Below, piece by piece: positions 1 through 64,000 of a stretch of DNA of 64,000 nt (within the stretch, counting starts at the first letter, position 1; every line of letters starts with the position of its first letter). The notes beneath the pieces were generated by a model that was given only the letters and a program-made list of their open reading frames with translations, ran no database searches and was not told the DNA's origin. Position numbers and translations under genes: made by a program. The stretch comes from Heliopora coerulea (lineage: Eukaryota; Cnidaria; Anthozoa; Scleralcyonacea; Helioporidae). The DNA is taken from positions 463,501 through 527,500 of the forward strand of contig JASJOG010000168.1 of assembly GCA_030142905.1 (NCBI GenBank). The letters run 5' to 3'.

Positions 1-430
1 AACCGTATATGTCAGAAAGGAAAATCGTCCAGATCAGGCATATCGTGTTGATCAGACCTTAGTCATCACGTGACCGTCATGCTCGTTCGGAAAACAGGGA
101 TCAGGGCCTCTCCACTCGATACGATTGTTGTACCTGATTCCTCACTTTGGCGCATGCGATTATGTCGTAAAAGCACAATTCCTGCTTGCTATCCGCTCGC
201 GAATGTTGCAATTGGTCCTGAAGACTCTTATGACTGAATTGGATACATCAAAATAAACAATCGCATACGACAGTCGTATCGTGTAAATAGACCCTTCGGT
301 AGTTCCAGATATGGATAACTTATCCAGCAAATAAGATCACAATCCAGAGGATAGTTCTAGTGGGGGACATTCACGACAAATGCACTGGTATCATCGCACT
401 CTAAGATAGCTAAAGTCATACTTCATGGAG
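1..430. other. Intergenic, no recognised content
   Basis: I see no credible coding region, RNA gene or clear repeat here. It is the 3' flank of the minus-strand OLD-like gene, whose stop codon lies at 431-433. Confidence 0.5.
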
Positions 431-2170
431 CTACTTGCTGTTTGATAAGAAATTTAAAATGAACTTAAAACATCGTAGTATTTCGTGGTTTGGCCTCTTC
501 GTTTCTCCTTGCTCCAACATTTCTTCAATCAATTTTTGAAAGTGGTGAGGCGAAAAGTTTTTCCAGTTTTTCTTTTTAAAATTACCTCTTGTTATCCGAA
601 CGACATCTTCGATTTCTCCACGTCCCTCGTTCCAACCAAAGATCTTTTCTACCTCCTCGTTATGAGAATTAAGAGCATCATGGTCGACGATAAGACAGTG
701 CGGAATGTCAAGATCTTTGCAAATTTTCACCGCTTTGTCAATATTTCCCTTCCCCGATAAAGGTAATACACTGCAGGTACGCACAAGCTCTCTACACTCT
801 TCCAGATCCTTTTGTTCTTGAGCTTGTAACGCCACCTTAAGTAGGTCTTCTTCTCCGCCCTCTCCTTCGTCAATCAACTTCAACATGGCCTCACAGAAGC
901 GACGGTCCGTATCTCCCTCCACCCAAATTACTCGTCGCGTGAGGAATAACTCTCGCGTTTCTGCCCCACCAACGAAGCGCGATTCAATCTCTGACAAACT
1001 CGACAATACACAGTGGATCTCGCAACAACCACTAGTATATCGTCGGAAACGAAAAATCTGGTCAATTGGTGAACCATGCAACATATCAGGAGCATGCGTA
1101 GTGACGATGATCACTTTATTTGGCTTGGAACTTTCCTGGGATAGAATTCTTCGAAGACGTCTAATCTGAAGGGGATGCATACCTCTTGTCGGCTCATCCA
1201 GCAATACCGTTTCGGTCTGCTCATTAACCAATACAAAGGCTAGAATGAAAGCGTAAAAGAACCCCTGAGGCAAGTCGTCTTTCTGGTAACGTACTCCCTT
1301 CAGCATCTCTTCAATTTTGATAGATTGACACTCGTATTTCACTGTAATCTTTTCATCTCCAGTAAGCTTGTGGAATAGCTTTGTGGCTTGCTCCCATTTA
1401 TCTTCGAACCCAGGCTTTGCATCGCTTGACTCGTGTGGATAAATGGCTTTCAGGAGCTTCAGAATCACGGTAGCCTGCGTTTCGTCTGTTCTTTGGATTT
1501 TTGAAGGCGGGCCTAGGCCGTGATCTTTACCACTGTCTCCCAGGAAATCGTTATCTGTTTCTTCTAAATTTGAAGGATCAGGGAACCAATTCAACAAATC
1601 GCTCGTTCGTGAACCTTTACACCTATCTTCAAACAGACCTATCTTTGCTTTCTTGGCATCAAATGGTTGGATTACAGCGATAATCTGATCGTTAAATCTC
1701 ACAAAAAGAAATCTAGAAATAGCTGATCCAGGGATGCGCTTAAACCCAATAACCAGCGTCAAGGTACCTGAGGTGATCTTCATGCGGTCCTGCAAAACCT
1801 TGTGCAGCTTTTTCGGAATTATCAGAATACCATCTAGAAACCAGAGCTTGAATTCGGGATGGGTTCTTGCAAAACTGTTCTCATGATAGCGAGGCAGTTT
1901 TTCCCAGCTTTTAAATTCTAAGACGTATTCGCAAGCTACGACAGATTCCCTCGAGCCGTCACACACTCGAAGATTTTCGACTGGCCTTCTACATCCGAAA
2001 TTACTGGCAAAACAAACTACCTTTAGTACAGTGCTTTTGCCACTCGCGTTTTCGCCAACCAAAGTGAAGAGCTTGCTAGGATTCTCTGATTTCTCTCGTT
2101 TCGCGGAGAAGTCCATGATTTGCTTCTTGTCGAATATTTTGTAATTATCGATTACAAGACGTCGCAACAT
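431..2170 (-). CDS. OLD-family-like ATPase/TOPRIM protein
   Basis: A predicted 579-residue protein joins an ABC/SMC-type ATPase to a C-terminal TOPRIM domain, the layout of OLD-family nucleases. Visible motifs: Walker A GENASGKST (residues 39-47), Walker B VLLDEPTRGMHP (about 322-333), a switch histidine in VTTHAPD (about 356-362), the TOPRIM glutamate in WVEGDTDRRF (about 416-425) and the acidic motif IVDHDA (about 494-499). I start at the ATG at 2168-2170. The frame stays open a further 41 codons upstream, but that stretch is hydrophobic and unrelated, and a 3' splice site (ctgttatag) lies just before the ATG, so a 5' intron is likely. No intron interrupts the domain part. OLD proteins are best known from bacteria and phages, where some act in defence. 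Animal intron-poor copies suggest an old transfer or a selfish origin. A DNA-cleaving role is inference only. Confidence 0.75.
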   Translation of the reverse strand: MLRRLVIDNYKIFDKKQIMDFSAKREKSENPSKLFTLVGENASGKSTVLKVVCFASNFGCRRPVENLRVCDGSRESVVACEYVLEFKSWEKLPRYHENSFARTHPEFKLWFLDGILIIPKKLHKVLQDRMKITSGTLTLVIGFKRIPGSAISRFLFVRFNDQIIAVIQPFDAKKAKIGLFEDRCKGSRTSDLLNWFPDPSNLEETDNDFLGDSGKDHGLGPPSKIQRTDETQATVILKLLKAIYPHESSDAKPGFEDKWEQATKLFHKLTGDEKITVKYECQSIKIEEMLKGVRYQKDDLPQGFFYAFILAFVLVNEQTETVLLDEPTRGMHPLQIRRLRRILSQESSKPNKVIIVTTHAPDMLHGSPIDQIFRFRRYTSGCCEIHCVLSSLSEIESRFVGGAETRELFLTRRVIWVEGDTDRRFCEAMLKLIDEGEGGEEDLLKVALQAQEQKDLEECRELVRTCSVLPLSGKGNIDKAVKICKDLDIPHCLIVDHDALNSHNEEVEKIFGWNEGRGEIEDVVRITRGNFKKKNWKNFSPHHFQKLIEEMLEQGETKRPNHEILRCFKFILNFLSNSK

Positions 2171-2373
2171 AGCTGCTGCTATAACAGATAACAGATGAAA
2201 TATTAGATGAAAGATTATTACAGTTAGGTAATGTGCCAAGTCACTACAAGTCTTACGTTGAATGTGAATGCTATAAATTAAATGATTCCTCAATTTTCAT
2301 ATGTATCTGGGTCTTAGAAGCTGAGGCTTCAAAAATATATGAAAATGGATTTTCCGTACACCGTTAAACTACA

Positions 2374-2709
2374 TTAAGATGGTAGATGAATGATCGTCAA
2401 GCTCTATCCTCAGAAAAACAATTTCTGAGCCCCAGACGGGGATCGAACCCGCAACCTTCTCAGGACCGGTGAGACGCTCTAACCATTGAGCTATCAAGAC
2501 TCAGATGGAGAGCCATGGTGCAAGTTCAACATATATGTGCGACCTAAGCGGAAGCCACTATATATTGACAATGACAGGTGACGTTTGTATGTTGATTGTA
2601 TGAGAGCGTCTCACCAGTCATCAGAAAGTTGCGAGTTCTGATCCCGTCTGGGGCACGGAAATTGTTTTGATGAGTATAGAGCTTGACGAACGTTCATCCA
2701 TCATCTTAA
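2374..2709. repeat. Fold-back element with tRNA-like arms
   Basis: The left arm (about 2374-2480) and right arm (about 2600-2709) are imperfect inverted repeats of about 105-110 bp around a spacer of about 120 bp. Both arms start from the same outer motif (ttaagatg..., reversed at 2702-2709) and both contain a tRNA-like box region. In the right arm the tRNA part is degraded. This looks like a palindromic or dimeric tRNA-derived short element. No obvious target-site duplication was found. Confidence 0.7.
2427..2502 (-). tRNA. tRNA-like sequence (probably SINE-type, not a functional tRNA)
   Basis: On the minus strand there is a good A-box (TAGCTCAATGG), a T-arm with B-box (GGTTCGATCCC) and an anticodon-like hairpin TCTCA-CCGGTCC-TGAGA. 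The loop lacks the universal T at position 33, and the acceptor stem forms only with several G-T pairs and an abnormal length before the A-box. It also forms the arm of a fold-back repeat. A functional tRNA is therefore unlikely; Pol III promoter activity is possible. Confidence 0.35.
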
Positions 2710-3319
2710 GATATTTCCAAGTTCTCATACATCCAATATATAAACTTCGTAAAACTACATTTCATATTCCGGTCCACCTATTTTGAAAGTTATGCACAAT
2801 CAGTAGCGTAGCGAAACCTCGACGATTGGAGGGGTGCATGATTAGATTTTGCCGACGAACTGGGCGTGGTGTAAGACAACTGAGTTGTTTTGTAAAATCT
2901 GTTTTTCTAAAAAGCACTTTCAACACGCACACAAGAATCAAAAACTCAAAGCTTTTCAAGATTTTGTTATCTTTAACTGTAGCTAACTAGCATTCGCACA
3001 AATGGTAAGCTGACAAGACTTCACTCCTTATTAAACTACACCCAACTGCGATAAAAGAAAACCTGTCAAAGTAATCAGCAGTTGGTAACTTAAAATGCGT
3101 CAGAAAGCTCCAAACAATGGCGCACCCAAGCGGGAAGGGGCTTAACGGGATGAAGCTCCTTCCTTACCAGCCACATAAAGATGTCTATTTGCGTCCACGA
3201 AAAGAAAAATTAAAAATGTAACGTAAAATCAAAAGGGATATGAGGGAGAAGGGCCTCCGTGTAGAGATTGCAAGAGATCAACCCCTAAGTTGGGAAAAGG
3301 CGAAGAAGAAGAAGATGAA
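2710..3319. other. Intergenic, no recognised content
   Basis: AT-rich sequence between the fold-back element and the first duplicon repeat. Short open frames exist on both strands, but none has a recognisable domain or a counterpart elsewhere in the window. Confidence 0.45.
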
Positions 3320-5680
3320 CAGGCCTTATGAAAATTTGTCAAAACCTTGTCACCTTGTAACCATCTTCCGTTCCTGGCGTCGATGTTCACAACTTCATAA
3401 AGGTAACTTCCGAGAACAACAGGACGGAGTAGTTCCTTGTTAAAACTTAAAAACATAGTTCCCAAAAATTGACAAATTAACCTCTTTTTGGTTTCGGTTA
3501 TAGAATAAGAATTGCCGTTCATCTACGTTAATATAAACGCATGATCGGCTTCTTAAGTGTTCACCCATTGCCGCTAGAAAAGTGATTTGTTTCAAGGAGA
3601 ATTTGTAAAGATGGGTTTTTCTCTGGTTTGGGTTGCCCATCCCTGATATAAGACGAATCTTTAGCTGTTTCACGGAAGTTGAGGAAGTGTTGCTGGAAAT
3701 AAGAACCATTCCAAGAAAACGCGCATTTTACTTGACGTTATGTGTCAATAAGACCGTACTATGATTTGTGGCAACCTCACTTGGGAAGAATGTGAAAGAA
3801 AATACTTGCAAATGGACTGCGTTAATAAATATCTGCTCTGGATTTCTAGCCATATATTAGAACGGAACGAATGATGTCGTGCATTGAAATGTGAGTGAAC
3901 TTATATCAGATTCTCACTTCGAAATACAAAAGAAATTATCTACAACAATTAACCTTGAATCGATGAACAGAGTAGGCCATTCGTTTCAAAGGCGACTTCT
4001 AAAGCAACTTCAGTATATTACACGTAACAAACATTAACAGAAGATGATTGTCATGCCAAGAGAATGTAAAACTACGGTGTGTTGTCACTTTCGCATAACT
4101 TGTACGTCTGTAACACGACAGAACCACTGATCTGAATAGGGACAGAACCAGTTGACATTTGTAATCTTCTCTTGCCATATAAATCTTATCTGTGTTGCTC
4201 AATAACTCGAGCAGTCTCCAGGATCTAATCGGTTCAGAGGTTACGGGTTACATTCTGGTCAGAAGCTTAGAAAATATAAATTTATTTGTGATATACACGG
4301 GGTTAAATGGTGTCTACGATGGAACCACATTATGAAGACTTACCAACTTAACCAGGTCTCTCAAACGCCTGGACAGGTGAGATGGTGAAAGATGATAAGA
4401 ATTTAGATCAAGTCTCTGCTGCCAAGTTCCTGCACGTCTTGTGTGGAAGGTGAACGTCTGTCAAATGAAGAGGGTAAAATAAACTGTGATCAACCATGGA
4501 CGAGACAGCTTGCGGAGTCAGTGTATATGTTAAGCTATTTTTATGAAGTTCTTTTGTTGTTTTATATTAATCGTCGAATAAATAATGTAACAGCTTATTG
4601 TCATAGGTAATAGTACGGTTTGGAAGGCCATTTAGACACAAAGGGAAACACTCACAAGTGGGTTTTTTAAAGACTGTCAAAATAGCGCAAGTGCTATTTC
4701 AATGCTATATATTCTGAAAATGTACAATTTTTGCGCTAAGGACTGGAGAGCTGCTAATTTACCCCCACTCAGGGTGTTTGTCATTGAGTCAATCCTTCGA
4801 TGCATGACATTGTTTCTTTTTTTTTCTGTTGAGATTTGTTGCTTTGTTCTTGCCAAGTTTTCTCAAATGTTCTTTAGTTCTAGGTGTGGGATATATTGGA
4901 TACTGTGTTAACGGTGTAAAACATATTTCATACACTGTAGGAAGGCAAGAGTCACGGAAAACGATCGATCTTTACCACTTTACATTAATCAAATCTTGAC
5001 GTGTTATGGCAGAAATGTTTAGCGGATATTGCACAGTGAGAGAGCTACTACTACACGCCACGATGACCGACAACCTACCGCTCTCTGATGTTATCTTGGC
5101 GGGTTCGTGACAAGATATAACAAAAGCAGTTTAAGGTCATCTACCGCCAACAGCGGCAACAGAGCGTATGCGTTTCAAATAAGCTATTTAACATACTCTT
5201 AAACGAACAGATGAAATTTGTTTTAAAACATTCAACTGAAGTAGGTCACTCTCATCACAACGCAGTTCTCTTCTGTTTTGTTTCGTTTAAAATACAGAAG
5301 CGCCAAACTATCGCGGTATACCGGGATATATCGGGATATACCTGTTCATACAGGCCTTATGAAACCTTGTCAAAACCTTGTGACCTTGTAACCACTTTCC
5401 CTTGCTGGCCTCGATGTTCACTATCGTACAAGGCTAACTTGAGAGAACAACAGGACGGTCTAGTTCCTTATTAAAACTTAAAAACCTAGTTCCCAAAAAT
5501 TGACGAATTAACGTCTTTTTGCTTTCGGTTATGGAATAAAAAATACTGTTCATCTACGTTAAACGCATGATAGGTTTCTTAAGTCTTAAACCATTGCAGC
5601 TCCAAAAGTGTTTTGTTTCAAGGAGAAGTTGTAAAGAGGGTTTTTTTTCTCTGGTTTGGGTTGCCCATCCCTGATATAAT
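3320..5680. repeat. Tandem alpha/beta repeat, copy A
   Basis: This segment recurs within the window. The part 3320-3640 matches 5352-5680, 29219-29540 and 31567-31890 (alpha tail). The part 3640-4440 (beta) matches 29540-30335, and its end also resembles 23050-23700 and 54850-55560 just upstream of the two NLR genes. The part 4448-5350 (alpha) matches 28316-29215 and 30339-31565. A tandem unit of about 2 kb is therefore repeated, with small indels. Short open frames in it are not conserved between copies, so I do not call genes. The beta part carries what may be a noncoding first exon of the NLR family. Confidence 0.7.
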
Positions 5681-6445
5681 ACACTGCTATAATATACAAA
5701 ATACACGTTGTTCTTTTTTATAACGAACACATTTATAAGGAACTTGAGACTGAGATTTGCCGAAAAGTTAGAAAAAAACGTTGGTAGAACACCATTTCTT
5801 GCTTTCGTCTTCCATTTTCTCCATTAAGTCGATTGTTCTATCGCAAAGATGCTGTTTTTATAACCTAATAGCCTAAATAAAGCCTCCAGCTCTGAGTTTA
5901 GCTAAGAAAGGTGCAAAAGTCCTTCCCGGAAAGGTTCGATTCTGACTTTTATTACCTATAAACGTTTCTAGTTTTCAACTTATTTTTCAACTTCCAAGTC
6001 TCCGGGGGCAGTATAAACGGACTCTGGATGTCCTCATGTGGCCCGATGGCCACAAGTACCGCACCCCTGCTGTACGATATACATCGACAATTTTGTCCAG
6101 AATCCCCCCCCCTCTCTGAGTGAACTCGTGCATTCGCAAGTGATGGGGGATTACCGCTTAATGAGTACTCGATACTATCGATACCACGAATCGAACGCAC
6201 TTTCGATTACTTGGCCTGTGTCAGGAATTCGAAAGAATGTTTTAAGAATAAGTCTCATCAATAATACAGCGACTATGATATTGAGCAAAGAAACTTCCCT
6301 CCTGAGTTATCTCATGCATTACAGTGAATTTGAAGACCTGTAACATTTTTATCATCTCAAAAAGAGAAACCAGGCCCCTTGGTTTCCTCCGCTGGGTCTG
6401 GCAATGTATGAATACTCTGGAACGGTCTCACATAACGCGGCGCTG

Positions 6446-6482
6446 TTTATAACTTGTTACGTCACCACGTTCGAGAACTTTC
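6446..6482. promoter_or_regulatory. Composite TATA / CRE / heat-shock element, copy A
   Basis: Within 37 bp lie a TATA-like TTTATAA (6446-6452), a CRE-type TTACGTCA (6457-6464; TGACGTAA on the other strand) and a perfect three-block heat-shock element TTCGAGAACTTTC (6470-6482). In the minus orientation the order is HSE, CRE, TATA, as in a stress promoter. The same sites are intact in copies B and C. It lies 0.5 kb past the 3' end of the bZIP exon, so which transcript it drives is unclear. Confidence 0.5.
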
Positions 6483-6963
6483 TGGACATCACACTCCTTC
6501 CCTTCAACAAAAACAAAGTTTTTGACGATAGCTTTCTTTGGATTCTTTATTTTTTTCTTCCCGATTATTCACAACCACATTTATTTCATACAGAATTGAA
6601 TATCTAAACTATATAAATTCACTTTCGTTCCTCGCTTGGGGGCTTCCCCCTCAGGTTTTGTTTTTACAGATAGATAACATTCATTTCTCACAACCAGCCT
6701 GGTATCGCGTCCTTTCTTTTTGAAAATGATCTATTAACATCTTTTTCGTTTTGGGTATTTCCATCTGTTGTATACCTTGATGTCCATGTATAATTACTTC
6801 GCGATGTCATTGTCTTTGGTTAGTAACGGTGTCGTTTCAATTTACTGCTGATCGTCCGCAGTTTCATCGAAACTCTTTCAGCCATTCGGCTCAATGCGGT
6901 TGTTCATGTCGCTTGTTTATGTCAGCTTGGCTGTCCGACAATTCTCAATTAATCAAGCATTAT

Positions 6964-7377
6964 TCAATTTTTTTGTCTCGTCAGAAATAGTGCACAATCA
7001 CGGTGAACTAGGAGAAGACCTTTCAACTCAGCTATTTCTTGTTTTAAACAATAATTTTGCTGCTGTAGTTCAGAGTTGAGTTCTGACATTTCAGTAGCTT
7101 TTCTCTCCAACGCTTCAATCCACAGTTTTCTTTTTTCTCTAAAGCGCGTGGCTGCTCCTCTATTTCGTTCTAACAACTTCTCACGTTTCTCGTCTGGGAT
7201 AAGATCCTCTTGCAACATGCGACTTCGTTTCACGGGTCTTATATTATCCACATTCTTCTCTCTTCCGCCTTCAAAATTGTAAGTTAGGGCACGTCTCTTG
7301 AATGAAGCCTCTGCTTTATTCATGATTTCAGCTATAATGTTCACGTTTATAGCTGACGGAACAGTTACGACCAGCAA
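6964..7377 (-). CDS. ATF2/CREB5-like bZIP exon, copy A
   Basis: A single open exon encodes a C-terminal ATF2/ATF7/CREB5-type bZIP domain. The basic region reads NRGAATRFREKRKLW, and the zipper shows heptads L, M, L, L, L, H, ending LLLVHRDC as in the ATF2 family. The first residues (VVTVPSAIN) resemble the conserved stretch upstream of the bZIP in ATF2, so the frame probably begins at a 3' splice site (gttcctctag, just before 7377) rather than at an ATG. The first in-frame ATG is at 7321-7323 and would give 119 residues. No upstream exon with transactivation or zinc-finger domains is seen. It could be a captured or truncated gene able to dimerise and compete for CRE sites; that is inference. 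Position 3 of the basic signature is Gly, whereas copy C has Ala. Confidence 0.6.
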   Translation of the reverse strand: MLVVTVPSAINVNIIAEIMNKAEASFKRRALTYNFEGGREKNVDNIRPVKRSRMLQEDLIPDEKREKLLERNRGAATRFREKRKLWIEALERKATEMSELNSELQQQNYCLKQEIAELKGLLLVHRDCALFLTRQKN

Positions 7378-7441
7378 CTAGAGGAACCAGTACAATCTCT
7401 TCTACAGTCAATAACGAATGAACCCAAAAGACAACATATTC

Positions 7442-7780
7442 TTTTTTATACCTTTTAAGATATCCGTTCTTTGTAACACCTAATATCAATTAATTGTCCA
7501 CTTACATAATGTTTCTACAATTATCTTGACAAATCACTTAGTCATCATTACTGGTCTTGTCCCGCATTACTCATTATTTCTGGTATAACCAATCGAGAAT
7601 GCATCAGATATCTTATTTTAGTAACACACCTAATATCTATAGTATAAATTGTCCCGTTACATAATACTGCTATAATTATCTCCACAATTCCCCGAGTCAT
7701 CATCACTGGAATTGTTCCGCATTGCTCATTACTTCCGGTACAATCAATCCAGAATGTTCAACAGCTGTCTTAAGCTACGT
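7442..7780 (-). promoter_or_regulatory. Tandem upstream region of the bZIP exon, copy A
   Basis: A TATA-like box (TATAAAAAAG on the minus strand, 7442-7451) is followed upstream by two diverged copies of a 150-bp unit (7475-7624 and 7625-7780). Each unit carries one AP-1/CRE-like half site on the minus strand (ATGACTAAG and ATGACTCGG), plus shared blocks around ttacataat and cgcattactcatta. Copy B has the same arrangement. This suggests a bZIP-responsive promoter, possibly autoregulated, but the region could equally be an intron. Confidence 0.4.
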
Positions 7781-8300
7781 TTGCACTATACCGGATAGCT
7801 TTCCGTAGCGACGCAAAAACCATGGCGGACAGACCTTACGTTTCCACTTGGAACGCCATTTTCGGAGCGATTTTTCGAACAAAACAACTTTGTTCCGCTC
7901 CACATCGGATGGGTTTTCGGGGCGCTTTAAGCCTTCGATTGCATTCAATTATATGAAGTCACGCGAGTGTTTGTGTGTTGTTATTGTCGGATTATTGCGA
8001 AGAATTTTGGGTTACATAGTACAATCACAGCAACTGATCGTATTTTTTAACACGATGGCGACCTGGAGAAAAGGGAGTGCGCTTTTACAAGAGCAAATCT
8101 CTTTGAGGCGGATTTTACTCTGCTTATCCTGGTCCGCTGCTTACATCATCATACCTTACAACTTTTTACAACAGTGCAGACTGACCTGTTTACACTATAC
8201 CAGAAAGCTTTTTGTACCGCCACAAAAACCTTTCCAGGATCGTGTAAAAGCAGTGTGAGTAAAGAAAAGGGGCGTAACTGGAGGGAGTGGGGTTAGGGGG
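7781..8300. other. MITE-like noncoding segment, copy A
   Basis: Two direct copies of a motif resembling DNA-transposon ends occur at about 7782-7825 (ttgcactataccggatagct) and 8185-8235 (ttacactataccagaaagct). A 136-codon frame on the plus strand (7848-8258) is not preserved in copy B, so I do not call it a gene. Copy A then jumps at about 8300 into the gypsy remnant, where B has more than 6 kb of extra sequence. Confidence 0.45.
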
Positions 8301-8301
8301 A

Positions 8302-8733
8302 TCACGACTCCTGCGCTTCCATCTGAAGATGGAAAGCACTTCCATCTGCAGATTGAGATGCTTTCTTAAACTTGTTTACCATTCGCCACAATAGTATTGG
8401 GGGAGGTTCATTAGTCTCTCCTACTAACGTTGTGAGAACTGTCAAGTGCTCATCTTCTGTCTTCTTCTCTCCGAAATCCTCTTCGATTTTCCGTTTAAAA
8501 CTATCCCAGTCGTCACCGATGTCGCTTTCAACTGTTTCCCAAAACTCGTCCGCTCTTCCCGTTAAAAGTACTGGTGCCTGAGTTACCATGTGAGCTTTTG
8601 TCCACTTCTTGGCCTTACGAATTTTCTCCATCGAGCGAAGCCTGATCTTCGGCTCAGCTACGCCGTCGTACGTCGGCAAAGTAATCTTTAAACTTTCTGC
8701 TCGCGAGACCGTTCCTTGATCAGTGTCTGACAT
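8302..8733 (-). pseudogene. Ty3/gypsy gag N-terminal remnant
   Basis: This frame matches the N-terminal part of the gag region of the gypsy element at 39.7-40.7 kb and sits at the same place relative to its LTR. It keeps its initiating ATG (8731-8733) and lacks the two early stops seen in copy B, but it is cut off after about 125 gag codons and ends in an unrelated tail. The rest of the element was removed by a deletion whose left end is at about 8300. Confidence 0.8.
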
Positions 8734-8768
8734 CTTCTCTGTTTGTCCAATCCCACCGCTGCCACCAG

Positions 8769-8916
8769 TGTAAAACAGTAATGTGAAAAATACTTTATTA
8801 GTGATTTAGTTTTACCACCGACTCCTTCTTTCCTGTTCCCTCCAAAACCAACAACAACAAAGAAAACCCTCTTTTGTCACAAGGTACAGTCCAAATATGG
8901 ACTGTGCGGTAATACA
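8769..8916 (-). repeat. Ty3/gypsy LTR, copy A (5' LTR of a deleted element)
   Basis: The 148-bp LTR begins TGTAAAACAG and ends in ATACA, closely matching 40719-40866. It is followed by ACTG and the same unique flank as in copy B, so the insertion predates the duplication. Just inside it (8746-8768) is a primer-binding site matching the 3' end of a tRNA-Leu (ccaccgctgccacca on the plus strand). Confidence 0.85.
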
Positions 8917-9580
8917 ACTGCAAGTCAACCTTCCAGTTATTATGGAGTTCAATGGTGGTGACTGGGGCATGTTGCGGTTTCACGTACATCTCAAAAACCT
9001 CATGTATTTCATGTTAAAAATTTAAATATGTTAGATCAACTGATTTAAGTCTAAATTGGCCGTTCCTGTCTCGTCAGAGATCCCAACGAATCTTTCCTTT
9101 CTAACGAGCCTATGCATAAACTATTTAAATTGCACACATTAGGCAAGAAGTCCATACATAGGAGTTATCAAGGTTAATAAAAAGCGCGCACGGAAATCTG
9201 GAAATTTCAAATATCGTGCTTATTGAAGGCCCACGGCCGTTTACCACGGAGAACATTTGATATTATAAGCTTAAGTGATCGGAAAACGAATTTATTGCTT
9301 GTAAAACGGCCCAAAACACACAACTTAACACTATTTCAAACCTTTTTTATCAACCTTCCTACCTTTATGGGAAAACGTGACTCCCCAACTTCCTCTGTCA
9401 CTGCAGTTAATAGAAGGACAATGAAAGGTCGAAATATTTACTCTGAACGTACAATGTTTCAAAGAATGCTATTAAGGAGTTCTTATCAAATGGATCCCTT
9501 CAAATAAATCTTTTTATCCCTAATTTTAAATCAATCAATATCTGTCCCTTCTTATCAAAAATTCTGATCGTCCGCCAAGT
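8917..9580. other. Noncoding duplicon sequence, copy A
   Basis: It matches 40867-41542 at high identity with small indels. I see no supported gene in it. Confidence 0.5.
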
Positions 9581-9960
9581 GAATGACTGCATGAATGAAT
9601 CAACGCACCAACGAAATAACGGAACGACGGACAAACAAACTACGAACTCATCGGATGTACGCTCGACTGACGAATGCACAAACCAAAGAACGAACGATCA
9701 AATGGTTCGACAGACGGGCGAATTCATAGATGCAAGGACAAATGTATGGACGGAAGGACAAACAAATAAACAGAGGGATGCATGAAGACATGGACGGATG
9801 GACGGAGTAACCAACAAAGGGACGAAAGAGACAACGGATGGACTGGGAAATGGATGAATGAACAAACACACAGACGATTTGACGGACGAACGCATAGACG
9901 CAAGGACAAATGTATGGACGGAAAGACGAACAAATAAACGGTGGGAATAACGAACGAACG
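9581..9960. repeat. Degenerate GACGGA/CGAA minisatellite, copy A
   Basis: A purine-rich tract of 4-base-register repeats (gaatgaat, aacgaacg, ggacggatgg, aaggacaaatgtatggacgg). The block with aaggacaaatgtatggacgg occurs twice, about 180 bp apart (about 9733 and 9901). All long frames here (Ser/Val/Phe/His-rich on the minus strand, Thr/Asn/Asp-rich on the plus) are products of the repeat. The homologous tract is at 41543-41945. Confidence 0.85.
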
Positions 9961-11143
9961 AACCGATCTTTAATTTCTCATTTGGCACTTCCTGCAAGTT
10001 AAGAGTTCTCTCGCAAGCAAACTTTTAATGTTATTTTCAAAATTCAATTTTACACCATTTTACAGTACAACCAGAGAAGTGTTCGATTTCACATAGTAGT
10101 AATTGCCTCATCTTGCCTCACTCTGACAAAGCTCAAACATTTTAAAACCGAGATAGGCATCGCAAATAAGTTAAACATTAGTTCATAGTAACTGTTTACT
10201 GTTAAGTTTTAATTGACATGTAAAAACTAAATGGTGAAAGGTAGGACGTTATTTATCGTGTCGTGAATGAACCAGTGAATTCAAACGAACGGTGTCCAAG
10301 CCCCTTCAGCCGCGATATCCTGCTAGTATTACGTTACTACTTACTGCTAAATCACCGGTCCCCCTTATACATCTGCTGAATACAACTACCAGAATGCCTT
10401 TCGAAATCTCGTTTGTAATGTTAAGCGGAGCAATTGTCTGTCCATTCGCTTTGGGAATTCAATGTTTGCATGAAAATGAAAATACCGCAAAGTATTCTGG
10501 TACTTTTATTCAGCTGACGTAATAAGACGAACTGACTATTTATCCTAAATCTCAGCCCAGTGACCAACAACACTCAGTATGTCGCTTTTAATAGAATGCA
10601 CACTTTAGATAAAATCCACCTATTTCAGAATGTCCTTTTTACTATCCCTAATCAAAAATTCCATAAGCCAGATTTCATATGTAAACCACGTGTGAATCAC
10701 ATGCTAATCCTACGTGTACAGCAAGTGAAATTAAGTTGTATGGGAAACGTGAACGTGTCAAAAAATCAAAAATGTGAAAAATCACATGTGAAATACTTCC
10801 ACATCTGAAATTGAAACATATTTCATTCTTTTAATTTTATGTGTCATCACATGAAATCACACCAGTGAAATCAACAATTCTTTTTATACAATGCAGAGTG
10901 TTCTAAGTAACTGGGCTTAGACACTTTGGGTAAATTTACAATATTAAAACTCGTATTTGAAGTGGTGACCGCAAAACTTTGTTCTCGCCAAAATAATTTA
11001 AACCTAAAATGTTAACTGCTGACTGGTTCGAGTGAAAAGCCGACGAGCAGTTTTCCATCGTATATTCTCCCTCCCCAATATTACTTTCAGGAGCTAGTGC
11101 GTATTATCTTCAGTGCTTTCTGATGTGATTCAAGAACAGACGT
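9961..11143. other. Noncoding 3' flank of NLR copy A
   Basis: It matches 41946-43117. The stretch 10660-10870 is rich in short CACATG/CACGTG and tcacatgaaatcac words arranged in both orientations, suggesting a decayed short inverted-repeat element. No gene is supported. Confidence 0.5.
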
Positions 11144-14100
11144 TTAATCTTCCATTATATGTTGTTTCTTCCTAACATTACGATCACTGTTCGCCGTCAT
11201 TTTGTGTTCGTCACCAAATAATTTCAACCTAATGTTCACTGCTTTCTCATCTGACCCAAGAGCAGACTTGTAGTCTTTCATTCCATGTTGTGTCAACCCA
11301 ATCTGACGATAACTGTCAGCCGTCAGTTCGTGTTCGTCACCAAATAATTTCAACCTAATGTTCAGTGCTTTCTCATGTGACCCAAGAGTAGACTTGCAGT
11401 CTTTCATGTTATGTTGTGTCACCCCAATCTCACCATAACTGTCAGCTGTCAGTTCGTGTTCGTCACCAAATAATTTCAACCTAATGTTCAGTGCTTTCTC
11501 ATGTGACTCAAGAGCAGACTTGTAGTCTTTCATGTTATTTTGTGTCACCCCAATCTGACGATAACTGTCAGCCGTCATTTCGTGTTCGTCACCAAATAAT
11601 TTCAACCTAATGTTCAGCGCTTTCTCATGTGACTCAAGAGCAGACTTGTAGTCTTTCATGTTATGTTGTGTCACCCCAATCTCACCATAACTGTCAGCCG
11701 TCAGTTCGTGTTCGTCACCAAATAATTTCAACCTAATGTTCAGTGCTTTCTCATCTGACTCAAGAGCAGACTTGTAGTCTTTCATGTTATTTTGTGTCAC
11801 CCCAATCTCACGATAACTGTCAGCCGTCAGTTCGTGTTCGTCACCAAATAATTTCAACCTAATGTTCAGTGCTTTCTCATGTGACTCAAGAGCAGACTTG
11901 TAGTCTTTCATGTTATGTTGTGTCACCCCAATCTCACCATAACTGTCAGCCGTCAGTTCGTGTTCGTCACCAAATAATTTCAACCTAATGTTCAGTGCTT
12001 TCTCATGTGACTCAAGAGCAGACTTGCAGTCTTTCATTTCATGTTGTGTCAACCCAATCTCACGATAACTGTCAGCCGTCAGTTCGTGTTCGTCACCAAA
12101 TAATTTCAACCTAATGTTCAGTGCTTTCTCATGTGACTCAAGAGCAGACTTGTAGTCTTCCATATTATATTGTGTCACCCCAATCTCACGATAACTGTCA
12201 GCCGTCAGTTTGTGTTCGTCACCAAATAATTTCAACCTAATGTTCAGTGCTTTCTCATGTGACTCAAGAGCAGACTTGTAGTCTTTCATGTTATGTTGTG
12301 TCACCCCAATCTGACGATAACTGTCAGCCGTCATTTCGTGTTCGTCACCAAATAATTTCAACCTAATGTTCAGTGCTTTCTCATGTGACTCAAGAGCAGA
12401 CTTGTAGTCTTTCATGTTATTTTGTGTCACCCCAATCTGACGATAACTGTCAGCCGTCAGTTTGTGTTCGTCACCAAATAATTTCAACCTAATGTTCAGC
12501 GCTTTCTCATGTGACTCAAGAGCAGACTTGTAGTCTTTCATGTTATGTTGTGTCACCCCAATCTCACCATAACTGTCAGCCGTCAGTTCGTGTTCGTCAC
12601 CAAATAATTTCAACCTAATGTTCAGTGCTTTCTCATATGACTCAAGAGCAGACTTGTAGTCTTTCATGTTATTTTGTGTCACCCCAATCTCACGATAACT
12701 GTCAGCCGTCAGTTCGTGTTCGTCACCAAATAATTTCAACCTAATGTTCAGTGCTTTCTCATGTGACTCAAGAGCAGACTTGTAGTCTTTCATCATATAT
12801 TGTGTCGTCCCAATATCATGATAAATGCCAGCCGTCAGTTCGTGTTCGTCACCAAATAATTTCAACCTAATGTTCACTGCTTTCTCATGTGACTCAAGAG
12901 CAGACTTGTAGTCTTTCATTGCATGTTGTGTCACCCCAATCTCACGATAACTGTCAGCCGTCAGTTCGTGTTCGTCACCAAATAATTTCAACCTAATGTT
13001 CAGTGCTTTCTCATCTGACTCAAGAGCAGACTTGTAGTCTTTCATTTCATGTTGTGTCACCCCAATCTCACGATAACTGTCAGCCGTCAGTTCGTGTTCG
13101 TCACCAAATAATTTCAACCTAATGTTCACTGCTTTCTCATGTGACTCAAGAGCAGACTTGTAGTCTTCCATATTATATTGTGTCACCCCAATCTCATGAT
13201 AACTGTCAGCCGTCAGTTCGTGTTCGTCACCAAATAATTTCAACCTAATGTTCAGTGCTTTCTCATGTGATTGAAGAGCTTCAGTCAAGTGTTTCGCTAC
13301 ATATTTTGCTTTTCCCATATCATAGTACATCGTTGCTGTTTCTGGATGCTGCTCACCGCATTTTTTTACTATTAAGTCAAGAGCACGCTGGAAGCAGTCA
13401 CAAGCTTGTTCATATTTGTTTACTGTTTTGAGGGTATTTATAACATAACGGAGAAATGAAAGTAATGTGTGGTCACTCATAAATTTTGCTTCAATTTCCT
13501 CAACGATTTCAAGCAGCATGTCACCCAGTTTCTGAACAGTTTCGTTCAGAAAACAATTTTTAGCCAAGTGGTTAATCACCAAAATAAATGCTAAAATAAG
13601 TGGCTGGTTAGAAGACGGGAGGTCGTCACGTTGCTTCATCGAACCTTTTATCGTTTCAGCCGTTGTATCCTCAGTTAAGGCACGAAGTAGAAAATCTAAG
13701 TCTCTTCTTTCTTTGCATCCTTGCAAAGCCAGTTGATAAAACTTTCTAAATTTTTCCACATTTTTACATTTAAAGTAGACAGCAAGAATAAGGAGAGATA
13801 AAACTTTAAGCACTGTGCTCCCAGCGCTGTTGCCCAAAAGAGAAACACCGTTTTCGAGAATTTCACTTCCCTCGCATGCCTTCCCATTTATAAGAAAAAA
13901 AATACCATAGTAGCACAATCGCTTTCCTTTCACGTCGTCGGCAATTACTGACGGATTATTTGCTTCGATTTCTGCAGCGTCTTTAAGCAGCTGTAAAGTA
14001 TTTCCTCTTTTACCCCAGGTGATCTGAGCAAACGCCTTACCTCCAAGCAGCCGACTGATAACTGCATCATTATGGTGTCCATTTGCTTGCTTTATTGCTG

Positions 14101-15426
14101 AATCGTAAACTTCATCAAAATTAAAGCAATAATCATAGTACCAAACGGTGTCTAAGAACAGTTCTGCGTCTGAAAGACTGTCAAAAACTTCATTGCATAC
14201 TGTGTCATTCGAAACACCTTCAATTAGACTTTGAAATATATTTTCCTGCTCTTGATAAAACTGGCCAAAAGCAGATAACGAATTTCCTGCCAAAAACTCC
14301 TCATTCAATTCTTTGAACATCGTCACATAGTAATTAAGGAAACGAGTTTTTGCTTTCAAAGCAATTTCTTTCATTACATTTTCACCTTTTTCCACTGCGA
14401 AGGCTCTCAACAGTGGATGAATTGAGAAAGAACGGCTTTCTGGGCTTGAATCAATCAAACACTTTTTTTCAATTCTTTGCAAAGTTTGCTTTCCTAAAAG
14501 TTTTCCTCCCCCAATGATTTCCACAGCAGCGTCTACGTAAAATTTCTCGCCCACGAATACCGACAGTGAAACAAATGCCTCTCGCTCTCTTGGAGAAAGC
14601 CTTTCGAAAGAAGATTCAAATATCATTTTTAATCGTAAGTCACTTGGTAAATCGGGATTTTCCAACACCTCTAGGATGCTAAGCGAAGAATTACGGAAGT
14701 CCTTAAGAAATTCACTCGGTTTCTCGCCCTCACGAATTAACGAACACAACAACTTAATGGCTAGTGGTACACATCCACAAATTCGCGTTATTTCTATGCA
14801 GTCGCTGCCACTTGATATTGGAAGGAATACCCGAACGAGTTCTTGTGAGGATTTTTTCTCCAGTGGAACAATCTTGATAGATTTATGAACATCATGTTGA
14901 AACTTTAACTCGAGGAACTCAAATCTCGTTCTGGCGATGCATAAGAAAGTTATGTTTTTGCAACGCGCTAAAATCTCTTCAAATAAGTCAGAAACCTCTT
15001 GCCTGACGTGCGGACCTCCACTTTCGAGTAAATCATCAGCATTATCAAGAACTAAAAAAACTTCTGATGACATTTTGGAAAAAATCGTGCAAAATTTATC
15101 AGCTGCTTCTGGTGTTGTAAGCGGCTGTTTGTTGTTTGTATGTGATGAACTATTGGGGAAAAAGTTTAGAAGTTTAGCAACTACGTCATTTGTCGACCTT
15201 ACATTTCTTAAGGAAAAGAAATAAACTGGTAACCCACGACATTTAAGACGATGTCCTGCTGCAATGGCTACTGACGTTTTTCCAAATCCTGGTGGTCCCC
15301 AAACCGTCACCAGTCGCGTTGATTTCGATGTCATAAGGCGAACGACTTCCTCGCACTCACTATCTCGACCAGTGAAATAAGGAACCATGAAGGGTAAGTA
15401 CGGCTCGGGCAAGACATCTTTAACTC
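11144..15426 (-). CDS. NLR copy A, exon 4: NB-ARC plus TPR array
   Basis: The exon starts after the 3' splice site gatctttctag and completes a Gly codon. NB-ARC motifs (joined numbering): P-loop WGPPGFGKTS (about 416-425), kinase-2 FLVLDNADDLLE (about 497-508), RNBS-B-like CIARTRF (about 536-542), GLPL-like CGCVPLAIKLL (about 590-600) and the MHD-position motif FSIHPLLRAFA (about 707-717). All key residues of a STAND NTPase are present. A helical linker of about 370 residues follows, then one degenerate TPR and 16 near-identical 42-residue repeats plus a partial 17th. The stop codon is TAA at 11144-11146. The exon is far larger than the others and uninterrupted, as is usual for repeat arrays kept by recombination. 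Confidence 0.85.
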
Positions 15427-18400
15427 CTAGAAAGATCGAAATGGTACATTCAAGAAACATCATCAAGCAAACCTTAATATGTATCCCATGCATAATTTGT
15501 AAAAACTTACTAGTTGTCGAATGCAAACACTACAATCTGATTGGCTACGCTACATGCTATCTTCACTTATGTGGGATAGATATCGACTAGGAACCAGTAA
15601 TATAATAAGGTCGAGTTTTTCATTCAAAAAAATGTTTAAGGCCTCGTTTACATGAGACCGGTACGAAGTCAGACCGGCACAAATGTGTTGGGGAATTGCC
15701 TCCTCTGTCGTGTCGCCCAACAATCCCGAAAATCACAAAACTCACTCAGCAATTTTTACGGTTTATTAATGTCCGATGACCACTCCCGAGTTCATTGACT
15801 TTATATAAAACAGCTCAGGTTTTACTGACGTCACATGCTATCTAATTAACTCGTTTAACTGTGGTGTCAAGTGTCTTTCAACACCTTGCACTTAACAAAA
15901 CATCTGCTATTAATGTTCTAAATATGTGAGGATACAGTCGACTCCCGATAACTCAAACCTTCAAGGGAAATTGAAAAAGGTTCGAGTTATCGGAAGTTCG
16001 AGTTATCGGGAGTTCGAGTTATCGGGAGCTGAGAACAAACTTCCGGAAATAAGGAAAAAATGGTGTTGACTGTTTTTCTATTCATACAGAGCACATTTTA
16101 ATCAATCTTAATTACAAAAGGAATATCAAAGCCCAGCAAAATATCTTTACGAAAGCCATCAAGTCGGACACAGAAGTAAATAGTAATATTTAATAAAGTT
16201 CTAAAGTTCTATTTAATAAAGTTCTAACGTACTACGTCCTCTGATTGGTTAATGCTTGAATATTATTACACCTTGTAACTATATATACTTAGGCTTTAGG
16301 CAGTATGTAAATTATTCTCTGATGATGTTGTGATTAATACAACGAAACGTTAGAACTTTATTAAATATTACTATTTACTTCTGTGTCCGACTCGATGGCT
16401 TTCGTAAAGATATTTTGCTGGGCTTTGATATTCCTTTTGAGATTACGTTTTCCGCCTGGTCAATCCATAGCTGAAATCTTAATTACAGTATAGAGAAGTC
16501 GAGTGAAATTGGAGCAATATATTTGTTAATCATTACTGTATAAATCAGAACGTAACGTGAAACAAAAAAAAGCAAATTCAACCTGGATTCCTTTATCAAA
16601 GGATATCATGTCTACCAAGGAGCTTCACGAGGAGCTAAACGCTGTACCAGAGTCAAACAATTTTGTCGACAAGTACGCAGTTTGTGTGCAACGTTATGGC
16701 GAAGTTATAGTACATTTAATGAAAGGCAAATCAGGACGTTTTGCGAAGACAATTTTCTATTTTTTGCAGGCCGATCAGAAGAACGAATGTACTGTGGTGG
16801 TGACCGGCAAGGCAGTTAACCTTGGAGATGGGGAAGGAATGCAAGTGCCATGCACACTGCACTTCAAGGGACACAAGAAATTCATTGACGTTTTGAAGGA
16901 GTATGGCTTTATGAACATACAGTGCACTGTAATTAAGTGTATTCTAAATCAGAGAAACCTGAACTGGACTGACATGTTTGGTGTAGTATAAAAAGACTTC
17001 ATAACAAATTCAATGTTTAAAACTATGATACACTGTTTTGTTTTGTTTTGTCAGGTATTGACAGACATGGTTCGAGTTATCGAGGGTAAAATTATATAGA
17101 AAAGGACCTTAAGGGAAACAAAAATTGTTTCGAGTTAGCGGGAGGTTCGAGTTATCGAGGGTTCGAGTTACCGAGGGTAAAATTACTGTAAATGTTTTTC
17201 AAAAATCAAGGGGAAATCAAATTTGGTTCGACTTAGCGGGAGGTTCGAGTTAGCGACGATTCGAGTGACCGGGAGTCGACTGTAATCCTCAACAAATGCG
17301 AGTTTCACTTTACATGAGACCGGTCCGAAAAATTAGCTCGGACCCGTCTCACTCATATCAGGTGGTAGATCGACACGAATGTGACGAACAAGGTAAGCAT
17401 TGTTGCTGGGAATTAATGAAAACTCTGAATGTGGTCAGAAATATTTGCAATAAAGTTGCTTTAACTTCATTTCGGTTTCATGTAAACACGTTAAAAAATC
17501 TTCAATTTGGTAGCAGTCTAAATTCATACCGGTTTCATGTAAACGGAGCCTAACCCTATTTTTTTGGAATGAACTTGGTTAACTAACGAAAATGAACTAA
17601 CAAGGAAACGGCATTCTCGGGTCAAAAAGCATTTTATTTCGAGCTTTCAACGACTAGTCTGTTGCCTTTGATTTTGCCTTCTTCTCGTCCAAGGCCACAG
17701 ACTGGTCGTCGAAAGCTCAAACTAAAATAATTTTTGTCAGAGAACGCCGTTTCCTTATTTGGCCATTCCTTTACCAGATCGCGCGATTCATTTATATCTT
17801 AAAAAGTAATTTCTATTTAAATAATTAGATTATTTGCTCTCAAATTCCTTTAGATGATAATTCACTTGGGCTTCGCCCTTGAAAACAATCACGCCATTTA
17901 CGTAATATTTTATGATATATACGGCAAATTATCAATTGAAATTATTAAAAAATTTCATTTCGATCGGGCGGTGTTAGATGGCGACTAGATCCCTAACTAC
18001 AACTAAGTATAATTGAATTTAACCAACTACTTATACGACCAAACCAATCATTTAATTTGGATATCAAAAAAATCTGTATACTATTAAAAATGTAATATTA
18101 AGAACAGAAAAGCGTGATATCCATTCCATTCCATGACAGCTCGGTAGCAAAACCTTCTTTCCACAGCAATATTTGAGTTTAGGCTATGATAACATGTGAT
18201 TGTTACTTCTTAAGTAATCATGGGCGTTGCGAGAGATGGAACCTGCAAGCAACACCCCTGATGTAAATTTACCAGTTTCTTATCTAAGAAATCTTTTCTT
18301 ACCAATTTCTTACAAACAACGTTTCTCACTAATCACTTATCTAAAATCCCTCAGGTAACCGTACTGCAGTTCCAAAGTCATCTGTCAGGAAAAGCCTACT

Positions 18401-21400
18401 CAACACCGTTTCTCTTGCCCCAAACAATTTGTCCCTAGCTTCGCTAATTGCGTTCGTTCTTTGACGGGGAGGGTCAGAAATTTTGAAATCATGATCTAAT
18501 AGTCAGTAATTAAGCTACCCGTGTTACTCGTGTCGTGAAGAGGGAACTTTTCACCACAATGGCTTTTCGCTCTATCATCCTAGAACTGGATTTTTCGTGT
18601 AACGGTATTGGGAAAACACAGCCATAGTTCCGGCTTTTCAGTTAATAGGTCACTAATTTATATTTAACAGTCAGATAACGAGCCCAACAATTTCGTGAGG
18701 TGAAACCAGGAACTGAGACCGAATAATCTAAGTGTTTTATCTTTTCCTTCTTTCTTCCTTTCTTTCTGTTTTTTTTTTAATTATTTCATGATGCATAGAC
18801 GTTTAGATTTACAGTATTACAAAAATCTACATCTAATAAACGATGTTTCTCACAAAGCTAACTTACCTTCAAATGTTTCTGGTATATAGAACTTCGTCAA
18901 AACATGTTCCACGTACGACGCTGACGCTGCTGCACCAAATTTGTCCCATTCTGACACTTCACTGCTGCCGCCCGACCAGCTTGTGATCGACTTACACAAT
19001 ATCCATGGAATCCCAGATTTTTGGCAAATCGTATATAGCCCTGTAGTCAAGTTAGTAAAATATCAGTAGGAGGGTGAAAAAATTCCCAACAAAACGGTAC
19101 CGAAGCGAAAGTAAAGTTTCTCAGTCACGCGTGGCACGCGAATCCACAGAAAGCGCGTGACCTATTCGAGCACTGGCACCCTTCAAATTATCTTCACAAC
19201 TTTTAATGTCTGTTTAAACACGTCGAGAGAACATCCAGGAAAGTGTAATTTACATAAAGTCTAGATTAACCAAGGACAGTGACCATTACGACCTTCAATT
19301 CTTTGCCGTCGCAAGTCACACTTCTGGCCCTGTGCCGCCACAGACTCGTCCAAATACGAAGAGGAGTTCATGAAAATTACCCATTTCCGGTCCTTATCCG
19401 ACTTTTTAACTTTACTCTGCCTAACGCCACACAATTTTACTCTGGCTAACGTCGGACGATTTTACTCGTCAAGGGGAGACATCTCGGATAGAAAAGACTT
19501 AATGGTTCTTTCAAAGGAAACAAACTTCTTGTTCGGTTCACATTCACGTAATATTTAAAGGCCGACAACGAGGACTAGACCGCCTTTTCAAATACGAGAA
19601 ATTCGTTCTAGTCCAAATTGGAGGACCTTTGAATGACTTCTCAGAATCAATTAGTGTATTGGCACAATGAATTAGTCTATTACTGATGAGTGTATCGATT
19701 GTGTGAAATTATATTTTAAGACCAAGGACTTGAAGCATTATTTCCAGTCCAAGGACTGGAAAAAACAATTCAAGATCCCTGCCCACTACTTCCATGGTAT
19801 TTCAAGTTCCCTCTTGTGATGGAATTTACTGCGTTTCATTGATTGATATACTCATGAATTATTAATGATTTTGAGAATCTTAGTTTAACCTTTTGTCTTT
19901 ATAGTTCAGCTAAGATTTAAGAGCAGGATTTTAAGGGTTCATTCAACGTAAAATAGTCTGCAAATTAACATACGTATTTAATTACTCTTTTAATTCATTG
20001 CGTATTTAATGACTCATATAGAAAATTAATTGCATCTTTTTCCTATAGCATACCTTCACCTTCCATTTCTCCCCCTAATGCTTCGGGGTAGCGTTTTTTC
20101 AGCTCCGCCACTCGTTCTTCGTTTTCAACATGTTGTGGGCCACTAATAACCAGACCAACGTGAACTTTGGGAACAAATACTTTACTTGGACCAATCCACC
20201 CAACCTTTCCGCCATCAAACAATCGCGTCAGTCTTGAATTGCATTCAGTTGTGGGACCAAGGCTATTTATGCTGCCGTCAGGAGTCACACGAGATGGTCC
20301 ATACAAACCTACTTGAGATGATACGAGAACATCACCCAGATCATGCTTCTCTCTCATCATACCAAAACACCCACCAAGACCCACAATAGCTTTGGGGTTC
20401 AATTTCTTAACGGCTTCTGAACACGTTGCCTGCACTCCGGCAACACCAATTGTTCCCTTAAAGGACTTCAGCAACACAGTTTTATTCTTCCCAATTTCTC
20501 CAAAATAAACTGGTCCCAGGTCACTACCAGTATCTGTCACCCTGGGATTATTTAATATTGCGTATGCTGCACAAAAGTCGGTATCCTCAGCTGTCAGCAG
20601 CAGAACATCAACTGGTTCATCTTTGATATCAGACCAATCAACTTTATTGGGTTTGATGTCTTTAAAATTTATATTTCTGGCAGCAGGAGGGTGTGTTTTG
20701 TCAGCCCCATGGTCTGTAGAATCACTACTAGTTTTATCTGCAAAAAGAATTACATGAATTAGTTTTTTTCCAAAATTACCAAAAATTTTATTTTTTTATT
20801 GTTTGTAATTATTTTTTTTTATAAGGCAAGACATTGGTTCTTCTACAAGAAATAAAATGAGACATGGTGTTTAACCTTAAGGCCACACCAGAATAGTGAG
20901 TACCATTGCTCACTAGGACAAAATTAACACGATGTCCCCCCATTGCAAGTTTGAAATACAATTACACTAAAATAATGCCAATGACGATATGGCAACATTA
21001 ACGAGATCAAATGGCAATAGTCTGACCAATGTTCTTATATTTGTTTAACATATATAAAACTTTTCACAACATCATAATTTGGCACTCACTATTCACTAAT
21101 TCATTGAGTGCTCTAGGGCAACTGTCCCCCTGGCACCATTCCAAAGTCATTGCTTTGATATGGATGTCGTGACACAGTTTTAACCCCTCACTGACAGTTC
21201 AGAAAAACTTCAATTGGTTTAAAAATGTTGAACAGGTTCACAGTTCAATATTTTTAACTCAGTTTAATATTTTTTCCTCAACTGGCTCAATTCTGTCAGG
21301 TACATAAATCATTCTATTCTACTTAAGTCTCTTAAATATTCACACATACCTTCAATAGCAAGTTTCTTCATTGACTGAGTGGATTTATCAAGCTTACTTT

Positions 21401-21611
21401 TTAATTCATCACCTTTTTGCATTGGCTCATCAACAGACATTTCAGTTTCTCTGCTTGCTCCTTTCAACTCCTCACTGACTGACATTTCTTCCAGTGGCAT
21501 AATTAGTTTATCAATTTGCCTTTTGAACCCAGCCACTTCTTCCTTAACTTCATCAGTAGATGTTGCAATTCCCTCACCTGTTTCCTCCACCTTAGCCAGC
21601 TCTACACTCAT
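11144..21611 (-). CDS. NLR-type gene, copy A: phosphorylase-NB-ARC-TPR (four exons)
   Basis: Joining 21611-21350, 20737-20054, 19040-18867 and 15426-11144 gives about 1800 residues with no stop. All three introns are GT-AG in phase 1, and the split Gly/Asp codons fit exactly. Order: charged helical N-terminus (1-87), PNP/UDP phosphorylase domain (about 130-365), NB-ARC NTPase (about 385-715), helical linker, then TPRs (about 1090-1800). It is predicted to be a cytosolic STAND receptor: NTP-driven oligomerisation would follow ligand sensing by the TPRs. Phosphorylase-NB-ARC-TPR proteins are known from fungi, and related NLR-like proteins occur in cnidarians. The intron between exons 3 and 4 holds three nested transposons. 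The start is the ATG at 21609-21611, which follows a good 3' splice site (ttgtgtgccag), so a further 5' exon is likely. Ligand and effector output are unknown. Confidence 0.8.
11147..13270 (-). repeat. 126-bp coding tandem array (TPR), copy A
   Basis: Sixteen full units and one partial unit of 126 bp encode 42-residue TPRs of the kinesin-light-chain type, with the frame ALNIRLKLFGDEH then helix A. Most of the unit is invariant. Differences concentrate at unit positions 21-22 (RE, RQ, GE, HE, HD), 25 and 28-29 (HN, NN, HE, YN, HA, YM, HG), with a few at 2, 14, 15, 31, 33 and 40. Units 5-7 and 12-14 have the same helix-A variants in the same order, which suggests a past duplication of seven units. 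The last unit is degenerate (TANSDRNVRKKQ). Confidence 0.9.
16117..16474. mobile_element. Fold-back element with hammerhead-like core, copy A only
   Basis: A 358-bp insertion absent from copy B is flanked by a 13-bp duplication aatcttaattaca (16104-16116 and 16475-16487). Its arms (about 16118-16228 and 16347-16441) are inverted repeats of roughly 95-100 bp. A long, variable-type target duplication and a self-complementary body suggest reverse-transcription-based insertion, as for Penelope-like or terminal-repeat miniature elements. The family assignment is inference. Confidence 0.7.
16229..16350 (+). ncRNA. Hammerhead-ribozyme-like motif
   Basis: The plus strand has CTGATGA (16319-16325), a GTTGT/ACAAC hairpin and GAAA directly after it. 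The following CGTTAGAAC pairs with GTTCTAACG in the left arm of the fold-back element, and the left strand continues TA, giving a GUA-type cleavage triplet at 16229-16231. Stems II and III and the core are thus present. An extra T precedes stem II, and I could not see a good stem I, so activity is doubtful. Confidence 0.3.
16608..16991 (+). CDS. HIRAN-like domain ORF inside the pogo-like element
   Basis: A 127-residue protein starting at the ATG at 16608; the frame is open upstream from 16557 but without an ATG. It shows a pattern I recognise from HIRAN-like proteins frequent in cnidarians: DKYAVCVQRYGEVIVH, then CTVVVTGKAVNLGDGEGMQ, then VPCTLHFKGHKKFIDVLKEYG. In HLTF the HIRAN domain binds DNA ends, so a DNA-binding role is possible. 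It lies between the TIRs of a pogo/Tigger-like element, inside an intron of the NLR gene and on the opposite strand. In copy B it is frameshifted by an 11-bp deletion. The family call rests on visual similarity only. Confidence 0.55.
   Translation: MSTKELHEELNAVPESNNFVDKYAVCVQRYGEVIVHLMKGKSGRFAKTIFYFLQADQKNECTVVVTGKAVNLGDGEGMQVPCTLHFKGHKKFIDVLKEYGFMNIQCTVIKCILNQRNLNWTDMFGVV
17602..17756. repeat. Short fold-back element, copy A
   Basis: Arms of about 67 bp (aaggaaacggcattctc..., reversed from 17756) flank a short spacer, including paired gagctttcaacgactagtct and its near-inverse. It matches 49810-49963 in copy B. It is a hairpin-type MITE in the NLR intron. Confidence 0.75.
17757..18866. other. 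Intron sequence of NLR copy A
   Basis: AT-rich intron sequence between exon 3 and the fold-back element, conserved with 49964-51073. A pyrimidine tract (ttcctttctttc) lies at about 18740-18775. No gene is supported. Confidence 0.5.
18867..19040 (-). CDS. NLR copy A, exon 3: phosphorylase C-terminal part
   Basis: A 174-nt phase-1 exon between acceptor ttgactacag and donor gtaagt. It encodes the end of the PNP/UDP domain: GLYTICQKSGIPW, then KSITSWSGG, then FGAAASASYVEHVL. The last part matches the usual A-A-A-x-A-x-Y helix. In active MTAN/PNP-family members the I-x-D-x motif at KSITSW carries the catalytic Asp. Here it is Ser (about residue 336), also in copy B. Confidence 0.85.
19041..20053. 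other. Intron of NLR copy A
   Basis: Noncoding. The segment about 19073-19494 is replaced in copy B by a short AT-rich tract. Copy B also has about 60 bp more near 51480-51540 (around a ctagtcc repeat), so A probably lost that part by recombination between the direct repeats. Confidence 0.55.
20054..20737 (-). CDS. NLR copy A, exon 2: PNP/UDP phosphorylase domain
   Basis: A 684-nt exon between acceptor ttctttttgcag and donor gtatgc, phase 1 on both sides. It encodes VDVLLLTAEDTDFCAAYAIL, the glycine loop AIVGLGGCFGM, the LGDVLVSSQV strand, and GGEMEGEG at the end. The last is the ribose-binding E-M-E motif of nucleoside phosphorylases and MTA/SAH nucleosidases. The exon reads through without a stop. 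It would form the N-terminal effector-type domain of the NLR, as in fungal PNP-type NLRs. Confidence 0.85.
20738..21349. other. Intron of NLR copy A
   Basis: AT-rich intron beginning gtatgtgtg and ending ttctttttgcag on the minus strand; matches 52653-53269. Nothing else seen. Confidence 0.6.
21350..21611 (-). CDS. NLR copy A, exon 1: charged helical N-terminus
   Basis: It encodes about 87 residues rich in Glu, Lys, Met and Ser (for example EEVAGFKRQIDKL and SKLDKSTQSMKKLA), probably a short coiled coil. No death-fold domain is seen. The donor is gtatgtgtg. The first ATG (21609-21611) follows a credible acceptor, so either it is the start after a 5'UTR intron or the exon continues from an unseen coding exon. 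Confidence 0.65.
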
Positions 21612-23049
21612 TCTCCTGGCACACAAATGCAGACCACATATAATATTTCCTCTTTTGGTTCCAGTTAACTCTCACAAAACAAGCAGTCTACTAAAGACTT
21701 TATTTCTGCTATTTTCAACCAGCTGTTGACCTTTGATGCCACACAAATATGACAGTTTATCTTACAACAAAATCAAGGGCCACTGTCTTCACATTCAAGT
21801 CTTTCTCAAGGCTGCCAAATTCTGCATAAGAGATAAATGACAACTGGTAAATTTCTTACAAATGCCAACTTAGGCTGGTAAAATAGGTGTGAAGCATGTG
21901 CTCTACTATGTTATATCTACTTGGTTGAGGTAGCAGAATCAGTAAATTGTCCACAAAGTAAAATGCCTAAACAATAAAATAAAGTTCCATCTGCACGTTT
22001 TTCATTATCTATTCTTGAACAACTTATAAGCCATTCTTACACAGGGATGGTGGCAGAGGGATGGCAGAGGGGGCTACAGCCCTCTTGTCGGGGAACCTTA
22101 GCTCCCCTGTCAGGAAAAAGTTAACAGACTGAATTCATCAGGGAATTTTCACTGATGATAACACATTTATGTTGTACAAACTATGGCCAATTGATATTGA
22201 TTTAGCCAAGAAGGATAATAGACTCTTCTCTTCATGTCAAATCTAAAACTAAACTGTTTCTAGTCAGTTGTTGAGATTATTCTTGTAAAAAATAACATGA
22301 TGTTAAAGATGGCATGGTCCTCATCTCTCTAGTTTTGGACCCCCTAACAGGGACATTAGCCCCTGCATTGGGGAATTCCTGCCACCACCCTTTTCCTTAA
22401 TGTGGAACACCAGAGCTGTAAGTGCTCTTTACATTTATAAAGTGTTACTGTTTACTCATTGCAATTAGTAATTTTGGTGAGTAAATAATTCCTTTTTCCA
22501 GAAAGGAATGGAAACAGCAATTAAGTAGAAAACCAAGGAAACATTCCTTTTGTAATGGAGCAAACTTCAAATTCCATTCAGTTTAAAAAACATAACGCAG
22601 GGCCACCGAAGCAAGAGATCTTCCAATTTCATCACATTCATGACCAAATCTGCTGATCTCCTGCTCAACATGTGAAATATTCTGCTTGCTTTCAAACTAT
22701 ATGGACAATAAAAATTCACTCTAGTTTTTTTTACAAATCATGGGACATCTGTTTATTTACCACCATGCACCGTGGCAACACCCTGGACATAAGATGAACA
22801 TTATGTGATTTCATCCACATTCAGGAGGTTTTCCAAGCACTAACAACCATTCCAAGAAAACATGACCAAGATAACTGTCGTTATTTTACTGTAAGTCAAA
22901 ACAACTTCACATGGGGGGCAAATTGAAAGATTAATCTGCCAATTAGTCCCTTCACAATCACAGAAAGTATGATAATTCGTACAAATTCCGGATAAACGTT
23001 TGTTATAGCTTGTAACAACTTTTTCTTGCCACACCCTGGATGTTTTTGT
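21612..23049. other. 5' intron or flank of NLR copy A
   Basis: No supported gene. It matches 53532-54840 in copy B, except that B has a hAT-type insertion (54032-54384) and lacks about 22550-22980. Confidence 0.5.
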
Positions 23050-23880
23050 ATCCGAACGCCTTAATTAGTCTCTGAGATACGATTTATCACGTTCGCTGTG
23101 ACGGTTAACAACTTAAAAGATATTATGCTGGCCCGAACGTGATTGGAACGGAACGAATGATGCCGTGCATTGAAATGTGATTGAATTTCTATCAGATTAT
23201 CACTTCGAAGTACACTTGTTATTGCCCTATGACTTCCCGCGGAATAGTTCACCCAAAAGAAAGTATCTACAACGTTTCACCTTGAATCGATGAACAGAGT
23301 ATTCGTTGCAAAGGCGACTTCCGAAGCAACCTCAGTACATTAAACATAACAAACATTAACAGAAGATGATCGTAATGCCCAGCGAATGTAAAACTACGGT
23401 GTGTTGTCACTTTCGCATAACTTGTACGTCTGTAACACGACAGAACCACTGATCTGAATAGGGACAGAACCAGTTGACATTTGTAATCTTCTCATGCCAT
23501 ATAAATCTTATTTGTGTTGCTCAATAACTCGAGCAGTCTCCAGGATCTAATCGGTTCAGAGGTTACGGGTTACATTCCGGTCAGAAGCTTAGAAAATATA
23601 AATTTACTTGTGATATACACGGGGTTAAATGGCGTCTACGATGGAACCACACTATGAAGACTTGCCAAGTTAACCAGGTCTCTCAAACGGCTGGGTACAT
23701 GGGATGATCAGGAGCTTGCTTTAATTTCGGTTGATCGTTGATCGGTAGAAGAAAGCAAAAGCTGATGGTTAGCAGAGATTTCCCTCCTTATTCAAGCGAT
23801 TCCTCGAATAAAATGAGTAAATGACTTCTCCAAATTTTCCTTACGTCAATGATTGACTTGCAGGTGAACACCCTGAATCG
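23050..23880 (-). promoter_or_regulatory. Beta repeat with possible NLR first exon, copy A
   Basis: This stretch matches the beta repeats at 3.7-4.4 and 29.6-30.3 kb and the equivalent place in copy B (54850-55733). On the minus strand, ggttaacttg is followed by a donor-like site: gtaagt in copy B (intron start 55523), gcaagt here (intron start 23665). A noncoding first exon upstream of 23666 spliced to the acceptor at about 21616 is plausible. The duplication shared with copy B ends at about 23880. Confidence 0.35.
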
Positions 23881-26446
23881 TAACGTGATTTCAGACCAAG
23901 GACGGGAATTTGTGAACCAGGTAGGCTACTATTTGTTTAATTTTTACAATAACCACAAACTTGACCAAATTAATTACTTCATAATATAATTTTGTTTTTT
24001 AGGTAAATGAGGCATTATTCTCTCTTTTTAAAATCAAACACCGTATTACTTCTGCATACCACGCCCAGTCAAATGGTCTAGATGAAAGGACTAACCAGAC
24101 TTTAAAAAGGTAATTGAAAAATGATTACATTACATCATAAATTTGCTTTAAATAATTCATATTGTTATTAACCAATCTTCATAACTATTTTTTTTTTCTT
24201 TGAAGAACACTTAAAAAAGTAATGGATGGTAAAGATGACAGATGGGATGAATATGTGGAAGGGGCACTCTTTGCAATCAATACAAATCAGTCAACCTCAA
24301 CTAAATATAGTCCCTTTTATTTAATGTTTGGAAGAAATCCAAGATTCCCTTTTGAAGTGGAAAAAAGTGAAACAAACCTCACTGATTTAGATGACATTGC
24401 ACAGCTGATGGAAGATTTAAGTAATGAAGTAGTCATCAGGGAACATGTTGAGCAGATGTCACAGATGAAGGATACCATATTTCCTATAGTTGATTCCAAT
24501 ATTAAAAAAGCCTAAGAAAAGCAAAAAGCACAATACCAAAAAAAGAAGGGTCAACCGGTGTGCCAATTCAAAGTTGGAGAAGCTGTCTTGGTTCGTAACA
24601 TCCTGCAGAAAACAAAGAAAGGGCACAAACTGGAAGATCAATGGATTGGTCCATATGAAATTATAGAGGTGAATGCTGATAGGGGAGTCTGCAAGTTGCT
24701 CAATCTTTCAACAAAAAAGATAGTGAGACAGCAGTCAATAAAAAACTTGAAACCATACAAACAGGAAGACAATGTAGAGATCCCACAAGAAGCAACTTCA
24801 TCTATTAATGCACAGCAGCCAGATGTACAAGTACAGACAGAATCTAATCGAAGAGAAGGAAAGAATTCTGATGCAATGATGGCAGAAGCAAAAAAGACAG
24901 AAGCAATGATGGCAGAAGCAAAGAAGACAGAAGCAATAATGGCAGAAGCAAAAAAGACAGAAGCAATGATGGCAGAAGCAAAAAAGACAGAAACAAACAA
25001 GACAGAAGCAAAGAAGACAGAAACAATAATGGCAGAAGACAGAAGCAATAATGGCAGAAGCAGAGCAAACAGCATCAAAACAGTCAACAAAGAAGCCAGA
25101 AGCAAAAAAGGATCAGTCAAAATCTTTTACTTCACAGGAATGTGAAATATTTGACAGAAAAATTAAAAACATGCAAAAGCAGGATATCTTACCACATATT
25201 TCATGCATTAAGAATGAGCTGACCAGAAAATTAAGTAACAAAGAAAAATGCTTGAGGTATGAGATTTTCAGCTCTGGTTTTAGCAAGAATGCCCCAAGCC
25301 TTGAGAAGAAAGACTTATCTTTTAATGTCTTTTTTGGAGGTTTTACTGAAGATCAGTTGGAATTCATTCTTGGAGAGCTGCACAAATGGTTTCCAACTTC
25401 TAATACAGATTTCCTAACAAAAGTTGTGTTTCCTGAAGCCCTTATATTCCTCTGTCAGGCCATTTTAAAAATCTCTTATCATGAAGCAGAGAATTACCTG
25501 GAACATGGAGGAAAATACCATGTTAAAGAAATTATGAAGAACTGGAAGAAACCCAACAAGCGATGTAAGCCAACACGAACCAACGTACCATCAAAGAAAT
25601 CCAAACCTGACCATACAATTGAAAAAACTGTTGAAGAAGAAGAGTGCAAGTTTGTGGAAGAAAGAAAGGCAAGTGACAGTTCAATACACAAGATGAAGAC
25701 ACCAAACTACCAATTGCATGAAGATGATCATGACATAATAATGAAAAATGGTTTACTTAGAGACACTCACATTGGTAAGGCACAAAATTTATTGAAGCAG
25801 CAATTCCCAAATATACAAGGTCTACAACCAACTACACTTGGTATTGTTCAACAGTTCGATGTTATGAGAGCAAAATTCATCCAAATTCTTCACACTGGTG
25901 CAAACCACTGGATATGTATCAGTAACATTTTTTGCAGCCAAATGAACACTGTTAAACTCTATGATAACATGTACTCAGGGGTTAATAGTTTCACTAAGAA
26001 ACAAATTGTGGGTATTCTACACCTTCAGTCACAAGATGTTATAGAAATCTCTATTGAGCCAGTCACACAGCAGACAAATGGATATGACTGTGGTGTATTT
26101 TCCATTGCTTTTGCTGCTGCTTTGTGTTATGGACAGGATCCAAGCATGGTGACTTTTTCAGAAGATGCAACATCAGGAGTCACTTGTGGAATTGTTTCAC
26201 CCAAGGCCGAGTGGATATGTTTTCATCTGTCCCAAGAAATCCTGGAAATGTATCACCTGACAAGAAGGTTCTAGTACCAATCTACTGTACCTGTCACCTT
26301 CCATATGTTAGCCAAGAGGATGACATGGTTGAATGTGCCAGTTGCTGCAAGTGGTTTCACAAAAAGTGCTGTGAAGTCCCAGAGATGTTTTTCAAGAGAA
26401 AAAATATGAAATGGAAATGCAGTCCACAATGCACTCTGGAGTAGTA
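23874..26446 (+). pseudogene. Ginger-like integrase with Ulp1 protease and PHD finger, 5'-truncated
   Basis: Exon-like pieces encode a retroviral-type integrase core: VISDQGREFVNQ (second Asp), HAQSNGLDERTNQTLK (Glu position) and YSPFYLMFGRNPRFP. Introns at 23921-24002 and 24110-24205 have GT-AG ends. A GPY/F-type module follows (DQWIGPYEIIEV), then a repetitive linker, a C48/Ulp1-like cysteine protease (HTGANHWICIS; QQTNGYDCGVFSIAFA with the nucleophile Cys) and a PHD finger (CTCHLPY to CSPQC). This order fits Ginger1-type DNA transposons and related GIN genes. The zinc-binding domain and the first Asp are missing at the 5' end. A stop at 24513-24515, a frameshift near 25035 and another near 26260 break the frame. 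Confidence 0.8.
24868..25070 (+). repeat. 30-bp coding tandem repeat in the Ginger-like linker
   Basis: About five to six units encoding variants of the decapeptide AMMAEAKKTE lie between the GPY/F module and the protease. The last units are shortened (gcagaagacagaagc lacks 8 bases), which causes the frameshift into the downstream protease frame. Confidence 0.85.
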
Positions 26447-27263
26447 AAGAATTTTTTTAAACAGATCATAAAAAAACTGCTATTGTACATGATTATATAC
26501 AATTTAAGTTTATTCTGGTTCCCAAACTATTTAGAGTATACCCTGTATTGTAATTTTATTGCATATAAGCCATGTCAACAAATATCAATGGAGTAAAAAC
26601 AAATCCCATCATTGGTGCTAAGTTTTATATAAAAGAGTGGTTTATACCTGGTAATTTTAGTTGTACAATCATATTAACTAACACTGAAGTTAATATTAAA
26701 TCTGTCATCTCCACTTTGTAAATTTCTTCTCAGATTTTGTCTTTAAAAACTTGTAGTATTTACACGTTTTGACAGTGCCGACATAAGATATCCATGAACA
26801 GGACTCAAGACAATCTATTGTAGTACTGTAGTCTGAAATCACTCAGTCTTAAACACAAGAATACACAAGGGCTTCCTTTTATAGGGCAATTTCCAAACAA
26901 CACTAAAATAGGTTATTTGCAGAAACAATGCTTATATTCGATTTTACCTTTTAAATCATAATCAATCAAGTGAAACATCCACGTGTGACAGCAAATTTAG
27001 TCAAAAAATCAGCTAGGATCTCACCATAACATACTCAAATTGAACACTTAAATGCTCACGGTAACTTAAAACGCCATTTCCACTAGAACTAATCGGAAGC
27101 CGCAAATGCCTTTTGGGTCTACCTCCTTCTAAATTTGAAGTAGACAGATATAATCTTTTAAAGTGCCTTTCTATTTTCAAATATTGTCAAATATTTGATG
27201 ACTAACCAGAGGCGTATTTACCTAGCTAAACAAAAAAGGGTAGAATATCGAGTTTTCCTTTCA

Positions 27264-27332
27264 GTGTTTTAGGTATCCTCACCGGGGGTACCCATATCAC
27301 TAGTGATCTGGGTACGGGGATACTCAAAACAC
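27264..27332. repeat. 69-bp imperfect palindrome
   Basis: Outer gtgtttt pairs with aaaacac, and inner ggtatcc, gggtaccc and atcac pair with their complements around the centre atcactagtgat. It resembles a minimal palindromic DNA element. Confidence 0.75.
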
Positions 27333-27382
27333 GGTGATACCCAAATCACTGTGACACCGGCAACTTTTACTCAGCTTTCCTG

Positions 27383-27590
27383 GCGAGATGTCTTCCCTTG
27401 TTGAGCTAAAAACATTTCATGTTAGCCACTTGTCAGAGTAAAATGACAGAAGACTGATCTTGCTGAGAAAGAGTTAAACCGAGATAGTTTATAACTCTTT
27501 CCACATAAGATGTCTTCCTTTGTTGATTAAAAACATTTCATGTTAGCCATAGTAAAATAACAGAAGACTGATTCTGCTTGAGAAGAATTG
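27383..27590. repeat. Imperfect direct repeat, two units
   Basis: Units at about 27383-27470 and 27508-27575 share gatgtcttcc, aaaacatttcatgttagcca and acagaagactgat. A local tandem duplication with decay. Confidence 0.7.
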
Positions 27591-27948
27591 ATTTTTCAAG
27601 GACGGTGGAACAAAATTTCGAGTGTTGGGGCTAGTGATTCAAATACAACCTTTTGCATGTTTTTCTGATAAATTTCGTAACAAATGTTCGGAAAAGTAGG
27701 TGTTTCAACGTTAGTTTGGAAAAAAGTGAGCAGGCCACAGCCCCCCTCCCCCCTTGGCTCAGCCATCATTGAAAAGACAGCCGAAAGAGAGTGAAACGAT
27801 GCCTACTGTTGGTTTAAAGTGGCCAGCCATACAAGTTTGTTTAACTGGAAACTTTCCATCCATTCTACGCAATGCAGTATTACACCTTGGATCAATATGA
27901 ATAGTGACCACCTAGACAGCAAGTTACTTAAGTTACTATTGCTTACTA

Positions 27949-27950
<2 letters not shown>

Positions 27951-27990
<40 letters not shown>
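27951..27990. repeat. (AT)n microsatellite
   Basis: About 20 AT units directly adjoin the hammerhead-motif repeat that follows. Confidence 0.95.
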
Positions 27991-27993
<3 letters not shown>

Positions 27994-28314
27994 TAAAAGA
28001 GGGAAAAAAACTTCTTCAGACATAAAAACCTTTATTCAAGGTCCTCCAAACGTTTCGCCTCTCACGGCTTCTTCAGTGGAGTGAGTTAAAAACAATATTT
28101 AGATCCTATAAATACATGCATATCTAAAAGTTCCACAATAAAAGAACTTACATGACTAAAATTTACATAAAAATGCCACTAACACTCTAGTACCTAAAGT
28201 TAACCTAAAAATAGTAATAATAAAAATCTATATGCAAATAGTTCTTCCTATACAACCATTCATAACATTATCAGAGTATTTCTTTATTTCTAGTGCCTCA
28301 ATGCACTTCACCTC
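27991..28314 (-). mobile_element. Retroelement-like 3' fragment with hammerhead-like motif
   Basis: On the minus strand a fragment contains CTGAAGA, a GCC/GGC hairpin and GAAACG (28051-28076), then gaataaaggttttt, and ends against the (AT)n tract. Animal retroelements, Penelope-like elements among them, carry similar motifs. No coding part is visible. The fragment abuts the start of duplicon B. Confidence 0.4.
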
Positions 28315-30592
28315 AAGGTGAACGTCTGTCAAATGAAGAGGGTAAAATAAACTGTGATCAACCATGGACGAGACAGCTTGCGGAGTCAATGTGTATACGT
28401 TAAGCTATTTTTATGACGTTCTTTTGTTGTTTTATATTAATCGTCGAATAAATAATGTAACAGCTTATTGTTATAGGTAATAGTACGGTTTGGAAGGCAA
28501 TTTAGACACAAAGGGAAACACTCACAAGAGGGTATTTTAAAGACTGTCAAAATAACGCAAGTGCTATTTCAATGCTATATATTCTGAAAATGTACAATTT
28601 TTGCGCTAAGAACTGGAGAGCTGCTAATTTACCCCCACTCAGGGTGTTTTCATTGAGTCAATCCTTCGATGCATGACATTTTTTCTTTTCTTTTCTGTTG
28701 AGATTTGTTGCTTTGTTCTTGCCAGGTTTTCTCAAATGTTCTTTAGTTCTAGGTGTGGGATATATCGAACACCGTGCGTTAACGGTGTAAAACGTATTTC
28801 ATACATTATAGGAAGGCAAACGTCATGGAAAACGATCGATCTTTACCACTTTAAATTAATCAGATCTTGACGTGTTATAGCAGAAATGTTTAGAGGATAT
28901 TACACAGTGAGAGAGCTACTACTACACGCCACGAGGACCGACAACCTACGGCTCTCTGATGTTAACATGGCGGGTTCGTGACAAGATATAACAAAAGCAG
29001 TTTAATGTCATCTACAGCCAACAGCGGCAACAGAGCGTATGCGTTTCAAATAAGCTATTTAACATACTCCTAAACGAACGGATGAAATTTGTTTTAAAAC
29101 ATTCAACTGAAGTAGGTCACTCTCATCACAACGCAGTTTCCCTTCTCTTTTGTTTCGTTTAAAATACAGAAGCGCCAAACTATCGCGGTATACCAGGATA
29201 TATCGCATCATATGAACAGGCCTTATGAAACCTTGTCGAAACCTTGTGACCTTGTAACCACTTTCCGTTCCTTACCTCGATGTTCACTATCACACAAGGC
29301 TAACTTCAGAGAACAACAGGACGGATTAGTTCCTTGTTAAAACTTAGAAACCTAGTTCGCAAAAATTGACAAGTTAACGTCTTTTTGGTTTCGGTTATGG
29401 AATAAAAATTACTGTTTATCTACGTTAAACGCCCGATAGATTTCTTAAGTGCTCACCCATTGCGGCTCCCAAAGTGTTTTGTTTCAAGGAGAATTTGTAA
29501 AGAGGGATTTTTTTCTCTGGTTTGGGTTGCCCATCCCCGAAGGTGAATGTTTGGCTGTTTCGCAGTAGTTGAGGAAGTGTTGCTGAAAATAAGAACGATT
29601 CCAAGAAAACGCGCATTTTACTTGACGTTATGTGTCAATAAGACTGTACTATGATCTACGGCAACTTCGCTTGGGAAGAATGTGAAAAAGAATCCCTGCA
29701 AATGGATGGCGTTAATAAATATCTGCTACGATTTCTAGCCATATATTACAGCGGAACGAATGATGTCGTGCATTGAAATGTGATTGAACTTATATCAGAC
29801 TCTCACTTCAACATACAAAAGAAATTATCTACAACAATTAACCTTGAATCGATGAACAGAGTAGGCTATTAGCTTCAAAGGCGACTTCTAAAGCAACTTC
29901 AGTATATTACAAATAACAAACATTAAAAGAAGATGATCGTAATGCCCAGCGAATGTAAAACTACGGTGTGTTGTCACTTTCGCATAACTTGTACGTCTGT
30001 AACACGACAGAACCACTGATCTGAATAGGGACAGAACTAGTTGACATTTGTAATCTTCTCTTGCCATATAAATCTTATCTGTGTTGCTCAATAACTCGAG
30101 CAGTCTCCAGGATCTAATCGGTTCTAAGGTTACGGGTTACATTCTGGTCAGAAACTTAGTTAATATAAATTTATTTCTAATATTCACAGGTTAGCTAGTG
30201 ACTATGATGGAACCACTTAAATAAAAAACTTACCAAGTTAATCAGGTCTCTCAAACGGCTGGACAGGTGAGATGGTGAAAGATGATAAGAATTTAGATCA
30301 AGTCTCTGCTGCCAAGTTCCTGCACGTCTTGTGTGGAAGGTGAACGTCTGTCAAATGAAGAGGGTAAAATAAACTGTGATCAGTCATGGACGAAACAGCT
30401 TGCGGAGTCAATGTGTATACGTTAAGCTATTTTTATGAAGTTCTTTTGTTGTTTTATATTAATCGGCGAATAAATAATGTAACAGCTTATTGTTATAGGT
30501 AATAGTACGGTTTGGAAGGCCATTTAGACACAAAGGGAAACACTCACAAGAGGGTTTTTTAAAGACTATAAAGATAGCGCAAGTGCTATTTC

Positions 30593-30752
30593 AGTGACAT
30601 GTTTGAGGAAGTTGATCGTCCAGGTTAGTGTAGTCTTGACAAAGACTGTTGGTTGAAGTGACTGACGTTTCGACAGTCTTAGCGGCGGTCATCTTCAGAG
30701 TCAAAAGGGGCAAAACATGTCAAGATTCTCCCAGGTTCAAACCATTTACTTT
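30593..30752. mobile_element. 160-bp insertion with hammerhead-like motif
   Basis: The insertion interrupts the alpha repeat and is flanked by agtgctatttc (30582-30592) and agtgctacttc (30753-30763), an 11-bp target duplication with one mismatch. On the minus strand it carries CTGAAGA, a GAC/GTC hairpin and GAAACG (30666-30698). Its ends (gtgacatgtttgagg and, reversed, aaagtaaatggtttgaacc) recur in the insertion at 31033-31180. Confidence 0.65.
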
Positions 30753-31032
30753 AGTGCTACTTCGGTGCTATATATTTTAAAAATGTACAATTTTTGCGCT
30801 AAGGACTGGAGAGCTGCTAATTCACCCCCACTCAGGGTGTTTGTCATTGAGTTAATCCTTTGATGCATGACATTTTTTCTTTTCTTTTCTGTTGACATTT
30901 CTTGTTTTGTTCTTGCCCGGTTTTCTTAAATGTTCTTTAGTTCTAGGTGTGGGATATATCGGACACTGCGTTAACGGTGTAAAACGTCTTTCATACACTA
31001 TAGGAAGGCAAACGTCACGGAGAACGATCGAT

Positions 31033-31180
31033 AAAGTAAATGGTTTGAACCTGGGATAATCGTGACATGTTTGAGGAAGTTGATCGTCCAGGTTAGTGTA
31101 ATCTTGAGAAAGACTGTTTCTCAAGTCTTTCTCAAGATTACACTAACCTGGACGATCAACCTTCCTCAAACATGTCACAA
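31033..31180. mobile_element. 148-bp hairpin insertion
   Basis: Inserted into the alpha repeat with a perfect 10-bp duplication aacgatcgat (31023-31032 and 31181-31190). Its main part (31062-31178) is an almost perfect hairpin with arms of about 55 bp, from gtgacatgtttgaggaagtt to its complement. It shares sequence with the insertion at 30593-30752, rearranged head-to-head. Confidence 0.85.
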
Positions 31181-32341
31181 AACGATCGATCTTTACCACT
31201 TTACATTAATCAAATCTTGACGTGTTATGGCAGAAATGTTTAGAGGATATTAAACAGTGAGGGAGCTACTACTGCACGCCACGAGGATCGACAACCTACG
31301 GCTCTCAGATTGTTATCTTGGCGGGTTTGTGACAAGATGTAACAAAAGCAGTTTAAGGTCATCTACAGCCAACAGCGCCAACAGAGAATATGCATATCAA
31401 ATAAGGTATTTAACATACTCCTGAACAAAGACATGAAATTTATTTTAAAACATTCAATTGAAGTAGCTCACTCTCATCACAACGCAGTTTCCCTTCTCTT
31501 TTGTTTCGTTTAAAATACAGAAGCGCCAAACTATCGCGGTATACCGGGATATATCGCATCATATGAACAGGCCTTATGAAACCTTGTCAAAACCTGGTCA
31601 CCTTGTAACCACTTTCCGTTCTTTGCATCCATGTTTACTATCTCACAAGACAAACTTGAGAGAACAACAGGACGGATTAGTTCCTTGTTAAAACTTAGAA
31701 ACCTAGTTTCCAAAAATTGACAAGTTAACGTCTTTTTGGTTTCGGTTATGGAATAAAAGATACTGTTCATCTACGTTAAACGCATGATAGGTTTCTTAAG
31801 TCTTAAACCATTGCAGCTCCAAAAGTGTTTTGTTTCAAGGAGATGTTGTAAAGAGGGTTTTTTTTTCTCTGGTTTGGGTTGCCCATCCCTGATATAATAC
31901 ACTGGGGGCAGCATAAACGGACTCTGGATGTCCTCATGTGGCCCGCTGGCCGCAAGTACCGCACCCCTGCTGTACGATATACATCGACAATTTTGTCCAG
32001 AATCCCCCTCTCTGAGTGAACTCGTGCATTCGCAAGTGATGGGGGATTACCGCTTAATGAGCACTCGATACTATCGATACCACGAATCGAACGCACTTTC
32101 CATTACTTGGCCTGTGTCAGGAATTCGAAAGAATGTTTTAAAAACAAGTCTCATCACTAATACAGCGTCAATGATATCGAGCAAAGAAAGTTCCCTGTTG
32201 AGTTATCTCATGCATTACAGTGAATTTGATGAGCTCTAACATTTTTATCATCTCAAAAAGAGAGACCAGGCCCCTTGGTTTCCTCCGCTGGGTCTGGCAA
32301 TGTATGAATACTCTGGAACGGTCTCACATGACGCGGCGCTA

Positions 32342-32378
32342 TTTATAACTTGTTACGTCACCACGTTCGAGAACTTTC
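32342..32378. promoter_or_regulatory. Composite TATA / CRE / heat-shock element, copy B
   Basis: TTTATAA (32342-32348), TTACGTCA (32353-32360) and TTCGAGAACTTTC (32366-32378) are unchanged relative to copy A, although neighbouring bases differ. Confidence 0.5.
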
Positions 32379-32860
32379 TGGACATCACACTGCTTCCCTT
32401 CAAGAAAAACAAAGTTTTTGACGATAGCTTTCTTTGGATCCTTTATTTTTTTTCTTCTCGATTATTCACAACCACATTTATTTCATACAGAATTCAATAT
32501 CTAAACTATATAAATTCACTTTCGTTCCTCGCTTGGGGGCTTCCCCCTCAGATTTTGTTTTTACAGATAGATAAAATTCATTTCTCACAACCAGCTTGGT
32601 ATCGCGCCCTTTCTTTTCGAAAATGATCTATTAACATCTTTTTCGTTTTGGGTATTTCCATCTGTTGTATACCTTGATGTCCATATATAATTACTTCGCG
32701 ATGTCTTTGTCTTTGGTTAGTAACGTTGTCGTTTCAATTTACTGCTGATCGTCCGCAGTTTCATCGAAACTCTTTCAGCCATTCGGCTCAATGCGGTTGT
32801 TCATGTCGCTTGTTTATGTCAGCTTGGCTGTCCGACAATTGTCAATTAATCAAGCATTAT

Positions 32861-33274
32861 TCACTTTTTTTGTCTCGTCAGAAATAGTGCACAATCACGG
32901 TGAACTAGGAGAAGACCTTTCAACTCAGCTATTTCTTGTTTTAAACAATAATTTTGCTGCTGTAGTTCAGAGTTCAGTTCTGACATTTCAGTAGCTTTTC
33001 TCTCCAACGCTTGAATCCACAGTTTTCTTTTTTCTCTAAAGCGCGTGGCTGCTCCTCTATTTCGTTCTAACAACTTCTCACGTTTCTCGTCTGGGATAAG
33101 ATCCTCTTGCTACATGCGACTTCGTTTCACGGGTCTTATATTATCCACATTCTCCTCTCTTCCGCCTTCAAAATTGTAAGTTAGGGCACGTCTCTTGAAT
33201 GAAGCCTCTGCTTTATTCATGATTTCAGCTATAATGTTCACGTTTATAGCTGACGGAACAGTTACGACCAGCAA
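32861..33274 (-). pseudogene. ATF2-like bZIP exon, copy B, with nonsense codon
   Basis: Aligned without gaps to copy A. A Leu codon upstream of the basic region is TAG (33110-33112). The bZIP part downstream stays open and could only be made from an internal start. The zipper and basic region are otherwise unchanged. It may be a pseudogene or still produce a short bZIP peptide. Confidence 0.75.
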
Positions 33275-33338
33275 CTAGAGGAACCAGTACAATCTCTTCT
33301 ACAGTCAATAACGAATGAACCCAAAAGACAACATATTC

Positions 33339-33675
33339 TTTTTTATACCTTTTAAGATATCCGTTCTTTGTAACACCTAATATCAATTAATTTTCCACTT
33401 ACATAATGTTTCTACAATTATCTTGACAAATCACTTAGTCATCATTACTGGTCTTGTCCCGCATTACTCATTATTTCTGGTGTATCCAATCGAGAATGCA
33501 CCAGATATCTTATTTTAGTAACACACCTAATATCTATAGCATAAATTGTCCCGTTACATAATACTGCTATAATTATCTCCACAATTCCCCGAGTCATCAT
33601 TACTGGAATTGTTCCGCATTGCTCATTACTTCCGGTACAATCAATCTGTAATGTTCAACAGCTGTCTTAAGCTAC
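33339..33675 (-). promoter_or_regulatory. Tandem upstream region of the bZIP exon, copy B
   Basis: The same TATA-like box and two units of about 150 bp as in copy A (starting near 33372 and 33522), with ATGACTAAG and ATGACTCGG half sites kept on the minus strand. Confidence 0.4.
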
Positions 33676-33680
33676 GTTTG

Positions 33681-35403
33681 CACTATACCGGATAGCTTTT
33701 CGTAGCGACGCAAAAACCGTAGCGAATAGACCTTACGTTTAGACTTGAAACGCCATTTTCGGGAGATTTTTGGAACAGAACGACTTTGTTCCGCTCCACA
33801 TCGGATGGGTTTTCGGGGCGCTTTGAGCCTTCGAGTGCATTCAATTATATGAAGTCACGAGAGTGTGTGTTATTATTGTTAGATTATTGCGAATAATTTT
33901 GGGTTACATAGTACAATCACAGCAACTGATCGTATTTTTTAACACGATGGCGACCTGGAGAAGAGGGAGTGCGCTGTTACAAGAGCAAACCTCTTTGAGG
34001 CGGATTTTACTCTACCTATCCTGGTCCGCTGCTTACATTATCATACCGTACAACTTTTTACAACAGTACAGACTGACCTGTTTACACTATACCAGGAAGC
34101 TTTTTGTACCGCCGCAAAAACCTTTCCAGTATGGTGTAAAAGGGAGTGGGGGTTAGGGGGATCCCGACTCCTGCGGTTTTTGTTGGAGATCTTATTTGTG
34201 CCCTGTCATTAACAGTTTTTTGCCCTCATTTCCCAAAGCCACGGAGATCCACTTCACTCGAAATGATCAAAATCGCCCAGACGGCGCCAAGATTCTACCA
34301 TCTGACCTCTGCCCTTCGAAATTTCTAGTTGCACCTCTGAATATTATGATTGTCGGAGAGCGAGTTAAATTTATCTTAAGATGCACATTGAATTACATGC
34401 GTCAGCGATGAAGACATTAAATTTTAAAGTGCATATTTTACATACTTAGATTAGCAATCTGGGCTCTCACATTTACGGAAATTTCCCGAAACTGGAGAAT
34501 TTTCAGGCATTTTAGGTAATAATATGGGAAATTCCATGTTTTAAGGAATATTTAGGAACTTTTAAAATTTCACTTGAAATGTTAGTATTCATGTAACACA
34601 ATTACATACATCTTCATCAATAAATAAATAAACCGTATGGTGAGAACCAAGCCGAAAGAAAATAACTGAACAGTATAGCAGTATAACCATAACTAATTAA
34701 CTCCTCCACTTTCAGATGATTTATGAAAGGACGTAATGAAATATTCCGTTTTAATGAACTATCATTAAACCTAAAATTGTGAATAGCACGAGAATAGCCA
34801 GCATTGGAGTATATTATAGAGGTAAAATGGAGATTTGTCGCAAATTAAAGGTGATTTGATACACACCCTAACGAATTCTTAGATTTCGCTGTGAAATATC
34901 CCCGGTGGCAGAAGGCTGGTTGCAATATAATATACTCAAGACAGTAAAATTCTCTGAATATATTGGAAGACTTCTTAGGTTGATCTCTAGCCACCACAAG
35001 GGCTTTTCTACACCTCCCTGCTAACCTCTTAATCGTCATGAGGACGAGGTTGAGTCACCCCACCTCAGTCCCCATCCCAACGTAATTAATCCCACGTGAC
35101 CTCTCAGTGGTTTGCTTTAATACTTTATTGACGTGCACATACAAACGCGACTGTTCTTTTTAAATGTTTAATTTTCCTCCCTATCAAACTCAGCCCATTG
35201 AACTCTAGTATTGGTGGAAGAGTGACTGCACTTCAAAAAGCGATGCAAAACATAGGGCCTTTTTCATCATCGGTTTTTAGTCTCCGAAGTGGTCAATTCG
35301 ATGTTGGTCTAAGTCAAACCGACGTCGTAATGACCGCGTAGAAGACTGAAGCTCACGACCAAAAGTCCCCCATGTCCGCCATGTTTGGTCCAATTATTGA
35401 CTG
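33681..35403. other. Noncoding duplicon B sequence left of the gypsy element
   Basis: 33681-34178 matches copy A up to the deletion point. 34179-35403 has no counterpart in the window because copy A lost it. Short frames are present but none is recognisable. Confidence 0.5.
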
Positions 35404-35546
35404 TGTAAAACAGTAATGTGAACAATACTTTTAGTAATTTAGTTTTACCACCGACTCCTTTCTTGTTCCCTCCAAAACCAACAACAACAAAGAAAAACCC
35501 CTTTTGTCACGAGGTACAGTCGAAATATGGACTGTGCGGTGCTACA
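35404..35546 (-). repeat. 3' LTR of the gypsy element
   Basis: 143 bp, TGTAAAACAG to GCTACA, with two short deletions and a few substitutions relative to the other LTR. The divergence indicates an old insertion. Confidence 0.9.
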
Positions 35547-35622
35547 CCACTCCCTCCTTACGAGGGGCAGAGTCTATTTGTAGGCAACTTTAACGTATAC
35601 AGGTAGGTATGTACAATCAAGT

Positions 35623-36572
35623 TTAAAATACAAATCTTTCTGGTGGTCTTATCGCTCGTCCAGTCCGCGATCTTTGTGGAGGGTTATCCTCATTTGTGTC
35701 TGATGCCCCAGGAACATCTACGATCTGTGCCCGCTCTGCTTTTGCTTGGTCTTGCTCGCTGTGTCTTGTAGCTTGTTGCAAGGGTTCATCTAGCACAGAC
35801 CTGGGCATCTTACGGCCCGCGGGCCACATCTGGCCCTTTGGACGTCCCTGTCCGGCCCGCGTGAGTGTGAGGTCAATCAGAACATGAATGAAAAAATATT
35901 ATATAATATAATTTATGATGTTCACGCAATACAATTGTGTTGCTTTTATTTTGAAAATCGTGCCATTTTTGTTTTATTTACGTGACGTACGCGTGTATTA
36001 TGTATTATGAATTACTGCTTTTAACAATGGGAGAAAATGAATATTGAACAGAATAAAGTTATCGTTGGTTCGGCCCTCCAACACAGTTCAGGTTTCTCAT
36101 GTGGGCCCTTGTAAAAATTAATTGCCCACCCCTGATCTAGCACTAACAGAGGCGAAGAGTCTGGCAAAGGATCTCGACTTTCCTCATTTACCTTTGGCTC
36201 TTTTGCTGGACTCACTGGTGTATAACATGGCTTCAGGCGGTTGTGGTGTACCACCCGGCGGCCTCGACCATCCTCCTCTTGGATCCGGTAGGTTACTCCA
36301 AGGTTACCATTATATTCCAACCTTTTCTTTATGATGTACGGCCCCAGCCAACCACGCGCTAACTTCCGTCTGATGGACACAAGGTTGTGCAGCCACACTC
36401 GGTCACCTTTTTTATACGGCTTCAAGTGTACTTGGGCATCATAGTTCTCTTTATATCTTCTATGAGCTTGCGCCAACTTTTTCCTAGCGGTCTTGAATGC
36501 CTCATCCATCTTGCTTACCAGGTTTCTTGCAAATTGTGATTGTGACTGTGGTTGACCAAAGGTCGACCACAC
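35623..36572 (-). pseudogene. Gypsy integrase C-terminal region, split by a hAT element
   Basis: 36135-36572 encodes the integrase C-terminal module (KKGDRVWLHN, ARGWLGPYIIKKR). 35623-35795 encodes the end of the polyprotein with a typical arginine/proline-rich tail (GRAIRPPERF). The 339-bp element at 35796-36134 separates them. Confidence 0.8.
35796..36134. mobile_element. hAT-type MITE inside the gypsy element
   Basis: 339 bp with inverted ends CAGACCTGGGCA and CAGGGGTGGGCA and a perfect 8-bp duplication atctagca (35788-35795 and 36135-36142), the hAT hallmark. It contains the cggcccgcgggccacat type of internal sequence seen in many animal hAT MITEs. It is noncoding and younger than the gypsy insertion. 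Confidence 0.9.
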
Positions 36573-37345
36573 ATAATATCAATGGGAAGCCGCGCTTCTC
36601 TCCCATGATTCAAAAAGAAAGGCGTGAAACTGGTGCTTTGGTGTACGGAGGATTTGTATGCCAGAGCTAGTTGCTTCAAGTGATCGTCCCATTCATTGCC
36701 ACACTCTGTTATGTGTTTCGACGTCATTTCTTTCAGCGTACGGTTGAAGCGTTCGACCTGACCGTCGCTCTGAGGGTAGTAAAGGGATGTCCTTGTCTTT
36801 CTCATGCCGAAAACTTCGTTGAGCTCTTCAACTATTTTGCTCTCAAACTGTTTGCCTTGATCCGAATGAAGTGTCACTGGCGCGCCGTGCAGAGTGATGA
36901 ACTCTTCGAAAATCTTCTGTGCAACGGGTGTGGCTTCCTGGTCCGGGAGGGCATGAAGGTCTACATACTTGGTGAAATAATCTTGAATGACAAGTACATA
37001 ATCGTCTCCTTGCTTCGACCTGGGCATTTTGGTTAAGTCGGTAGCAACAAACTCTCCCGAAGTGCTAACAACGATAGACTGCAACGGGGCACGGGGCTAC
37101 TTTGGAGGCATCTTTCGAGTTGCACAAGATGAACAACGATCACACCACTGTCGAGCATCCCTGTAAAATTCTGGCCAGTAGAATCGTTGTTTGATGAGAC
37201 TGCACATTCTCTTTACACCGAAATGGCCCGCGAGCATTCCGGACTGTAATTCTTCAAGGATCGCTGGAACTACGGCGGGAGGAACAACTTGTTGGATGTG
37301 TTGACCATTGTCGCAGCGTCTGCAAAGAAGCCCTTCTTTCGCCAC
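36515..37345 (-). pseudogene. Gypsy integrase core and zinc-binding region
   Basis: 37097-37345 carries the zinc-binding end (LAGHFGVKRM and WCDRCSSC) with one expected His replaced by Gln. 36515-37084 carries the catalytic core with Asp (VATDLTKM), Asp (LHSDQGKQFES) and Glu (QSDGQVERFNRTLK). A stop separates the two. Confidence 0.85.
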
Positions 37346-37569
37346 AAGTTCATCATATTTATGCCAAAAAGTTCGTTTTCTATACCCTTATTGTTTGATC
37401 GCCTCGAAACTAGGCCGCTCTCCTGCAGCTATCCACTGTAGTATTTTTGCGATGACTGTGTCTGCCTTTTGACCTTCTGCCATGTCATGCCATCTGGGAG
37501 TAGTGTCTGGTTGGCTCTCCTGTCCACTTATCGACCTCTGTACTACATTTAACACAGGTGTAATGGGAT

Positions 37570-37989
37570 CTACGTCACGGTTGGCTCACCAAATCCTAGT
37601 CTGCTGAGTACATCGGCCACCACATTGTTGTGCCCTTTGATGTGCTCTATTTCAAAATCGTACTCTGCCATGTCACTAAGCATTCGTCCTCTACGTCCGT
37701 ATGGGTCTTTCATGGTTCTCAGTCGGGTTAAGGGAAGATAATCGGTTCTCAAATGAAATCTAACACCCAGCAAATAGTGTCGGAAATGAAGAGTGTCTTG
37801 CCAATGTCTCCCGGTCAAAGGTTGAGTAACCTCTTTCTCGTTTCGATAATGCTCGACTAAAATAAGCAATTGGGCACAGTGTTCCTGTGTTATCTCTTTG
37901 TGTAAGTGTTCCCCCAATACCAACATCGGACGCGTCGGTTGTGACCACGAATTCTTTGGTTGGATCAGGGTGTCGTAGGACAGAGGCAC
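37570..37989 (-). pseudogene. Gypsy RNase H region
   Basis: A typical gypsy connection/RNase H stretch (FHLRTDYLPLTRLRTMKDP, VVADVLSRL) with a frame change near 37900, so the first Asp segment (TTDASDVGIGGTL) is read in another frame. Confidence 0.8.
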
Positions 37990-38125
37990 TTGAGATGTGA
38001 CGTTTCAGTTTCTCAAATGTTTCTTGAGCCTTGTCGTTCCAGTCGAAGTGTTTACTATCTGGGTTCTTCTCCAGGAGATGGTTGAGAGGTTTGGCAATGG
38101 TAGCGTAATTTGGAATAAATCTTCG

Positions 38126-38880
38126 CTACAAACCACAGAGTCCGAGAAATTTCTGCACTTCTTTCACATCACGTAGCGTTTTCCAGTGGTCAAGTTGGGA
38201 TAATTTAATTACCTCTGGAGTCACTCCGTCTCTGGTTATAAGGAGGCCGAGAAAAGTGGCTTCGGCAGTAGCAAACTTACATTTTGTTGCTCTAATCTTC
38301 AAATTGTGCTTACGCAAAGTAGGAAAAACTTCTTGTAGTCGCTCGAGATGTTCTGGGAATGTTTTGGAGATAACGCAGAGATCGTCCATGTATAACACCA
38401 AGCGGTCTGGAGGAATATGGTTGAAGACTTGACGCATTAGGCGAGAAAAAGTGGCTGGTGAATTTTTTAATCCAAAGGGCATCCTTGTCCATTGCCAAAG
38501 ACCAGCAGGCAAACGGAAGGCGGTTTTCTCTTTGTCTTTCTCGACCATGGGGACTTGAAGATATCCTTGAGCTAAATTAATAGTACTAAAATATTGTGCA
38601 CTTTGCAGCTGATCTAAACAACCTGCTACACTATTTGTGGGAGATGGATCTGCTGGAGTGATACTGTTGAGTGTGCGATAATCAACACACAGTCGAATGG
38701 TCCCATCTTTTTTCTTTACTGGTACAATCGGAAACGCCCATGGTGACTGTGATGGCTCGGTGTGACCTTGTTTAAGGTGGCTCCCAACTGCCTTGCTGAC
38801 TTCATCAACACACCCAAGTGGTAAAAGTCTTGGTGCACGAGTTATTGGTCCAGGTACGGTTGTAGTGATGGAATGGTGAA
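38126..38880 (-). pseudogene. Gypsy reverse transcriptase region
   Basis: It has RLPAGLWQWTRMPFGLKNSP and the catalytic motif LVLYMDDLCV, and upstream the VDYRTLNS motif (about 38650-38700) in a broken frame. It ends in a stop near 38126. Confidence 0.85.
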
Positions 38881-38884
38881 TAAT

Positions 38885-39835
38885 TTATGTGAAGCCATGA
38901 TTACCCTCAGACTCAAATACCTCTGCATTTCGTCTGAGAAGTTCTGTCAGTTCCTTCTCACGTGCAGAAAGATTCTTCCCCATCAGCACCTCTTGTGTAG
39001 GATCATATGCTGCATTAGGCTTGGCATGATTACTGTCCGTGGATGTTGATACCACCATAGATTGCTTTGGAGAGGGAATCTCTGTAAGCTGAGCTGCAGT
39101 TTGGCCTTGGTAGGTCTTGACAGGTTTGTCCCGTATGTTTGTCACACAAATTGGAACTGACGCCTGGCCAGGTCCTACTCGAACTGCACAAGTCAGTAAG
39201 CCAGTCTGTTCCATAAATCGTTCTGTCGCTTCAACTATGCCTCCCCATGTTGGTACGTCTCCCTCACCTACTCTAGCTTTAATGAAACATTCTTGGCCTG
39301 GTTGCACAGTTACACTTCCTGTAAGGCAAACGTTGCGACACTGTGCCATTTGAATGTTAGATGGGGAAATATTCTTCCTACTGCCTATCATGATTTCATC
39401 TCCCATGACTAACTGGCCTGTAGTTGTATCAATTTTGGTTTAAAGTTTTCCCAGTGCATCTAAACCAAGTATGCCAATCTCAACTCCTTCAACAATATAG
39501 AAAGTAGCTGGGGTTACTTGTTGCCCAATTGCTATGGTGGCTGTCGTCATGCCTCTGCATTGTACACCCGTTCCATCTACCATAACTGGACGTCTATTTG
39601 GCTGTCTTTGAACATTCTTCTTTGCAAATTTTGCTGGAAGTAGGTTGATTTCAGCACCAATATCGCTTAAACAAAAAAGTGGTTTATCATCAAATAAAAT
39701 ATCGACCATAATTAATCTTTGATGGCTGGCTGAGAGTACATTTAATGTTGGTCGGCTGCCGCCAGCCACTGGGAGTTTAAAGGAACCGGGCTTGGTGCTC
39801 GGCAATCTCGTGAAAAATGTCCTTCTTTCCAACAT
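38885..39835 (-). pseudogene. Gypsy protease and linker region
   Basis: 39440-39835 is the aspartic protease region; the active-site triad reads D-I-G where D-T/S-G is expected, followed by AEINLLPA. 38885-39406 is the linker before the reverse transcriptase. A stop near 39440 separates them. The 39742-39835 overlap with gag in another frame could reflect natural frameshifting or decay. Confidence 0.7.
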
Positions 39836-40685
39836 CTGTAACAGCTATCTCGGTACTGGCAAGTTTTGCGGAAATGTCCTGGTTGATGGCAAATAAAACA
39901 CGTGTTTGGCTGGTTTTGACCACTTGAACTTTGGCCAAGACCACGGCCACTGGGTCTTGCAAATCTGTTTCTTTGTCCGTGCTCGAGGGATTTCACGCCA
40001 CGCCTGACAGCTTGCACGCCAGGTTCAGATGTCATGTCGATTTCAGCAATAGATTTTATTACCTGTTCGGTAATACGTTTTTCGATACCATCTGCCTCGG
40101 TGACTAAACTGTTGACTGGCAGCTGTTTGCCTAGAACTTTTTCGAGGCTCTCGGCAGCTTTAAGCAACTTTTTAGGGTCTAGTTCATCCCCTTGGTGTAC
40201 TTTTAGGTGCTGGCCCAGATCACTGTCGCCTTTGTTCTCGCCCTCAGCTAATGCTGTTTTAAATCTTTCAGATAGAACTTTCTTACTTAAATCTGGGTCT
40301 GCAGATGGAAATCTTTTCTTAAACTTCTTTTCCATTCGCCACAATAGTATTGGAAGAGGTTCATCAATCTCTCCTACTAACTTTGTGAGATCAGTCAAGT
40401 GGTCACCTTCTGTCTTCTCTCCAAATTCCTCTTCGCTTTTCCGTTTAAAACTATCCCAGTCGTCACCGATGTCGCTTTCGACTGTTTCCCAAAACTCGTC
40501 CGCTCTTCTCGTTAAAAGTAATGGTGCCTGAATTACCATGTGAGCTTTTGTCCACTTCTTGGCCTTACGAATTTTTTCTAGCGAACGAAGCCAGATCTAC
40601 GGTTTAGCTACGCCGTCGTATGTCGGCAAAGTAATCTTCAAACTTTCGGCTCGCGAGACCGTTCCTTAGTCAGTATCTGACATCT
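39742..40685 (-). pseudogene. Gypsy gag region
   Basis: It contains two CCHC zinc knuckles (CFICHQPGHFRKTC and CYRCWKEGHFSRDC) at the C-terminus. The N-terminal part matches the remnant at 8302-8733 but carries two nonsense codons (near 40668 and 40600). Confidence 0.85.
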
Positions 40686-40718
40686 TCTCTCTTTCTCCAA
40701 TCCCACCGCTGCCACCAG

Positions 40719-40866
40719 TGTAAAACAGTAATGTGAACAATACTTTATTAGTGATTTAGTTTTACCACCGACTCCTTCTTTCCTGTTCCCTCCAAAACCA
40801 ACAACAACAAAGAAAAACCCCTTTTCTCACGAGGTACACTCCAAATATGGACCGTGCGGTGCTACA
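40719..40866 (-). repeat. 5' LTR of the gypsy element
   Basis: 148 bp, TGTAAAACAG to GCTACA. The primer-binding site lies directly inside (about 40696-40718), complementary to a tRNA-Leu 3' end including CCA. Confidence 0.9.
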
Positions 40867-41542
40867 ACTGTAAGTCAACCTTCCAGTTATCATGGAGTTC
40901 AATGGTGGTGACTGGGGCATGTGACGGTTTCACGTACACCTCAAAAACCTCATGTATTTCACATCAAAAACTTAAATATGTTAGATGAACTGATTCAAGT
41001 CTAAATTGGCCGTTCCTGTCTCGTCAGCGCTTCCGAGATCCCAACCAATCTTTGCTTTCTAACCAGGCTATGCATAAAATATTTAAATTGCAGACATTAG
41101 CCAAGAAGTCCATACATAGGGGTTAACAAGGTTAATAAAAAGCGCGCACAGAAATCTGCAAATTTCAAATATCCTGCTTATTGAAGGCCCACGGCCGTTT
41201 AACACTGAGAACATTTGATATTTAAAAGCTTAAGTGATCGGAAAACGAATTTATTGCTTGTAAAACGGCCTAAAACACACAACTTATCAATATTTCGAAC
41301 CTTTTTTACCAACCTTCCAACCTTTATGGGGAAAGGTGATTCCCCAAATTGCTCTGTTAGTGCAGCTAATAGAAGGACAATGTAAGGTCGAAATATTTAC
41401 TCTGAACGTAGAATGTTTCAAAGAATGCTATTAAGCAGTTCTTATCATATGGACCCCTTCAAATAAATCTTTTTATCCCTAATTCTAAATCAACCAATAT
41501 CTATCCCTCAATTTCGAAAATTCTGATCGTCCGCCCAGTGAA
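40867..41542. other. Noncoding duplicon sequence, copy B
   Basis: Matches 8917-9580. No gene is supported. Confidence 0.5.
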
Positions 41543-41945
41543 TGACTTCATGAATGAATCAACGCACGAACGAAATAACGGAACGACGGACAAACAAACC
41601 AACGAACTCATCGGATGTACGCTCGACTGACGAATGGACAAACCAAAGAACGAACGAATGAATGGTTCGACAGACGGGCGAATTCATACATGCAAGGACA
41701 AATGTATGGACGGAAGGACAAACAAATAAACAGAGGGATGGATGAAGACATGGACGGATGGACGGATGGACGGAGTAACCAACGAACGGACGAAAGAGAC
41801 AACGGATGGACGGGGAAATGGACGAATGAACGAACACACAGACGATATGACGGACGAACGCATAGACGCAAGGACAAATGTATGGACGGAAGGACAAACA
41901 AATAAACGGTGGGAATAACGAACGAACGAACGAACGAACGAACCG
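41543..41945. repeat. Degenerate GACGGA/CGAA minisatellite, copy B
   Basis: Homologous to 9581-9960, with more regular runs (gacggatggacggatggacg; cgaacgaacgaacgaacg at the end), so unit numbers differ between copies. Confidence 0.85.
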
Positions 41946-43117
41946 ATGCTTATTTTCTCATTTGGCACTTCCTGCAAGTTAAGAGTTCTCTCGCAAGCAA
42001 ACTTTTAATGTTATTTTCAAAATTCAATTTTACACCCTTTTACAGTACATCCAGAGAAGTGTTCGATTTCACACAGTAGCAACTGCCTCACCTTGCCTCA
42101 CAAAGCTCAAACATATTAAAAACGAGAGAGGCATCGCGAATAAGTTAAACATTAGTTCATAGTAACTGTTAACTGTTAAGTTTTAATTGACGTGTAAAAA
42201 CTAAATGGGGAAAGGTAGCACATTGTTTATCGTGTCGTCAATGAACCAGTGAATTCAAAGGAACGGTGTCCAAGCCCCTTCAGCCGCGATATCCTGCTAG
42301 TATCACGTCACTACTTGCTGCTAAATGACCGCTCCCCCTTATACATCTGCTGAATACAACTACCAGAATGCCTTTCCAAATCTCGTTTGTAATGTTAAGC
42401 GGACCAATCGTCTGTCCATTCGCTTTGGGAATTCAATGTTTGCATGAAAATGAAAATACCGCAAAGTATTCTGGTACTTTTATTCAGCTCACGTAATAAG
42501 ACGAACTGACTATTTATCCTAAATCTCAGCCCAGTGACCAAGAACACTCCGTACGTCTATTTTAATAGAATAGACACTTTAGATAAAATCCACCTATTTC
42601 AGAATGTCCTTTTTACTATCCCTAATCAAAAATTCTACATGCCAGATTTCACATGTAAACCACGTGTGAATCACATGCTAACCCCACGTGTACAGCACGT
42701 GAAATTAAGTTATATGGGAAACGTGAACGTGTCAAAAGCACAAAAATGTGAAAAATCACATGTGAAATACTTCCACATCTGAAATTGAAACATATTTCAT
42801 TCTTTCAATTTTATGTGTCATCACATGAAATCACACCAGTGAAATCAAGCATTCTTTTTATACAATGCAGAGTGTTCTAAGTAACTGGGCTTAGACACTT
42901 TGGGTAAATTTACAATATTAAAACTCGTATATGAAGTGGTAACCGCAAAACTTTATTCTCAACAAAATAATTTCAACCTATAATGTTCACTGCTGACTGG
43001 TTCGAGTGAAAAGCCGACGAGCAGTTTTACATCGTATATTGTCTCTCCCCAATATTACTTTCAGGAGCTAGTGCGTATTATCTTTAGTGCTTTCTGATGT
43101 GATTCAAGAACAGACAT
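41946..43117. other. Noncoding 3' flank of NLR copy B
   Basis: Matches 9961-11143, including the CACGTG/CACATG-rich stretch (about 42640-42850). Confidence 0.5.
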
Positions 43118-45868
43118 TTAATCTTCCATTGTATGTTGTGTCTTTCTAATATCACGATCACTGTTCGCCGTCACGTTGTGTTCGTCACCAAAGAATTCCA
43201 ACCTAACGTTCAGTGCTTTATGAAGTTACTCAAGAGAAGACTTGTAGTCTTTCATCATAAGTTGTGTCGCCGCAATACCATAATAAATGTCAGCCCTCAG
43301 TTCGTGTTCGTCACCAAATAATTTCAACCTAATGTTCAGTGCTTTCTCATCTGACTCAAGAGCAGACTTCTAGTCTTTCATTGGATGTTGTGTCTCCCCA
43401 ATCTCACGATAACTGTCAGCCGTCAGTTCGTGTTCGTCACCAAATAATTTCAACCTAATGTTCAGTGCTTTCTAATCTGACTCAAGAGCAGATTTGTAGT
43501 CTTTCATTTCATGTTGTGTCGCCCCAATCCCAAGATAACTGTCAGCCGTCAGTTCGTGTTCGGCACCAAATAATTTCAACCTAATGTTCAGTGCTTTCTC
43601 ATGTGACTCAAGAGCAGACTTGTAGTCTTCCATGTTATGTTGTGTCACCCCAATCTGACGATAACTGTCAGCCGTCAGTTCGTGTTCGTCACCAAATAAT
43701 TTCAACCTAATGTTCAGTGCTTTCTCATGTGACTCAAGAGCAGACTTGTAGTCTTTCATTTCATGTTGTGTCGCCGCAATCTGACGATAACTGTCAGCCG
43801 TCAGTTCGTGTTCGTCACCAAATAATTTCAACCTAATGTTCAGTGCTTTCTCATGTGACTCAAGAGCAGATTTGTAGTCTTTCATTTCATGTTGTGTCGC
43901 CCCAATCCCAAGATAACTGTCAGCCGTCAGTTCGTGTTCGTCACCAAATAATTTCAACCTAATGTTCAGTGCTTTCTCATCTGACTCAAGAGCAGATTTG
44001 TAGTCTTTCATTTCATGTTGTGTCGCCCCAATCCAAAGATAACTGTCAGCCGTCAGTTCGTGTTCGTCACCAAATAATTTCAACCTAATGTTCAGTGCTT
44101 TCTCATGTGACTCAAGAGCAGACTTGTAGTCTTTCATCATAAATTGTGTCACCGCAATCTGACGATAACTGTAAGCCGTCAGTTCGTGTTCGTCACCAAA
44201 TAATTTCAACCTAATGTTCAGTGCTTTCTCATGTGACTCAAGAGCAGACTTGTAGTCTTTCATTTCATGTTGTGTCGCCCCAATCCCAAGATAACTGTCA
44301 GCCGTCAGTTCGTGTTCGTCACCAAATAATTTCAACCTAATGTTCAGTGCTTTCTCATGTGACTCAAGAGCAGACTTGTAGTCTTCCATGTTATGTTGTG
44401 TCACCCCAATCTGACGATAACTGTCAGCCGTCAGTTCGTGTTCGTCACCAAATAATTTCAACCTAATGTTCAGTGCTTTCTCATGTGACTCAAGAGCAGA
44501 CTTGTAGTCTTTCATTTCATGTTGTGTCGCCGCAATCTGACGATAACTGTCAGCCGTCAGTTCGTGTTCGTCACCAAATAATTTCAACCTAATGTTCAGT
44601 GCTTTCTCATGTGACTCAAGAGCAGACTTGTAGTCTTTCATTTCATGTTGTGTCGCCCCAATCCCAAGATAACTGTCAGCCGTCAGTTCGTGTTCGTCAC
44701 CAAATAATTTCAACCTAATGTTCAGTGCTTTCTCATGTGACTCAAGAGCAGATTTGTAGTCTTTCATTTCATGTTGTGTCGCCCCAATCCCAAGATAACT
44801 GTCAGCCGTCAGTTCGTGTTCGTCACCAAATAATTTCAACCTAATGTTCAGTGCTTTCTCATGTGACTCAAGAGCAGACTTGTAGTCTTCCATGTTATGT
44901 TGTGTCACCGCAATCTGACGATAACTGTCAGCCGTCAGTTCGTGTTCGTCACCAAATAATTTCAACCTAATGTTCAGTGCTTTCTCATGTGACTCAAGAG
45001 CAGACTTGTAGTCTTTCATTTCATGTTGTGTCACCGCAATCTGACGATAACTGTCAGCCGTCAGTTCGTGTTCGTCACCAAATAATTTCAACCTAATGTT
45101 CAGTGCTTTCTCATGTGACTCAAGAGCAGACTTGTAGTCTTTCATTTCATATTGTGTCTTTCCAATCTGACGATAAATATCAGCCGTCAGTTCGTGTTCG
45201 TCACCAAATAATTTCAACCTAATGTTCAGTGCTTTCTCATGTGACTCAAGAGCAGACTTGCAGTCTTTCATCATAAATTGTGTCACCGCAATCTGACGAT
45301 AACTGTCAGTCGTCAGTTCGTGTTCGTCACCAAATAATTTCAACCTAATGTTCAGTGCTTTCTCATGTGACTCAAGAGCAGACTTGTAGTCTTCCATGTT
45401 ATGTTGTGTCACCCCAATCTGACGATAACTGTCAGCCGTCAGTTCGTGTTCGTCACCAAATAATTTCAACCTAATGTTCAGTGCTTTCTCATGTGACTCA
45501 AGAGCAGACTTGTAGTCTTTCATTTCATGTTGTGTCGCCCCAATCCAAAGATAACTGTCAGCCGTCAGTTCGTGTTCGTCACCAAATAATTTCAACCTAA
45601 TGTTCAGTGCTTTCTCATGTGACTCAAGAGCAGACTTGTAGTCTTTCATTTCATGTTGTGTCACCGCAATCTGACGATAACTGTCAGCCGTCAGTTTGTG
45701 TTCGTCACCAAATAATTTCAACCTAATGTTCAGTGCTTTCTCATGTGACTCAAGAGCAGACTTGTAGTCTTCCATGTTATGTTGTGTCACCGCAATCTGA
45801 CGATAACTGTCAGCCGTCAGTTCGTGTTCGTCACCAAATAATTTCAACCTAATGTTCAGTGCTTTCTC
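43118..45868 (-). repeat. 126-bp coding tandem array (TPR), copy B
   Basis: About 22 units, of which 18 full and one partial are in one open frame (43472-45868). Helix-A variants differ from copy A: RQIAV, RQIGV, RQIAA, LGIGA and LWIGA with HE, HN or FM at positions 28-29. Units 11-13 and 17-19 repeat the same order of variants, implying a six-unit duplication of about 756 bp. This array is larger than A's and does not align unit by unit with it. Confidence 0.9.
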
Positions 45869-46721
45869 ATGTGATTGAAGTGCTTCAGTCAAGTGCTCCG
45901 CTAGATATTTTGCTTTTCCGATATCATGGTACATCGTTGCTGTTTCTGGATGGTGCTCACCGCATTCTTTTACAGTTATGTCAAGAGCACGCTGTAAGCA
46001 GTCACAAGCTTGTTCATATTTGTTTACTTTCTTGAGGGTATTTATAACATCACGGAGAAATGGAAGTAATGTGTGGTCACACATAAATTTTCCTTCAATT
46101 TCCTCAACGATTTGAAGCAGCATGTCACCCAGTTTCTGAACGGTTTCGTTCAGAAAATAATTTTTAGCCAAGTGGTTAATCAGCAAAATAAATGCTAAAA
46201 TAAGTGGCTGGTTAGAACACGGGAGGTCGTCACGCTGCTTCATCGAGCCTTTTATCGTTTCAGCCGTTGCATCCTCAGTTAAGGCAGGAAGTAGAAAATC
46301 TAAGTCTTTTCTTTCTTTGCATCCTTGCAAAGCCAGTTGATAAAACTTTCTAAATTTTTTCACATTTTTACATTTAAAGTAGACAGCGAGAATATGGAGA
46401 GATAGAACTTTAAGTACTGTGCTCCCATCGCTGTTACCCAAAAGAGAAACACCGTTTTCGAGAATTTCAGTCCCCTCGTATGCCTTCCCATTTATAAGAA
46501 AAAAAATACCATAGTAGCACAATCGCTTTCCTTTCACGTCGTCGGCAATTACTGACGGATTATTTGCTTCGATTTCTGCAGCGTCTTTAAGCAGCTGTAA
46601 AGTATTTCCTTTTTTACCCCAGGTGATCTGAGCAAACGCCTTACCTACAAGCAGCCGACTGATAACTGCATCATTATGGTGTCCATTTGCTTGCTTTATT
46701 GCTGAATCGTAAACGTCATCA

Positions 46722-48029
46722 AATTAGAGCAATAATCATAGTACCAAACGGTGTCTAAGAACAGTTCTGCGTCTGAAAGACACTCAAAAACTTCATTGCA
46801 TACTGTGTCATTCGAAACACCTTCAATTAGACTTTGAAATATATTTTCCTGCTCTTGATAAAACTGGCCAAAAGCAGATAACGAATTTCCTGCCAAAAAC
46901 TCCTCATTCAATTCTTTGAACATCGTCACATAGTAATTAAGGAAACGAGTTTTTGCTTTCAAAGCAATTTCTTTCATTACATTTTCACCTTTTTCCACTG
47001 CGAAGGCTCTCAACAGTGGATGAATTGAGAAAGAACGGCTTTCTGGGCTTGAATCAATCAAACACTTTCTTTCAATTCTTTGCAAAGTTTGCTTTGCAAA
47101 AACTTTTCCTCCCCCAATCACTTCCACAGCAGCGTCTACGTAAAATTTCTCGCCTTTGAATACCGACAGTGAAACAAATGCCTCTCGCTCTGTTCGACAA
47201 AGCCTTTCGAAAGAAGATTCAAATATCATTTTTAATCGTAAGTCACTTGGTAAATCGGGATTTTCCAACACCTCTAGGATGCTAAGCGAAGAATTACGCA
47301 AGTCCTTAAGAAATTCGCTCGGTTTTTCGCCCTCAGGAATTGACGAACACAACAACTTAATGGCTAATGGTACACATCCACAAATTCGCGTTATTTCTAT
47401 GCAGTCGCTGCCACTTAGTATTGGAAGGAATGCCCGAATGAGTTCTTGTGAGGATTTTTTCTCCAGTGGACCAATCTTGATAGATTTATGAACATCATCT
47501 TGAAACTTTAACTCGAGGAACTCAAATCTCGTTCTGGCGATGCATAAGAAAGTTATGTTTTTGCAACGTGCTAAAATCTCTTCAAATAAGTCAGAAACCT
47601 CTTGCCTGACGTGCGGACCTCCACTTTCGAGTAAATCATCAGCATTATCAAGAACTAAAAAAACGTCTGATGACATTTTGGAAAAAATCGTGCAAAGTTT
47701 ATCAGCTGCTTCTGATGTTCTAAGCTGCTGTTTGTTGTTTGTATGTGATGAACTATTGGGGAAATAGTTTAGAAGTTTAGCAACTACGTCATTTGTCGAC
47801 CTTACATTTCTTAAGGAAAAGAAATAAACTGGTAACCCACGGTATTTAAGACGATGTCCTGCTGCAATGGCTACTGACGTTTTTCCAAATCCTGGTGGTC
47901 CCCAAACCGTCACCAGTCGCGTTGATTTCGATGTCATAAGGCGAACGACTTCCTCGCACTCACTATCTCGACCAGTGAAATGAGGAACCATGAAGGGTAA
48001 TTTCGGCTTGGGCAAGACATCTTTAACTC
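46722..48029 (-). pseudogene. NLR copy B, exon 4 NB-ARC part
   Basis: It keeps the P-loop GPPGFGKTS, kinase-2 LVLDNADDLLE, GLPL-like CGCVPLAIKLL and IHPLLR motifs, almost identical to copy A. The frame is lost at about 46721. Confidence 0.8.
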
Positions 48030-48539
48030 CTAGAAAGATCGAAATGGTACATTCAAGAAACATCATCAAGCAAACCTTAATATGTATCCCATGGATAATT
48101 TGTAGAAACTTACTACTTGTCCAATGCAAACACTACAATCTGATTGGTTACGCTACATGCTATCTTCACTTATGTTGGATATATATCGACTAGGAACCAG
48201 TAATTTAATAAGGTCGAGTTTTTCATTCAAAAAAAAATGTTTAAGGCCTCGTTTACATGAGAGCGGTACGAAGTCAGACCGGCACAAATGTGTTGGGGAA
48301 TTGCCTCCTCTGTCGTGTCGCCCAACAATCCCGAAAATCACAAAACTCACTCAGCAATTTTTACGATTTATTAATGTCCGATGACCACTCCCGATTTCAT
48401 TGACTTTATATAAAACAGCTCCGGTTTTACTGACGTCACATGCTATCTAATTAACTAATTTAACTATGGTGTCCAGTGTCTTTCAACACCTTGCACTTAA
48501 CAAAACATCTGCTATTAATGTTCTAAATATGTGAGGATA

Positions 48540-49489
48540 CAGTCGACTCCTGATAACTCGAACCTTCAAGGGAAATTGAAAAACGTTCGAGTTATCAGTA
48601 GATCGAGTTATCGGCAGCTGAGAACAAACTTCCGGAAATAAGGAAAAAATGGTGTTTATTGTTTTTCTATTCATACAGAGCACATTTTAATCAATCATAA
48701 TTACAGTATAGAGAGGTCGAGTGAAATTGGAGCAATATATTTGTTAATCATTACTGCATAAATCAGAACGTAACGTGAAACAAAAAAAAGCAAATTCAAC
48801 CTGGATTCCTTTATCAAAGGACATCATGTCTACCAAGGAGCTTCACGAGGAGCTAAATGCTGTACCAGAGTCAAACAATTTTGTCGACAAGTACGCGGTT
48901 TGTGTGCAACGTTATGGCGAAGTTATAGTACATTTAATGAAAGGCAAATGCGAAGACAATTTTCTATTTTTTGCGTGCCGATCAGAAGAACGAATGTACT
49001 GTGGTGGTGACCGGCAAGGCAGTTAATCTTGAAGATGGGGAAGGAATGCAAGTGCCATGCACACTGCACTTCAAGGGACACAAGAAACTCATTGACATTT
49101 TGAAGGAGTATGGCTTTATGAACATACAGTGCACTGTAATTAAGTGTATTCTAAATCAGAGAAACCTGAACTGGACTGACATGTTTGGTGTAGTATAAAA
49201 AGACTTCATAACAAATTCAATGTTTAAAACTATGATACACTGTTTTGTTTTGTTTTGTCAGGTATTGACAGACATAGTTCGAGTTATTGAGGGTAAAATT
49301 ATATAGAAAAGGACCTTAAGGAAAACAAAAATTGCTTCGAGTTAGCGGGAGGTTCGAGTTATCGAGGGTTCGAGTTACCGAGGGTAAAATTACTGTAAAT
49401 GTTTTTCAAAAATCAAGGGGAAATCAATTTTGGTTCGAGTTAGCGCGAGGTTCGAGTTAGCGACGGTTCGAGTGACCGGGAGTCGACTG
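48540..49489. mobile_element. Pogo/Tigger-like element, copy B
   Basis: 950 bp between TA duplications (48538-48539, 49490-49491). It lacks the 358-bp fold-back insertion of copy A and so shows the empty site. Its HIRAN-like ORF is frameshifted. Confidence 0.75.
48826..49198 (+). pseudogene. HIRAN-like ORF, copy B, frameshifted
   Basis: Identical to the 16608-16991 ORF in most positions, but an 11-bp deletion after the MKGK motif (about 48950) shifts the frame. The second half resumes in another frame and ends at the same stop. Confidence 0.7.
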
Positions 49490-49809
49490 TAATCCTCAAC
49501 AAATGCTTGTTTCACTTTACATGAGACCGGTCCGAAAAATTAGCTCGGACCGGTCTCACCCATGTCAGGTGGTAGATCGACACGAATGTGACGAACAAGG
49601 TAAGCATTGTTGCTGGGAATTAATGAAAACTCTGAATATGGTCAGAAATATTTCCAATAAAGTTGCTTTATTTTCATTTCGGTTTGATGTAAACACTTTA
49701 GAAAATCTTCACATTGGTAGCAGTCTGAATTCGTACCGGTTTCATGTAAACGGAGCCTAACCCTACTTTTTTTCTAATAAACTTGATTAACTAACGAAAA
49801 TGAACTAAC

Positions 49810-49963
49810 AAGGAAACGGCATTCTCGGATCAAAAGCATTTAATTTCGAGCTTTCGACGACTAGTCTGTTGCCTTTGATTTTGCCTTCTTCTCGTCAAAG
49901 GCCACAGACTGGTCGTCGAAAGCTCAAAATAAAATACTTTTTGTCAGAGAACACTGTTTCCTT
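49810..49963. repeat. Short fold-back element, copy B
   Basis: Homologue of 17602-17756, arms of about 67 bp. Confidence 0.7.
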
Positions 49964-51073
49964 ATTTGGCCATTCCTTTACTCGATCGCGCCATTCATTT
50001 ATATCTTAAAAAGTAATTTCTATTTAAATAATTAGATTATTTGCTCTCAAATTCCTTTAGATGATAATTCACTTGGGCTTCGCCCTTGAAAACAATCACG
50101 TGATTTATTTAATATTTAATGATATACACGGCAAATTATCACTGAAATTATTAAAAAAATTCATTTCGATCGGGCGGTGTTAGATGACGACTAGATCCCT
50201 AACTACAACTAAGTATAATTGAATTTAACCAACTACTTATACGACCAAACCAATCATTTCATTTGGATATCAAAAAAATCTGTATACTATTAAAAATGTA
50301 ATATTAAGAACAGAAAAGCGTGATATGCATTCCATTCCATGACAGCTCGGTAGCAAAACCTTCTTTCCACAGCAATTTTTTAGTTTAGGCTATGATAACA
50401 TGCGATTGTTACTTCTTAAGTAATCATGGGCGTTGCGAGAGATGGAACCTGCAAGCAACACCCCTGATGTAAATTTACCAGTTTCTTATCTAAGAAACCT
50501 TTTCTTACCAATTTCTTACAAACAACGTTTCTTACTAATCACTTATCTAAAATCCCTCAGGTAACCGTACTGCAGTTCCAAAGTCATCTGTCAGGGAAAG
50601 GCTACTCAAAACTGTTTGTCTTGCCCCAAACAATTTGTCCCTAGCTTCGCTACTAGCGTTGGTTCTTTGACGGGGAGGGTCAGAACTTTTGAAATCATGA
50701 TCTAATAGTTAATTAAGCTACCCGTGTTACTCGTATCGTGAAGAGGGAACTTTTCACCACAATGGCTTTTCGCTCTATCATCCTAGAACTGGATTTTTCG
50801 TGTAACGGTATTGGGAAAACACAGCCATAGTTCTGACTTCTCAGTTAATAGGTCACTAATTTATATTTAACAGTCAGATAACGAGCCCAACAATTTCGTG
50901 AGGTGAAACCAGGAACTGACAGCGAATAGTCTAAATGTTTTATCCTTTCCTTCTTTCTTCCTTTCTTTCTTTCTTTTTTTTTTTTAATTATTTCATGATG
51001 CATAGACGTTTAGATTTACAGTATTACAAAAGTCTACATCTAATAAACGATGTTTCTGACAAAGCTAACTTAC
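49964..51073. other. Intron sequence of NLR copy B
   Basis: Noncoding, matches 17757-18866. Confidence 0.5.
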
Positions 51074-51247
51074 CTTCAAATCTTTCTGGTATATAGAACT
51101 TCGTCAAAACATGTTCCACGTACGACGCTGACGCTGCTGCACCAAATTTGTGCCATTTTGACACTTCACTGCTGCCGCCCGACCAGCTTGTGATCGACTT
51201 ACACAATATCCATGGAATCCCAGAATTTTCGCAAATCGTATATAGCC
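51074..51247 (-). pseudogene. NLR copy B, exon 3
   Basis: 174 nt, open, with the same phase and splice sites as 18867-19040. It also has Ser in the catalytic Asp position (KSITSWSGG). Confidence 0.8.
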
Positions 51248-51291
51248 CTGTAGTCAAGTTAGTAAAATATCAGTAAAAGGGTGAAAAAATT

Positions 51292-51363
51292 CAAATAAAA
51301 AAAAATATAGAAAAAAAAAATATATATATATAAAAAAAAATATAAAAAAAAAAATATAGAAAA
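51292..51363. repeat. A/T-rich simple sequence replacing copy A intron
   Basis: A tract of (A)n and (TA)n stands where copy A has about 420 bp of ordinary intron (19073-19494). It could be a deletion with expansion of filler sequence, or an assembly or polishing artefact. Confidence 0.7.
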
Positions 51364-51968
51364 GGCTTAATGGTTCTTTCAAAGAAAACAAACTAGTTGT
51401 TCGGTTCAAATTTACGTAATATTTAAAGGCCGACAACGAGGACTAGACCGGCTTTTCAAATGCGAGAAATTCGTTCTAGTCCGAGGCGAAGCCGAGGATT
51501 CGAACGAATTCCGAGAACTTGAAAACCCGGTCTAGTCCAAATTGGAGGACCTTTGAATGACTTCTCACAATCAATTAGTGTATTGGCACAATGAATTAGT
51601 CTATTACTAATCAGTGTATCGATTGTGTGAAATTATATCTTAAGGCCAAGGACATGAAGCAATATTTCCAGTCCAAGGACTGGAAAAAACAATTCAAGAT
51701 CCCTGCCCACTACTTCCATGGTATTTCAAGTCCCCTCTTGTGATGCCATTTAGTGCGTTTCATTGATTGATTGATATACTCACAATTTATTAATGATTTT
51801 GAGAATTTTAGTTAAACGTTTACCTTTATAGTTCAGCTAAGATTTCAGAGCAGGATTTTAACGTAAAATAGTCTGAAACTTAACATACATATTTAATTAC
51901 TCTTTTAATTCATTACATATCTAATGACTCATATAGAAAATGAGTTGCATCTTTTTCCTATAACATAC

Positions 51969-52652
51969 CTTCACCTTCCATTTCTCCCCCTAATGCTTCG
52001 GGGTAGCACTTTTTCAGCTCCACCACTCGTTGTTCGTTTTCAACATGTTGTGGGCCACTAATAACCAGACCAACGTGAACTTTGGGGACTAAAACTTCAC
52101 TTGGACCAATCCACCCAACCTTTCCGCCATCAAACAATCGCGTCAGTCTTGAATTGCATTCAGTTGTGGGACCAAGGCTATTTATGCTGCCGTCAGGATT
52201 CACACGAGATGGTCCATACAAACCTACTTGAGATGATACCAGAACATCACCCAGATCATGCTTCTCTTTCATCATACCAAAACACCCACCAAGACCCACA
52301 ATAGCTTTGGGGTTTAATTTCTTAACGGCTTCTGAACACGTTGCCTGCACTCCGGCAACACCAATTGTTCCCTTCAAAGGCTTCAGCAACATAGTTTTAT
52401 TCTTCCCAATATCTCCAAAATAAACTGCTCCCAGGTCACTACCAGTATCTGTCACCCTGGGATTATTTAATATTGTGTATGCTGCACGAAACTCGGTATC
52501 GTCAGCTGTCAGCAGCAGAACATCAACTGGTTCATCTTCGATGTCAGACCAATCAACATTACTGGGCTTCATGTCTTTAAAACTTATATTACTGACAGCA
52601 GGAGGGTCTGTTTTGTCACCACCATAGTCTCTAATGTCACTACTAGTTTTAT
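51969..52652 (-). pseudogene. NLR copy B, exon 2: phosphorylase domain
   Basis: 684 nt, fully open, the same structure as 20054-20737, with VDVLLLTADDTEFRAAYTIL, VGLGGCFGMM and GGEMEGEG. It is intact itself; classed here with the broken gene. Confidence 0.8.
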
Positions 52653-53269
52653 CTGCAAAAAGAATTACATGAATTAATTTGTTTTTTTCCAAAATTACCA
52701 AAAATTTTATTTTTTTATTGTTTGTATTTATTCTTTTTTATAGGGCAAGAGATTGGTTCTGCTACAAGTAATAAAATGAGACAAGGTGTTTAAACTCAAT
52801 GCCACACCGGAATAGTGAGTACTATCGGCTCACAACGACAAAATTAACATAATGTCCCTCCATTGCAAGTTTCAAATATAATTACAGTATAATTATGCCA
52901 ATGATGATAGAGCAACATTAACAAGATCAAACAGCAATAGTCTGACCAATGTTCTTATATTTGTTTAACATATATAAAACTTTTCACAACATCATAATTT
53001 GGCACTCACTATTCACTAATTCATTGAGTGCTCTAGGGCAATTGTCCACCTGGCACCATTCCAAAGTCACTGGTTTCATATGGATGTCGTGACTCAGTTT
53101 TAACCCCTCATTGACAGTTCAAAAAAATTTGAACTGGTTTAAAAATGTTGAACAGGTTCACAGTTCAATATTTTTAACTCAGTTTAATATTTTTTTCTCA
53201 ACTGGCTCAATTCTGTCAGGTACATAAATCTCTCTATTGTACTTTAGTCTCTTAAATCTTCACACATAC

Positions 53270-53531
53270 CTTCAATACAATGTTTCTCCATTGACTGAGT
53301 AGATTTATCGAGCTTCCTTTTTAATTCATCACCTTTTTGCATTGGCTCATCAACAGACATTTCAGTTTCTCTGCTTGCTCCTTTCAACTTCTTACAGACT
53401 GGCATTTTTTCCAGTGGCATAGTTACTTTATCAATTTGCCTTTTCAACCCAGGCACTTCTTCCTTAACTACATCAGTAGATGTTGCAATTCCCTCACCTG
53501 TTTCCTCCACCTTAGTCAGGTCTACACTCAT
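53270..53531 (-). pseudogene. NLR copy B, exon 1
   Basis: 262 nt, open, homologous to 21350-21611, with several amino-acid changes (for example ELKRKLDKSTQSMEKHC). The donor gtatgtgtg is kept. Confidence 0.65.
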
Positions 53532-54031
53532 TCTCCTGGCACAAAAATGCAGACCATGTATAATATTTCCTCTTTTGGTTTCAGTTAACTCTCACAAAAC
53601 AAGCAGTCTACTAAAGATTTTATTTCTGCTATTTTCAACCAGCTGTTGAGCTCTGATGCCATGCAAATATGACAGTTTATCTTACAACAAAATCAAGGGC
53701 CACTGCGTTCACATTCAAGTCTTTCTCTTGGCTGGTAAATTCTGCATAAGAGATAAATGACAACTGGTAAATTTCTTACAAATGCCAACTTAGGCTGGTA
53801 AAACAGGAGTGAAGCATGTGCTCTACTATGTTACATCTACTTGGTTGAGCTAGCAGAATCAATAAATTGGCCACAAAGTAAAATACCTAAAAAATAACAC
53901 AAAGTTCCATCTGCTCATTTTTCATTATCTATTCTTGAACAACTTATAAGCCATTCCTCAACAGGGGGTGGTGCCAGAGGGATGGCAGGGGGGCTCCAGC
54001 CCTCTTGTTGGGGAACCTTAGCTCACCTGTC

Positions 54032-54384
54032 CAGGGCCGCCAAGAGGTTTTGTGGGGCCCCAAGGCAAAATATCGATTTGGGGCCCTTGATGACATCATA
54101 TATGTAACCATAAATCAGTGACGTAATTATGGAGCTGATGAGGGCCTTTACAAAATTTGTGTTACAGGCCCCTGTCTCCCTTTTGGGGCTCCAACACTCT
54201 GAAACACTGTTTCTCTACATTTTGAGGGCTGTAACCATTGCTCTAGCCAAACTGCCGTCTGATATGTCACTGTCTTTAATCTTCGTTAAGTCAAAAACGC
54301 AAAGCTCAAACATTTTAGTGGGCCCCAATCAAGTAGGGGCCCAGGGGCAAGTTGCCCCTCGTGGCCCCCCTCTCAGCAGCCCTG
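54032..54384. mobile_element. hAT-type MITE in NLR copy B 5' region
   Basis: 353 bp starting CAGGGCCGCCAAGAGG and ending ctctcagcagccctg, flanked by cacctgtc (54024-54031) and cccctatc (54385-54392), an 8-bp duplication with two mismatches. Copy A shows the empty site with cccctgtc (about 22106-22113). It is therefore younger than the duplication. Confidence 0.85.
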
Positions 54385-54839
54385 CCCCTATCAAGAAAAA
54401 ATTAACAGATTAAATTCATCAGGGAATTTTCACTGATGATAACACATTTATATGTTCTACAAACTATGAACAGTTGTTATTGATTTAGCCAAGAAGGATA
54501 ACAGACTCTTCTCTTCATATCAAATCTAAAACTAAACTGTTTCTAGTCAGTTGTTGCAATTATTCTTGTAAAAAATAACATGATGTTAAAGATGGCATGG
54601 TCCTCATCTCTCTAGTTTTGGACCCCCTAAAGGGGAAATTAGTCCCTGCATTGGGGAATTCCTGGCACCCCCCTTTTCCTTAATGTGGAACACCAGAGCT
54701 GTAAGTGCTCCTTACATTTATAAAGTGTTACTGTTTACTCATTGCAATTAGTAATTTTGATGAGTAAATAATTCCTTTTTCCAGAAAGGAATGGAAACAG
54801 TAATTAAGTACAAAACCAAGGAACACATTTCTTTTCGTA

Positions 54840-55733
54840 CAAATTCCGAATAAACGTTGGTTATAGCTTGTAACAACTTTTTCTTGCCACCCCCTGGATG
54901 TTTTTGTATCCGAACACCTTAATTAGTCTCTGAGATACGATTTATCACGTTCGGTGTGACGGTTGACGACTTAAAAGATATTATGCTGGCCCTAACGTGA
55001 TTCGAACGGTACGAATGATGCCGTGCAATGAAATGTGATTGAATTTCTATCAGATTGTCACTTCGACGTACACTTGTTATTGCCCTACGACTTCCCGCGG
55101 AATAGGTCACCCAAAAGAAAGTATCTACAACGTTTCACCTTGAATCGATGAACAGAGTATTCGTTGCAAAGGCGACTTCCGAAGCAACCTCAGTACATTA
55201 AACATAACAAACATTAACAGAAGATGATCGTAATGCCCAGCGAATGTAAAACTACGGTGCGTTGTCACTTCCGCATAACTTGTACGTCTGTAACACGACA
55301 GAACCACTGATCTGAATAGGGACAGAACTAGTGGACATTTGTAATCTTCTCTTGCCATATAAATCTTATCTGTGTTGCTCAATAACTCGAGCAGTCTCCA
55401 GGATCTAATCGATTCAGAGGTTACGGGTTACATTCTGGTCAGAAGCTTAGAAAATATAAATTTATTTGCGATATACACGGGGTTAAATGGCGTCTACGAT
55501 GGAACCACATAATGAAGACTTACCAAGTTAACCAGGTCTCTCAAACGGCTGGGTACATGGGATGATCAGGAGCTTGTTTTTATTTCGGTTGATCGTCGAT
55601 CGGTAGAAGAAAGCAAAAGCTGATGGTTAGCAGAGATTTCCCTTCCTATTCAAGCGATTTCTCGAATAAAATGAGTAAATGACTTCTCCAAATTTTACTT
55701 ACTTCAATGATTGACCTGCAGGTCAACACCCGT
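54840..55733 (-). promoter_or_regulatory. Beta repeat with possible NLR first exon, copy B
   Basis: Homologous to 23050-23880. The minus strand has ggttaacttg followed by a consensus donor gtaagt (55518-55523). The duplication shared with copy A ends at about 55733. Confidence 0.35.
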
Positions 55734-57790
55734 TTGGGCAAAATGGTTCATCCCTTGGAAGCAAGCCCGATAGCCTGAGTCATAACACAACTGTAATGAC
55801 AAGCGCATTTATTGTCTGCATTTATTTAGCCTCTAACTTCACGTTATTGCATCGCAAGCTATTGCGAAATATACGAAATTTATAATCCCAGATTACTTCA
55901 ATGTTACAGGAAAATTCTTAATTCCTACACATTGTCTAATCTGGATATTCTACACAGGAAGCAAACCTTTATGGCAGGCTAAATCTTGCTTCAAATGGAA
56001 ATAGTTCATTTATGCAGTTTCAGGGCGAAGCGAATAAAGAACACGCTAAAGCAGCACAATTCGTAAGGAATATAACTCTGACATCAAACTATTGCACTAC
56101 CTGCTACAAACGTACTATGTCGAACTTGATATTGAGGACTAGTTAACCACTGTACAAACTGACTTAAACTGAGCGTTGTACATTCTTAGCACTAAACACA
56201 AAATACACGTTGTTTTTTTTTTTTTATAAGGAACACCTTTATAAGGAACTTGAGGCTGAGATTTGCCGAACTCTTAAAATTAAGGAACTCTTAAGGAACT
56301 GCTCAGGCTGAGATCTAGAATCAAGGAATACCAAGGAACTAAGAAACAGTAAAGTCAACTGAAAGTTTTTTTCTTTGTCATCACTAAAGATTCAAATAGA
56401 AAAATAAACAGAAGACTTCGTCAGAAAATAACTTTCGTACAAAAATCGAGCTTTGACAGTAAAAGATTGCTACAAGCGCCGTTTTTACTTGAAGATTACA
56501 CAAGCGCTAGCCATACAGACGCGCCCATGATGTCGTCCGCTAACTGTCCCGAATTTCTAGCCATGATATCGAAAAAATCTTTTTAAAAATAACGAACAAT
56601 TTAAGGAACTGTGAGCCCCAAACTCTCCAAATAAATGACAAACCTCAGCCTCAAATCCAGATTAAGGTTCCTTATAAAAAGAAAGTGTACTTAAACTCAG
56701 CTTGTGGTAAATGCCTTGAAGAAATCCTGATTATCTTACCGGTTGGCGGTGCGTAAGGAGTAAATACTCAAATCATCTTACATGAAAATGTTGAAATTTG
56801 TTTCATCCCAAGAAATGAAAGCTATTTTCCGCTATACTTGACTGCGCGAGTGAATGTCAGTAACAATGACTGGGACTTTTTACCAGGACCAGTGGAGAGC
56901 ACATTAGTCTGAATTTCACCTATATGTGTTATCTGAACAGTCTCACCCCGGAAAAAGATGAATAGCATGAATTTGGAAAATGTGTTTAAATAGATGAATA
57001 TTATCTATCTAGGGGAAATCAAAAAAGGGTTAGGGTTGGAATTAAGATTAGATTTTTTACCCAAAACTTTTTGACCCCCAATCCCATCTCTAACCCTAAC
57101 CCGAACCCTAGATCTGTTTTTAATGCAATGCAGCAAAACAGATTTCTGACGAAATGTCAGTCTGAGGCCAGTGAAATAATTTTCCCTGATGTTTGTTTGT
57201 GTCTTCACATTTTCGGCCGCCGCCGTCTTCCTGACAACCGTTCTTCTAAAAAGCACTATATTGTGTTACCCAAGTCATTAAACACGTACTAATGTCATTG
57301 TCCGCCACATTCCAAGAAGTGCGTGAGAATGAGCATGCGTAACTCAAGGTTGTTCTGCTGCTTTCTGATATTTTTACAGTAAAAAGTCATGAGACACCAA
57401 ACTAACCAATAGGATTAAAAAGTCAATCACAAACTAAGTAAATTAATCCTATTGGTCATTTTTGCATATAACGGCCTTTTTTCACCAATAAAAATATCAT
57501 CTAGTTTTTACATCATTTCACATTTCACTCGAACGAAATACCTTTATTTGAAATGTCAGTTTTAACTTTACTACATTTTGGAAATTCCCTCATTCTTTTC
57601 GGTTCTTACACGTCGTTCAACACTGCGCCAACGCAAAAATCTACGTCTTCTAGCTACTAACCATTATTCTATGCACTAACCATTATTCTATGTACTAATA
57701 AAACATTCATTTCTTCTGTTGTTATTTGGGTCTTGTCAATATATATCCTAATCATTTTCAATACGACACTTTTTGATAGATAATTATTGT
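55734..57790. other. Single-copy intergenic region
   Basis: No gene is supported. It includes a MITE-like inverted repeat (56205-56690) and a short run of ttagggtt/aaccctaa-like words at 57028-57110. Confidence 0.5.
56205..56690. mobile_element. MITE-like inverted-repeat element
   Basis: The ends share ttttataaggaac and ttgaggctgagattt in opposite orientation (about 56212-56275 and 56640-56690). A copy of the left end occurs at 5718-5764. Confidence 0.5.
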
Positions 57791-58759
57791 TCAAATGGTT
57801 GAATCCAATCCCACAAGATCGGCACTCATTTTCCATAACGTTTTCGCAGCGTCGTCATCTTGAACTGCCTTCGATGGCTCTTTTGGTTTACAATCATCAA
57901 AGTACAAACCATTTACACCTTCCACCTCTTCAGAGACGGCTAAACAAATGCTGGTTTGAGCCCCTTGCTTTGGGGTCTTGGTGAAAAGTACTAACATAGG
58001 CGTTAAAAAGAATTTATCAATCCAAGGTCCGACATATCTTGTGAGTTCAGTGGCAATAACTCCAGGGTGAAGAGAATTGACTGTCACACCTGAACCATTC
58101 AGCCGCTCAGCTAGTTCTCTTGCAAACAGGATATTGGCCAGTTTACTTTGACCATAAGCATCCCATCTGTCGTAGAATTTTTCACTGTTGATGTTATCGA
58201 ATTTCATCTCTTTCGTGAAACTCTTGTGCACCATTGACAACACTACAACAATGCGAGATGGCGAGGACTTATTAAGCAAATCTAAGGGCAAATTTGTCAG
58301 TAAGAAGTGTCCTAAATGATTCACTCCCATTATCATTTCAAATCCATCCTCAGTCTTGGTCAGTTGTGGTAGACAGCAAAGTCCAGCGTTGTTTATCAGT
58401 ACGTGAAGTTCTGGCTCGTTCTTGTTGATGTCTTCGGCAAATTTACGAACGGACCTTAATGAAGCCAGGTCGAGGTGTTTCAACAGGACGTTTGAGCTGC
58501 CAGTTCTTTCAACGATATCCTTCAAAGCCTATTCACCTTTCTTCAGGTCTCGACAGGCCATGATAACGCGAGCACCTCTCTTGGCCATATTCAAAACAGT
58601 TTCTTTCCCAATACCAGTGTTCGCTCCAGTTACAACAACTGTCTTGCCGTCCATACTTACTCTGCTTGTACAAACACATCCAGCAACATAAATTCTAATC
58701 AGCTGGTAAATAACAGCAAGACCTACAACAACAAGAGCTATGGTAATTCGACGGTCCAT
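57791..58759 (-). pseudogene. Retinol-dehydrogenase-like SDR with one internal stop
   Basis: A 322-codon frame of the short-chain dehydrogenase/reductase type, closest in motifs to RDH11-14. It has an N-terminal membrane segment (about residues 6-24), the NAD(P) motif TGANTGIG (44-51), INNAG (122-126) and the active site YGQSK (Tyr202, Lys206). The length is normal for the family. One in-frame TAG (58529-58531, codon 77) lies between the cofactor motif and the rest; nothing else is broken. The Ser motif before the Tyr reads VVLSMVH, where N-V-S-S is usual. The gene has no introns, so a retrocopy is possible. A sequencing error at the stop cannot be excluded. Confidence 0.8.
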
Positions 58760-59033
58760 GGTTGGTCTCTGTACCTGTACACTGTGACAGCTCCCTCGCT
58801 TCCACAGGCTATTGTGGACGCAGGACAGTCGATATGCACCACGGCAGATGTAGACCGATCTACTCGCAAGAATATGTAGTGGGATTCTGGACAAACTTGT
58901 CGATCTATAGCGTACAGCGTGGTGATATATATTTTCTCAAATCATTAATAATTCATGAGAATTTTACTCAATCAGACAATCCCATTCTGTCACGTGAATG
59001 GGCTTTCAAACATCGGTAAAACACTGCATCACT

Positions 59034-59070
59034 ACTAGTGTTTGATGCAAACACTTCATCAAACACTAGT
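59034..59070. repeat. Short hairpin
   Basis: Arms of 14 bp (actagtgtttgatg and catcaaacactagt) with a 9-bp loop, 0.3 kb upstream of the SDR ATG. Confidence 0.7.
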
Positions 59071-59292
59071 GTTTCTTTGTGTTCATTAATCAATCTCCAA
59101 GTCCCACAACAGCTCCTGATTGGTTCATTGCCTTCATTTGAGAAGCCATTTCAAAAATTCGTTCTGCCTGTTTAGATACCGTGATCAAACACTTGAACTC
59201 GTTTTTCAAATAGTACGTGCTATATCATATCGTTCTCGATGATAGGTCGTGCCCAGTGTGCTTATGTATCGTATCCTGAGATATGTATAGGT

Positions 59293-59368
59293 TATTTTGA
59301 GGCAACGAAGGGGTATGTGATTTATTCACCTCGGGCGTATCACATATCCCCTCGTTGCCTCAAAATTA
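59293..59368. repeat. Hairpin element
   Basis: Arms of about 28 bp (ttattttgaggcaacga... and its near-inverse) around an 18-bp spacer. It resembles the terminal part of a palindromic MITE. Confidence 0.75.
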
Positions 59369-61184
59369 TTTACTTATATTCCACATGGAGAAGGTTGATT
59401 TGAGATACAATTGCAGAGAGATGCTTTTGTTCGTTGGAATGCGTACCTAAAGCACTGAAATAATACAACAGAAGTACAAACATCCGTGTTGGGATTTTAA
59501 AGAGGTATATCTAAATTGCAAAGTGTTTGTTTGGTTGGTTTAGTATGCTCGAACTTGGTAAACATGAGTGGTGAGTGGGACAAGATTTTTGGAATACAAA
59601 ATTAGTGCCGAGTCAAATCAGACTGAACAGGTCATAAGTATATAAGTTCTCTTCATATCTACCAAAGGGTCAGTTGAAAAGATAGAGTCTATTTCAGACG
59701 TCTATCAAAGAACCAAAGACTGCTTGATCAATGGCCAACAACAAAGGAATTTAAGGTGGACGATGGCGTTTCCCGAGTGAGACCACGTGCTCTCAATATA
59801 AGCAACTGCTCAGTTGTATTTAAAATGTGAGATATTTTACGTCTTTATAAGACTTGTTAAAATGTGTATTGTTGAACTGTACTTGGTGTTCCTTTTTTAT
59901 TTTTAGAAGGAAGATAAGGAGTGGCGCGGGGAATATTAAAGTGGAATATTTTGGGGGAAGGGGAATATCAGAGGGGAATATTAGAGGGGAATATGAATTC
60001 ATTGTTATACCGTTGTTTTCCTTCATTGTTTATGGCCCCGCATTCCCCATTTACTGATAGGAAGTGTCACCAGCCTTTCAGAAAGTTAATTGACAGGGAC
60101 TATTGAATATATTCTCCCAAAAGAACAGAGGAGACCGAGCCACGTGGAATATAAGATATTTTACCGGTGATTCCGATATGTCATACCCGGAGATGTAATG
60201 CCATACGTGATGTGTTTATATGTCGTACCAGGAGATGGCTTGTTGTACTCCGCTAGGGCAAGCTGTTGTTGGATTCGTGTGAGATAAGCTGTGAATTTCT
60301 TACATGAAGTATGACACGAAACTTTCTTAGCGCGAACAGAGTATAAGGCACGAAGTAAATGACAAACAGGTAAAAGGTCCACAAAAATTACACAGTTCGC
60401 GAGCCACTCATTTACAGCTAGAGTGGCACTTTGCAACAAAATACATAATCAACTTTGTGTCCCATGTTTTTGAGACGTCGTCGTCTTCGTAACTAGTTCA
60501 ACTTGAGCCTGAAACGCTGTTGTCTTTAGTAGGAAATCTAATAACACATTGTTACCTTGGGAATGTCGACTATGATTTAAAGAGCTAGGTAAGAGACCAA
60601 GTGTCCTGTACAGGGGCGGAGATAAAGGGAGAGGAAGGGGATTTGAGCCCCCCCCCCCCATTTTTAAAGTTGAGGGACACAGCTCCTTCATTTCTCCCGA
60701 AAAAAAACAAAATTTGTACTTTCATGTTTAATGAACCGTGACATCTGGAGGGAATGTGGCATAACATCAAGTGGAAAAAATGTCCCCGACTAATAATGAT
60801 TAATTATTAGTGTAATAATTGATCAATAAAACTAAAACTGTGGAGAGGCGACCGTGGATATGTCCCGAAATATTCGCGCTAGTATTTACCAGCCATCAGA
60901 AAACACGCGTTTTGCGTGGTTTTCCTCGTAAACAAAAGCTGAATAGCGAAAACACAGCGCACTTTGTTCAATATATGGTCTCTACCAAACGAAAAAAGGA
61001 AACAAAAAAGAGAACAAAAAGGAAAAAGAATTTGTGGATTTGCATGATGAAAGGATGAAGTACTTTGGACATTTTAATATTTAAAACAAGCATGTAGTAG
61101 TACACTTAGGACCTCCGTCACCATTTTTTGTGTGAGTTTCTGTTCTATTTCAAAGCTTTATAAAAAAAAATTATTGTAAGATAC

Positions 61185-61696
61185 TGTTACTGACGTGTAA
61201 CAAGAAATGAAAAGATTTATTTACAAATGAGAAAAGAAACTAAACAGTTAAGACAATAATTAAAAAGGTTCAGAGCTTATCTGTCTTCTTGACACTTAAG
61301 CTTGCGACTCTGACAACCCAGCGGTGACAGGTGATAAAAGGTTCCAGCAGCAAAGCGGCTCAACCACGATTGTTAACTTCTTGAATACAGGTGACGATCT
61401 TGAGCACATAAAACAACACCAAACAACACACACACCGAGGGTCGAAGCGAGTCGCGCTTATATAACCTGTCCGAAAACTATGACGTCAACTTACGTAATT
61501 TCTAAAATAACCTAATATACTATATTTACTAACAATCATGACAATGCTCATGACTCAAGTAACCTAAAAAGTTTTTACATCAGCGTGAGCCAGCAGAATT
61601 ACAATGTCAGCATGACTAAGCAGTATGACTAATCAAAACTAAGAGAAGTTCGAATGCTCTAGAAGGTTCTTAGCGCATTACGACTGACACGTAACA
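61185..61696 (-). mobile_element. Solo LTR
   Basis: 512 bp, on the minus strand TGTTACGTGTCAG to CGTCAGTAACA, flanked by a perfect 4-bp duplication ATAC (61181-61184, 61697-61700). It contains a TATATAAGCG promoter (about 61455-61464) and an AATAAA signal (61216-61221) in the same orientation. It is unrelated to the gypsy LTR at 40.7 kb. No internal region remains, so it arose by LTR-LTR recombination. Confidence 0.85.
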
Positions 61697-62367
61697 ATAC
61701 GTAGACATGCAATTGCATAATTTAAAAATCGAAAAGGTTTCCTAAAATTCATGAAAACCGTACAGCTTTACAACATTTGTTGGAATAACATCATGCCAAA
61801 ACTCTTCTGCAAGTTATTTGCCTTCTGCGCTAAGTTAAATCCTATAGCCATTAGCTTTCCCCCCCCTTCCCCACACACACACACTTTTTCGGGGCTGTCT
61901 CCCCCCTTGCTGTAGAATTGGATTTCAGGTTTTGTGTCCACCTCACACGGATAATTGCCCCCATGGATAGAAGAGGAAACTAGGGAATGTAAAGTAGGAC
62001 AATCAAGGATAACATAGGAATTTGCAGATCTGTATAGATCATCACGGGATCATATCTGATCTCCGATAACTCTGTGCACGTGACTATTTTATTTTTAAGA
62101 CGCTATACCGGATTACTGAGAACATTACATCTCAGGGTACGAGACATCACCATATCGAATACGACATTGCCTCTGCGAGTCTGCGGGTACAAAGTATAAC
62201 CATACCGTATACGGCATTAAACTCCCGGGTACGACATATCAGTGAACAGCGCATGACATAACATTATCGGAAACGATTTAATATATATTCGATATATATC
62301 ACAACGCTGTACGACAGACATGCGCAACCTTTCTGGTTCTGCGGGACAAATTTTTGGCCTCGATTGG
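61697..62367. other. Intergenic, no recognised gene
   Basis: 62095-62230 contains loosely repeated gggtacga/catatcg words; otherwise nothing. It ends where the third bZIP duplicon begins. Confidence 0.45.
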
Positions 62368-63026
62368 TTGGTAGAACACCAGTTCTTGCTTTCGTCTTCC
62401 ATTTCCTCCATAAAGTCGATTGTTCTATCGCAAAGATGCTGCCTTTATAACCTAATGGCCTAAATAAAGCCTCTAGCTATGAGTTTAGCTTAGAAAAGTG
62501 CAACAGTCGTTCCTGGAAAGGTTCAATTCTGATTTTTATTACCTATAAACGTTTCTAGTTTTCAACTTATTTTTCAACTTCCAAGTCTCCGCAGGCAGCA
62601 TAAACGACTCTGGATGTCCTCATGTGGCCCGCTGGCCGCAAGTACCGCACCCCTGCTGTACGATATACATCGACAATTTTGTCCACAATCCCCCTCCCTG
62701 CGTGAACTCGTGCATTCGCAAGTGATGGGGATTACCGCTTAATGAGTACTCGATACTATCGATACCACGAATCGAACGCACTTTCGATTACTTGGCCTGT
62801 GTCAGGAATTCGAAAGAATGTTTTAAGAACAAGTCTCATCACTAATACAGCGTCTACGATACAGAGCAAATAAAGTTACCTGTTGAGTTATCTCATGCAT
62901 TATAGTGATTTTGAAGAGCTGTAATATTTTTATCATCCCAAAAATAGACACCGAGCCCCTTGGTTTCCTCCGCTGGGTCTGGCAATGTATGAATACTCTG
63001 GAACGCTCTCACATAACACGGCGCTA

Positions 63027-63063
63027 TTTATAACTTGTTACGTCACCACGTTCGAGAACTTTC
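63027..63063. promoter_or_regulatory. Composite TATA / CRE / heat-shock element, copy C
   Basis: TTTATAA, TTACGTCA (63038-63045) and TTCGAGAACTTTC (63051-63063) are unchanged from copies A and B. Confidence 0.5.
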
Positions 63064-63509
63064 TGGACATCACACTCCTTCCCTTCAACAAAAACAAAGT
63101 TTTTGACGATAGCTTTCTTTGAATCTTTAATTTTTTTTTCCGATTATTTACAACCACATTTATTTCATATAGAATTGAATATCTAAACTATATAAATTGA
63201 CTTTCATTCCTCGCTTGGGGGCTTCCCCCTCAGGTTTTGTTTTTACAGATAGATAAAGTTCATTTCTCACAACCAGGTTGGTAACGCGTCCTTTCTTTTT
63301 GAAAATGATGTATTAACATCTTTTTCGTATTGGGTATTTCCATCTGTTGTATACCTTAATGTCCATATATAATTACTTCGCCATGTCCTTGTCTTTGGCT
63401 AGTAACGGTGTCGTTTCAATTTATTGCTCATCGTCCGCAGTTTTATCGTTGATGTCCCTTGTTTATGTGAATTTGGCTGTCCGACAATTGTCAATTAATC
63501 AAGCATTAT

Positions 63510-63923
63510 TCACTTTTTTTGTCTGCTCAGAAATAGTGGACAATCACGGTGAACTAGGAGAAGACCTTTCAACTCAGCTATTTCTTGTTTTAAACAATAA
63601 TTTTGCTGCTGGAGTTCAGAGTTGAGTTCTGACATTTCAGTAGCTTTTCTCTCCAACGCTTCAATCCACAGTTTTCTTTTTTCCCTAAAGCGCGTGGCTG
63701 CTGCTCTATTTCGTTCTAACAACTTCTCACGTTTCTCGTCTGGGATAAGATCCTCTTGCAACATGCGACTTCGTTTCACGGGTCTTATATTATCCACATT
63801 CTCCTCTCTTCCGCCTTCAAAATTGTAAGTTAGGGCACGTCTCTTGAATGAAGCCTCTGCTTTATTCATGATTTCAGCTATAATGTTCACGTTTATAGCT
63901 GACGGAACAGTTACGACCAGCAA
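63510..63923 (-). CDS. ATF2-like bZIP exon, copy C
   Basis: Open along its whole length and closest to the ATF2-family consensus (basic region NRAAATRFREKRKLW; end LLLVHRDCPLF). The first in-frame ATG is at 63867-63869. The exon probably begins at the splice acceptor near 63923, as in copy A. Of the three copies it looks the most likely to be functional. Confidence 0.6.
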   Translation of the reverse strand: MLVVTVPSAINVNIIAEIMNKAEASFKRRALTYNFEGGREENVDNIRPVKRSRMLQEDLIPDEKREKLLERNRAAATRFREKRKLWIEALERKATEMSELNSELQQQNYCLKQEIAELKGLLLVHRDCPLFLSRQKK

Positions 63924-64000
63924 CTAGAGGAACCAGTACAATCTCTTCTACAGTCAATAACGAATGAACCCAAAAAGTAAGATATTCTTTTTTATACCTT

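Follow-up and report, generated by a model that had tools for sequence, protein, structure and literature searches.

Near-identical TPR units with diversified groove positions in a tandem family of candidate STAND-type receptors of Heliopora coerulea

We analyzed a window of the anthozoan Heliopora coerulea genome (the whole stretch of 64,000 nucleotides, positions 463501-527500 of the contig here called C77), in which a gene denoted A carries near-identical TPR units that differ at the positions of the putative ligand groove. We read gene A, with a probability of about 0.74, as belonging to an anthozoan family of tandem genes for intracellular STAND-type (NLR-like) receptors, in which exchange would homogenise and shuffle the TPR units and selection would change the groove. 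The sequences support, for an animal, the combination of concerted evolution and diversifying selection on this groove that is known from fungal NLRs; diversifying selection is suggested because groove pN exceeds pS in the C77 family.

Architecture of gene A

In the gene model, which has three domains in the order PNP_UDP - STAND NTPase - TPR array, gene A appears to be the large exon (Table 1). The PNP_UDP exons lie about 3.4 kb and 4.6 kb upstream of the NTPase-TPR frame. Judged by eye, GT-AG sites in the sequence make exons 1 and 2 as well as exons 2 and 3 joinable in frame, the latter at the acceptor TTTCTAG/GAGTT, and a single transcript would join both PNP exons to the NTPase-TPR exon. 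Exon 1 matched PF01048 (E = 3.2 × 10−8, 33.7 bits, cut-off 25.1) and MTA/SAH nucleosidase chains in the PDB (best E = 8.5 × 10−7); the PF01048 match was over the cut-off both in gene A and in the second copy in the window, copy B. The open frame of exon 2, between acceptor CTACAG and donor GAAG/GTAAG, is conserved in the two copies, and relatives of this exon are present in 15 loci on contigs C174 and C42. In gene A and copy B, the final motif of exon 2 is ITSW, and in these 15 loci it is ITNW; nucleosidases presumably carry a catalytic Asp at this site, where A and B have Ser and the C174 and C42 loci Asn. In immune cell death, PNP_UDP domains have been described as acting on ATP (PMC12881547, citing Rousset et al. 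2023).

Table 1 Features of gene A and copy B in the window.
Feature	Positions	Strand	Details
Open frame with the gene A repeats	11144-15526	-	1460 codons
Gene A exon 1	20054-20795	-	N-terminal part of PNP_UDP_1 domain; donor GAAG/GTATG; 5' end provisional; open frame 20046-20795
Gene A exon 2	18867-19040	-	C-terminal part of PNP_UDP-like domain; acceptor CTACAG, donor GAAG/GTAAG
Gene A exon 3	11144-15426	-	STAND NTPase, helical middle region, TPR array, stop; acceptor TTTCTAG/GAGTT
Gene A NTPase core	14942-15322	-	Pfam AAA_22 match PF13401, residues 69-195; P-loop GPPGFGKTS, LDNADDLL
Gene A 126-bp tandem array	11109-13279		TRF; 17.2 copies, 94% match, score 3768
Gene A TPR array	11195-13336	-	17 complete units of 42 residues (126 bp), read from 13336 down; variable at canonical 5, 6, 9, 12, 13 (and 24)
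Gene A degenerate C-terminal part unit	11147-11194	-	directly before the stop
Copy B, whole gene	43086-52737	-	same layout as gene A
Copy B exon 1 (PNP_UDP_1)	51969-52737	-	open frame 51961-52737; PF01048 27.7 bits, cut-off 25.1; 5' end provisional; C77:515461-516201 in the PNP match list
Copy B exon 2	51074-51247	-	conserved open frame and splice sites as in gene A
Copy B NTPase part of exon 3	46696-48029	-	ORF 46696-48129, ending at the reading-frame break
Copy B TPR array	43086-45874	-	TRF; 22 units found, three late units with stops
Segmental duplication, about 15 kb	8345-23873 and 40298-55731		pieces 92-96% identical, about 32 kb apart, holding both gene copies

Among the Pfam profiles, AAA_22 (1.2 × 10−7) and nSTAND1 (8.2 × 10−7) matched gene A over the cut-off and NACHT under it (24.9 bits, cut-off 26.7); the gene A locus was absent from the matches listed for PF00931 in the genome profile search. 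The P-loop residues are invariant across an alignment of 34 sequences. With the gene A model as a Foldseek query, the STAND-TPR structure 6mfv (1.2 × 10−11), Apaf-1 (6.4 × 10−9) and CED-4 were retrieved, with low whole-model TM-scores (0.22-0.23). Judged from its sequence, gene A thus appears to have the layout of a STAND/NLR-like receptor, namely a P-loop NTPase between an N-terminal effector-type domain and C-terminal repeats.

An alignment-based AlphaFold model of the NTPase and six units (mean pLDDT 84.5) resembles kinesin light chain and Podospora 42-residue TPR-like structures, and also LGN, in Foldseek searches; in this predicted model, the two-helix unit of 42 residues is stacked as a superhelix. 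A single-sequence AlphaFold model of ten units was poor (mean pLDDT 49.8), and the alignment-based model was used instead. The Pfam profile TPR_NPHP3 matched the TPR part of gene A over its cut-off (152 bits, cut-off 100); NPHP3_N matched copy B only, below the cut-off (23.1 bits, cut-off 24.8).

The TPR array of gene A

The 126-bp array is read in frame within a single minus-strand open frame, and its 17 complete units are followed by a degenerate tail that runs up to the stop. The original prediction had placed near-identical TPR units at 11147-13270, and such units were found there, but this span omits about half of the diverged first unit. Most of the 42 positions had been expected never to vary, and 27 of them are indeed constant in units 2-17. 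Positions 21, 22, 25, 28 and 29 of the predicted unit, which correspond to canonical TPR positions 5, 6, 9, 12 and 13, take 3, 3, 3, 3 and 5 residues, respectively, with variants recurring in the mosaic order that had been described. The further claim that variation is confined to groove-facing positions holds for these five but not for the array as a whole, where ten further positions vary, with three residues at position 24 (12 H, 3 D, 1 Y) and two residues each at positions 2, 3, 15, 17, 20, 22, 28, 40 and 41. Variation at the third codon base is limited to codons 6, 13, 27 and 42 in units 2-17.

High internal conservation has been defined as repeats more than 85% identical over at least 100 residues (PMC4986451). 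The mean pairwise identity of the gene A units, calculated by a measure other than that paper's own program, is 0.85 over the 17 units, which would place the array at the borderline of the fungal-type regime.

Exchange of repeat units within and between genes

Blocks of units have been duplicated and exchanged between genes. In the strings of units, LGAHE and RQVHN blocks are repeated in copy B, RQVNN and RQVHN alternate in gene C77_345k, and the block HSVHQ YFVHQ occurs three times in C174_117k. Of the 112 distinct DNA units in the C77 family, 25 are common to at least two genes. Identity between genes is patchy: when gene A is compared with C77_313k, 10 of 2142 bases are different in the array and 64 of 2091 in the NTPase part (Fisher p = 2.5 × 10−11), and 57 of the 81 differences between C77_370k and C77_533k fall within the final 291 NTPase bases and units 1 to 3 of the array. 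Between genes, array pS ranges from 0.002 to 0.071, mostly similar to NTPase pS (0.017-0.069), and groove pN reaches 0.36; unit order and content differ between paralogues. The predicted internal homogenisation is thus evident from block repeats and patchy identity, both within and between genes.

The gene family in the genome

A search of the genome (430 Mb in 769 contigs) with the NTPase exon identified nine tandem genes on C77, that is, copy B and eight genes without a stop over the query, as well as one broken copy on C37, fifteen genes on C174, one at 50 kb of C42, one on C750, and two genes plus a further broken one on C287. With A and B counted, close relatives number 29 in the genome, and the full-length NTPase matches on C174, C42, C287 and C750 are 53-55% identical. 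Going by coordinates, every one of the nine C77 genes has a PNP exon upstream, as do the C37 copy, 14 of the 15 C174 genes and the C42 and C750 genes; the fifteenth C174 gene starts at the contig end, and no PNP exon near the C287 genes was among the matches listed genome-wide. Of 202 PNP exon candidates, 150 were scored and all matched, so that the genome contains at least 150.

A structural TPR protein of the kinesin light chain or nephrocystin-3 kind, expanded by chance and with groove differences that tune binding to several constant host partners instead of recognising variable non-self, is the likeliest alternative, and we consider it unlikely. It accords with the TPR_NPHP3 match, with the annotation of some anthozoan relatives as Nephrocystin-3 and with the structural matches to LGN and kinesin light chain, both solved with host peptides. 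However, the combination of PNP_UDP and STAND NTPase, the expansion to nine tandem genes and 29 close relatives, and the unit order and content that change between paralogues are features that we judge typical of receptors under conflict.

Variation at groove codons

In HOP co-crystals, peptide contacts involve TPR positions 2, 5, 6, 9, 12 and 13, and the most variable TPR positions are 2, 5, 9, 12, 13, 33 and 34 (Magliery and Regan, PMC1261162). Both position sets are independent of the present data, though they were consulted after the array entropies were known; groove facing was assigned from these published positions. The prediction that the variable helix-A positions line the ligand groove agrees with this assignment, the five named positions being five of the six HOP contacts (PMC1261162).

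The C77 family was analyzed as ten arrays (nine on C77 and one on C37), of which the inner units were counted: stop-bearing units (8 in C77, 6 in C174 and C42) were removed first, followed by the outermost remaining unit at either end of each array. The number of units detected per array ranges from 6 to 22 in these ten paralogous arrays. With recombination, which is present, ignored in pN/pS and in the change counts, pN was 0.237 at the six contact codons and 0.032 at the other codons, and pS was 0.089 in the contact set, 0.041 in the rest and 0.048 overall. The ratio of groove pN to array pS was 4.98 (bootstrap 3.91-6.46) and exceeded 1 in each of the ten arrays; none of 20,000 random six-position sets reached the contact-set pN. 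The hypervariable set (2, 5, 9, 12, 13, 33, 34) performed worse than the contact set, with ratios of 3.42 in C77 (2.73-4.49; 95 of 20,000 permutations), 0.94 in C174 and C42, 2.00 in C287 and 0.49 in C750; positions 33 and 34 are nearly fixed in these arrays. Synonymous sites were not equally variable at the five predicted codons, where the C77 family had pN 0.281 and pS 0.087 (array pS 0.048). In gene A alone, the ratio for these five positions was 10.5.

Gene diversity at codon bases 1, 2 and 3 was 0.408, 0.275 and 0.152 in the five groove codons, compared to 0.008, 0.035 and 0.026 in the helix-A codons in between (4, 7, 8, 10, 11 and 14). Thus, despite homogenisation, variation is high at the groove codons, and it is low a few bases away. 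Among C77 unit pairs at most two bases apart, 14 groove amino-acid changes were observed compared to 6.0 expected (p = 0.0017), and among pairs one base apart, 8 compared to 3.3 expected (p = 0.013). However, minimal distinct codon changes did not differ significantly between groove (33 N, 9 S) and rest (72 N, 28 S) in C77 (Fisher p = 0.53), nor in C174 and C42 (p = 0.87), C287 (p = 0.46) or C750 (p = 0.27); when only codons seen at least twice were counted, C750 alone separated groove from rest (p = 0.005). As these counts show no significant groove excess, the excess is one of frequency and kept diversity, and a surplus of independent events at the groove is not proven. The amino-acid excess at ligand-contact codons appears indicative of selection at an interaction face, with the codon-change counts contrary to it.

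Other arrays in the genome and in other species

The arrays on C174, C42, C287 and C750 were read to 12 units at most (1500 bases downstream per locus). Groove pN/pS was 2.56 in C287 (above 1 in both arrays), 1.34 (1.02-1.85) in C174 and C42 (above 1 in 11 of 16 arrays and not above in 5), and 0.63 in C750, the least homogenised array (pS 0.49). Groove changes in unit pairs at most two bases apart numbered 15 in C174 and C42 (6.8 expected, p = 0.0024) and 2 in C287 (1.1 expected); in pairs one base apart, they numbered 5 (2.9 expected, p = 0.16) and 1 (0.6 expected), respectively.

Arrays built from a different unit were drawn from 1750 first-look TPR_12 candidates, of which 114 were scored and eight stretches taken; units less than 55% like the consensus were to be dropped, and none fell below this in any of the eight arrays. 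In these arrays (seven LNNLG and one YNNLG, on other contigs), the pooled ratio was 2.12 (1.53-3.34; 92 of 20,000 permutations), with individual ratios from 0.80, on C50, to 6.78 (7 of 8 above 1). Their most variable positions, when pooled, are 31, 9, 2, 12 and 24, and positions 5 and 6 are mostly Asn. One different-unit array, L047 (C234:235801-243200), has an open frame of 3977 aa with 58 units read at a mean identity of 0.88, and is most variable at positions 9, 31, 2 and 24.

Among 121 proteins (gene A and the 120 relatives listed), 21 without a sufficient lag-42 repeat were dropped; in 99 of the remaining 100 arrays (gene A and 99 relatives), groove entropy exceeded that of the rest, the sole array in the opposite direction being P0116. 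When gene A and arrays with like consensus units were excluded, the same held for 42 of 43 arrays. Position 24, which lies in helix B and serves packing in canonical TPRs, was among the six most variable in 81 of the 100 arrays. Nine near-identical relatives of 1321 aa, considered as possible alleles, had no clear groove excess when compared with one another (0.038 vs 0.024). The best match among the 120 relatives listed is 54% identical; 11 of them are named, from the anthozoans Montipora, Oculina, Stylophora and Paramuricea, at 37-42% identity. A BLAST comparison of the two PNP exons with the 120 listed relatives, many of whose records may be single exons, returned nothing at E 1e-3 or 1e-2.

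It is rather improbable that relaxed constraint is the whole explanation, the groove being a free surface of a recently homogenised array, with the rest held by the TPR fold and without selection for change. The codon-change counts in C77 and the ratios near or under 1 in C174 and C42 (1.34), C50 (0.80) and C750 (0.63) point in this direction. Free sites, however, ought not to exceed pS, yet groove pN/pS is 5.0 in C77, 2.6 in C287 and 2.1 in the eight further arrays, and the C77 positions outside the contact set, taken as a whole, are under pS (pN 0.032, pS 0.048); for C77, this explanation is disfavoured. Collapse or polishing error is a very improbable source of the pattern: near-identical 126-bp units are difficult to assemble, and the reading frame of copy B is broken and contains stops, but errors would show no preference for amino-acid differences at a few codons, and the groove excess over other codons is also found in other arrays of the genome and in protein records of other species.

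Relation to known systems

In fungal NLRs with high internal conservation, near-identical repeats are exchanged, and in a model based on KLC2 the selected TPR sites map to the concave side (Dyrka et al. 2014, PMC4986451). Talaromyces marneffei has a PNP_UDP/NACHT/TPR protein, and Podospora has sesB-like/NB-ARC/TPR and PNP_UDP/NACHT/ANK genes (PMC4986451). Like these NLRs, gene A combines a STAND NTPase with C-terminal near-identical, exchanged repeats (TPR, compared to TPR or ANK in fungi) and, like several of them, has an N-terminal PNP_UDP domain; selected TPR sites on the concave side would be a further shared feature (PMC4986451). Unlike them, the gene A family is found in an animal, with nine genes arranged in tandem on a single contig, and an allorecognition role is not among its known features. 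Concerted evolution and diversifying selection on a small number of positions in each repeat would also be shared with the Podospora HNWD genes het-d and het-e, which are heterokaryon incompatibility genes with WD40 repeats (PMC12222747), whereas gene A has TPRs. The predicted likeness to fungal NWD genes is therefore right in kind, the nearer match being the fungal PNP_UDP/NACHT/TPR type (PMC4986451). The near-identical TPR-like repeats of Podospora (PDB 4y6c/4y6w) are a structural match to the gene A model from another organism. By architecture and apparent groove selection, gene A belongs with the fungal-type NLRs.

Tandem expansion and TPR sensors are already known in corals from NB-ARC/NACHT receptors with TPR (PMC10236652, PMC12314368). 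In the available portions of these two papers, the second of which deals with TPR-CHAT genes and TPR length, we found no residue-level diversification for such receptors, and neither 'phosphorylase' nor 'PNP' occurs in the main text of PMC10236652. Of 94 Nematostella repeat proteins, about 40% have been reported to have Ka/Ks greater than 1, under parameters that left out most Pfam domains (PMC2805694), and diversifying selection has been tested in Montipora, but not by repeat position (PMC6385260). We found no statement of groove-specific diversification in cnidarian TPR receptors in our searches of open-licence papers, and one may nevertheless exist.

Proposed mechanism and implications

The mechanism that we propose starts from the observed architecture, in-frame splice sites, homogenisation, between-gene exchange and amino-acid excess at TPR ligand-contact codons. 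The TPR superhelix would be the sensor. Its units would be held near-identical by unequal exchange and gene conversion, which would also shuffle them, both inside a gene and from one gene to another, and selection would keep altering the helix-A residues of the inner groove, such that each gene would present a different strip of contact residues. The groove would bind a variable foreign or self ligand, binding would switch the NTPase to an oligomer, and the PNP_UDP domain would then act as the effector.

More tentatively, the family could serve as a germline-encoded library of modular TPR receptors for animals that lack adaptive immunity, with a recognition code read along the superhelix; the system would have arisen in parallel with fungal NLRs or be shared with them. 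In such a library, exchange among tens of tandem genes would reshuffle units of fixed scaffold, each with five to six groove residues free to change, and the targets would be pathogens, symbionts or colony self/non-self. To our knowledge, little is known of the residues that set the specificity of coral immune-type receptors, for which the C77 family supplies candidate receptors and predicted specificity-deciding residues. A large animal family in such a regime would show that the fungal strategy works in animals too, which would be noteworthy because internal conservation was reported for only 0.8% of metazoan ANK, TPR and WD repeats (Dyrka et al., PMC4986451).

Copy B and other features of the window

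In copy B, the reading frame breaks near 46.7 kb and reading moves on to the ORF 43472-46537; owing to this break and the stops in three units, copy B looks like a pseudogene, presumably of recent loss, or like a gene holding assembly errors. Its groove pattern is still that of gene A (ratio 12.7). Both copies are adjoined by 16-bp tandem repeats (15980-16028, 17129-17178 and 49336-49385) with the cores GTTCGAGTTA or TTCGAGTTAC. Elsewhere in the window, ORFs at 36021-40539 (minus strand) matched an integrase p58 C-terminal domain and a zinc knuckle and probably belong to a retroelement, and an ORF at 24558-26274 (plus strand) with a Ulp1/C48-like peptidase match, preceded by a 15/30-bp tandem repeat, is perhaps part of a mobile element. 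A 620-aa ORF at 431-2293 (minus strand) matched AAA_21 and OLD-like TOPRIM, the latter a nuclease type of bacterial defence.
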